Part shown: positions 1 through 40,225 of the stretch, piece by piece
Layout: the number at the start of each line of letters is the position of its first letter
Position numbering within the stretch: position 1 is the first letter of the stretch
Source of the DNA: Pseudacidovorax intermedius
GTDB taxonomy: Bacteria > Pseudomonadota > Gammaproteobacteria > Burkholderiales > Burkholderiaceae_C
Direction of reading: 5' to 3'
DNA: 40,225 nucleotides
Assembly: GCF_001476815.1 (NCBI RefSeq)
Contig: NZ_LDSL01000094.1
Location: 1 to 40,225, forward strand
Program-made: the position numbers and the translations under genes
Notes under the pieces: generated by a model
Told to the model about the DNA's origin: nothing
What the model saw: the letters and a program-made list of their open reading frames with translations, nothing else
The model's database searches: none

Positions 1-287
1 GCAAGACCGGCACCGGCGCCGCCGCGCCACCGGACTTCTGCGCCGCCCACCTCACGCTCGACCGCATCGTCGGCTGGGCGCCCGAGGCGGGCCACAAGGC
101 CGGCGACGGTGGCCCCGTGGTCGTCACCTACACCTACCACGTGCAGCCGGCGCCCTGGGCGCGGGACGCGGAGGCGCAGCGGGTGTTTCCGATGGTGGCG
201 CGCGTGGTGGAGGGGGACGGGCGGCTGGAGTTGCGGCAGGCGTTTGTGCGTGGGGAGCAAGGTTGGGTGCCCACAATCGGCGGCTGA
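1..287 (+). CDS. C-terminal end of an unidentified protein (5' end outside window)
   Basis: An open frame runs from the window edge (first whole codon at base 3) to a TGA at 285-287, about 94 residues. Codon use is GC-rich like the other native genes. The visible part contains TYTYHVQPAPWARD and ends in EQGWVPTIGG. It has no membrane segment or catalytic motif that I recognise. The alternating hydrophobic and charged pattern suggests a beta-rich C-terminal domain, as in small periplasmic or lipoprotein-like proteins, but that is only an impression. The N-terminus is missing, so no function is given. Confidence 0.6.
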   Translation, partial: KTGTGAAAPPDFCAAHLTLDRIVGWAPEAGHKAGDGGPVVVTYTYHVQPAPWARDAEAQRVFPMVARVVEGDGRLELRQAFVRGEQGWVPTIGG

Positions 288-321
288 GGCCCCTGCCCGG
301 CAGGCCCAGCCACCATTCACC

Positions 322-780
322 CTACTTCCGTCTGCCCCAATCCGGCTTGCTTGCCTCAACCAAGGCATTCCAGTCGTCTGGGGGATTTCCACGTCCGAGC
401 ATTTTTTCGAAAACGGCGTAGGGATCCGATTTGCTGCCCGATGACCGCAGGGTCTGCTCGTCGTTGACCCAGGCATACACGATGACCTTCGCCTTCGAGT
501 CGTAGCGAAAGAACAGCCGGTAGCGCCTTCCGAGCTTGGCTCGCCTCCAGTGCCGATAGGCCGGCCCCAAGGTGTTGCCCTGGCGGTATTCGTCGCGTCC
601 CGGGTCACTCGGTACCCCGTCCTGTATCAACTGAACCAGGGCCCGGAAGAACTTGACGTTGGCGTTGGCCCCGAACCCTTCCGGGTCGTTCTCCTCGGCG
701 CGCAGCACCGCCGCGCGCAGCTTCATCATCTGCGCGATCAGGTTGTCGTGGAACAGCAGCGTCCAGCCATGCTGTTGCAT
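322..780 (-). CDS. yhaV: Type II toxin YhaV (ribosome-dependent mRNA interferase)
   Basis: 152 residues, the usual YhaV length. The family signature is clear: PSDPGRDEYRQGNTLG, then HWRRAKLGRRYRLFFRYD, KVIVYAWVNDE and a C-terminal GNPPDDWNALVEA. YhaV is a RelE-superfold endoribonuclease that cleaves mRNA and is neutralised by PrlF. Its ATG (780-778) overlaps the TGA of the upstream prlF by one base (TGATG), so translation is coupled and antitoxin is made first. This is the standard prlF-yhaV order. The frame is intact and the conserved Arg/Tyr-rich core is present, so the toxin is probably functional. Confidence 0.95.
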   Translation of the reverse strand: MQQHGWTLLFHDNLIAQMMKLRAAVLRAEENDPEGFGANANVKFFRALVQLIQDGVPSDPGRDEYRQGNTLGPAYRHWRRAKLGRRYRLFFRYDSKAKVIVYAWVNDEQTLRSSGSKSDPYAVFEKMLGRGNPPDDWNALVEASKPDWGRRK

Positions 781-1097
781 CAGATTTCCACGTCCTCATC
801 GAAATCGTCGCCCAGGTCCACTTGGTGGCCCGCATGCGCCAGCATCGTGCGCGCCAGTTCATCGGGCAGGCCGTGAACATTCCGGCCAGCTTCGAGGTCG
901 CGCGCCAGCAAGACCAGGAACGCGGCGATGGCCGGGTCCTCGTGCTCGGCATCTGCGCGGGTCACGACCACTTCGTCACCCCGCAATTCGAACGCGAGCT
1001 TGCTGCCGGCATCGGCACCGAGCGCTTGGCGGATGGACTTGGGCAGCGTGATCTGCCCCTTGGACGTCAGCGTGGCAACTTCGTGAATGGCAGGCAT
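780..1097 (-). CDS. prlF: Antitoxin PrlF (SohA), AbrB-type DNA-binding protein
   Basis: 105 residues. The N-terminus MPAIHEVATLTSKGQITLPKS is the swapped-hairpin AbrB/SpoVT fold (TSKGQITLPK) that binds DNA. The acidic C-terminus (DLGDDFDEDVEI) is the likely toxin-neutralising tail. The frame is open further upstream to 1259, but the ATG at 1097-1095 is chosen because the family starts there and an AGGAGA ribosome site lies seven bases before it. PrlF inactivates YhaV and represses its own operon. The palindrome at 1127-1144, just upstream, is a plausible operator. Four residues after the start resemble typical PrlF proteins, and nothing is truncated. Confidence 0.92.
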   Translation of the reverse strand: MPAIHEVATLTSKGQITLPKSIRQALGADAGSKLAFELRGDEVVVTRADAEHEDPAIAAFLVLLARDLEAGRNVHGLPDELARTMLAHAGHQVDLGDDFDEDVEI

Positions 1098-1126
1098 GGC
1101 GGCTCTCCTGATGGCAACGCCAAATT

Positions 1127-1144
1127 GTAAGGAACATTCCTTAC
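1127..1144. promoter_or_regulatory. Palindromic operator-like site upstream of prlF-yhaV
   Basis: A perfect 8-base inverted repeat GTAAGGAA-CA-TTCCTTAC lies 30 bases upstream of the prlF ATG. AbrB-type antitoxins and their toxin complexes bind palindromes over their own promoters, so this is the best candidate for the autoregulatory site. The palindrome is seen directly; its role is inferred. Confidence 0.6.
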
Positions 1145-1370
1145 CAAAGCGTGATTGACAGCACCATCGGCTGGGCCAGTCGGTCAAGCTCGGTCGAGCG
1201 GCGCCGCTTCGTCGCCGTCGAACACCGTCCGCACCGCCGCCAGGCGCCGTGTTCGGCACGTCCAGCTGCCGGCCGGTGAACCACTCTTAGTCAGCGCCGC
1301 AGCTCACCCGCGCCGTCAGCCACGGGCGGGGCGCAGGCGGCGAGCCGACGATCGGGATCAACAAACGCAG

Positions 1371-1393
1371 AAAAAAGCCCACCGTGGGTGGGC
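1371..1393 (-). terminator. Orphan Rho-independent terminator on the minus strand
   Basis: Arms GCCCACC (1377-1383) and GGTGGGC (1387-1393) pair perfectly around a 3-base loop. On the minus strand they are followed by six T (plus-strand A-run 1371-1376). No minus-strand gene is recognised immediately upstream of it (1394-1610). It would shield prlF-yhaV from readthrough, or it may end a small RNA or be the relic of a lost gene. Confidence 0.7.
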
Positions 1394-1534
1394 CGCAAAA
1401 AGCGCTTGCGCAGCTGAGAGGGAGATTTCGAACTGTTGAGCTGTCCAGTGCAGGACCGGGCAGGGCTCGCCGCAAGCGCCCGGGCGACTATCGCTGCACC
1501 AAACGCGCCGGACGGCAACAGCAAGTTTTCTTCA

Positions 1535-1540
1535 GATAAT
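1535..1540 (+). promoter_or_regulatory. Possible -10 element for rfbBAC
   Basis: GATAAT sits about 70 bases before the rfbB start in a locally AT-rich patch. No good -35 hexamer is visible at the normal spacing, so this is a weak call. Confidence 0.25.
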
Positions 1541-1610
1541 CCAGGCGCCCACGGGGTTTTCAGTGGCAGGTGCACCCGTCCTTGCCGCTCCCGTCTCCAC
1601 CGTTCTTCTC

Positions 1611-2690
1611 ATGATCCTTGTGACAGGCGGCGCCGGCTTCATCGGCGCCAACTTCGTGCTCGACTGGCTGGCTGGCACCGACGAGCCGGTCGTCAACCTC
1701 GACAAGCTGACCTACGCAGGCAACCTCCAGACCCTGGCCTCGCTCGATGGCGACAAGCGCCACGTCTTCGTGCAGGGCGACATCGGCGACGGCGCCCTCA
1801 TCGACCGCCTGCTGGCCGAGCACCAGCCCCGCGCCGTCGTCAACTTCGCCGCCGAGTCGCATGTGGACCGCTCCATCCACGGCCCCGAGGACTTCATCCA
1901 GACCAACGTGCTGGGCACCTTCCGCCTGCTCGAAGCCGTGCGCGGCTACTGGAGCCAGCTGCCGGCCGAGCGCAAGAGCGCCTTCCGCTTCCTGCACGTC
2001 TCCACCGACGAGGTCTACGGCACGCTCTCGCCCACCGACCCGGCCTTCACCGAAGAGAACAAGTACGAGCCCAACAGCCCGTACTCGGCCAGCAAGGCCG
2101 CCAGCGACCACCTGGTGCGCGCCTGGCACCACACCTACGGCCTGCCGGTGCTGACCACCAACTGCTCCAACAACTACGGGCCCTTCCACTTCCCTGAGAA
2201 GCTGATCCCGCTGATGATCGTCAACGCCCTCGCTGGCAAGCCGCTGCCGGTGTACGGCGACGGCATGCAGGTGCGCGACTGGCTCTACGTCAAGGACCAC
2301 TGCAGCGCCATCCGCCGCGTGCTCGAGGCCGGCCGCCTGGGCGAGACCTACAACGTGGGCGGCTGGAACGAGAAGCCCAACATCGAGATCGTCAAGACCG
2401 TGTGCGCGCTGCTCGACGAACTGCAGCCCCGCGCCGACGGCAAGGCCTATGCCGAGCAGATCAGCTACGTGACCGACCGCCCGGGCCACGACCGCCGCTA
2501 CGCCATCGACGCCCGCAAGCTCGAGCGCGAACTGGGTTGGAAGCCGGCCGAGACCTTCGAGACCGGCATCCGCAAGACCGTCGAGTGGTACCTGGCCAAC
2601 CAGGAATGGGTGCGCAACGTGCAAAGCGGCGGCTACCGCGACTGGGTGGCCAAGCAGTACGGCGACAAAGCCAAGGAAGGCACGCAATGA
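1611..2690 (+). CDS. rfbB: dTDP-glucose 4,6-dehydratase RfbB (RmlB)
   Basis: 359 residues, normal for RmlB. Converts dTDP-D-glucose to dTDP-4-keto-6-deoxy-D-glucose using bound NAD in the cytoplasm. Motifs: N-terminal Rossmann [11 protein letters not shown], substrate strip STDEVYG, catalytic [10 protein letters not shown] (YxxxK), and [17 protein letters not shown], which is diagnostic of the subfamily. The frame extends to 1563, but the ATG at 1611 gives the family N-terminus [10 protein letters not shown]. No strong ribosome site precedes it. It is the first gene of rfbB-rfbA-rfbC; its TGA overlaps the rfbA ATG. GC-rich, like the surrounding chromosome. Confidence 0.97.
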
Positions 2691-3577
2691 CCCAGACAAG
2701 AAAAGGCATCATCCTCGCCGGCGGCTCCGGCACGCGCCTGCACCCGGCCACGCTGGCCATCAGCAAGCAGCTGCTGCCGGTCTACGACAAGCCCATGATC
2801 TATTACCCGCTGAGCACGCTGATGCTCGGCGGCATGCGCGACATCCTGATCATCAGCACGCCGCAGGACACGCCGCGCTTTCAGCAGCTGCTGGGCGACG
2901 GCAGCCAGTGGGGCATGAACCTGCAGTACGCCGTGCAGCCCAGCCCGGACGGCCTGGCGCAGGCCTTCATCATCGGCGAGCAGTTCCTGGCCGGCGCCCC
3001 CAGCGCACTGGTGCTGGGCGACAACATCTTCTACGGCCACGACCTGCAAAATCTTCTGGGCGCCGCCGATGCGCAGCCCGAAGGCGCCACCGTCTTCGCC
3101 TACCACGTGCACGACCCCGAACGCTATGGCGTGGTCGAATTCGACGCCGGCGGCCGCGCCGTCAGCATCGAAGAAAAGCCCGCCCAGCCCAAGAGCAGCT
3201 ATGCCGTCACCGGCCTGTACTTCTACGACCAGCAGGTCGTGGACATCGCCAAGGCCGTCAAGCCCAGCGAGCGGGGCGAGCTGGAGATCACGGCCGTCAA
3301 CCAGGCCTACCTGGAGCAGGGCCACCTGAACGTACAGATCATGAAGCGCGGCTACGCGTGGCTGGACACCGGCACGCACGAAAGCCTGCTGGAGGCCGGC
3401 CAGTTCATCGCCACCCTGGAGCAACGCCAGGGCCTGAAGATCGCCTGCCCCGAAGAGATCGCCTGGCGCGCCGGCTTCATCGACGCGGCGCAGGTGGAGA
3501 AGCTCGCCGCGCCGCTCAAGAAGAACGGCTACGGCCAGTACCTGATGCGCCTGCTGCGCGAGGAGTACCGCGGATGA
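2687..3577 (+). CDS. rfbA: Glucose-1-phosphate thymidylyltransferase RfbA (RmlA)
   Basis: 296 residues, full length. Makes dTDP-glucose from dTTP and glucose-1-phosphate, the first step of dTDP-6-deoxyhexose synthesis. The nucleotidyltransferase signature [16 protein letters not shown] is at the N-terminus, followed by [18 protein letters not shown], the metal/nucleotide site [11 protein letters not shown] and [20 protein letters not shown]. The ATG at 2687 overlaps the rfbB stop by four bases (ATGA) and follows an AAGGAAGG ribosome site at 2673-2680. Its own stop overlaps the rfbC start in the same way, so the three genes are translationally coupled. Confidence 0.97.
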
Positions 3578-4125
3578 AGGTCACGACCACCAAGCTGGAC
3601 GGCGTGCTGATCCTGGAGCCGAAGGTCTTCGGCGACGAGCGCGGCTTCTTCATGGAAAGCTTCAACCAGCGCGTCTTCGACGAGGCGGTGGGCGGGCACA
3701 TCGAGTTCGTGCAGGACAACCATTCGCGCTCGAGCAAGGGCGTGCTGCGCGGACTGCACTACCAGCTGCAGCAGCCCCAGGGCAAGCTGGTGCGGGTGAC
3801 GCGCGGCGCGGTGTTCGACGTGGCGGTGGACATCCGCAAAAGCTCACCGACCTTCGGACAGTGGGTGGGCGTGGAGCTCAGCGAGAGCAACCACCGGCAG
3901 CTGTGGATCCCGGCCGGCTTCGCGCACGGCTTCGTGGTGACCAGTGATAGCGCGGACTTTCTGTACAAGGCCAGCGACTACTACGCGCCGGCGCATGAGC
4001 GCAGCATCATGTGGAACGATCCGGATATCGGGATCGCGTGGCCGGATTTTGGTGGGGAGCCGAAGGTGTCGGCGAAGGATGCCGAAGCAGCAAACTTGGC
4101 AGCGGCCGACCTCTTTGCTAAGTAG
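3574..4125 (+). CDS. rfbC: dTDP-4-dehydrorhamnose 3,5-epimerase RfbC (RmlC)
   Basis: 183 residues, normal for RmlC. A cupin that epimerises C3 and C5 of dTDP-4-keto-6-deoxy-glucose to the L-sugar. Visible signatures are [21 protein letters not shown] with the catalytic His, [18 protein letters not shown], the IPAGFAHGF turn, and [15 protein letters not shown]. The ATG overlaps the rfbA stop (ATGA). Codon use loses its GC-rich character over the last 100 bases, marking the approach to the AT-rich polysaccharide block. No rfbD (4-keto reductase) follows or precedes it, which is unusual for this gene set. Confidence 0.97.
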
Positions 4126-4378
4126 GGCTTCGGCTGCGACGACCGACCAGGAGTGCAACGTTGTGGGCTACAAGCCTCGACGCCTTGCGCCTAACTAACC
4201 GCGAATTGCCAAGCAATAAAGAGCCGGCTTAACTGGCCACTGGAGTCGTTTTCGAATTCATGTCAAGAACGTCCAGGGACACCTAATGCCCAGCAATTCG
4301 AATTAAGACCCTATATGAGCTCCCAATGATTTATATCTTTCGACGCTATTTTCCTCAGCAAACAACTTCCTGCTTGGA
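4126..4378. other. AT-rich spacer between convergent rfbC and the polymerase gene
   Basis: About 250 bases separating the ends of two convergent transcription units. No gene and no clear hairpin-plus-T-run terminator is visible. The palindrome TTCGAATT occurs twice (near 4250 and 4297), with no known meaning. Base composition changes from native-like to AT-rich here, so it is the left edge of the variable block. Confidence 0.5.
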
Positions 4379-5620
4379 CTAATGAAGACTAATCCGAACC
4401 AAGCCAAATTGTTTCTTCCCGAAAATCACAAATCCTGCCGCAAGGCCAAAACAAATCCAAATATTGTAAATATTAAAATAATTTAACGATAAAAACGCCG
4501 GAATTATGGTGGCCACGATGAAGACATCCGAACCAGCTAAACAAATTACATTTTTTGAAAATATAAAACGACAAACAGGCCAGATGATAAAAAGCGCAAG
4601 GGGAATACCAAACCACGCAAACAACGATAAAAGCAGCGAGTGAATATTTTTATTTTCTTCGAAAATGGTTGACATCCCTTCGATATGAGCATTTAAGTCA
4701 TCCGACTGAATGCCCCACCCTAACAGCGGTCTCAACTCCACAGCATTAATACCGCTCCAAATCGAGTTCAATCTTGCGAGACTTGAAGCGTCAAAAGCAA
4801 GGTCGCCCAAACGGCTACCCAATTGTCCCAGGTGCGGAGCGACCAAAAACGCAACCGTACCCATCAAAGCGACTCCCGCTAGCAGACGAATCGACTTACC
4901 TGAATGTTTTACTTTGAACAAAGAATAAACAACCAGCGGTCCAACAAATGCTAACACCGTTATCGACTGGGTTGCAGCGAGTCCCAAAGCGATCAGCAGA
5001 GCTCTGGTGCTCCTCCTCGTAAGCATTAAATAAATCAGTGATGGCAGCAACAAAAGCGCCAACACAGATGGCTCAGAGGAAAATCCGAAAGCACGCCCGT
5101 AAGCCGTGAAATCCACTAACTGTGAAGCATCCAAATCTCCAAACCCACGATTATTACGAAACCCAAGCAAAAGCCCCGAAGAGCTTCCAAAAATCTGCCA
5201 ACCTATAAATTGAACACAAGCGAAAAGTGACACAACTGTACTTGCAGAAACATAGCCCCTTATAAATTCGTTAACTAGATGAGGCCGAGTCGCAAGATTC
5301 AACCCGGCAACTACTGCGATTAAACTAAAATGGAAAGCTACAAAGTTTTTTATTAAAAGATCATTATTTCTGTAAAAAATGTTATGAATAATAAAAAGAA
5401 CACACAAAAGTAACCAAACAGAGCAAAACCATTTACTTAGCTTTAATTTTCCACGGGCGAAAAGTAGCCCGCAAAACGCAATTGAGAAAAGGTTAGAAAA
5501 TTGTATTCCGGTGCTGCTTCCCAAATGAAATAATGCAACACTGGGAAATAAACATGAAAATCCCAGGAACCACACTAAGTGAGACATCTCACCGCGCTCA
5601 GAAGAGACTTTTTCATTCAC
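4379..5620 (-). CDS. wzy: O-antigen polymerase-like membrane protein (Wzy type)
   Basis: 413 residues with about ten hydrophobic segments and a large central loop containing SSLARLNSIWSGINAVELRPLLGWGIQSD. That pattern is found in the O-antigen polymerase/ligase (Wzy_C) superfamily, where the loop lies in the periplasm. Wzy joins lipid-linked repeat units. A ligase (WaaL) is the main alternative, but position as the last gene of an operon with a Wzx flippase favours Wzy. Members diverge so much that only topology and context support the call. The frame opens at GTG 5620; an ATG at 5587 (MSHLVWFLGF) is an alternative start. AT-rich, consistent with transfer. Confidence 0.75.
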   Translation of the reverse strand: MNEKVSSERGEMSHLVWFLGFSCLFPSVALFHLGSSTGIQFSNLFSIAFCGLLFARGKLKLSKWFCSVWLLLCVLFIIHNIFYRNNDLLIKNFVAFHFSLIAVVAGLNLATRPHLVNEFIRGYVSASTVVSLFACVQFIGWQIFGSSSGLLLGFRNNRGFGDLDASQLVDFTAYGRAFGFSSEPSVLALLLLPSLIYLMLTRRSTRALLIALGLAATQSITVLAFVGPLVVYSLFKVKHSGKSIRLLAGVALMGTVAFLVAPHLGQLGSRLGDLAFDASSLARLNSIWSGINAVELRPLLGWGIQSDDLNAHIEGMSTIFEENKNIHSLLLSLFAWFGIPLALFIIWPVCRFIFSKNVICLAGSDVFIVATIIPAFLSLNYFNIYNIWICFGLAAGFVIFGKKQFGLVRISLH

Positions 5621-5701
5621 AGATAGCGATCCAACACAGTTTACTTGTCTAACTCTATTTCAATAAATTAAAACTATGCGCGCACAAAATTCTATATCGA
5701 A

Positions 5702-6640
5702 CTAAATCCAGCGAAAAATTGAGGCACCCACTAATATCAACCGGTCTCCAATTTTTCTCCTGCCCTGTCTCGCAACTAGCATCGCCAGTTGCACCGACTC
5801 ACGTAGCGACCGTTCCATTCTATCTCTAAGAAGTTCGTATGCAATCGAAAAGGACGATGATCGCTCTAATGCGACAGCGCTATAAACAGCCGCGGCTGCC
5901 AGGCACTGGCGTGAATACCATCCGCTACGTAACAAGGATAACCTTTTCGATATTCCCTTCATCCCAACTCTTGAACCTATATCATTAGTCGCATGTTGCC
6001 TATAAAACATCGTCACACGCGAGTCAAAAAACCAACGGCCACCCCAAGCTCTCACTAAGACATAGACGAGCCAATCATGAAAATGCATATCGTCACACAA
6101 AGAACGATTTCCCTCGACTAATTTTTGAATCTTGATGAATGCCTGTCTAGTGAGCACAAACGTACACCCCTGCCCAGCTCCTTCGAAGATAAAATCCAAT
6201 TCTTTTAGGCTAGAACTTTGAAAGAATCCTCGGCCCACCTTTTTATTGCCATCCCATGGCAGAACGGACGCCGAATAACCGTCATAACTCGACAGATTCA
6301 AACACTCAACTGCATTAGCCAACTTGTTTTCAAACCAAACATCGTCCTGATCCGAAAACGCCACATAGTCCACGTTCGAACTATCAAAATCCAATATGAG
6401 CTGCCGAAAATTTCCGCCAGCAGACCCAGATGATTTAGATGCCACCTCCAGTTCAACTCTTGGATTGGACATGAACTGGGCTTTAATGCATGCAACAGTA
6501 CTATCGCTTGAGGCGTCGTCCCTAATTTTCAGTAAAGTCTCAACGCCCTTTTGGCCTAAAATACTTTGGACTTGCTCACCGATCCAGGCTTCCCCGTTAT
6601 AGGCCGCAAGCAATACCCCAACCTTTGCCATTTTAAGCAT
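5702..6640 (-). CDS. Family 2 glycosyltransferase
   Basis: 312 residues. GT-A fold: KVGVLLAAYNGEAWIGEQVQSIL at the start, LKIRDDASSDSTVACI (nucleotide-binding DD), then FSDQDDVWFENKL, the metal-binding region typical of rhamnosyl- and related GT2 enzymes. The C-terminal third is basic and hydrophobic, as in membrane-associated GT2. It should add one sugar of the repeat unit; donor and linkage cannot be read from sequence. ATG 6640 overlaps the previous gene by eight bases; ATG 6631 would avoid overlap, but the AAGGA site fits 6640 better. An 81-base AT-rich gap separates it from the polymerase gene downstream. Confidence 0.9.
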   Translation of the reverse strand: MLKMAKVGVLLAAYNGEAWIGEQVQSILGQKGVETLLKIRDDASSDSTVACIKAQFMSNPRVELEVASKSSGSAGGNFRQLILDFDSSNVDYVAFSDQDDVWFENKLANAVECLNLSSYDGYSASVLPWDGNKKVGRGFFQSSSLKELDFIFEGAGQGCTFVLTRQAFIKIQKLVEGNRSLCDDMHFHDWLVYVLVRAWGGRWFFDSRVTMFYRQHATNDIGSRVGMKGISKRLSLLRSGWYSRQCLAAAAVYSAVALERSSSFSIAYELLRDRMERSLRESVQLAMLVARQGRRKIGDRLILVGASIFRWI

Positions 6641-7367
6641 TAGTACTGCTTCCTTTACGTACCATAGCTACTAGAAGCGCTCTGATCATCCATACTCGCG
6701 ACAGCAATTTGAAAGCGAGAGAATTAGATGATCGCCCTCCCGTATGCGAAAAGTTATTCTGATGCCTTCGAAATCGGAATAGCGACCTTTCGCTAACGTT
6801 TACGGAAAAGAATGCCTCAGCGACAAGTGCCAAATACCAGTCATGCCATATTACGTTTTTTGGTATGGGCAACGCAATATCAAGAATTTCACGTCTGAAG
6901 GCCATGCAACAGCCCACATAACTGTTCTTGACCAAATTTCGGAAAAAACCTTTTCCAAATCTGACATACTCGAAAACAGTAACACCGAAGGGGACCAAAG
7001 AACCGTCAACAACTTCGCCGTTCATCATGGTTAGGGTCGCAGTCTTTAAAGCGCGACATCCCTCATCAATTCGCCCCGGCAACCATATATCGTCTTGATC
7101 GCTAAGAAACACATACCGATTTGACGCCTGCCGAATCAACCGTTCGAAATTCGCTACTACCCCCCCTGCACTCACCAACGACACGATTTTCACTTGGGGC
7201 ACGAATTCGCGTATTATGGCATGTGTGTCATCAGTAGACCCATCATCAGCTATGAGCAGTTCATCGCCAGGTTGCATTTGCTCGATAATGCTGCTAATTT
7301 GTTCGCGAACGAACATTGCCCCATTATAGGTAGCGAGGCACACCGAAACAGGAGGACGTTCTTCCAT
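6633..7367 (-). CDS. Family 2 glycosyltransferase
   Basis: 244 residues. Motifs VSVCLATYNGAMFVREQISSI, ELLIADDGSTDDTHAII and FLSDQDDIWLPGRI mark a GT2 enzyme of the same subtype as the next gene downstream, and the two may be ancient duplicates. NVIWHDWYLALVAEAF matches the HDW motif seen in several rhamnosyl/fucosyl GT2 proteins. The frame opens with TTG at 7370, but ATG 7367 is preferred. AT-rich. It probably transfers one residue of the repeat unit at the cytoplasmic face. Confidence 0.9.
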   Translation of the reverse strand: MEERPPVSVCLATYNGAMFVREQISSIIEQMQPGDELLIADDGSTDDTHAIIREFVPQVKIVSLVSAGGVVANFERLIRQASNRYVFLSDQDDIWLPGRIDEGCRALKTATLTMMNGEVVDGSLVPFGVTVFEYVRFGKGFFRNLVKNSYVGCCMAFRREILDIALPIPKNVIWHDWYLALVAEAFFSVNVSERSLFRFRRHQNNFSHTGGRSSNSLAFKLLSRVWMIRALLVAMVRKGSSTNA

Positions 7368-7405
7368 CAATGCGTCTGATAAAAATAATTCACAATGGTG
7401 CCATT

Positions 7406-8167
7406 TTATGTCAGCGAATTCTTGCCAAGGACGTTTGCGAGCCGACTAAGAAGAGCCCATTTAAAAATTCGAGCGCTTGCCAACGCAACCTGCACGACCA
7501 CGTTTGAGCCTTCAGAAATCTGATAAAGCAGGGTTTCAACTATCGAACGCAATTGATGTTTGCTAGACATACCTCCCAGCGCAAACTCGCCAAAAATGCG
7601 ATCCGAATACTTAACCTTCAGCTTACCCTTCAAAATCTTCTTTAAGAATAGGGCGTCTGCGACTAATCTATAGTTAATATCATATGCCCCAAATAAAGCG
7701 TGGGCTTTCATATTGATCACGGTGCCTACGCTGTGGTGGGAGACTGCCCTCCCCAAAACAAAGCGATGCAACCATCTTGGGCCAGCAAACTTCACCTTGT
7801 TCAACGGCATCAATCGAACACCTCCGAGGACTAACATTGCATCGTCCGCGCTAAGACACCCTAGTATGCTCTCAAGTAGATCAGGCTCGGGTCGATCATC
7901 CGCGCCGAATACCATGTAGTAAGGTGTCCGAATCATCGCAAGTGCCTTATTCAATCCGTGATAAAAGCCCTCGTCGCGCTCAGATATGAAATAATCGAAT
8001 AACTCTGAGCTGGCAGAGAGCTTTTCAAACGTTCCGTCGGTAGATCCGGCATCTATAATGATCCAGTCGTACTGAGTTCGATCCAGTAATTGAAATGATT
8101 TCAGATAACTGTCCACTTCATTTGAACAGTTGTACGTCATCGTAACGATTGAAAGCTTCTTTATCAT
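7406..8167 (-). CDS. Family 2 glycosyltransferase (WcaE/WcaA-like)
   Basis: 253 residues. The N-terminus KLSIVTMTYNCSNEVDSYLKS, then DWIIIDAGSTDGTFE, ISERDEGFYHGLNKAL and YYMVFGADD form the GT2 subgroup that includes colanic-acid enzymes. DEGFYHGLNKA is the most diagnostic string. RLVADALFLKKIL lies where the catalytic-base region is expected. The gene lies 17 bases after gmd in the transcript, so it may use GDP-L-fucose. That is an inference from position only. Confidence 0.9.
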   Translation of the reverse strand: MIKKLSIVTMTYNCSNEVDSYLKSFQLLDRTQYDWIIIDAGSTDGTFEKLSASSELFDYFISERDEGFYHGLNKALAMIRTPYYMVFGADDRPEPDLLESILGCLSADDAMLVLGGVRLMPLNKVKFAGPRWLHRFVLGRAVSHHSVGTVINMKAHALFGAYDINYRLVADALFLKKILKGKLKVKYSDRIFGEFALGGMSSKHQLRSIVETLLYQISEGSNVVVQVALASARIFKWALLSRLANVLGKNSLT

Positions 8168-8184
8168 GCCAGCTCAGCACCTAG

Positions 8185-9309
8185 TTATTCCCGGTGATCG
8201 AATGCTTGATAACCAGCACTCCGCACCAAATCATCCCGCTTTGCATGCAAGTAATCGCTTTCGATCATCTCTGTGACAAGTTCATCGAATGTAATTTTCG
8301 GGCTCCAACCAAGCTTGCTTTTTGCTTTGGAAGGATCGCCGAGTAGAGTTTCCACTTCGGTGGGGCGGTAGTAACGAGGATCGACCCTAACAACCACGTC
8401 ACCAACCTTGCACTTTGAACGAGCGCCCTCAACCTTAGTAACCGTACCGACCTCGTCTAAACCGGAGCCTGAGAACTCGATATGCATCCCCAGTATTTGG
8501 GCACTCTTTTCTACGAACTGGCGAACGCTATACTGGACGCCTGTCGCGATGACGAAGTCTTCGGGTACCTCTTGCTGAAGCATCAGCCACTGCATTTCGA
8601 CATAGTCCTTGGCGTGTCCCCAGTCGCGCAGTGCATCCATATTGCCCAAATAAAGACAGTTCTCTAATCCCAATGCAATTCTCGAGATAGCTCGAGTAAT
8701 TTTTCTCGTAACAAAGGTTTCACCCCGAATAGGGCTCTCGTGATTGAAAAGAATGCCGTTGCATGCATAAATTCCGTAAGCTTCTCTATAGTTGACCGTA
8801 ATCCAGTAGCCGTATAGCTTAGCAACCGCATAAGGGCTTCTTGGGTAAAAAGGAGTGCTCTCCTTCTGTGGTATCTCCTGCACTAGCCCATACAACTCAC
8901 TAGTACTCGCTTGATAAAACTTAGTTCTTTTTTCCAGCCCCAAAATTCGGATAGCCTCCAGAATTCGCAGAGTTCCGATTCCGTCTGCGTTAGCCGTGTA
9001 TTCAGGCGTTGCGAAAGACACCGCGACATGGCTCATGGCGGCCAAATTGTAGATTTCGTCGGGCTGAACTTCCTGAATGATCCGAATTAGGTTTGTGCTG
9101 TCGGTGAGATCTCCATGATGAAGCACAAATTTTCGATTTTCTACATGAGGATCTTGGTACAGATGATCAATACGATCGGTGTTGAAAAGGCTAGAGCGGC
9201 GTTTTAGCCCATGGACAATGTATCCCTTGTTGAGCAAAAGCTCGGCAAGATAGGCTCCGTCCTGGCCAGTAATGCCAGTAATCAACGCCACTTTATTAGT
9301 CTTAGTCAT
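8185..9309 (-). CDS. gmd: GDP-mannose 4,6-dehydratase
   Basis: 374 residues, close to E. coli Gmd. Converts GDP-D-mannose to GDP-4-keto-6-deoxy-D-mannose with bound NADP. Motifs: [57 protein letters not shown] (YxxxK), and the GDP-binding stretch [22 protein letters not shown] 9318 opens the frame, but ATG 9309 has the excellent site TAGGTGA five bases upstream and gives the family N-terminus. It sits directly after fcl, the partner enzyme. No GDP-mannose synthesis genes (manB/manC) are in the window. Confidence 0.97.
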
Positions 9310-9324
9310 ATAATTCACCTAAAG

Positions 9325-10260
9325 TTAGGATTGCTTGTAAAAAGGAGTGCTTACGTAGGTTTTCATAATGCCTTCTTCTAGTGAGATACGAGGCTTCCAG
9401 CCCATGCTTTCAAGCTTTGAAGCATCCAGCAACTTTCTCGGGGTGCCGTCGGGCTTGCTGGGATCAAATACGATTTGCCCTTCGAAGCCAATCACCTCTG
9501 CCACAATCGTTGCGAGTTCACGAATGGTGATATCGCTTCCGCTCCCGATATTGATCAAAGGCTCGCTTACGTCACTTTCCATTAAAAAAACGCAAGCATT
9601 TGCAAGATCATCTATATACATAAACTCACGCATTGGAGTTCCAGTCCCCCAAACCTCGTAAGTTGGGTGATTGTTTATCTTTGCATCATGCGCTTTTTTG
9701 ATCAACGCAGGCAGCACATGGTTATTGGCGAGATCATAATGATCGTTAGGACCATAAAGATTTATCGGCATCACGGAAAAATAATTTCTGCCATATTGCC
9801 GCCTGTAACTATCACACATTTTCACACCTGCGATCTTTGCGATAGCATAAGGTTCATTCGTGGGCTCAAGCGCACCTGTGAGCAAGTATTCTTCTTTAAT
9901 GGGCTGTGGGCAGTATTTTGGATAAATGCAATTCGAACCTAGAAAGAGCAGATTCTGAACACCTGCTTTGTGAGCCTCATTTATGACGTTAACCTGCAGA
10001 GATAGATTCTCAAAAATAAAGTCTGCGGGAAAATCATTATTTGCCTGAATGCCCCCTACCTTAGCTGCGGCTAGCACTACGTAGTGCGGTTTTTCTTCCT
10101 GAAAAAAATTGGCTACTTGCTCTTGATTCAGCAAATCTAGCTCTTGACGAGTTCTTAATATAATATTAGTGTAACCCTTGCGCTGAAGTTCGCGGACGAT
10201 GGCAGAACCAGCAAGTCCGCGATGACCAGCAACGAAAATCTTTGAATTTGTGTCGATCAT
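9325..10260 (-). CDS. fcl: GDP-L-fucose synthase
   Basis: 311 residues, normal for Fcl/WcaG. An NADPH-dependent 3,5-epimerase and 4-reductase that turns GDP-4-keto-6-deoxymannose into GDP-L-fucose. Motifs: [19 protein letters not shown] (Rossmann), [38 protein letters not shown] (catalytic YxxxK), and [10 protein letters not shown]. The open frame reaches 10401, but ATG 10260 gives the family N-terminus; the extension would overlap the preceding glycosyltransferase. With gmd it completes the GDP-L-fucose branch. Confidence 0.97.
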
Positions 10261-10270
10261 AAATCGTATT

Positions 10271-11440
10271 TTAGGGAATGAGGGTGGATACACTACGAAC
10301 AATACGCTCGAACTCGGAGCCGAAATGCGCCCATCTCCTATCGTAGGAATCGCGAGCCGCGGCGAAATGCTGAGGTTCCGATTCGGGGTCGTACTGCTCA
10401 TACGCTTGTAGCAGCGCCTCCGCTGCTGCGTGCGCGTTATTGGGGTCGAAGTATATAGCCCTAGTTGGTGCCTGCTCGCGATGAACAGGAATATCTGACA
10501 GCACCAACAATTTGCCTAGGGCCTTCGCTTCCTCCACCGATGTGCTCCATCCTTCAAAAAGAGACGGATTTAGCACCGCTATTGAATAACCCATAAGCCC
10601 GATAACGTCCTCATAGGGTATCACCCCCAAGAGCTTGATGTGATCAAAAAGCCCCTGCTCTCGAATCCTATGCTGAACTTTTTCTACGTGATCAGGAAAC
10701 CGATAGTCGACAAGCTTGCCAGTGCAGACAACCTGAATATTATGGCCGGCATTCTTTACAAGTGCCAACGCGTCTACGATGGTAAGATGATTCTTATGAA
10801 TCCATAACTGGTTTGGTAGATGAATCCATTTCTCAGCCAAGCCATACTTCCCCCGGAGTTCGTGGTGAGAGGGCGCTGACGCTGACGCATGAGGCTTGCC
10901 CGATACAAAATTCAGGACGAATTTTTCTTTCTCAGCTGCCTTCGGATAATACTTGACGCAGTCTTCCAACGCATTCTGGCTGCTAAATAACAGCGCAGTG
11001 CAACGCTCCACGACGTTTGAAAACTGATCTTGCCGATGCAGCCATTCGTCTCTCTGAAAAAAATCTGGGTAGTAGATATGCTGGAAGTCCGGAATCCATG
11101 CAATTGATCTGATGCCATCGCAATACCAGTGATCCCCGAAATGAAATACAAGGTCTATCTCGTTCTTCGCGAGAAGTTTTTTCAGCAAAAAATCTTGGCC
11201 GACCCGCAGCCGGTTTGTGATCTTTCTCACGTACCAGCTCGGCGTCTTGCGGTCGAGAAACTCTGTTCTGATTACTTGGGCGTGCTCCTCCAGTTCAGTT
11301 GAACTGAACCTCTTTCCGCAGACAAGATATATATCAACCAGTTGAGAGCCGTGCACCGCCGCAAATAGATTTTTGAAATAGTTGACACCCCCTGTCCAAC
11401 TCATGTGCTCGACAAGAAATGCCACTTTAATTTTTTTCAT
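10271..11440 (-). CDS. Glycosyltransferase, GT4-like (GT-B fold)
   Basis: 389 residues. The C-terminal half carries [21 protein letters not shown], the GKLVDY donor-site loop, and [36 protein letters not shown], the E-x7-E motif of retaining GT4 enzymes. The N-terminal half starts [21 protein letters not shown], the acceptor domain's glycine loop. It should act at the cytoplasmic face in repeat-unit assembly. ATG 11440 is preferred to TTG 11446. It overlaps the preceding SDR gene by 14 bases and ends 10 bases before fcl. Donor sugar unknown. Confidence 0.9.
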
Positions 11441-12323
11441 TGACAAACCAATCGACGTAATTTTTTATACCTGAATGAAGATCGGTCTGGGCGCTCCAAC
11501 CGATACTGCGCGCAGCCGAGATATCTGCAATGTAGCCCGGCGGATCACCTGCTTTTGACACACCGGTGAATCCCACCTCCGTCACCGTAGCGACCTGCAT
11601 ACTGACGAGCGCCAAAACCTCCTTAATCGTGACGCCTTGGCCTGAACCAGCGTTAATGATTCGGGGCACATTCGGTCCCGCCGTCAGGATTTGCGCAATG
11701 AGTCTAATTAAATCGTCAATAAAGAGCCAGTCACGAATTTCATTGCCCGTTCCAAAAAAATTGTTGATGCCGATGCTTAGCTTAGAACAGGCGTCCCAGA
11801 GTAGTTGCTTCCTAAGGCCCGGCCCATAGATAGAGAATGGTCTGACAATGACATGGTCAACGAGCGCGCGTTCAACCAGCCGTTCTGCTTCAAGCTTGTG
11901 TTTTCCATACGGAGACACCGGGCATTTGGGTGCCGACTCATGGATCGGAAGCACCATCGAGTTGCCGTATACCGCAGCGCTGGACAAATAGATAAATCGA
12001 ATATTTGGCCATCGTCGTGCGCAGAGATTTCCCAACTCATCCGTGTATTGAACTGTGTCGCTCCAGTCCTTTGCTTCGTCTAGCAAAGAGCTTGCAACAG
12101 ATGAGCCTCCAGCGCAATGTACGACAAAGTCCAATCGTTGGCGTCCTAGCGCGCTCTCAATGGCCTTCACATCACTGCCGATCACTTCGATGGCGCCATG
12201 GTCGGCGCAAATGCCACTCCTCGAGCTGGCAAGAACCCGAAAGCCAAGCTGAGCCAGGCCCTTAGCAGTACTCCCGCCAATAAACCCGCCCGCGCCCGTC
12301 ACCAATACCGAACCGGCACTCAT
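11427..12323 (-). CDS. NAD-dependent epimerase/dehydratase (extended SDR)
   Basis: 298 residues. Rossmann SVLVTGAGGFIGGSTAKGL, then YLSSAAVYGNS and SPYGKHKLEAERL (YxxxK), VRPFSIYGPG, and a C-terminal substrate domain. This is the GalE/4-keto-reductase type of extended SDR, acting on nucleotide sugars. Because rfbC is present but no rfbD is, this protein is one candidate for the missing 4-keto reductase on the dTDP-L-sugar, for example giving dTDP-6-deoxy-L-talose. Equally, it could be a C4 epimerase for another sugar. The ATG at 12323 overlaps the preceding stop (ATGA), fixing the start; the frame upstream to 12356 is not used. Confidence 0.85.
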   Translation of the reverse strand: MSAGSVLVTGAGGFIGGSTAKGLAQLGFRVLASSRSGICADHGAIEVIGSDVKAIESALGRQRLDFVVHCAGGSSVASSLLDEAKDWSDTVQYTDELGNLCARRWPNIRFIYLSSAAVYGNSMVLPIHESAPKCPVSPYGKHKLEAERLVERALVDHVIVRPFSIYGPGLRKQLLWDACSKLSIGINNFFGTGNEIRDWLFIDDLIRLIAQILTAGPNVPRIINAGSGQGVTIKEVLALVSMQVATVTEVGFTGVSKAGDPPGYIADISAARSIGWSAQTDLHSGIKNYVDWFVNEKN

Positions 12324-13066
12324 AGATTGCCCAATCTTCTCGACGCTGCAATCCACGGCATTTCCTTCATTGCATATCGGTCATTCAACTGTTCAAGATA
12401 AGAATTCTCCGAGAGAAGCGATCTCTCATCATCCTCGGTAAAAAGATCGACCAGCTTCCAGCGACATTCGGCGAACGAATAGCGCTTGATGATCCTTGCG
12501 GGAGCACCAACAACAAGACTAAATGGCGGCACGTCAGAGATCACGCTCGACCCAGCCCCCACTACCGCGCCGTGTCCGACGACAACTGAGCCGATGACCA
12601 TTGCAGACGCGCCAATGAACACGCCGTGCCCCACGCGAATATGGTCTGAGGAGGTTGGAGCCGAGTGCAACGCTGGTTCTAGCGGATTACTATAGTCATG
12701 GGCACTGCCTAGAAATTTGCAATCAACAGACGTCAGTACGTGGCTTCCAATACGGATGCTGGCGCCGCATGTAAAAAAGTTTCTTTTACCGATGAAGCTG
12801 TTAGAAGCAATGACCAGACTTGGCTCCCGCTTGTCGCTTCTATGATTGACGTTTAGCCACACGCCCTCACTAATGCAACAGTTTTCACCAATTTCAACTT
12901 GGCGCGCGCCCAGGATGTGGACCGACGAGTCGACATAGGATGACTTAGGCACCACTAGTCTGTTCCCGAAGATAAGTGTCTGAATTCGGCATTTGGCCCA
13001 CACGCTAAGATGTGGCCACATCCATTTTGCAAAACGCCTAAGCAATGGCTTCACCTCTTCCGACAC
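12320..13066 (-). CDS. Hexapeptide-repeat acyltransferase (probable O-acetyltransferase)
   Basis: 248 residues. Left-handed beta-helix repeats run through the middle (VHILGARQVEIGENCCISEG, then IRIGSHVLTS, HIRVGHGVFIGASAMVIGSV and VVGHGAVVGAGSSV), ending in VVGAPARIIKRY, the signature of the LbetaH acetyltransferase family. GSAHDYSNPLEP carries the catalytic-type His. These enzymes move acetyl from acetyl-CoA to a sugar hydroxyl. The start is uncertain: GTG 13066 lies inside the end of wzx (29-base overlap), and ATG 13021 is an alternative. The long charged C-terminal tail after the helix is atypical. Confidence 0.85.
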   Translation of the reverse strand: MSEEVKPLLRRFAKWMWPHLSVWAKCRIQTLIFGNRLVVPKSSYVDSSVHILGARQVEIGENCCISEGVWLNVNHRSDKREPSLVIASNSFIGKRNFFTCGASIRIGSHVLTSVDCKFLGSAHDYSNPLEPALHSAPTSSDHIRVGHGVFIGASAMVIGSVVVGHGAVVGAGSSVISDVPPFSLVVGAPARIIKRYSFAECRWKLVDLFTEDDERSLLSENSYLEQLNDRYAMKEMPWIAASRRLGNL

Positions 13067-14318
13067 TGCTTATCCGAACCACGGCTCTGAAGTTGCAGAC
13101 CAGCATAGGTATTAACGTTAATAATCCACTCGCAAGGGGCACGACCCAAAATGACGAGAATTTTGAAAACAACAGGTTAGCGATCGGAATGACAAGGACG
13201 ATCGAAAAAATCGACATAACTGCCTGAATTAATATGTCTTCAAATGCGTTTAGGAAGACTGCTCCAACATAGGAAAAAATCTGGGCAATTGCTTGAAACG
13301 CAAACGGAAGCGCATCGGTCCAGTGCAATCCGACTGCATTACGAGTCCAAACGCTGACGATATTAGACGCCAGCATAGCGACGCATACTACACCGAGCGA
13401 AAACAGCAATGCGACTTGATGCATCCGGATAAATACTCGTCGAAGCTCACGTGAATCACCGGTGCTTCTCACCTTTGAGATCTCCGTCCACATAATGGCA
13501 ATCCATATTCCATAAAAACTCATCCCGAGCTGAAAAATCCTGTTGCAAATATCGAAGCGCGCGGCTTCCCGTGCGCCTAGTGCGTTGTACGTGAGGATGT
13601 TGCCTAATCCATAAAGAAAGACAACGGATATCTGAAGCAGCAAGAATTTCCCGCCAACCGCGAATCGGCTAAAATTGAATTCTAAGCCGCTTCTCAACGA
13701 CAGCGTCGATTTCACATCAAAACCTATTTTTTTTAACGAATAAAAAAAGCCAAATAACGCAAATGCAAAGAATGAGATGCCCCAAATCGCACTTAACTTA
13801 AGCAGACTTGCATTGCCATCGACAATGGCTAATACCGCCACAACGCAAATGAAGAACCAAACGTTTGCAGATTGGAAAAATGACTGAGAAACAAACGCCC
13901 CCAAGCCGGCCAAAATGCTCGACGAAAGCAGAAATGGCACGGACGCAGCGACAGGCGCGTATAAAAAGAGAATCGCCGACGCATTAGGCGACCCTCGCGC
14001 AACGACCGTAATGGACAGCGCGCCAACCGCTATTGCTGACACTCCCGCCAGCACCCAAAACGCAGAGCGCAGCTCCACTTGAAGCGCGCGAGGATTCTTC
14101 GACAGAGATCTGCCGGCAATGCTATTACGAAGACTGCTGCCGATCCCCAGATCCAATAGAGCTGCATACATCAAGATAGAGCTCAGCGTTACCCATGTGC
14201 CATAAAGCTCTGCGCCTAAATACTGCAGGAGTAGGGGCACGCTTACCAAAGAGAACGCGATCGAAACCAGCCTCAACGCGCTTGCACCGGCGAAGTTTCT
14301 TAGCTTTAAGAGTCTCAT
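13038..14318 (-). CDS. wzx: Polysaccharide flippase (Wzx-like)
   Basis: 426 residues with about 12 evenly spaced hydrophobic helices, e.g. LVSIAFSLVSVPLLLQYLG near the N-terminus followed by GAELYGTWVTLSSILMYAAL. This opening, in which a conserved G-x-x-x-Y-G-x-W follows helix 1, is typical of the polysaccharide transporter/MATE-like family. Wzx moves undecaprenyl-linked repeat units across the inner membrane. Its presence with a Wzy-like gene supports Wzx/Wzy-dependent assembly and argues against an ABC exporter, none of which is seen. AT-rich. Confidence 0.88.
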   Translation of the reverse strand: MRLLKLRNFAGASALRLVSIAFSLVSVPLLLQYLGAELYGTWVTLSSILMYAALLDLGIGSSLRNSIAGRSLSKNPRALQVELRSAFWVLAGVSAIAVGALSITVVARGSPNASAILFLYAPVAASVPFLLSSSILAGLGAFVSQSFFQSANVWFFICVVAVLAIVDGNASLLKLSAIWGISFFAFALFGFFYSLKKIGFDVKSTLSLRSGLEFNFSRFAVGGKFLLLQISVVFLYGLGNILTYNALGAREAARFDICNRIFQLGMSFYGIWIAIMWTEISKVRSTGDSRELRRVFIRMHQVALLFSLGVVCVAMLASNIVSVWTRNAVGLHWTDALPFAFQAIAQIFSYVGAVFLNAFEDILIQAVMSIFSIVLVIPIANLLFSKFSSFWVVPLASGLLTLIPMLVCNFRAVVRISSVGRGEAIA

Positions 14319-14336
14319 ATATGTGGTGAATACGGT

Positions 14337-15269
14337 CTAGCAGTGTCTAGTCGCCAATATCTTCAGTCTAGAAACGAATGAACGCCGTGCGATGCTTATT
14401 ACCGTTCGAAGCGAGGCTCCCGCCGGAATTGGATATTTCTTCCGGAACTGAATGAGTTCTTCGTATCGCTTGCCCGCATATAGAAGTCCAATTGCCGAGA
14501 GAAGATTTCTTGCGGCAATTTCTGCGCGCGCTTTTCTCCAATCCGCTTGCAGATCCAAGCTGCCATTATCCAACTCCACATCAATTTTTTTTAGCCATTT
14601 TTCTATTTCGGCCATCCACTGATCTGAGGCGATCTTTGCATGAGTCAAACTGCCTCTCCAAACGCGATATTGACCAACAACAGTCGTTGAAAATACAACC
14701 TTGCCGTTAAGAGCACAGCGTTGGACTAAATCGCTATCTGCAGCCGTGAGTTCGAATGAGGAGTCGAGTCCGCCCAGCTTCTCGAAGGTTGTTCTTTTGA
14801 ACGCAATGGCCGGCATTCGCGCATCAACGCCTTTAATAAATTTCCGAAACGCCGGCTCGCCCACCAAAATTTCATCCCTTTCAGGGCGATAAGTGTGGAA
14901 GACGCTGCCAGATTCATCTATTAGGTCACATCCACAAACGATCATGTCCGCTTCTGGGTTTTGAACTAGGATATCCCGTATATGCTCCAATCCACCGGCA
15001 AGATATTTATCATCATCGGATGGAATAATGACATGACTTTGATCGGGAGTTACAAGGCGCGCTGCCCTGTTCCAGTTCGAAAACATTGGAATAACATCAG
15101 CACATCCGGAAAATTCAAGATTAACGTTCCTGTTAATTTTTCCTTTCTCCGTCAATCCACCATTGTCGCTGACCCAGACGGGCGCGGCTTCTGGAATTGA
15201 ATTTAACAAATCATTTAGAAGTTCCGACCTGTTGTAGGTAGGAATCGCTATTCCAAGTCCAATATTCAT
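14337..15269 (-). CDS. Family 2 glycosyltransferase
   Basis: 310 residues. The N-terminus GIAIPTYNRSELLNDLLNSI and PVWVSDNGG fit GT2, and SHVIIPSDDDKYLAGGLEHI provides the DxD-like metal site (SDDD). ELTAADSDLVQRCA resembles the catalytic-base region. The C-terminal part is basic and helical. It lies two bases before the ascarylose-type reductase in the map (immediately downstream in the transcript), so it is a reasonable candidate to use the CDP-3,6-dideoxyhexose as donor. That is inferred from position alone. Confidence 0.88.
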   Translation of the reverse strand: MNIGLGIAIPTYNRSELLNDLLNSIPEAAPVWVSDNGGLTEKGKINRNVNLEFSGCADVIPMFSNWNRAARLVTPDQSHVIIPSDDDKYLAGGLEHIRDILVQNPEADMIVCGCDLIDESGSVFHTYRPERDEILVGEPAFRKFIKGVDARMPAIAFKRTTFEKLGGLDSSFELTAADSDLVQRCALNGKVVFSTTVVGQYRVWRGSLTHAKIASDQWMAEIEKWLKKIDVELDNGSLDLQADWRKARAEIAARNLLSAIGLLYAGKRYEELIQFRKKYPIPAGASLRTVISIARRSFVSRLKILATRHC

Positions 15270-15270
15270 G

Positions 15271-16140
15271 CTATTTTTTTCTTTCTTTTATCTCTTCAAG
15301 ACCTTGGCGTAAGCTGATTCGCGCTTTCCAATTCGGGACCGAGTCATCAACTGGATAAAGTTTCATGACTTCCCTATTGCGATATGGTCGCCCCCCGAAA
15401 TTAACCTTCAATTTCTTTCCAAAAGTAGACTCCACGTGAGCTGCAATTTCTTTTAATGAATACTCTTTGCCGTATGCATGAAATACTTGAAAATTTTGAG
15501 CATGTTCGCTGCAGAGATAATTAATCGCGCAAGTATATGCCGACACAACGTCATCTACATGGGCCATTGCGATAAGCTGGTCGCCAGGTGAGACATCCAA
15601 TTCAACTCCGCTGGTCACTGCGTCAACGAGCAGATTCAAGATTTTTCTTCGTTTGTCCCCTTCGCCGTACGAATCGCCAAGTTTTAGCACCAATGTGCGG
15701 ATGCCTTTGGCTTCGGCATAATACTGACAAATTTTTTCAAAAGCCGTTTTAGTAGCAGCATAGAGGTTGACCGGCGCATCTCGCCGGCCCTCGTAATCTT
15801 GCCAACCCGAGCCAGTCGTGATAAAGCAATCAATCAAGCACTCGCTCATCGAGTCGAGTAGTTGAGTACCAAAAGTTATGTTTGCGTCGATGAGATTTTC
15901 GATGTCGGAGCGTTTGTGCTCTACTAGGAAGAGCGAAGCGACGTGGATTACCAGCTTTGGCTGTGCTCGCTTCAAGGCCGAGCTAATCGAGTCGATAGTT
16001 CCATCATAATAGAATGTCGAAGAATCAGCTGACCGCTCCGGCGTTCTGCTTAGTCCGTATATCTCGTGGCCGGACGCTCTCAGTGCGCTCGCGAGTGCGT
16101 TTCCGGTAAAACCGGTGATTCCAGTAATGAGGATCTTCAT
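15271..16140 (-). CDS. SDR reductase, probable CDP-3,6-dideoxyhexulose reductase (AscF/RfbJ-like)
   Basis: 289 residues. Rossmann MKILITGITGFTGNALASAL, then ITTGSGWQDYEGRRD and YAATKTAFEKICQYY (catalytic YxxxK), a shape shared with CDP-abequose and CDP-paratose synthases and with the ascarylose reductase. The gene lies one base after a cupin epimerase and in the same transcript as ddhABCD. It is therefore expected to reduce the C4 ketone and finish a CDP-3,6-dideoxyhexose. The cupin partner points to the L-series (ascarylose type). ATG 16140 gives the canonical N-terminus; the longer frame to 16176 runs into the upstream gene. Stereochemistry cannot be proved from sequence. Confidence 0.8.
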   Translation of the reverse strand: MKILITGITGFTGNALASALRASGHEIYGLSRTPERSADSSTFYYDGTIDSISSALKRAQPKLVIHVASLFLVEHKRSDIENLIDANITFGTQLLDSMSECLIDCFITTGSGWQDYEGRRDAPVNLYAATKTAFEKICQYYAEAKGIRTLVLKLGDSYGEGDKRRKILNLLVDAVTSGVELDVSPGDQLIAMAHVDDVVSAYTCAINYLCSEHAQNFQVFHAYGKEYSLKEIAAHVESTFGKKLKVNFGGRPYRNREVMKLYPVDDSVPNWKARISLRQGLEEIKERKK

Positions 16141-16141
16141 G

Positions 16142-16684
16142 TCAAAACGGTGACGTAAAGTCTTCGAATCTTGCAAATCGGCTGTCGCGCTCTGAGAGAA
16201 TTGGATTTTCTACCGGCCACTTAAAACCAAACGAATTCCACAGTACGCCGGCATCGTGCGTGGGTGCATGAACCGACGTTACTTTGTAGAACATGAGTGA
16301 TTCGTCGGCTAACGAAAGAAAGCCGTGTGCACAGCCGCGAGGAATAAATACGGCTGAAGGGATGTCCTTGCTGAGTTCGAAGGTCGTATATTCGCCAAAG
16401 GATGGCGAAGCAGAACGAAGGTCGAGAACCACATCGAGTATCCGGCCGGTCAGGCAAGTGACGATCTTTGCATGCTCAAAGGGCGGCGTTTGAAAATGCA
16501 TGCCGCGGATGACGCCCTTGATAGAGGAGGAGAAATATTCCTCCGTCCAAGTCTCATTGATACCAAGCTCCGCAAATGACGGGGTATGCGATGTCTTCAT
16601 AAAAAAACCTCGCGAATCGGCATGCTGCTTGTAGAGCACCTCAAAGCAGCCCTCGATCTTCGAATCTCTTTTCTGAAATTGCAT
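16142..16684 (-). CDS. Cupin epimerase, RmlC family; probable CDP-3,6-dideoxyhexulose 5-epimerase (AscE-like)
   Basis: 180 residues. RmlC-type motifs: HADSRGFFMKTSHTPSF, VIRGMHFQTPPFEHAK (catalytic His), RILDVVLDLRSASPSFGEY, FIPRGCAHGFLSL and FYKVTSVHAPTHDAGVLWN. It is clearly diverged from the rfbC at 3574-4125, so it is not a duplicate of the same enzyme. In ascarylose synthesis AscE epimerises C5 of the CDP-3,6-dideoxy-4-ketohexose. Position between ddhC and an SDR reductase matches that role. ATG 16684 overlaps the ddhC TGA by one base. Base composition is lower in GC than ddhC, so the composition break falls exactly at this junction. Confidence 0.82.
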   Translation of the reverse strand: MQFQKRDSKIEGCFEVLYKQHADSRGFFMKTSHTPSFAELGINETWTEEYFSSSIKGVIRGMHFQTPPFEHAKIVTCLTGRILDVVLDLRSASPSFGEYTTFELSKDIPSAVFIPRGCAHGFLSLADESLMFYKVTSVHAPTHDAGVLWNSFGFKWPVENPILSERDSRFARFEDFTSPF

Positions 16685-18021
16685 CAGAATCCGACCCCGA
16701 AATATTCTTCCAGCTTGGCGACGATGTAGTCCAAATGCTCGGTCGTCAGCGCTGGGAACACACCGATCCAGAACGTCTGGTTCATAACCACGTCCGTACG
16801 CTCTAGCGTGCCGCTTACGCGGAAGTTCTTTCCGATCATGTACGGCTGGCGCGTGAGGTTGCCGGCAAACAGCAGGCGCGTGCCGATCTTGTTTTCGTCC
16901 AGGTAGCTCAGCAGATCCACGCGCTTCACGCCGCTGTCTTCCTTGAGGATCAGAGGAAAGCCGAACCACGACGGATTGCTATTGGGCGTGGCTTCGGGCA
17001 GGTGCAGGAACTGCTCGCAGCTCTTGAGCTTTTCCTTCAGGTAATTGAAGTTGGCGCGGCGCGCGGCAATGAACTCTTCCACACGGTCCATCTGGGCCAG
17101 CGCGCAGGCGGCCTGCATGTCGCTGATCTTCAGGTTGTAGCCCAGATGGCTGTACGTGTACTTGTGGTCGTAGCCTTCTGGCAGGTCGCCCAGCTTCCAG
17201 CAGAAGCGCTTGTTGCAGGTGTTGTCCTTGCCGGGGGGGCAGTAGCAGTCACGGCCCCAGTCGCGGAAGGATTCGGCAATCAGCTTCAGCTCGGGGTTGT
17301 TGGTAAACACCGCGCCGCCCTCGCCCATGGTGATGTGGTGCGCGGGGTAGAAGCTCAGCGTGGCAATGTCGCCGAAGGTGCCGACCAGCTGGCCGTTGTA
17401 GGTGGCGCCCAGGGCGTCGCAGCAGTCTTCCACCAGCCAGAGGTTGTACTTCTTGCACAGGGCCACCACCACGTCCAGGTTGAACGGGTTGCCCAGGCTG
17501 TGGGCCAGCATGATGGCCTTGGTCTTGGGGGTGATGGCCGCTTCGATCAGGCTGGCGTCGATGTTGTGGGTGTTCAGGTCCACGTCCACGAACACCGGCA
17601 CGGCGCCGAACTGCAGGATGGGGTTGACCGTCGTCGGAAAGCCCGCCGCCACGCCGATGACTTCGTCGCCCTGCTTGATGGCGCGGTCGCCCAGGCGAGG
17701 CGAGGTCAGCGTCGAAAACGCGACCAGGTTGGCCGAAGAGCCCGAATTGACGGTGATCAGGTGCTTCACACCCAGAAAGTGCGCCAGCTTCTCTTCGAAC
17801 ATGGCGTTGAAGCGGCCGGTGGTCAGCCAGCCGTCCAGGCTGGCCTCGACCATGTACTGCAGTTCCTTTTCGCCGATGACCTTGCCCGACACGGGCACGG
17901 GCGTCTCGCCGGGCACGAAGGGCTTGGGGGCGTAGGTCTTTTCGGCGTACTGCTTCACCAGCGCAGCGATCTGGGCGCGAATCTGGTCGGTGGTCTGGAG
18001 GCTGATGGTCTGCTCGGTCAT
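16684..18021 (-). CDS. rfbH: CDP-4-keto-6-deoxy-D-glucose 3-dehydrase (E1, DdhC/RfbH)
   Basis: 445 residues, normal for E1. A PMP-dependent, [2Fe-2S] enzyme that removes the C3 hydroxyl from CDP-4-keto-6-deoxyglucose. It has the aminotransferase fold, but the PLP lysine is replaced by histidine in [14 protein letters not shown] (residues 223-236), the hallmark of this family. Iron-sulfur cysteines are visible in [17 protein letters not shown] (about residues 258-274), with further Cys at 200-201. DdhD supplies its electrons. ATG 18021 lies four bases after the ddhB stop. High GC. Its stop is shared with the AscE-like start (TGATG). Confidence 0.97.
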
Positions 18022-18025
18022 GGGT

Positions 18026-19099
18026 TTACTTCTCGCTGCTGTCTTGGGTGAATTGTTCGATCTGCGTCAGGCACAGGGCGCGCACGTCGCCCTTGGCCAG
18101 CCAGGCCTGGTGCCAGGTGACGATCTTTTCGAGGGCGGTGGCCAGGTGCCAGGTCGGCGTCCAGCCCAGGCGGGCCTTGGCCTTGGAAACGTCCAGCTTC
18201 AGGTAGTTGGCTTCGTGGGGGTTGGGGGCGTCGTCCAGCTTCCAGGCGGCGCCGTCGCCCCAGGCGGCCACCATGTGGTCGCAGATCCAGCCGACGGGGC
18301 GGGCATCCTTTTCTTCCGGGCCAAAGTTCCAGCCCTCGGCCACGTCCTGGCCCTGGTTCCACAGTGCCTGCGCCAGCACCAGGTAGCCCGACAGGGGCTC
18401 CAGCACGTGCTGCCACGGGCGGGTGGCTTGGGGGTTGCGCACGATCACCGGCTTGCCGGCCTCGAAGGCGCGAAGGATATCCGGCACCAGCCGGTCCAGC
18501 GCCCAGTCGCCGCCGCCGATCACGTTGCCGGCCCGGCCCGAGGCCAGGGCCGGGCCGCCAGCCTGGAAGAAGGACCGGCGATAGGCGCTGGTCACCAGCT
18601 CCGAGCAGCCCTTGCTGTTGCTGTAGGGGTCGTAGCCGCCCATGGGCTCGTCTTCACGGTAGCCCCACACCCATTCCTTGTTCTCGTAGCACTTGTCGGT
18701 GGTGACGTTGACCACGGCGCGCACGCCGGGCGTCTGGCGCACGGCTTCGAGCAGGTGGACGGTGCCCATGACGTTGGTGGCATAGGTTTCCACCGGCTGG
18801 CTGTACGACAGGCGCACCAGCGGCTGGGCTGCCATGTGCAGCACGATCTCGGGCTGAAAGGCTGCCATGGCCGCCTGCAGCGCCGCCAGGTCGCGCACGT
18901 CGCCGACGGTGTGGCCCATGCCCTCGGCCACACGGGCTTCTTCGAACAGGCTGGGCGTGGTGGGCGGCGTCAGCGCATAGCCCTGCACGGTGGCACCCAT
19001 CTGCTGCAGCCACAGGCTGAGCCAGCTGCCCTTGAAGCCGGTGTGCCCGGTCAGAAAGACGCGCTTGCCCTTCCAGAAAGCGGAATCGACTTGGCCCAC
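18026..19099 (-). CDS. rfbG: CDP-glucose 4,6-dehydratase (DdhB/RfbG)
   Basis: 357 residues if started at GTG 19099, matching the usual length of about 359. Converts CDP-D-glucose to CDP-4-keto-6-deoxy-D-glucose. Motifs: [20 protein letters not shown] (family N-terminus), [30 protein letters not shown] (YxxxK), and [20 protein letters not shown]. No ATG lies near the start. GTG 19099 is chosen because a GGAG site lies nine bases upstream and FWKGKRV then falls where the family has it; GTG 19114 is the alternative. It begins five bases after the ddhA stop. Confidence 0.95.
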
Positions 19100-19104
19100 G
19101 GTGC

Positions 19105-19881
19105 TCAGCTCCACATCTTCCAGGGCGCCTTGCCGCCGGCCCACAGTTCTTCCAGGTGGTGCTTGTCGCGCAGCGTGTCCATGGGCTGCCAGAAGCCGTG
19201 ATGCTCGTAGGCCATGAGTTCGCCGTCTTCGGCCAGCTGCATCAGGGGCTGCTGCTCCCACACCACGTCGTCGCCGCCCTTCACGTACTTCAGCACTTTG
19301 GGCGACAGCACGAAGAAGCCGCCGTTGATCATGGCGCCGTCGCCCTTGGGCTTTTCCTTGAAGCTCATCACCTGGCCTTCTTTCATGTCCAGCGCGCCGA
19401 AGCGGCCGGGCGGGAAGGTGGCGGTCAGCGTGGCCTGCTTGCCGTGCTTGCGGTGGAAGGCAATGGAGGCGGTGATGTCGATGTCGCCCACGCCGTCGCC
19501 GTAGGTGAAGCAGAAGGCCTCTTCGTCCTTCACGTAGTCGGCCACGCGGTTCAGGCGGCCACCGGTCATCGAGGTGTCGCCGGTGTCCACCAGCGTCACC
19601 GTCCAGGGCTCGGCGCGCTTGTGGTGCACGTGCATCTGGTTCGACTTCATGTCGAAGGTCACGTCGGACATGTGCAGGAAGTAGTTGGCAAAGTACTCCT
19701 TGATCACGTAGCCCTTGTAGCCACAGCAGATCACGAAGTCGTTGATGCCGTGGTGCGCGTACATCTTCAGGATGTGCCACAGGATGGGCCTGCCGCCGAT
19801 CTCCACCATGGGCTTGGGACGGGTGGAGGTTTCTTCGCTCAACCGGGTGCCAAGGCCACCAGCCAGGATTACAGCTTTCAT
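19105..19881 (-). CDS. rfbF: Glucose-1-phosphate cytidylyltransferase (DdhA/RfbF)
   Basis: 258 residues, full length. Makes CDP-glucose from CTP and glucose-1-phosphate, committing carbon to the CDP-3,6-dideoxyhexose route. Signature [30 protein letters not shown], then [43 protein letters not shown] (metal site) and [11 protein letters not shown], which are diagnostic of the RfbF subfamily. It lies 14 bases after the ddhD stop and is followed by ddhB and ddhC, the conserved A-B-C order. Confidence 0.97.
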
Positions 19882-19895
19882 GGGATCGAATCGAT

Positions 19896-20897
19896 TCAGG
19901 AGGTTGAAGAACAGACGAAGGCGTCGGAAAGGAACTGGCGCTCGGGCAGACCGGCGGCGGCCAGGGCCGTCCTGGCGCTGTGGATCATGGCGTCGGAGCC
20001 GCAGGCATACACCGTCACTTGGTCCAGCGCGGGGCTGCGGCCCAGGTAGATGTCATGCACGTAGCCCAGCGCGCCGGCCCACTCGGGCACCTGGCGCGAC
20101 AGCACGGGCGTGAAGGTGAGCGGCAGGCCGGGCGCGGCCACGTCGAAGTAGATGTCCTGCGTGCGGCGGCCACCCCACAGCACGTGCACCGAGCGGGGCA
20201 GTTGCTCGGGCGGCAGCTCGCTCATGCTCTCCAGCATGGCCTTGACCGGCGCAATGCCGGTGCCGGTGGCCAAAAACACCAGGTCGCGGCCGGCAGTCTT
20301 GCGCAGGAAGAAGGTGCCCAGCGGCCCATGCAGGCGCAGCAGGTCGTTGGGCTTGGCCTGTTCGAACCAGTAGCGGCTCATCACGCCGCCTTCGACGGCG
20401 CGGACGTGGATCTCCAGCTTCTTGGTGCCGCGGTCGGCGGCGGCCAGCGAATAGCTGCGGCGCACGCCGCCAGGGCCGATCACGTCCACATACTGGCCGG
20501 CCAGGAACTTGAAGTCGGCGGTGGGCGGCAAGCGCAGCTCGATCTTGACGACGTCGTCCACCAGGCGCTGGATGGTGTCGATGCGGCAGGGCACCGTTTT
20601 CTGGGCGGGCAGTTGCACGCCTTCCAGGTCTTCGACGTCGAGCACCACGTCGGTGGTGGGCGTGCGAACGCAACCGAGGATCCAGCCGGCGGCCTTTTCG
20701 TCGTCGCTTAAGCCGGTTTCTTCGTGAAGGGCGCGGCTCTCGCCGGACAGCAGGCGGCACTTGCAGGTGCTGCAGCGGCCGGTCTTGCAGCTGTAGGGCA
20801 GGTTGACGCCGGCGGCGGCAGCGGCATCGACAAGGGTGCTTCCCTCCTCGGCCGCAAAGGTCTTGCCGCTGGGCAGGCTGACGCTGAAGGTGGTCAT
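19896..20897 (-). CDS. ascD: CDP-6-deoxy-delta-3,4-glucoseen reductase (E3, DdhD/AscD)
   Basis: 333 residues. An NADH-dependent flavin/iron-sulfur reductase that passes electrons to the E1 dehydrase. The N-terminal plant-type ferredoxin domain has CKTGRCSTC (Cys 37, 42, 45) and Cys 76; the FAD motif RRSYS is near residue 146-150; the NAD domain has [13 protein letters not shown] near 210-222 and a C-terminal [10 protein letters not shown] generic toluene/benzoate-type reductase is the alternative, but its place directly before ddhA-ddhB-ddhC settles the role. Its ATG overlaps the stop of the regulator gene (ATGA). Confidence 0.93.
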
Positions 20898-21268
20898 TGT
20901 TGGGTGGGACCTCCGAATCCTGTGACTGGCTTGCTGCGCGCGCCTTCGCCCTCTTCCGCCAGCAATACGGCAAGTTCCGATTCGAGGGCGGCGTATTCCT
21001 GCTTTTTTCTGTTGATGTAGTTGCGCGTGAGCATCAGCCGGTGATGGAGGCCAGTCGGCGTGAGGATGTAGGCCGTCTTGTTCACCTTTTCGGTGGACTG
21101 CATGAAGCGGTCGATCTTGACCCAGCCTTTCTCGATCAGGGCGCGCAGCACGTAATTGGTACGGCCCAGGCTCAAGCCGACGGCCTGCGCCAGTTCGCGC
21201 TGGCTGTATTCGGGATGTTGCTGCACTGCACGCAGCAGCCTAAAGCTGGCTTGTTCCTCGGGGGTCAT
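20894..21268 (-). CDS. MarR-family EPS-associated transcriptional regulator
   Basis: 124 residues from ATG 21268. A winged-helix domain: YSQRELAQAVGLSLGRTNYVLRALIEKGWVKI fits the small MarR-like family that accompanies exopolysaccharide loci, followed by KTAYILTPTGLHHRLMLTRNYI and a C-terminal coiled coil (NRKKQEYAALESELAVLLAEE). The frame is also open from GTG 21307, but the family begins at MTPEEQASFRLLR. It sits inside the operon, second in the transcript, and its stop overlaps ddhD. It may bind its own locus or act on nascent transcript; neither is shown. A hairpin (21313-21341) lies just upstream. Confidence 0.88.
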   Translation of the reverse strand: MTPEEQASFRLLRAVQQHPEYSQRELAQAVGLSLGRTNYVLRALIEKGWVKIDRFMQSTEKVNKTAYILTPTGLHHRLMLTRNYINRKKQEYAALESELAVLLAEEGEGARSKPVTGFGGPTQQ

Positions 21269-21312
21269 GTGTTCAGTCGTGAACGCGTTGCTGAAACAAA
21301 TACGCACAATTT

Positions 21313-21341
21313 GCCAGGCACGGCCATTTGGCCTGCCTGGC
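21313..21341 (-). promoter_or_regulatory. Hairpin between the initiating transferase gene and the regulator gene
   Basis: GCCAGGCA (21313-21320) pairs with TGCCTGGC (21334-21341), enclosing GGCC-ATTT-GGCC: twelve pairs with one bulge. On the minus strand it is followed by AAATTGTG, not a T-run, so it is not a canonical terminator. It could be an attenuator, an mRNA-stability element or a pause site at the first intergenic gap of the operon. Confidence 0.55.
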
Positions 21342-21360
21342 GAATTCAGGCGTCAGTCTT

Positions 21361-22056
21361 TCAGTAAGACCCCTTGTGGCTGATGAAGACCTTGACGGTC
21401 TTGAACAGCAGGCCCACGTCGCCCCAGAAGCTGCGGTTGTGGACGTACTGGGTGTCCAGCGCCACACGCTCGCTGTAGCTCAGGTCCGACCGGCCCCCCA
21501 CCTGCCAGGGGCCGGTGATGCCGGGGCGCACGCTGCCGTACACCGGCGCATACAGGCCGTAGTACTGCTCCAGTTCCTTGCGGACCACGGGGCGCGGGCC
21601 CACCAGGCTCATGTCGCCCACCAGCACGTTCCAGAACTGGGGCAGTTCGTCCAGGCTGGTCTTGCGGATGAAGCGGCCGAAGCGGGTGATGCGCGGGTCG
21701 TTCTTGAGCTTGAAGGTGGCGTCCCACTCGGCGCGGGCGGCGGGGTCGGTCTCCAGCAGGTGGCGCAGCACCTCTTCGGAGTTGGTGACCATGGAGCGGA
21801 ACTTGAGGCACTTGAACTCGCGCCCGCCGCGGCCCATGCGGCCGTGCCGGTAGATGGCGGGCCCGCCGGTGGTAAGGAGCACCATCGCCCAGATGGCCAT
21901 GAACAGCCAGCCCAACAGCACGAAGAAGGTCAGCGCACCCACGATGTCCATGGCCCGCTTGAAGAAGCGGGAGGCGGCACCCTGGGTCGGGACGGCAACC
22001 GACTGGCTGAACGTCGTTCCGGTCCGCATGCTCATCTCGTTGTACGAAGGCTTCAT
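21361..22056 (-). CDS. Undecaprenyl-phosphate sugar-phosphate transferase (initiating, WcaJ/WbaP/ExoY-type)
   Basis: 231 residues: a short, catalytic-domain-only bacterial sugar transferase. It has one membrane hairpin (ALTFFVLLGWLFMAIWAMVLL, about residues 41-61), then FKCLKFRSMV, ITRFGRFIRKTSLDELPQFWNVLVGDMSLVGPRPV and PGITGPWQVGGRSDLSY, the complete signature. It moves a sugar-1-phosphate (often glucose or galactose) from UDP-sugar to undecaprenyl phosphate and so starts each repeat unit. It is the first gene of the 17.7 kb minus-strand operon and divergent from the fumarase gene. High GC. The start could also be an internal ATG at residue 8 or 10. Confidence 0.93.
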   Translation of the reverse strand: MKPSYNEMSMRTGTTFSQSVAVPTQGAASRFFKRAMDIVGALTFFVLLGWLFMAIWAMVLLTTGGPAIYRHGRMGRGGREFKCLKFRSMVTNSEEVLRHLLETDPAARAEWDATFKLKNDPRITRFGRFIRKTSLDELPQFWNVLVGDMSLVGPRPVVRKELEQYYGLYAPVYGSVRPGITGPWQVGGRSDLSYSERVALDTQYVHNRSFWGDVGLLFKTVKVFISHKGSY

Positions 22057-22300
22057 TGTTGGGCTTTTTTAAAAATTGTTAACTTGCTACGGCGGCAAGT
22101 GGCCTGACCCTGGGCGTTTACCCGTAGATCATACGTGACGAAGTTAACGGTTACTGAACTGTCCTTTGGGGGCAACGCTGCCTTGACGCAGTGCAGCATT
22201 TGAGGCTGGGGCGGCGGGTCGCGGGTGTCCTGGCGCGCCGGTGCGGCCGGGCAGACGGCCGATAATCGCCGGCTCCCCTCGATCCACAACGACACGTTCC
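22057..22300. promoter_or_regulatory. Divergent promoter region: polysaccharide operon / fumarase
   Basis: About 240 bases between divergent genes, AT-rich at the left. The palindrome GTTAAC occurs twice (22078-22083, 22143-22148) and a TATGAT -10-like hexamer lies on the minus strand at 22133-22128. No clear -35 is visible for either direction, and no ops/JUMPstart core was found. The region must carry both promoters, but exact sites are uncertain. Confidence 0.4.
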
Positions 22301-23854
22301 ATGTCCACGATCTCCAAGTCCGACCTCGTCGAGTCCATCGCCGCGGCGCTGCAGTACATCAGCTACTACCACCCCGCCGACTACATCGCCCATCTGGCCA
22401 AGGCCTACGAGCGGGAGCAGAGCCCGGCCGCCAAGGACGCCATGGCCCAGATCCTCACCAACAGCAAGATGAGCGCCACCGGCCACCGGCCGATCTGCCA
22501 GGACACGGGCATCGTCAACGTCTTCCTCAAGGTGGGCATGGACGTGCGCTGGGAAGGCTTCGGCACCGGCAGCCTGGAAGACGCCGTCAACGAGGGCGTG
22601 CGCCAGGGCTACAACCACCCCGACAACATGCTGCGCGCCTCGGTGGTGGCCGACCCGCAGTTCGCCCGCAAGAACACCAAGGACAACACGCCCGCGGTGA
22701 TCTTCACGGAGCTCGTGCCCGGCAACACCATCGACGTGACGGTGGCGGCCAAGGGCGGCGGCAGCGAGAACAAGAGCAAGATGGTCATGCTGAACCCGGG
22801 CGACAGCGTGGTCGACTGGGTGCTCAAGACGGTGCCGACCATGGGCGCCGGCTGGTGCCCGCCGGGCATGCTGGGCATCGGCATTGGCGGCACGGCCGAA
22901 AAGGCGGTGCTGATGGCCAAGGAGAGCCTGATGGACAGCCTGGACATGCACGAGCTGCAGGCCAAGTCCTCCCGCGGCGAGGCGCTGACGCAGGTCGAGA
23001 CGCTGCGCCTGGAGCTGTACGAAAAGGTCAACGCCCTGGGCATCGGCGCGCAGGGCCTGGGCGGCCTGAGCACGGTGCTGGACGTCAAGATCAAGATGTA
23101 CCCCACGCACGCGGCCAGCAAGCCGGTGGCGATGATCCCCAACTGCGCGGCCACGCGCCATGCGCACTTCGTGCTCGATGGTTCCGGCCCCTCGTTCATC
23201 GAGGCGCCCTCGCTCGACCTGTGGCCCAAGATCGACTGGGCGCCCGACTACAACAAGAGCAAGCGGGTCGACCTGAACACGCTCACGCCCGAGGTCGTCG
23301 CCAGCTGGAAGCCGGGCGACACGCTGCTGCTCAACGGCAAGATGCTGACCGGCCGCGATGCCGCGCACAAGCGCATCCAGGACATGCTGGCCAAGGGCGA
23401 GCCGCTGCCCGTGGACTTCACCAACCGCGTCATCTACTACGTGGGCCCGGTCGATCCGGTGGGTGACGAGGCCGTGGGCCCCGCCGGTCCCACCACCGCC
23501 ACCCGCATGGACGGTTTCACCGACATGATGCTGGCCAAGACGGGCCTGATCGCCATGATCGGCAAGGCCGAGCGCGGCCCGGTCGCCATCGAGGCCATCA
23601 AGAAGCACAAGAGCGCCTACCTGATGGCCGTGGGCGGCGCGGCCTACCTGGTGAGCAAGGCCATCAAGCAGGCCAAGGTGGTGGGCTTCGCCGACCTGGG
23701 CATGGAAGCCATCTACGAATTCGACGTGGTCGACATGCCCGTGACGGTGGCCGTGGACGCCGGCGGCACCAGCGCGCACATCACCGGCCCGGCCGAATGG
23801 AGCCAGCGCATCGCCACGGGCGAGTTCAAGGGCATCGAGCTGGCTTCGGCCTGA
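22301..23854 (+). CDS. fumA: Fumarate hydratase, class I (iron-sulfur)
   Basis: 517 residues. The class I fumarase (FumA/FumB) fold has both halves fused: the N-terminal alpha domain with GHRPICQDTGIVNVFLKVG, GGGSENKSKMVMLNPGDS and GAGWCPPGMLGIGIGG, and the C-terminal beta domain with GKMLTGRDAAHKRI, YYVGPVDP and GPAGPTTATRMDGF. Cysteines in CQDTG, NCAATRHAHF and WCPPG are positioned to hold the 4Fe-4S cluster. It interconverts fumarate and malate in the TCA cycle and is oxygen-sensitive. ATG 22301 gives the family start MSTISKSDLVESI; upstream codons in frame are not conserved-looking. The symbol is by class only. Confidence 0.95.
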   Translation: MSTISKSDLVESIAAALQYISYYHPADYIAHLAKAYEREQSPAAKDAMAQILTNSKMSATGHRPICQDTGIVNVFLKVGMDVRWEGFGTGSLEDAVNEGVRQGYNHPDNMLRASVVADPQFARKNTKDNTPAVIFTELVPGNTIDVTVAAKGGGSENKSKMVMLNPGDSVVDWVLKTVPTMGAGWCPPGMLGIGIGGTAEKAVLMAKESLMDSLDMHELQAKSSRGEALTQVETLRLELYEKVNALGIGAQGLGGLSTVLDVKIKMYPTHAASKPVAMIPNCAATRHAHFVLDGSGPSFIEAPSLDLWPKIDWAPDYNKSKRVDLNTLTPEVVASWKPGDTLLLNGKMLTGRDAAHKRIQDMLAKGEPLPVDFTNRVIYYVGPVDPVGDEAVGPAGPTTATRMDGFTDMMLAKTGLIAMIGKAERGPVAIEAIKKHKSAYLMAVGGAAYLVSKAIKQAKVVGFADLGMEAIYEFDVVDMPVTVAVDAGGTSAHITGPAEWSQRIATGEFKGIELASA

Positions 23855-23869
23855 GCCGGGGGCCGGGCG

Positions 23870-24691
23870 ATGGGGCAGGCCACACACGCGGGCACGGCGC
23901 CGATCGGCGTGTTCGACAGCGGCATCGGCGGGCTGAGCGTCCTGGCCGCCCTGCGCGCGCGCCTGCCGCGCGAGCGCTTCGTCTACTACGCCGACACGGC
24001 CCACGCGCCCTACGGCGAGCGCGGCGACGCCTTCGTGGCCGCCCGCACGCGCGAGGTGGCCGGGCTGCTGGTGCGGGAGCATGGCGTCAAGGCGCTGGTG
24101 GTGGCCTGCAACACGGCCACCGCCGCGGCCATCCACCTGCTGCGCGAGGCCTGGCCCGCGCTGCCCGTCGTGGGGGTGGAGCCGGCCCTCAAGCCGGCCC
24201 TGGCGCTCAGCCGCACCGGCCATGTCGCCGTGCTGGCCACGCGCGGCACGCTGGCCAGCGGCAAGTTCGGCCAACTGGCCGAGCGGCTGACCGGCGGCGC
24301 CGGACTTCCGCCGCACATTCGCCCCGTGCCCTGCGACGGGCTGGCCGACGCCATCGAGCAGGACGACCTGCCCCGGGTGCGCGAGTTGTGCGCCCGCTAC
24401 CTGCAGGCGGCCGGGCCCCTGGGCAGCGGCCCCGAGCAGGCCGACGTGGTGGTGCTGGGCTGCACGCACTATCCCTTCGTGCTGCCGGTGCTGCGTGGCC
24501 TGGCGCCGGCCGGGGTGCGCTTTGTCGAGACCGGCGAGCCCGTGGCCCGGCAGACCGAGCGCCTGCTGGGCGATGCCGGACGGCTGGCCAGCGAGGGGCA
24601 CGGCGGCGACCCCGTGCTGCTGGCCAGTGGCTCCCTGCGCAATCTGCAATGGGCAGCGCAGCGCCTGGCCGCCGTCGATGGTGCCCACTGA
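23870..24691 (+). CDS. murI: Glutamate racemase
   Basis: 273 residues. Makes D-glutamate for peptidoglycan with two catalytic cysteines and no cofactor. Motifs: IGVFDSGIGGLSVLAAL at the N-terminus, YYADTAHAPYGE, VVACNTATAAAIH (first Cys) and VLGCTHYPFVLPVL (second Cys). It starts 15 bases after the fumarase stop with a G-rich ribosome site, so it is probably co-transcribed. The fumarase-murI pairing is familiar in Burkholderiales. Nothing odd. Confidence 0.97.
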   Translation: MGQATHAGTAPIGVFDSGIGGLSVLAALRARLPRERFVYYADTAHAPYGERGDAFVAARTREVAGLLVREHGVKALVVACNTATAAAIHLLREAWPALPVVGVEPALKPALALSRTGHVAVLATRGTLASGKFGQLAERLTGGAGLPPHIRPVPCDGLADAIEQDDLPRVRELCARYLQAAGPLGSGPEQADVVVLGCTHYPFVLPVLRGLAPAGVRFVETGEPVARQTERLLGDAGRLASEGHGGDPVLLASGSLRNLQWAAQRLAAVDGAH

Positions 24692-24694
24692 ACC

Positions 24695-25525
24695 ATGCAG
24701 GTGCATTCGCGCGCCATAGTGGCCAAGCAGTGGGACAAATTGGTGCATCGCGGCTGGCGTCTGTGGATCGGTGGTGTTCTGCTGGGATTGGCCAACACGG
24801 CGTTGGCGGCATGCGACAGTGGATTGGCAGAGCGGATGCAAGCCGCTTTGCAGCCGCGCAGGGTGCTCGATCACGACCTAGCGGCGTGTAAGACATGGCC
24901 GACAGTGATCGGTAGAAATGTGGTTGTGCTGCCGCTGCAACATGCGGTAAGCGACCGGGGCGCACGTTCTCTTGACGTGGAGCTGCTGGTGGTGCAGCGC
25001 CCGGACAACGGCAACACCGAGCGCGACAAGGTCGTCGCCCGGCTGTTCCTGCCCGAGTTGCTGGTGGAAGACGCCGACCTGCGCATCCAGGATGTGCAGC
25101 TCGACACCGGGCGCTACCTGCTGGCGAATGGCGAGCGGGCCTTCGGCCTGCGCGTGAGCTACCAGCGGCAGGACCCGGCGAGGCCCTATGCCGCCGAGAC
25201 GCTGCGCCTCTTCGTGCTCGACCGCAAGAACACGCTGCGCCCGGCCATGGACGAACTGGTGATGCGCCGCGACAGCGGCGAGTGGGACCTGGCCTGCCAG
25301 GGCCGCTTCGAGGAGCTGCGCACGCAGCTGACGCCGCAACCCGTGCCGCGAAACGGCAGCGGCTGGGCCGGCCTGGAGGTGCGCCGCAGCCTGGTGGTGC
25401 GCCACCGCGCGCCCGACGAGAGCGGCCAGTGCAGCGAGCATGCGGGCGCGCCGCGCTATACCACGGTCACACTGCAGGCGCATGACGGGCGCTACGCGAT
25501 TCCGCCGGCGCTGCGGGGGCCCTGA
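24695..25525 (+). CDS. Secreted or periplasmic protein of unknown function
   Basis: 276 residues, unrecognised. The N-terminus has a basic stretch and a hydrophobic core (WIGGVLLGLANTALAAC) with a plausible signal-peptidase site after ALA; the Cys that follows could also make it a lipoprotein, although the -3 to +1 pattern LAAC is only a loose lipobox. The rest is beta-rich and without membrane segments (DVELLVVQRPDNG, EWDLACQGRFEELRTQL), with several Cys that could pair in the periplasm. It starts three bases after the murI stop. Codon use is native. No function is proposed. Confidence 0.8.
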   Translation: MQVHSRAIVAKQWDKLVHRGWRLWIGGVLLGLANTALAACDSGLAERMQAALQPRRVLDHDLAACKTWPTVIGRNVVVLPLQHAVSDRGARSLDVELLVVQRPDNGNTERDKVVARLFLPELLVEDADLRIQDVQLDTGRYLLANGERAFGLRVSYQRQDPARPYAAETLRLFVLDRKNTLRPAMDELVMRRDSGEWDLACQGRFEELRTQLTPQPVPRNGSGWAGLEVRRSLVVRHRAPDESGQCSEHAGAPRYTTVTLQAHDGRYAIPPALRGP

Positions 25526-25587
25526 GGGGCTTGCGCCGCAAGGAGCAGCATGCGCCCTCGGCGCGGAGGTTTTCACAGCATGCCAGC

Positions 25588-25657
25588 GCAGAGCCTGGCT
25601 GTTGCATGCACGTGCAGAGCCTGGCTGTTGCGTACCAGCGCAGAGCCTGGCTGTTGC
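25588..25657 (+). repeat. Tandem repeat, 26-base period, three copies
   Basis: GCAGAGCCTGGCTGTTGC occurs identically at 25588-25605, 25614-25631 and 25640-25657, with 8-base unlike linkers. The 18+8 structure is too short and too regular for CRISPR. It directly abuts the REP-like left arm. Confidence 0.9.
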
Positions 25658-25765
25658 TCCCTCTCCCCTCGCGGGAGAGGGCTGGGGAGAGGGGGGTGCC
25701 CACACCACCATCCAAGCAAAAGCCGTCGACCCCTCTCCCAGCCTCTCCCGCAAGGGGAGAGGAGC
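25656..25765. repeat. Paired REP-like inverted repeats
   Basis: Left arm 25656-25694 and right arm 25730-25765 are near-perfect reverse complements, each itself a hairpin built on CTCTCCCC...GGGGAGAG. They are separated by 35 bases. The family looks like the CCCTCTCCC-type extragenic palindromes frequent in GC-rich proteobacteria. A related pair occurs at 35031-35192. Confidence 0.85.
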
Positions 25766-25772
25766 AAAACCG

Positions 25773-25820
25773 GTCACGCCAGCATAGAGAACAGGCGTCA
25801 CGCCAGCGTAGAGAGCAGGC
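25773..25820 (+). repeat. Adjacent 24-base direct repeat, two copies
   Basis: 25773-25796 and 25797-25820 match at 22 of 24 bases, both beginning GTCACGCCAGC and ending CAGGC. A decayed third copy follows to about 25850. Together with the 26-base repeat and the REP-like pair it fills most of the 25526-25943 gap, where I see no gene. Confidence 0.85.
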
Positions 25821-25943
25821 GCCGAGCCTGCAGAACTGGCGTCGAGCCCGCGTCGGACGGACAAGCATCCCACCTCGTCCAGAAACGACGATGCCCGCCG
25901 ATTGGCGGGCATCCATCAACGGCGCGGGCAGCGCTCGGCAGTT

Positions 25944-26585
25944 TCAGTGCAGATGCCGCGGCCGGCGGCCACCGCCGTGGCCGCCCGCGCCGGGCCCGCC
26001 GCTGCTGCCGCCGCCACGCGGGGGGCGGCCGATTTCGAGGGAGTTGACCAGCGCGTCGAAGCGGTCGCTGAAGAGCTTGTCGATCTCGCCCACCACGCCG
26101 CCGAGCTCGGCGCCGTCGAAGTGGCGCTCCATCAGGTGCACCACGTCTTCGACCAGCAGGTCGCGCTGCACCTGCATGATGGCCGCGGGGTTGGGCCCGA
26201 CGAACAGCATCACGAAGTCGTCGCGCGAATCGGCTTCGGGGTCGCCGTCTTCCTCTTCGTCGAACTCGGTGTCGTAGAAGCTGACCTCGATGGCCGCGCC
26301 CTGCTCGGTCAGGTCGTTCAGGGCCATGCACATCTCGTCGAGCGCCTGGCGGAAGTCCTCGTCGCCGGTGATCGTCCAGCAGACCTGCAGCATGCGGTCC
26401 TTGGCGTCGAAACGGATACCCGGCTCTTCTTCGTAGGTGCTGGTGGCGCCGTCGGCCAGCGACTTGGCGCCGGCATAGGTCCACAGGGGCTTGAGCGCTT
26501 CCTGGATCTGCGCGTAGGTGACATCCGGCCGCAGCGGAACGTCGCCGTGCACATGGATTTCGAATGGAGCGTTGTAGCGAGGCAT
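25944..26585 (-). CDS. Conserved hypothetical protein with Gly/Arg/His-rich tail
   Basis: 213 residues, no family I can name with confidence. The N-terminal 185 residues look like a compact alpha/beta domain: PFEIHVHGDVPLRPDVTYAQI, PGIRFDAKDRMLQVCWTI, DEDFRQALDEMCMALNDL, then an acidic loop (FDEEEDGDPEADSRDD) and FVMLFVGPNPAAIMQVQRDLLVEDVVHLM. The tail after LEIGRPPRGG is almost only Gly, Arg, Ser, Pro and His, ending in RHLH; it is probably disordered. No signal peptide or membrane segment, so cytoplasmic. The ATG 26585 is the first in frame. It lies next to two tRNA genes on the same strand. Confidence 0.82.
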   Translation of the reverse strand: MPRYNAPFEIHVHGDVPLRPDVTYAQIQEALKPLWTYAGAKSLADGATSTYEEEPGIRFDAKDRMLQVCWTITGDEDFRQALDEMCMALNDLTEQGAAIEVSFYDTEFDEEEDGDPEADSRDDFVMLFVGPNPAAIMQVQRDLLVEDVVHLMERHFDGAELGGVVGEIDKLFSDRFDALVNSLEIGRPPRGGGSSGGPGAGGHGGGRRPRHLH

Positions 26586-26611
26586 GAGCAGCTCCCTGTT
26601 CTAGGTGACGG

Positions 26612-26702
26612 TGGTGCCCGGAACCGGGGTCGAACCGGTATGCCGTCCTTCAACGGCGACGGATTTTAAGTCCGCTGTGTCTACCAATTTCACCATCCGG
26701 GC
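26612..26702 (-). tRNA. tRNA-Leu (UAA anticodon)
   Basis: On the minus strand the acceptor GCCCGGA pairs with TCCGGGC, followed by A and an encoded CCA. The D arm holds TTGGTAGACACA, the anticodon loop is CTTAAAA (UAA), a long variable arm follows (class II tRNA), and the T loop is GTTCGACC. 91 bases with CCA. Confidence 0.95.
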
Positions 26703-26749
26703 GGCTTGGGCGGACGATAGCAGGAGCGAGCGTCGAGGGGAGTATGGGG

Positions 26750-26823
26750 TGGAGGCGCGATCCGGAGTCGAACCGGACTGACCGGATTTGCAATCCGGGG
26801 CATAACCGCTTTGCTATCGCGCC
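26750..26823 (-). tRNA. tRNA-Cys (GCA anticodon)
   Basis: On the minus strand the acceptor GGCGCGA pairs with TCGCGCC, followed by T and an encoded CCA. The anticodon stem GGATT/AATCC encloses GCA; the T loop is GTTCGACT. 74 bases with CCA. It precedes tRNA-Leu by 47 bases and is probably on the same transcript. Confidence 0.95.
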
Positions 26824-26909
26824 GCTGGGAGACCTTCGGTGCGGGCCGGGCGGCAAGCGCTGGCTGCATTTCCGAAGAGCCTCGCAGTATATAGCGGATT
26901 TCGGCGATT

Positions 26910-27812
26910 TCAGCCGCCCGACGAACCGCTGCCGCCGGCCTGCTCCAGCAGGGCCACCAGTTCGGGCACCAGGCGCTGCACGCCGCCCTGCTCCACCGCG
27001 CCGGCATAGGTGCCGTACACCGCGTCGGCGATGCGCTGGGCGGCGTCGAAGCCCTGGGCCATCTGGGTGTAGTAGCCCAGGTCCTTCTGCGCGTTGGACA
27101 TGGCGAAGCGCAGGCCGCTGGCGTCGTCGCTCAGGATGGCGGGCTTGAGCCGCTCCAGCGCCACGCCGCCGCCGCCGCCCTTGGCGAGCACGTCCACGAA
27201 CACGTCGGCGGCAACGCCGGCGCGGCGGGCGCAGGCCGCGGCCTCGGCGATGAGCGCCACGGTACCCAGCGACACGTAGTTGTGCAGCAGCTTCATGCCG
27301 TGGCCGGCGCCGATGCCGCCTGCATGGGTGATGTTCTCGGCAAAGCAGGCCAGCAGCGGCCGGCATTCGGCGAACAGCGCGGCGTCGCCCCCCACCAGCA
27401 GGTTGAGGCGGCCTTCGGCGGCCTCCTTGGGCGTGCGCGTCATCGGCGCGTCGAGAAAGCGGCCGCCGGCCTGCTGGACGGCGCGGGCCATGCGCAGCGT
27501 GGAATCGGGGATGGAGGTGGAGCAGTCGATGACGATGGTGCCCGGCCGCAGGGCCGTGAGCATGCCCTGCTCGCCCATGAGCACGGCCTCGACCTGGGGC
27601 GAGCCGGTGACGCAGAGGATGACGACGTCGGCCTCGGCGGCCAGGGCAGCCGGCGTGGCGGCCGTGCGGGCGCCGGCGGCCAGCAGAGCGTCGAGCGGTT
27701 GGTTGCCGGGATGCTCCAGCACGGTGAGTGCGTGGCCGTGCTTGACCAGGTTGGTGGCGATGCCGTGGCCCATGAGGCCGATGCCGATCATGCCGAGGCG
27801 CAGTGACGTCAT
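26910..27812 (-). CDS. Beta-hydroxyacid dehydrogenase family oxidoreductase (3-hydroxyisobutyrate / tartronate semialdehyde type)
   Basis: 300 residues, the family norm. N-terminal NAD(P)-binding RLGMIGIGLMGHGIATNLVKHGH, substrate loop FLDAPMTRTPKEAAEGRLNLLVGGD (family DAPVSGG position altered to DAPMTRT), and HGMKLLHNYVSLGTVALIAEA with the catalytic lysine. It oxidises or reduces a small beta-hydroxyacid; the altered DAPMTRT loop means the exact substrate should not be assumed. ATG 27812 has CCGGAGA upstream and is preferred to the longer frame at 27863. Downstream on the same strand come the two tRNAs. Confidence 0.9.
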   Translation of the reverse strand: MTSLRLGMIGIGLMGHGIATNLVKHGHALTVLEHPGNQPLDALLAAGARTAATPAALAAEADVVILCVTGSPQVEAVLMGEQGMLTALRPGTIVIDCSTSIPDSTLRMARAVQQAGGRFLDAPMTRTPKEAAEGRLNLLVGGDAALFAECRPLLACFAENITHAGGIGAGHGMKLLHNYVSLGTVALIAEAAACARRAGVAADVFVDVLAKGGGGGVALERLKPAILSDDASGLRFAMSNAQKDLGYYTQMAQGFDAAQRIADAVYGTYAGAVEQGGVQRLVPELVALLEQAGGSGSSGG

Positions 27813-28077
27813 TCGAAATGTCTCCGGAAGAAAAGCGGTGCGGTGGACGGGTGGCGCGGGCAAGGGAGCCGACGCGCAGGCAGCCCGCCATTGTGCAAGC
27901 TGAGGCGGCGACGGGGGGTGGCAGGGCCGGATGGGCGGGCGCGCGGCCTGGCTGCGGCTGATGGGCTCCTACAAGGCCGGCGCGCCCGCGCCGACCGCGC
28001 CCGCGCACGCAGGCCGACCGGTGCCACCCCCGAGGACCGACCGCCGGGCGGCGTCGTCCCGCCTAATCTTGCCGGCG

Positions 28078-29133
28078 ATGACGGATTTCTCCACGCCCTT
28101 TTCCGCCACCCTGGCGCAGCAACCCGCGGGGGTGCTGGACGCGCTGGCCGAAGAAGCCGGCGGCGCGCTGGCGCTGAGGCATCTGGTGGCGGCCGGCATC
28201 GATCAACTGCCGCTGCCGGGCCACGGCAGCACCTTGCTGCGCTGGCAGTGGCTGGCGGCGGTGGCGGCGGTGGATCTCAACCTGGCCAAGCTCTACGAAG
28301 GCCACACGGACGCCCTGGCGATCCTCGACGAGCTCCACGGTCCCGCGCCCGCCGAAGGCAGCCTGTGGGGCACCTGGTGCGCGGAGCCGCCGTCCGCGCG
28401 GCTGCGCTTCGAGCGCACCGGCGGCGATGCCTTGCGCCTGCATGGCCCCAAAGCTTGGTGCTCGGGCGCGACGCACGTCACACATGCCGTCGTGAGCGGC
28501 TGGTACGACGATGGCCAGCCGGGCCTGGCGGTGGTGACGCTTCATGCGCCGGGCGTCACCATCAGCAACCGCCACTGGCATGCCGTCGGCATGGGCCCCT
28601 CGGACACCGGCCAGGTCGATTTCGACGCCACCCCGGCGCTGGCGCTCGGCCAGCCGGGCGATTACGTGGCACGCGCCGGCTTCTGGCACGGCGGTGCGGG
28701 CATCGCGGCCTGCTGGTGGGGCGGCGCCTCAGCCATCGCGCGGGCCATGCGCCGACGTTTCGCGGCAGGCAAGCCCGACGCCCACCAGCTCGCGCACCTG
28801 GGCGCGGCCGAATCGCTGCTGTGCGCCTGCGCCTCGCTGCTGCGCGAATGCGCGTCCTGGATCGACACCCATCCCACCGCCAATGCCCAGGCCACCGCCC
28901 TGCGCGCGCGCCTGGTGGTCGAGCATGCGGTGGGCGAGATCGTGCAGCACGCAGGGCGTGCCCTCGGCGCCGGCCCGCTGTGCGCCGATGCCCATTTCGC
29001 GCGGCTGATGGCGGACCTGCCGGTCTTCGTGCGGCAGAGCCACGCCGAGCGCGACCAGGCCGAGCTCGGCCGCCTGGCGCTGGCCCACGGCACGACGGCG
29101 CCGGCCGCCTTCGGCGGATGGTGCGCGCTGTGA
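28078..29133 (+). CDS. Acyl-CoA dehydrogenase-like flavoprotein (first gene of a four-gene cassette)
   Basis: 351 residues, shorter than the usual 380 or so. The fold is recognisable: an N-terminal helical region, the mid beta domain with LHGPKAWCSGATHVTHAVVSGW and GVTISNRHWHAVGMGPSDTGQVDFD, then FWHGGAGIAACWWGGASAIARAM and a C-terminal helical domain. The usual catalytic Glu region is not obvious, so it may oxidise or hydroxylate an unusual substrate, or act on an acyl chain bound otherwise. ATG 28078 fits the domain start; the open frame upstream to 27931 is Pro/Arg/Ala-rich and unlikely. Its stop lies inside the next gene. Confidence 0.85.
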   Translation: MTDFSTPFSATLAQQPAGVLDALAEEAGGALALRHLVAAGIDQLPLPGHGSTLLRWQWLAAVAAVDLNLAKLYEGHTDALAILDELHGPAPAEGSLWGTWCAEPPSARLRFERTGGDALRLHGPKAWCSGATHVTHAVVSGWYDDGQPGLAVVTLHAPGVTISNRHWHAVGMGPSDTGQVDFDATPALALGQPGDYVARAGFWHGGAGIAACWWGGASAIARAMRRRFAAGKPDAHQLAHLGAAESLLCACASLLRECASWIDTHPTANAQATALRARLVVEHAVGEIVQHAGRALGAGPLCADAHFARLMADLPVFVRQSHAERDQAELGRLALAHGTTAPAAFGGWCAL

Positions 29134-29936
29134 CGGCGGCGGCGCTGCGCAGCCCCTCTTCCGCGGACGACGCGGCATCGCGCCACATCGACGCCAGCGA
29201 CGGCACGCCGGAATGGCGCTGGGCGCAATGCCGCAGGCTTCAGGCCTTGCCCGAGATGGCGGCAGGGGCCCTGGTGCCCGAAGGTGGCCGCGTCGTCGTC
29301 GTGGCGCCGCATCCGGACGACGAGATCCTGGCGGCCGGGGGCCTGCTGTCGCTGGCCGCGGCTCTGGGTCGGCCAGCCATGCTGGTGGCGGTGACGGACG
29401 GCACCGCCAGTCATCCCGGCTCCACGCGGTGGCCCGCCGCACGCTTGCAAGCCGAGCGGCCGCAGGAAAGCCTCGCTGCGCTGACCGCGCTCGGCGTGCA
29501 GCCGCAGGCACTCATCCGCCTCGGCCTGCCCGACGGCGGCCTGCGCGAGGCCGAGGACGACCTGGCGCGCCAGCTTCAGCCGCTGCTGTACCCGAGCGAT
29601 GTGGTGCTGACCACCTGGCGGCTGGATGGCCATCCCGACCATGAAGCCACTGGCCGGGCCACCGTGCAGGCCGCGGCCGCGGCAGGCGCCCGCTGGCTGG
29701 AGGCCGCCGTCTGGGCCTGGCACTGGGCGCAGCCCGGCGACGAACGCCTGCCCTGGAATCGCGCCTTTCGCCTGCCGTTGCCTGCGGCGGTCGTCCAGCG
29801 CAAGCAGGCCGCCATGGCCGCTTTCGCCAGCCAGATTCAGCCCGACCCCAGCACCGGTGCTGCGCCGGTGCTGCGCCAGAGCACCCTGGCCCGCGCCGGG
29901 CGGCCCTTCGAGGTCTTCTTCGATGCTGCGCCGTGA
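29118..29936 (+). CDS. PIG-L family (LmbE-like) N-deacetylase
   Basis: 272 residues. VVVAPHPDDEILAAGG (HPDDE at about residues 65-69) gives the zinc-binding His-Asp pair, and RLDGHPDHEATGRA gives the third ligand, as in GlcNAc-PI and mycothiol-precursor deacetylases. The family removes N-acetyl from an amino sugar. ATG 29118 overlaps the previous gene by 16 bases; GTG 29130, overlapping the upstream TGA, is an alternative. The start of the next gene may also overlap its stop (GTGA). Cytoplasmic. The substrate is unknown; in this cassette a glycosylated amino sugar is the natural guess. Confidence 0.9.
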   Translation: MVRAVTAAALRSPSSADDAASRHIDASDGTPEWRWAQCRRLQALPEMAAGALVPEGGRVVVVAPHPDDEILAAGGLLSLAAALGRPAMLVAVTDGTASHPGSTRWPAARLQAERPQESLAALTALGVQPQALIRLGLPDGGLREAEDDLARQLQPLLYPSDVVLTTWRLDGHPDHEATGRATVQAAAAAGARWLEAAVWAWHWAQPGDERLPWNRAFRLPLPAAVVQRKQAAMAAFASQIQPDPSTGAAPVLRQSTLARAGRPFEVFFDAAP

Positions 29937-29980
29937 CACGCCGCGCCATGCCCGCCCAACCTTGCCAAAGCCCCTCGCCC

Positions 29981-30622
29981 ATGAACACGTCGACCGCCGC
30001 GACCGCCGATGAGCCCCCCGAACCTGGCCAGCAGCGCGCCTACTTCGACGCCATCTATGCCGAGCAGGACGACCCCTACGGCGTGCGCACCCGCTGGTAC
30101 GAGCGCCGCAAGCGCGAGCTGCTGCTCGCCGCCCTGCCCCGTCCCCGCTTCCGCCGCGCCTATGAACCTGGCTGCGGCGCGGCGGCGCTGAGCCTGTCGT
30201 TGGCCGAGCGCTGCGACGAGCTCTGGTGCAGCGACTTCCATCCCCGCGCGGTCGCGACCGCCACGTTGCTCCTGGCGCACCTGCCCCACGTGCGCGTCGA
30301 ACAGCGCAGCCTGCCGCAAGAGTGGCCGCACGAGGGCCGGTTCGACCTCGTGGTACTCAGCGAGGTCAGCTACTTCCTCACGCCCGACGACGTGCACGCC
30401 ATGGCCGAACGCTGCAACGCCTCGCTCACCGCCGACGGCGTGCTGGTCGCCTGCGACTGGCGGCCCGACTTCGCGGGCCGCCGCTGCCCCACGGACGAGG
30501 TCCACCGCCTGCTCGATGGCCTCGGCCTGCACCGGCTGCTGCGGCACGAGGAGGACGACTTCCTGCTGCAGGTCTGGCAGCGTTCGCCGCGCTCGGTGGC
30601 GCAGGCGGAGGGCATCCGGTGA
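29981..30622 (+). CDS. SAM-dependent methyltransferase, NodS-like
   Basis: 213 residues from ATG 29981. AYFDAIYAEQDDPYGVRTRWYERRKRELLLAAL and RRAYEPGCGAAALSLSLAERCDELWCSDF (motif I), with FDLVVLSEVSYFLTPDDV and GVLVACDWRPD, resemble the NodS group of N-methyltransferases. NodS methylates the free amine of a deacetylated chitooligosaccharide. A GTG at 29933, overlapping the previous stop, would add 16 weak residues and is the alternative start. Its TGA overlaps the GTG of the next gene. Similarity is to the wider NodS-like family, not proof of the same substrate. Confidence 0.85.
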   Translation: MNTSTAATADEPPEPGQQRAYFDAIYAEQDDPYGVRTRWYERRKRELLLAALPRPRFRRAYEPGCGAAALSLSLAERCDELWCSDFHPRAVATATLLLAHLPHVRVEQRSLPQEWPHEGRFDLVVLSEVSYFLTPDDVHAMAERCNASLTADGVLVACDWRPDFAGRRCPTDEVHRLLDGLGLHRLLRHEEDDFLLQVWQRSPRSVAQAEGIR

Positions 30623-31386
30623 TCGGCGTCGCCATTCCGGCCCACGACGAGCAGGCCCACATTGCCGCCGCGCTGGCGGCCGTGCAGGCGGCCTCGCAGC
30701 ATCCGGCACTGGCCGGCGAGGCCGTGCGCGTGGTGGTGGTGCTGGACGACTGCACCGACGCCACGGCCCGCCTGGCGCGCGAAGCTGGTGCCTGGACGCT
30801 GCCCATCGCCGCCCGCAACGTGGGCAGTGCGCGCGCCGCCGGCGCCGACTGGCTGCTCGCGGCCGGCGCGCGCTGGCTGGCCTTCACCGATGCCGACACG
30901 CGCGTGGACGAACGCTGGCTGGCCGAGCAGCTGGCCCTGGCGGCCGACGCGGTCTGCGGCAGCGTGGCGGTGGACGACTGGTCGGTGCATGGCGTGCTGG
31001 CCGATGCGCTCCAGGCGCACTTCGCCAGCCACTACACCGATGCGGACGGGCACCGGCACATCCACGGCGCCAACCTGGGCGTGAGCGCAGCGGCCTATCG
31101 CCAGGCGGGCGGCTTCGCGCCCCTGGCGTGCGGGGAGGACGTGGCGCTGGTGGACGCGCTGGAGCGCGGCGGCGCCCGCATCGCCTGGAGCGCCCGGCCC
31201 CGCGTGTGGACCAGCGCCCGCACGCAGGCCCGTGCGCGCGGCGGCTTCGGCGACACGCTGCTCGCCATGCGCGGCGGCCTGTGCGCCGAGACCGTCGGGG
31301 CCGAGCCCATTTTGGTGGGCATCGCCCCAGAGGGCGCGACGGCCGCCGGCGCGATGGGTCAGTACGCCACGGTCCGTTCGGGCTGA
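30619..31386 (+). CDS. Family 2 glycosyltransferase (last gene of the cassette)
   Basis: 255 residues from GTG 30619, which overlaps the methyltransferase stop (GTGA). GT2 signature: IGVAIPAHDEQAHIAAALAAV, VVVVLDDCTDATARLA, WLAFTDADTRVDERWL (DxD) and HGANLGVSAAAYRQAGGF, then GEDVALVDALE as the catalytic-base region. No membrane segments, so a soluble or peripheral enzyme. The last codons (VRSG and the stop) lie inside an interspersed repeat at 31374-31399, so the original C-terminus may have been replaced. Donor and acceptor unknown. Confidence 0.9.
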   Translation: MIGVAIPAHDEQAHIAAALAAVQAASQHPALAGEAVRVVVVLDDCTDATARLAREAGAWTLPIAARNVGSARAAGADWLLAAGARWLAFTDADTRVDERWLAEQLALAADAVCGSVAVDDWSVHGVLADALQAHFASHYTDADGHRHIHGANLGVSAAAYRQAGGFAPLACGEDVALVDALERGGARIAWSARPRVWTSARTQARARGGFGDTLLAMRGGLCAETVGAEPILVGIAPEGATAAGAMGQYATVRSG

Positions 31387-31399
31387 GCCTGTCGAAGCC
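31374..31399 (+). repeat. Interspersed repeat at the 3' end of the GT2 gene
   Basis: CCGTTCGGGCTGAGCCTGTC followed by GAAGCC is a form of the short repeat that, read in another frame, gives the peptide FGLSLSKP so often seen at gene ends in Comamonadaceae (recalled, not searched). It supplies the stop codon of the glycosyltransferase and lies between convergent genes. Confidence 0.65.
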
Positions 31400-31416
31400 G
31401 GGGCGTAGCCTTCCAA

Positions 31417-31607
31417 TCAGCGCGCGTTCTCGCGCCGCTCCCGGGCCCGGCGCTGCTGGCGCGTCTCGGTGGCGCGGCGGGCGATCTCTTCCTTCTCCCG
31501 CTTGCGCAGACGCCATTTGGCGGTGAGCTTGCGGCCCAGCCAGAAGCTCAGGACGCCGGTGCCGGCGCCCAGCAGCAGGCCCAGGGTGCTGAAGTCGATG
31601 CCGCCCA

Positions 31608-31608
<1 letters not shown>
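31417..31608 (-). CDS. Small single-span membrane protein coupled to parC
   Basis: 63 residues. N-terminal helix FSTLGLLLGAGTGVLSFWLG, then a strongly basic, charged tail (KWRLRKREKEEIARR, ending RRARERRENAR) that would sit in the cytoplasm. ATG 31608 overlaps the parC TGA by one base (TGATG), so it is translated with topoisomerase IV subunit A. No family is recognised. Codon use is as GC-rich as parC, and the frame is clean, which supports a real gene. It could be a small membrane tether, but no function is shown. Confidence 0.7.
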
Positions 31609-33977
<2,369 letters not shown>

Positions 33978-34045
33978 CGTCGTGCGGAAAGTCGGGTTCT
34001 GGCAGGCGGACGCATCGGGCGGTCCGCCGGTCTTTGAGGGCGGGC

Positions 34046-35227
34046 TTATTCGGCGCCGGCGTCGCGCTCGGCGGCGGGCGGCGCGATCTCCATGCGCACG
34101 CGGGTGGCGGGCTTGCCGCCGCGGCTCGCGCTGGCCGTGAGCATGCGCGAGACGGCCGAAGGCTTGAGGTGTGCATAGAGCTGCATCACCGTCTTCACGT
34201 AGTTCTGCGTTTCGCGGTAGTCGGGAATGCGCCGGCCGGCGCGCTGCACCGCGCCCTCGCCCGCGTTGTAGGCAGCCAGAGCCAGTTCGACGCTGCCTTC
34301 GAACATCTTGAGCAGGTCGCTGAAATAGCGGCTGCCGGCAGCGATGTTGATGCGCGGGTCGGTGAGCTTGTGGGCCACCGTCTGCCTGGCGTCGGCGCGC
34401 ACGCCGTAGCGCTCGGCGGTGGCGGGCATCAGCTGCATCAGGCCGACGGCGCCCTTGGGCGAGACGGCATCGATGTCGAAGCCGGATTCGGCCGCCATGA
34501 GGGCGTGCAGCAGCGATTCATCCAGGCCATGCCTGCGGGCGGCCTCGCGCAGCGCCGTCTGCGCGGCCGGCGACAGCGGCGGCCGCTCGACCAGCGCCAG
34601 CAGGCCCTTGCGCGGCGGCTCGGCGCCGGCCACGGCGGGCGGCAGCGGCCTGCGGCGGTCGATGGGGTTCCAGCGGCTGTTGATGACCTCGCCGTCGCGC
34701 ACGATCAGCTCGAAGCGCTCGTCCTCGCGGCGGTCGGAGAAATGCGGGCGGCCCTGTTCGTCCAGGTAGCCATACACCGTGCGGCCGGCGGCGGCGCCGG
34801 TGCGACCGGTCAGCAGCTGCTGCAGCGCCTGCGCCGCCTCGGCCGGCACGGCGTCGTCGGCACCGAACTTGCCGGCGGTGTCGTCGCGCAGCACCAGCTG
34901 GTAGCGGGCGTCGAGCTTTTCGGCGGAAAAGTGGGCGACGCCGCGCTCATCGGTGTAGCCGTAGAGCGCCGCCTGCGCGGAGACGGCGGCCAAGCACAGG
35001 GCGCCAGCGACGGCACCCAGCGCCAGCTTCCGCCCCCTCCCCCTCTGGGGGAGGGCTGGGGTGGGGGCCAGCACCGGACGGTGCGTCCTATCGCCACTCG
35101 CATGCTCGGCAACGTCGGCACCAAAGCCGACGCTGCACCCCATCGAACGCCCGCGGCCCCTCACCCCACCTCTCCCCAAAGGGGAGAGGAGCAAAGGCAA
35201 CACCGCGGCCAGGAACGACGCGCTCAT
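34046..35227 (-). CDS. Lytic murein transglycosylase (SLT domain) with DUF4124-like repeats
   Basis: 393 residues if started at ATG 35227, which overlaps the parE stop (ATGA). Two N-terminal beta modules [19 protein letters not shown] and [19 protein letters not shown] resemble DUF4124. The C-terminal SLT domain has [43 protein letters not shown] (ES is the catalytic Glu), then [10 protein letters not shown]. It cleaves peptidoglycan in the periplasm. A second signal-like stretch, [21 protein letters not shown], follows about 60 residues that derive from a REP-like element read in frame. The true start may therefore be downstream (ATG 35143 or an unusual codon). Confidence 0.88.
35031..35192. 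repeat. REP-like palindromic pair inside the lytic transglycosylase N-terminus
   Basis: Arms at 35031-35068 and 35157-35192 are reverse complements of the same type as the pair at 25656-25765 (CCCTC...GGGAGGG cores). They lie in frame between the first ATG and the signal peptide of the transglycosylase gene, encoding Gly/Arg/Pro-rich residues such as [11 protein letters not shown]. Confidence 0.85.
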
Positions 35228-37200
35228 ACGTCGATCTCGACGTCGTCCGCCCGCAGTTCCATCAGCTCGCGGCGCGCGGCGGCCTCGCCCTTGCCCATGA
35301 TCTTGGTGATCTCGCCCTGCGTGCGACTGAAGTCCAGCCGGCCCAGGCGCACCTGCAGCAGGCGGCGGGTGTCGGGGTTGAGCGTGGTTTCCCACAGCTG
35401 CTCGGCGCTCATCTCGCCCAGGCCCTTGAAGCGGCTGATGCTCCATTTGCCTTCGGCCACGCCGTCCTTGCGCAGCTTGTCGAGGATGGCCGTCAGTTCG
35501 GCCTCGTCCAGCGCGTAGAACTTGGCGGCCGGCTTCTTGCCGCGGGCCGGCGCGTCGACGCGGAACAGCGGCGGCCGCGCCACGTACACGTGACCGGCAT
35601 CGATCAGCTTGGGGAAGTGGCGGAAGAACAGCGTGAGCAGCAGCACCTGGATGTGCGAACCGTCCACGTCCGCATCGGACAGGATGCAAACCTTGCCGTA
35701 GCGCAGGCCCGACAGGTCGGGCGTGTCGGCCGGCCCGTGCGGATCGACGCCGATGGCGACCGAGATGTCGTGGATCTCGGTGTTGGCGAACAAGCGGTCG
35801 CGCTCGACTTCCCAGGTGTTGAGCACCTTGCCGCGCAAGGGCAGGATGGCCTGGCATTCCTTGTCGCGGCCCATCTTGGCGCTGCCGCCGGCGGAGTCGC
35901 CCTCGACCAGGAAGAGTTCGTTGTGGCCGATGTCGCGGCTCTCGCAGTCGGTGAGCTTGCCGGGCAGCACGGCCACGCCGGAGCCCTTGCGCTTTTCCAC
36001 CTTCTGGCCGGCGCGCTGGCGGGTCTGCGCGGCCTTGATGGCGAGTTCGGCCAGCTTCTTGCCGTAGTCGACGTGCTGGTTGAGCCACAGCTCCAGCGCC
36101 GGCCGCACGAAGCTGGAGACCAGCCGCACCGCATCGCGCGAGTTGAGCCGCTCCTTGATCTGGCCCTGGAACTGCGGATCGAGCACCTTGGCGGACAGCA
36201 CGTAGCTGGCGCGGGCGAACACGTCCTCGGGCAGCAGCTTGACGCCCTTGGGCAGCAGCGAATGCAGCTCGATGAAGCTCTTGACGGCGTTGAACAGGCC
36301 GTCGCGCAGGCCGCTCTCGTGCGTGCCTCCGGCGCTGGTAGGGATCAGGTTGACGTAGCTCTCGCGCACCGGCTGGCCTTCCTCGGTGAAGGCCACGCAC
36401 CATTCGGCGCCCTCGCCCTCGGCGAAGGTTTCGGTGTTCTTGTCGGCATGGCCGGCACCCTCGAAGAGCGGGATCACCGGGTCGGCGGTGAGCGTCTGCA
36501 TGAGGTAGTCGCGCAGGCCGCCCTTGTAGAGCCACTGCTGCGTCTCGCCGCTCTTCTCCACCGTCAGGCTCACGGCCACGCCGGGCATCAGCACGGCCTT
36601 GCTGCGCAGCAGGTGCGTCAGCTCGCCCATGGGGAAGGCGGCGGATTCGAAATACTTGGCGTCTGGCCAGGCGCGGACGGTGGTGCCCTGCCTGCGGTCG
36701 CCGCCGGCCTGGGGGCGCAGCTGCAGCGGCTCGATCACGTCGCCGGCGCTGAAGACGAGGCGCGCCACCTGGCCCTCGCGGTGCGACACCACCTCGAGCC
36801 GCGTCGACAACGCGTTGGTGACGGACACGCCCACGCCGTGCAGGCCGCCCGAGAAGCTGTAGGCGCCGCCCTGGCCCTTGTCGAACTTGCCGCCGGCATG
36901 CAGCCGGGTGTAGACCAGTTCGATGACCGGGGCCTTTTCTTCGGGATGCAGGCCGAAGGGAATGCCGCGGCCGTCGTCCTCGACGCTGACCGAGCCGTCG
37001 GTGTGCAGCGTGACCTTGATCTTCTTGCCGAAGCCCGCCAACGCCTCGTCGGCGGCGTTGTCGATCACTTCCTGAATGATGTGCAGCGGGTTGTCGGTGC
37101 GGGTGTACATGCCCGGCCGCTGCTTGACGGGCTCCAGGCCCTTGAGGACGCGGATGGAACCTTCCGAATAGCCGGAAGGCGTCTTGCTGGGGGTTGCCAT
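35224..37200 (-). CDS. parE: DNA topoisomerase IV subunit B
   Basis: 658 residues. GHKL ATPase: EVIDNAADEALAGFGKKI, VEDDGRGIPFGLHPEEK, GGAYSFSGGLHGVGVSVTNALS; transducer and TOPRIM: LFLVEGDSAGGSAKMGRDKECQAILPLRGKVLNTWEVERD and CILSDADVDGSHI; C-terminal FKGLGEMSAEQLWETTLNPDTRRLL. NTWEVERDRLFANTEIHDISVAIGVDPHG is typical of ParE, not GyrB. With ParC it forms topoisomerase IV. ATG 37200 is the family start. Its stop overlaps the transglycosylase ATG, so parE, the transglycosylase gene and parC probably form one unit. Confidence 0.97.
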   Translation of the reverse strand: MATPSKTPSGYSEGSIRVLKGLEPVKQRPGMYTRTDNPLHIIQEVIDNAADEALAGFGKKIKVTLHTDGSVSVEDDGRGIPFGLHPEEKAPVIELVYTRLHAGGKFDKGQGGAYSFSGGLHGVGVSVTNALSTRLEVVSHREGQVARLVFSAGDVIEPLQLRPQAGGDRRQGTTVRAWPDAKYFESAAFPMGELTHLLRSKAVLMPGVAVSLTVEKSGETQQWLYKGGLRDYLMQTLTADPVIPLFEGAGHADKNTETFAEGEGAEWCVAFTEEGQPVRESYVNLIPTSAGGTHESGLRDGLFNAVKSFIELHSLLPKGVKLLPEDVFARASYVLSAKVLDPQFQGQIKERLNSRDAVRLVSSFVRPALELWLNQHVDYGKKLAELAIKAAQTRQRAGQKVEKRKGSGVAVLPGKLTDCESRDIGHNELFLVEGDSAGGSAKMGRDKECQAILPLRGKVLNTWEVERDRLFANTEIHDISVAIGVDPHGPADTPDLSGLRYGKVCILSDADVDGSHIQVLLLTLFFRHFPKLIDAGHVYVARPPLFRVDAPARGKKPAAKFYALDEAELTAILDKLRKDGVAEGKWSISRFKGLGEMSAEQLWETTLNPDTRRLLQVRLGRLDFSRTQGEITKIMGKGEAAARRELMELRADDVEIDV

Positions 37201-37269
37201 GGGCGCGGATTGTAGTCACGCCCTGCGCAGAAACTGGATGCCCATCCAGCCCCTGTGCGGATGACGGGG

Positions 37270-37830
37270 TCAATCCAGCTTGGCGAACAGTTCCGCGGCC
37301 GGCAGGCGCAGTTCGACGCTGGCGAACTCGACCGTGTCGCCGGCGGCAAAAGGGTGCAGCACCCACAGACCGTCCGCGCCCTTGCGGTAGACGTCGGCGC
37401 TGCGGCGCTCGGGGTCGATCAGCGCATATTCCTTCAGCGACTCCAGCGTTCGGTAGTGCGCGAACTTGACGCCGTGGTCGTAGCTCCCGGTGCTCGGCGA
37501 CAGCACCTCGGCGACCAGCACCGGCTGCGACTTGGACAGCCGCGACTCGCGGTCCTGCGGGTGGCAGGTGACCATGACGTCCGGATAGAAGTAGGCGCGG
37601 GAACTGGCGACGTGCAGCCGCATGTCGCTCATGTAGGCGCGGCAGGGGGTGTCACGCAGGAGCTGGTGAAGGGCGACGAAGAGATTCCCGCTCACCGTGA
37701 CGTGCCGGTCTTCGGCCCCGGCCATGGCGTAGACCTCGCCATCGATGTACTCGTGCCGCTCCTCCTGGGTCGCTTCCCAGTCCAGATAGTCGGCCTCGCT
37801 CATGTGCGGCAGTTGCTGTGGCTGTGCCAT
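37270..37830 (-). CDS. Uma2 family protein (DUF820, PD-(D/E)XK nuclease fold)
   Basis: 186 residues. MSEADYLDWEATQEERHEYIDGEVYAMAG, HVTVSGNLFVALHQLL, MRLHVASSRAYFYPDVMVTC (PDV), PVLVAEVLSPSTGSYD (EV-L-S) and KEYALIDPE give the full Uma2 pattern, with candidate metal ligands Asp and Glu in PDVMV and AEVLS. No biochemical role is established for most members. ATG 37830 is chosen because AGGGA lies six bases upstream; ATG 37836 and the frame to 37944 are alternatives. It lies 69 bases downstream of no gene on its strand and is divergent from the MFS gene. Confidence 0.92.
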   Translation of the reverse strand: MAQPQQLPHMSEADYLDWEATQEERHEYIDGEVYAMAGAEDRHVTVSGNLFVALHQLLRDTPCRAYMSDMRLHVASSRAYFYPDVMVTCHPQDRESRLSKSQPVLVAEVLSPSTGSYDHGVKFAHYRTLESLKEYALIDPERRSADVYRKGADGLWVLHPFAAGDTVEFASVELRLPAAELFAKLD

Positions 37831-37961
37831 GTCCATTCCCTGATTGTTGTGCCAAATCCATGCTATCGGCTGCAAGCTGCGCGGCGAGCGGGGACAATGC
37901 GTCGCGCCACCCGATCGGGTGACTTCCGTCACGACATCCAACAAAAAGAGACGCTGCCGCC

Positions 37962-39176
37962 ATGCCCCCTTCTGCCCCCAACCTCTCCATGCGCCAGGTG
38001 CTCATCTGCGGTGCCCTGGTCGTGACGCTGTCCATGGGCATCCGCCACGGCTTCGGCCTGTGGCTGCAGCCGATCACGCAGGAGCAGGGCTGGACGCGCC
38101 AGACCTTCTCGCTGGCCATCGCCATCCAGAACCTCGCCTGGGGTGTGGCGGGCGTGTTCGCGGGCATGCTGGCCGACAAGCTGGGCGCCTTCAGGGTGCT
38201 GCTGATCGGCGCAGCGTGCTACGCGGCGGGCCTGGCGGGCATGGCGCTGTCGCCCACGCCGCTGGTGTTCGCGCTGACGGCCGGCGTGCTGATCGGCATG
38301 GCCCAGGCGGGCACCACCTATGCCGTGATCTACGGCGTGATCGGCCGGCAGCTGCCGGCGGACAAGCGTTCCTGGGCCATGGGCATCACGGCGGCGGCCG
38401 GCTCTTTCGGCCAGTTCTTCATGGTGCCGGTCGAAGGCCAGCTGATCCTGCAACTGGGCTGGCAGAACGCCCTGCTGGCGCTGGCCGTGCTGGCGCTGGT
38501 GATCGTGCCGCTGGCCTTCCTGCTGCGCGAACCCGCCCACACCACCGGCGCCGGCCGGCGCGAGCAGACCATCGCGCAGGCGGTGGCCGAAGCCTTCCGC
38601 TACCCGAGCTTCGTGCTGCTGATGGCCGGCTACTTCGTCTGCGGCTTCCAGGTGGTGTTCATCGGCGTGCACATGCCCAGCTACCTCAAGGACCACGGCC
38701 TGGCGCCGCAGGTGGCCAGCTATGCGCTGGCGCTGATCGGCCTGTTCAACGTGTTCGGCACCTACACGGCCGGCGTGCTGGGCCAGCGCTTCGCCAAGCG
38801 CAAGATCCTGGCCTTCATCTACCTGGGGCGCGCGGTAGCGATCACCGTCTTCCTGCTGGTGCCGCTGACGCCCATGTCCGTGTACGTTTTCTCGGCGGTG
38901 ATCGGCGCACTGTGGCTGTCGACCGTGCCGGCCACCAACGCCATCATTGCCCAGATCTTCGGCGTGGCCCATCTGTCGATGCTGGGCGGCTTCGTGTTCC
39001 TGAGCCACCAGGTGGGCTCCTTCCTGGGCGTGTGGCTGGGCGGCTACCTGTACGACCGCACGGGCAGCTACGACGTCGTCTGGTACATCGCCATCGCGCT
39101 GGGCATCTTCGCGGCGCTGGTGAACCTGCCCGTGAACGAGCGGGCCATCGAACGGCGACCGCTGCAGCCGGCATGA
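37962..39176 (+). CDS. MFS transporter, monocarboxylate / oxalate-formate antiporter-like
   Basis: 404 residues, about 12 membrane helices. The N-terminus VVTLSMGIRHGFGLWLQPITQEQGWTRQTFSLA is typical of the MCT/OFA-like MFS group; the helix 2-3 loop is AGMLADKLGAFRVLL and the second half carries GVLGQRFAKRKILAF. Such proteins carry small organic anions such as monocarboxylates across the inner membrane. The substrate is not readable. ATG 37962 is the first in-frame ATG. Its stop overlaps the ATG of the 50-residue ORF, and the following methyltransferase gene overlaps in turn, so the three form one coupled unit. Confidence 0.92.
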   Translation: MPPSAPNLSMRQVLICGALVVTLSMGIRHGFGLWLQPITQEQGWTRQTFSLAIAIQNLAWGVAGVFAGMLADKLGAFRVLLIGAACYAAGLAGMALSPTPLVFALTAGVLIGMAQAGTTYAVIYGVIGRQLPADKRSWAMGITAAAGSFGQFFMVPVEGQLILQLGWQNALLALAVLALVIVPLAFLLREPAHTTGAGRREQTIAQAVAEAFRYPSFVLLMAGYFVCGFQVVFIGVHMPSYLKDHGLAPQVASYALALIGLFNVFGTYTAGVLGQRFAKRKILAFIYLGRAVAITVFLLVPLTPMSVYVFSAVIGALWLSTVPATNAIIAQIFGVAHLSMLGGFVFLSHQVGSFLGVWLGGYLYDRTGSYDVVWYIAIALGIFAALVNLPVNERAIERRPLQPA

Positions 39177-39325
39177 CCCGTGACCCGGACGCCCAACCTC
39201 GCTGGGGCCGCCGGCTGGCCGGCTGGACCGTGGCCGCGGCGGTACTGGGCGGCGTGTTCCTGCTCTACGCGCAGCCGGATTTCCTGGTGATGCTGGGCAA
39301 CCAGATCTGGGCCTGCTTCGGATGA
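39173..39325 (+). CDS. 50-residue single-span membrane peptide
   Basis: ATG 39173 overlaps the MFS stop (ATGA), and its own TGA overlaps the ATG of the methyltransferase (ATGA). Basic N-terminus (RWGRRLAGW), one hydrophobic helix (TVAAAVLGGVFLLYAQPDFLV) and a short periplasmic end (MLGNQIWACFG) are visible. Overlaps on both sides plus a clean frame make chance unlikely, but there is no recognised family. It may be an accessory of the transporter. Confidence 0.7.
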   Translation: MTRDPDAQPRWGRRLAGWTVAAAVLGGVFLLYAQPDFLVMLGNQIWACFG

Positions 39326-39963
39326 GCGCCGCCGCTGCAGACGGGCCCGCACCGGTCGCGCCAGCCACCAGCGGGACGCCGGCCGCGCCCATGCGCGCCG
39401 GCACGCCCTCGGACTGGGTGCAGCGCTGGGCGCACCTGATCCCGCCGGCCGGCCGAGCGCTCGACGTGGCCTGCGGCGCCGGCCGCCATCTCGTGTGGCT
39501 TCATGGCCTGGGCCACGCGGTGACGGGCGTGGACCGGGACGCGGCGGCGCTGGCCGCGCTGGCGCCCCTGGCCGCGCAGGGCGCCGAACTGGTGAATGCG
39601 GACATCGAGAACGGCCCCTGGCCCTTCGACGGCCGGCGCTTCGATGCCGTGGTCGTGACCAACTACCTCTGGCGCCCCCTGATGCCGCGCATCGCCGAGG
39701 CCGTCGCACCCGGCGGCGTGCTGCTGTACGAGACCTTCGCCACGGGCAACGAAACGGTCGGCCGGCCATCGCGGCCCGAGTTCCTGCTCGCGCCCGGCGA
39801 GCTGCTCGCCGTGGCGGCGGCGGGCGGGCTGCGGGTGGTGGCGTACGAGGACGGCTTCGTCGACGCGCCGCCGCGTTTCGTCCAGCGCATCGCCGCCGTG
39901 CGCCCGCGCACCGGAGAAACCCTTGCGCGGCATCGACTCGGTCCCTCCCAGGTCGCTGGCTAG
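39322..39963 (+). CDS. SAM-dependent methyltransferase (class I)
   Basis: 213 residues. Motif I is GRALDVACGAGRHLVWL, then VTGVDRDAAALAAL (acidic residue binding the ribose), GAELVNADIENGPWPF and FDAVVVTNYLWRPLMPRIAEAVAPGGVLLYETFA. This resembles the TehB/ubiquinone-type small-molecule methyltransferases, but no substrate motif is visible. The Ala/Pro-rich first 30 residues are probably disordered. Its start overlaps the 50-residue ORF; its TAG is 36 bases before dapA. Confidence 0.88.
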   Translation: MSAAAADGPAPVAPATSGTPAAPMRAGTPSDWVQRWAHLIPPAGRALDVACGAGRHLVWLHGLGHAVTGVDRDAAALAALAPLAAQGAELVNADIENGPWPFDGRRFDAVVVTNYLWRPLMPRIAEAVAPGGVLLYETFATGNETVGRPSRPEFLLAPGELLAVAAAGGLRVVAYEDGFVDAPPRFVQRIAAVRPRTGETLARHRLGPSQVAG

Positions 39964-39999
39964 AATCCGCGATTCCGCTTCACCGACAAAGAGAATCCC

Positions 40000-40225
40000 T
40001 TGGAGCAACTGACTGGCAGCATCGTCGCGCTCGTCACGCCGATGCATGAAGACGGCAGCGTCGACTACGACGCCCTGCGCAAGCTCATCGACTGGCACAT
40101 CGCTGAGGGCACGGACTGCCTGGGCGTGGTCGGCACCACGGGCGAGTCGCCGACGGTGGACGTCGAGGAACACTGCGAGATCATCCGCGTCACCGTCGAG
40201 CAGGCCGCCGGCCGCGTGCCGGTGA
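40000..40225 (+). CDS. dapA: 4-hydroxy-tetrahydrodipicolinate synthase, N-terminal part (runs off window)
   Basis: 75 residues are visible, starting at TTG 40000 ([19 protein letters not shown]) with an AAAGAGA-like site just before it. [22 protein letters not shown] carries the DapA substrate loop GTTGESPT. DapA condenses pyruvate with aspartate semialdehyde for lysine and peptidoglycan diaminopimelate. The catalytic Lys and Tyr lie beyond the window end. The TTG start is the only one fitting the family N-terminus. Confidence 0.93.

Follow-up and report, generated by a model that had tools for sequence, protein, structure and literature searches.

A conserved four-gene cassette of Pseudacidovorax intermedius as a putative pathway to a small N-methylated amino-sugar conjugate

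Four tightly packed genes of Pseudacidovorax intermedius (GCF_001476815.1) belong to a gene set that is a genuine conserved unit in bacterial genomes. In our view, the best explanation, to which we give somewhat better than even credence, is that they form an operon for a soluble, probably cytosolic pathway leading to a small amino-sugar conjugate for stress survival. The genes are located in a window of 40,225 nt, i.e. the whole stretch of DNA analyzed (contig NZ_LDSL01000094.1):

28078..29133, + strand: ACAD-fold flavoprotein gene, 351 aa (Pfam Acyl-CoA_dh_M, E 7e-6, under the Pfam cut-off)
29130..29936, + strand: PIG-L/LmbE-type Zn N-deacetylase gene, 268 aa, GTG start (Pfam PIG-L, E 1.3e-26)
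29981..30622, + strand: NodS-like SAM methyltransferase (MT) gene, 213 aa (Pfam NodS, E 9.6e-8)
30619..31386, + strand: GT2 glycosyltransferase gene, 255 aa, GTG start (GT2 family match, E 1e-8)

All four are adjacent open frames, and the close packing described in the first-pass annotation was confirmed, including overlaps of 4 nt each (GTGA) between ACAD and PIG-L and between MT and GT2. PIG-L and MT are separated by a 44-nt gap if the MT starts at the ATG at 29981; translation could also begin upstream, at the GTG at 29933, and a third GTGA overlap (4 nt) with PIG-L would then result. The cassette PIG-L is the single PIG-L gene found in its own genome. The cassette was also seen on plasmids.

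Among 398 sampled genomes of the phylum (Pseudomonadota), the ACAD-like gene (called at E ≤ 1e-30) was detected in 32 besides its own, and at every one of these loci (32/32) the MT lay in the same run. The order ACAD/PIG-L/MT was observed at 27/32 loci; GT2 was within the run at 21/32 and absent from it at 11/32, and a GT was located upstream at 5/32. Where PIG-L was not between ACAD and MT (5/32), three cases had a cassette-type PIG-L elsewhere, one had a weak PIG-L match approximately 1.5 kb from ACAD, and in one (G724) nothing beyond a weak match, located on a different contig, was found. A set of 80 contig loci, which were chosen through their MT, contained ACAD and MT in 80/80 cases, PIG-L between them in 52 and a GT in 62. 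A second survey covered 150 family and 274 class genomes, two sets that overlap slightly. Here, an MT homologue at E < 1e-30 was present in 15 non-own genomes, all of which showed ACAD and PIG-L homologues at the locus (15/15), and of 34 loci with a weaker MT (~1.5 kb flank each) one (L036) carried both and 33 did not.

Outside Pseudomonadota, the ACAD/PIG-L/MT order was found in Actinomycetota (Kitasatospora, Embleya), Deinococcota (Deinococcus) and Cyanobacteriota (Nostoc). The earlier suggestion that co-occurrence in the same order across distant phyla would indicate a dedicated pathway is thus borne out for these three genes in four phyla. PIG-L is fused to MT at two loci. Deinococcus proteolyticus has its ACAD gene far from its MT gene, and Methylobacterium FF17 carries ACAD without the other cassette genes. 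None of 31 pattern matches on viral contigs was a relative.

The metal motifs of the window PIG-L (PHPDDE and HPDH) are intact, and H61, D63, D64, E65, H168, D170 and H171 of the zinc motifs (HPDDE and the second HxDH) are invariant across 23 aligned sequences. The family profile was nearest to TT1542, followed by diacetylchitobiose deacetylase and BshB/MshB, and the best NCBIfam matches of the window protein were BshB1/BshB2. In Rubrobacter, the PIG-L profile was unmatched within the 14 kb examined, and the deacetylase directly before ACAD and MT has NodB as its best NCBIfam model (E 9e-33, under the cut-off). The window MT matched NCBIfam NodS at E 3.5e-13 with 49.7 bits against a cut-off of 300, which places it outside NodS proper. 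Its family profile was nearest to 4isc and then to NodS (E 3.7e-23). In the MT tree, five NodS formed a separate clade (100/100). This clade fell outside the cassette MTs, beside trifunctional enzymes and two further methyltransferases, a placement with weak support in a tree whose deep forks are weak (17/48 inner branches open) and in which L036 was entered as an outsider and later recognised as a cassette member. Descent of NodS from the cassette MT was examined with this tree, and we claim no ancestry. The trifunctional proteins, named by NCBI glycosyltransferase/methyltransferase/polysaccharide deacetylase, would, by their name, unite a GT and a deacetylase with a NodS-like MT in a single polypeptide, but they have no ACAD, and their MT domain, the only part compared, falls in another part of the tree. 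With a defence role in mind, the four proteins were also compared with PADLOC, where the MT matched only mad2 (E 2e-16) and the ACAD-like, PIG-L and GT2 proteins gave no match.

Linkage and gene order, the PIG-L/MT fusions, the NodB-like deacetylase of Rubrobacter and the NodS-like MT together lend good support to a predicted sequence in which an amino sugar is first N-deacetylated and then N-methylated. This is the part of the proposed Nod-factor-like logic that stood, as the same two steps are carried out by NodB and NodS in Nod-factor tailoring; acyl handling, NodC and NodB were not supported for the window. Its deacetylase is a PIG-L and not a CE4 NodB; a CE4 enzyme of NodB-like type was seen in the Rubrobacter relative. 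Likewise, the GT2 shows a conserved DxD motif and ED pair, but it is small, no transmembrane-like stretch was seen in its 255 aa, and its nearest named families are TIGR04283 and MftF, which argues against NodC-type oligomer synthesis. The cassette further differs from Nod-factor tailoring by its extra flavoprotein, and its relatives lie in a stress rather than a symbiosis neighbourhood.

The ACAD-like protein contains a WCSGA flavin motif. At the column of the catalytic Glu ([YF]EGT region), 12/12 aligned cassette members showed Gln, numbered Gln320 in the ACAD-like protein, and 2/2 own-genome dehydrogenases used as comparison showed Glu, a reading that hangs on a one-residue gap and these two comparison proteins (in an ungapped alignment, Ser, Pro or His stands at this column). 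The best PDB match of the family profile was TdsC, of DszC type (E 1.6e-11), with MsuC at 1.4e-10 and DnmZ at 3.6e-5; true dehydrogenases were also found, cyclohexanecarboxyl-CoA dehydrogenase being level with MsuC (1.4e-10). Hence, the protein resembles class D flavin monooxygenases and nitrososynthases in its ACAD fold and DszC/MsuC likeness. DszC/TdsC, MsuC, SfnB and DnmZ-type enzymes likewise have the ACAD fold without the dehydrogenase Glu, and TdsC and MsuC share the CSG flavin-site motif; in contrast to this group, the cassette protein is shorter, scores far under the NCBIfam cut-offs and sits in a sugar-modifying operon. An FMN reductase gene adjoins ACAD in Gloeothece, the usual cassette set contains no flavin reductase, and in Rubrobacter a Pyr_redox gene follows the MT, two genes downstream of ACAD. 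Judged by these similarities, the protein is probably a monooxygenase or N-oxygenase more than a dehydrogenase. Its identification as an acyl-CoA dehydrogenase was dropped on the replaced, gap-dependent Glu, and with it the acyl handling proposed at first.

Stress-linked genes were found near 15/32 cassette loci versus 0/33 control regions, using 15 queries that were selected after a first look with 30 queries from other cassette loci. Restriction to trehalose, alpha-glucan, catalase and LigD queries gave 13/32 versus 0/33, and three additional families, initially noticed at the 32 loci themselves, raised the count to 21/32 versus 1/33. Taken singly, most of the stress genes were without significance. 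Four of the 15 positive loci (L225, L226, L237, L238) represent one genus and two (L192, L193) depend on a PA2169-type match alone. The controls were hand-set at round offsets and comprised 31 regions in 25/32 sampled genomes plus the near relatives L221 and L222; regions L205 and L206 were left out of the count. Dropped queries were an SDR gene that was commoner in controls (2/32 vs 5/33), transglutaminase (0/32 vs 1/33), isochorismatase (1/32 vs 1/33), three glycosyltransferases (5, 10 and 5 of 32 vs 0/33), a PAS histidine kinase (4/32 vs 0/33), two PIG-L (1 and 25 of 32 vs 0/33), two with 1/32 vs 0/33 and four with 0 vs 0. No stress gene was seen beside the cassette in the window, and the own genome gave one OtsA match, on another contig.

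The counterpart of the Pseudomonas trehalose/alpha-glucan operon in P. syringae has reportedly been studied by deletion. For P. putida LS46, PMC4636370 tabulates the treY-malQ-treZ-glgX genes, and the two rows after glgX are a hypothetical protein and an outer membrane autotransporter, not the cassette. Table 2 of PMC5660220 marks A. baumannii ACICU_02432-02435 as one operon annotated as glycosyltransferase, SAM methyltransferase, LmbE and acyl-CoA dehydrogenase-related, i.e. the same four annotations as the cassette in mirror order, likened by annotation and not by sequence. In two LPS-deficient mutants these genes were down 31- to 62-fold, and otsA/otsB and a catalase fell with them (12-50-fold and 22-31-fold, respectively) (PMC5660220). 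These data are co-expression in LPS-deficient mutants and not stress induction; the fall of the tabulated operon along with trehalose and catalase genes nevertheless strengthens our preferred explanation. The table assigns no function to the operon, and a product of the pathway was nowhere described in the open-licence PMC papers searched (subscription papers might differ), in agreement with the first-pass annotation.

The same neighbourhood could be read as an osmoprotectant built on trehalose or maltooligosaccharide, in which the GT2 adds an amino sugar, PIG-L and MT yield an N-methyl amine bearing a charge, and a minor oxidation is left to the ACAD-like protein. We regard this as unlikely, yet as the most serious competitor. 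The cassette is flanked by otsA and otsB in Comamonas endophytica, adjoins otsA at L198 and L202, and is situated downstream of treZ-malQ-treY-glgX in 25/29 Pseudomonas contig loci, and the Acinetobacter operon is co-expressed with otsA/otsB (PMC5660220). However, other loci have catalase, Ku/LigD or no such neighbours, and the neighbourhood may therefore mean a shared regulon and not a shared substrate. Compared with the Pseudomonas treY/treZ trehalose and alpha-glucan operon, the cassette encodes enzymes that have no relation to alpha-glucan chemistry, and at other loci it is found without that operon.

Far less probable is a lipid- or acyl-modified Nod-like signal made with a true acyl-CoA dehydrogenase. 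The ACAD fold, the NodS-like MT and the Rubrobacter deacetylase fit it, as does cyclohexanecarboxyl-CoA dehydrogenase, the sole solved match of the window ACAD protein as a single query (E 5e-6), but the replaced Glu, the soluble GT2 and the weakly supported position of NodS outside the cassette MTs do not. NodA was not annotated in the cassette regions examined, whose gene tables are incomplete, and gave no Pfam match in the own genome or, likewise, in control genomes. In mycothiol and bacillithiol biosynthesis, a glycosyltransferase and a PIG-L deacetylase make a small cytosolic glucosamine conjugate. The cassette contains such a pair, its PIG-L matches BshB1/BshB2 and catalase genes lie near it in relatives, but a similar redox cofactor, with GT and PIG-L acting as MshA/MshB or BshA/BshB, seems even more improbable: the BshA/MshA family is GT4 and the cassette enzyme GT2, no cysteine-adding enzyme was noticed among recurrent annotated neighbours, and MT and ACAD have no counterpart in these pathways. 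Most doubtful of all is that generic, unrelated enzymes were brought together by chance or hitchhiking. The variable GT, upstream at some loci and missing at others, would be in line with this, whereas the linkage counts, the shared order in four phyla, the overlaps and the fusions contradict it.

In the amino-sugar conjugate pathway that we favour, the GT2 would move an N-acetylated sugar, probably from UDP-GlcNAc, onto a small acceptor. PIG-L would take off the acetyl group, the NodS-like enzyme would N-methylate the freed amine, and the ACAD-fold flavoprotein would oxygenate the product, perhaps at nitrogen. We infer these substrates, the step order, the oxygenation and the protective role; the most likely product would be a small amino-sugar conjugate that is N-methylated and perhaps also N-oxygenated. 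As a tentative extension, a conjugate with both modifications (of hydroxylamine or nitrone-like type) could be an unrecognised stress metabolite that protects against desiccation or oxidation alongside trehalose and catalase in Pseudomonadota, Actinomycetota, Deinococcota (including D. radiodurans) and Cyanobacteriota.

Overall, a conserved pathway of plant, soil, clinical and radiation-resistant bacteria appears to be without an assigned product, and the deacetylate-and-methylate logic of Nod type appears outside symbiosis. If the product is a protectant, it would represent a new compound class for bacterial survival of drying and oxidation.

The first-pass annotation had described four adjacent, overlapping genes, and these proved to be real and all on the forward strand:

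28078-29133, forward strand: acyl-CoA dehydrogenase-like protein (ACAD; Pfam acyl-CoA dehydrogenase middle domain, E 7e-6, weak and below the curated cut-off)
29130-29936, forward strand: PIG-L deacetylase (Pfam E 1.3e-26)
29981-30622, forward strand: NodS-like methyltransferase (MT; Pfam NodS, E 9.6e-8)
30619-31386, forward strand: GT2 glycosyltransferase (GT; Pfam E 1e-8)

The sequence letters confirm GTGA overlaps at ACAD/PIG-L and MT/GT2, and a GTG at 29933, if used as the MT start, would allow a third at PIG-L/MT. None of the four proteins reached an NCBIfam cut-off; their best models, all sub-cut-off, were SfnB (ACAD), BshB1 (PIG-L), NodS (MT) and TIGR04283 (GT2). The best models for Pseudomonas and Novosphingobium cassettes were the same or closely similar (in Novosphingobium, DszC and SfnB for ACAD and MftF and EpsD for GT), and for the Kitasatospora ACAD no NCBIfam model came up at E 1e-5. 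The window MT also matches the PADLOC mad2 model (E 2e-16). Elsewhere in the window, positions 4000-16000 form a low-GC block (44-50%, against 58% at 16-18 kb and 66-74% in the rest), in which nucleotide-sugar enzymes, several glycosyltransferases and a flippase-like and a polymerase-like protein, i.e. polysaccharide genes, were recognised by eye.

A search for MT homologues in 150 genomes of the family and 274 of the class found strong matches (E < 1e-30) in 15 genomes besides the own one, with ACAD and PIG-L at all 15 loci; among 34 loci where MT matched less well, one had both. Since this single locus (L036) has a weak MT match (E 8.5e-9), yet carries ACAD and PIG-L profile matches, a search that relies on the window protein by itself undercounts the family. 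As a less biased sample, 398 genomes of the phylum, taken as Pseudomonadota from the relatives that are named, were searched with an ACAD profile, giving 33 positives at E <= 1e-30 including the own genome, and 8.6-18 kb were read at each of the other 32 loci. MT lay in the same run as ACAD at every one (31 after, one before), the order ACAD-PIG-L-MT was present at 27/32, and GT was in the run at 21/32, in five of these upstream of ACAD. Among the five genomes without an intervening PIG-L, three encode a cassette-type PIG-L at another site (in one of them ~12 kb away on the same contig), one has a weak match ~1.5 kb from ACAD and one a weak match on another contig only.

Scanning the genome collection by pattern yielded at least 591 relatives; among the best 80, ACAD and MT were found in all, PIG-L between them in 52 and GT in 62. 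Ten plasmid loci comprise eight with ACAD-PIG-L-MT, seven of which also have GT, one where no PIG-L lies between ACAD and MT, and that of Methylobacterium FF17, where ACAD stands by itself. PIG-L and MT form a single open frame in two (L090, L196) of 163 examined loci, some of them overlapping. Variations were also seen: some Pseudomonas loci have another PIG-L gene behind GT2 or MT (e.g. L111:11417-12178; 11 of the best 80 of at least 591), and the GT2 of Pandoraea vervacti (L140:14263-14923) looks broken, because its profile match is split over two overlapping frames. Seven stretches (L061, L066-L070, L072; several named Xenophilus) contain no GT2 match; recurring neighbours in several of them are FMN-binding, NAD-synthase and PAS histidine-kinase genes.

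The first-pass annotation had named recurrence across distant phyla as a check, and the ACAD-PIG-L-MT order indeed recurs in Actinomycetota, Deinococcus and Nostoc. Kitasatospora and Embleya have all four genes in the same order, in Deinococcus sp. NW-56 and D. gobiensis a convergent GT2 accompanies ACAD-PIG-L-MT, and in Nostoc UHCC 0926 the three frames overlap, again with GT2 convergent. In D. radiodurans an opposite-strand helicase gene separates PIG-L and MT. The ACAD-MT linkage is not universal, because both lie far apart on one record in D. proteolyticus. Rubrobacter shows CE4 deacetylase-ACAD-MT-Pyr_redox-GT2, with no PIG-L profile match in the stretch; the deacetylase directly before ACAD (L285:4957-5829) has NodB as its best NCBIfam model (E 9e-33; 113 bits, cut-off 240), followed by peptidoglycan deacetylase models. 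Gloeothece has a methyltransferase after ACAD that the MT profile does not match. Two proteins (L301:1931-5407, L300:2372-5452) are named trifunctional glycosyltransferase/methyltransferase/polysaccharide deacetylase, the Gloeothece one lying ~11 kb from the ACAD-methyltransferase pair on the same plasmid. The ACAD-like proteins of D. radiodurans (L284:1178-3517) and D. gobiensis (L290:3702-6050) carry a ~400-aa N-terminal extra part, which in D. radiodurans looks glycosidase-like by eye and has no Pfam match at E 1e-5.

PIG-L metal motifs are intact in 23/23 aligned sequences, the profile being nearest to the uncharacterised TT1542, then to diacetylchitobiose deacetylases, BshB and MshB. For MT, the closest profile match is the unnamed structure 4isc, with NodS second (E 3.7e-23; next match 4e-9), and the GT2 DxD and ED residues are conserved. 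No transmembrane-like stretch was found in four sequences per family, the window's among them, so the cassette probably works in the cytosol.

Acyl handling, as proposed in the first-pass annotation, is disfavoured. In the PDB, the ACAD profile ranks TdsC first, MsuC and cyclohexanecarboxyl-CoA dehydrogenase level in second place, DszC entries after them and several acyl-CoA dehydrogenases next; DnmZ (3.6e-5) and a chain named nitrososynthase (6.5e-4) match more weakly. Searched singly, the window protein hits no PDB entry other than the dehydrogenase 7xp7 (E 5e-6). A WCSGA motif in this protein is similar to the CSG seen in TdsC and MsuC; own-genome ACADs mostly have ITN, ISN or ISG there, in a scan that missed some loci and caught unrelated frames. 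Aligned with two own-genome dehydrogenases, 12/12 cassette ACADs have Gln in the catalytic Glu column, an assignment hinging on a one-residue gap (ungapped, the residue is Ser, Pro or His). Because of this Gln, a dehydrogenase of the usual kind appears unlikely.

The suggested Nod-factor-like logic survives in part: the cassette would work like the deacetylating and N-methylating tailoring part of Nod-factor synthesis, but the window's genes fail the NodC and NodB tests. A Pfam NodA search gave no match in the own genome, and equally none in the control genomes. The MT falls outside five NodS sequences in a tree, with weak support. Judged from sequence, the cassette does not belong to the Nod-factor pathway. 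The literature searched, mostly without subscription papers, describes no product, in line with the first-pass annotation.

Among the best 80 of at least 591 relatives, treZ-malQ-treY-glgX precedes the cassette, in that order, in 25/29 Pseudomonas loci and is missing at four. According to PMC8982409, deleting P. syringae PSPTO3125-3130 (glgA to glgX) leaves no measurable trehalose; the cassette presumably follows glgX in that strain. Further neighbours are otsA and otsB on either side (Comamonas endophytica), catalase (after the cassette in Sulfitobacter W002), Ku and LigD (Bradyrhizobium plasmid), and catalase and GlgE (Cupriavidus plasmid). At least one of 15 stress-linked queries matched at 15/32 sample loci and 0/33 control regions (Fisher p 2.7e-6; queries picked from 30 after a first look, loci not all independent). 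Restricting the queries to trehalose, alpha-glucan, catalase and LigD gave 13/32 versus 0/33; adding Mn-catalase, DUF892 and a sucrose-phosphate-synthase-like protein gave 21/32 versus 1/33. The window has no stress-linked neighbour beside the cassette, and the single OtsA match in its genome comes from a different contig.

A. baumannii records carry all four genes. ACICU_02432-02435, equated with the cassette by annotation and gene order, are annotated as a glycosyltransferase, a SAM-dependent methyltransferase, an LmbE protein and an acyl-CoA dehydrogenase-related protein and marked as one operon, in a section of PMC5660220 that assigns them no function. They are among 33 genes down >10-fold in two colistin-dependent mutants there, dropping 31- to 62-fold; in the same list trehalose-6-phosphate synthase and phosphatase drop by 12- to 50-fold and a catalase by 22- to 31-fold. 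This shows co-expression with trehalose and catalase genes, not stress induction. The ACAD-like protein was matched in 19 Acinetobacter records, and in one A. baumannii record (L146) a predicted gene for aminoglycoside resistance lies ~4.5 kb from the four genes.

Homology, the PIG-L/MT fusions and the NodB-like deacetylase of one relative, Rubrobacter, point to deacetylation and N-methylation as probable steps; donor, acceptor, oxygenation and a protective role we infer. In our best reading, the cassette encodes a soluble pathway in which an acetylated amino sugar would be attached to a small acceptor, the conjugate deacetylated and then N-methylated, and the product oxygenated to give a stress metabolite.
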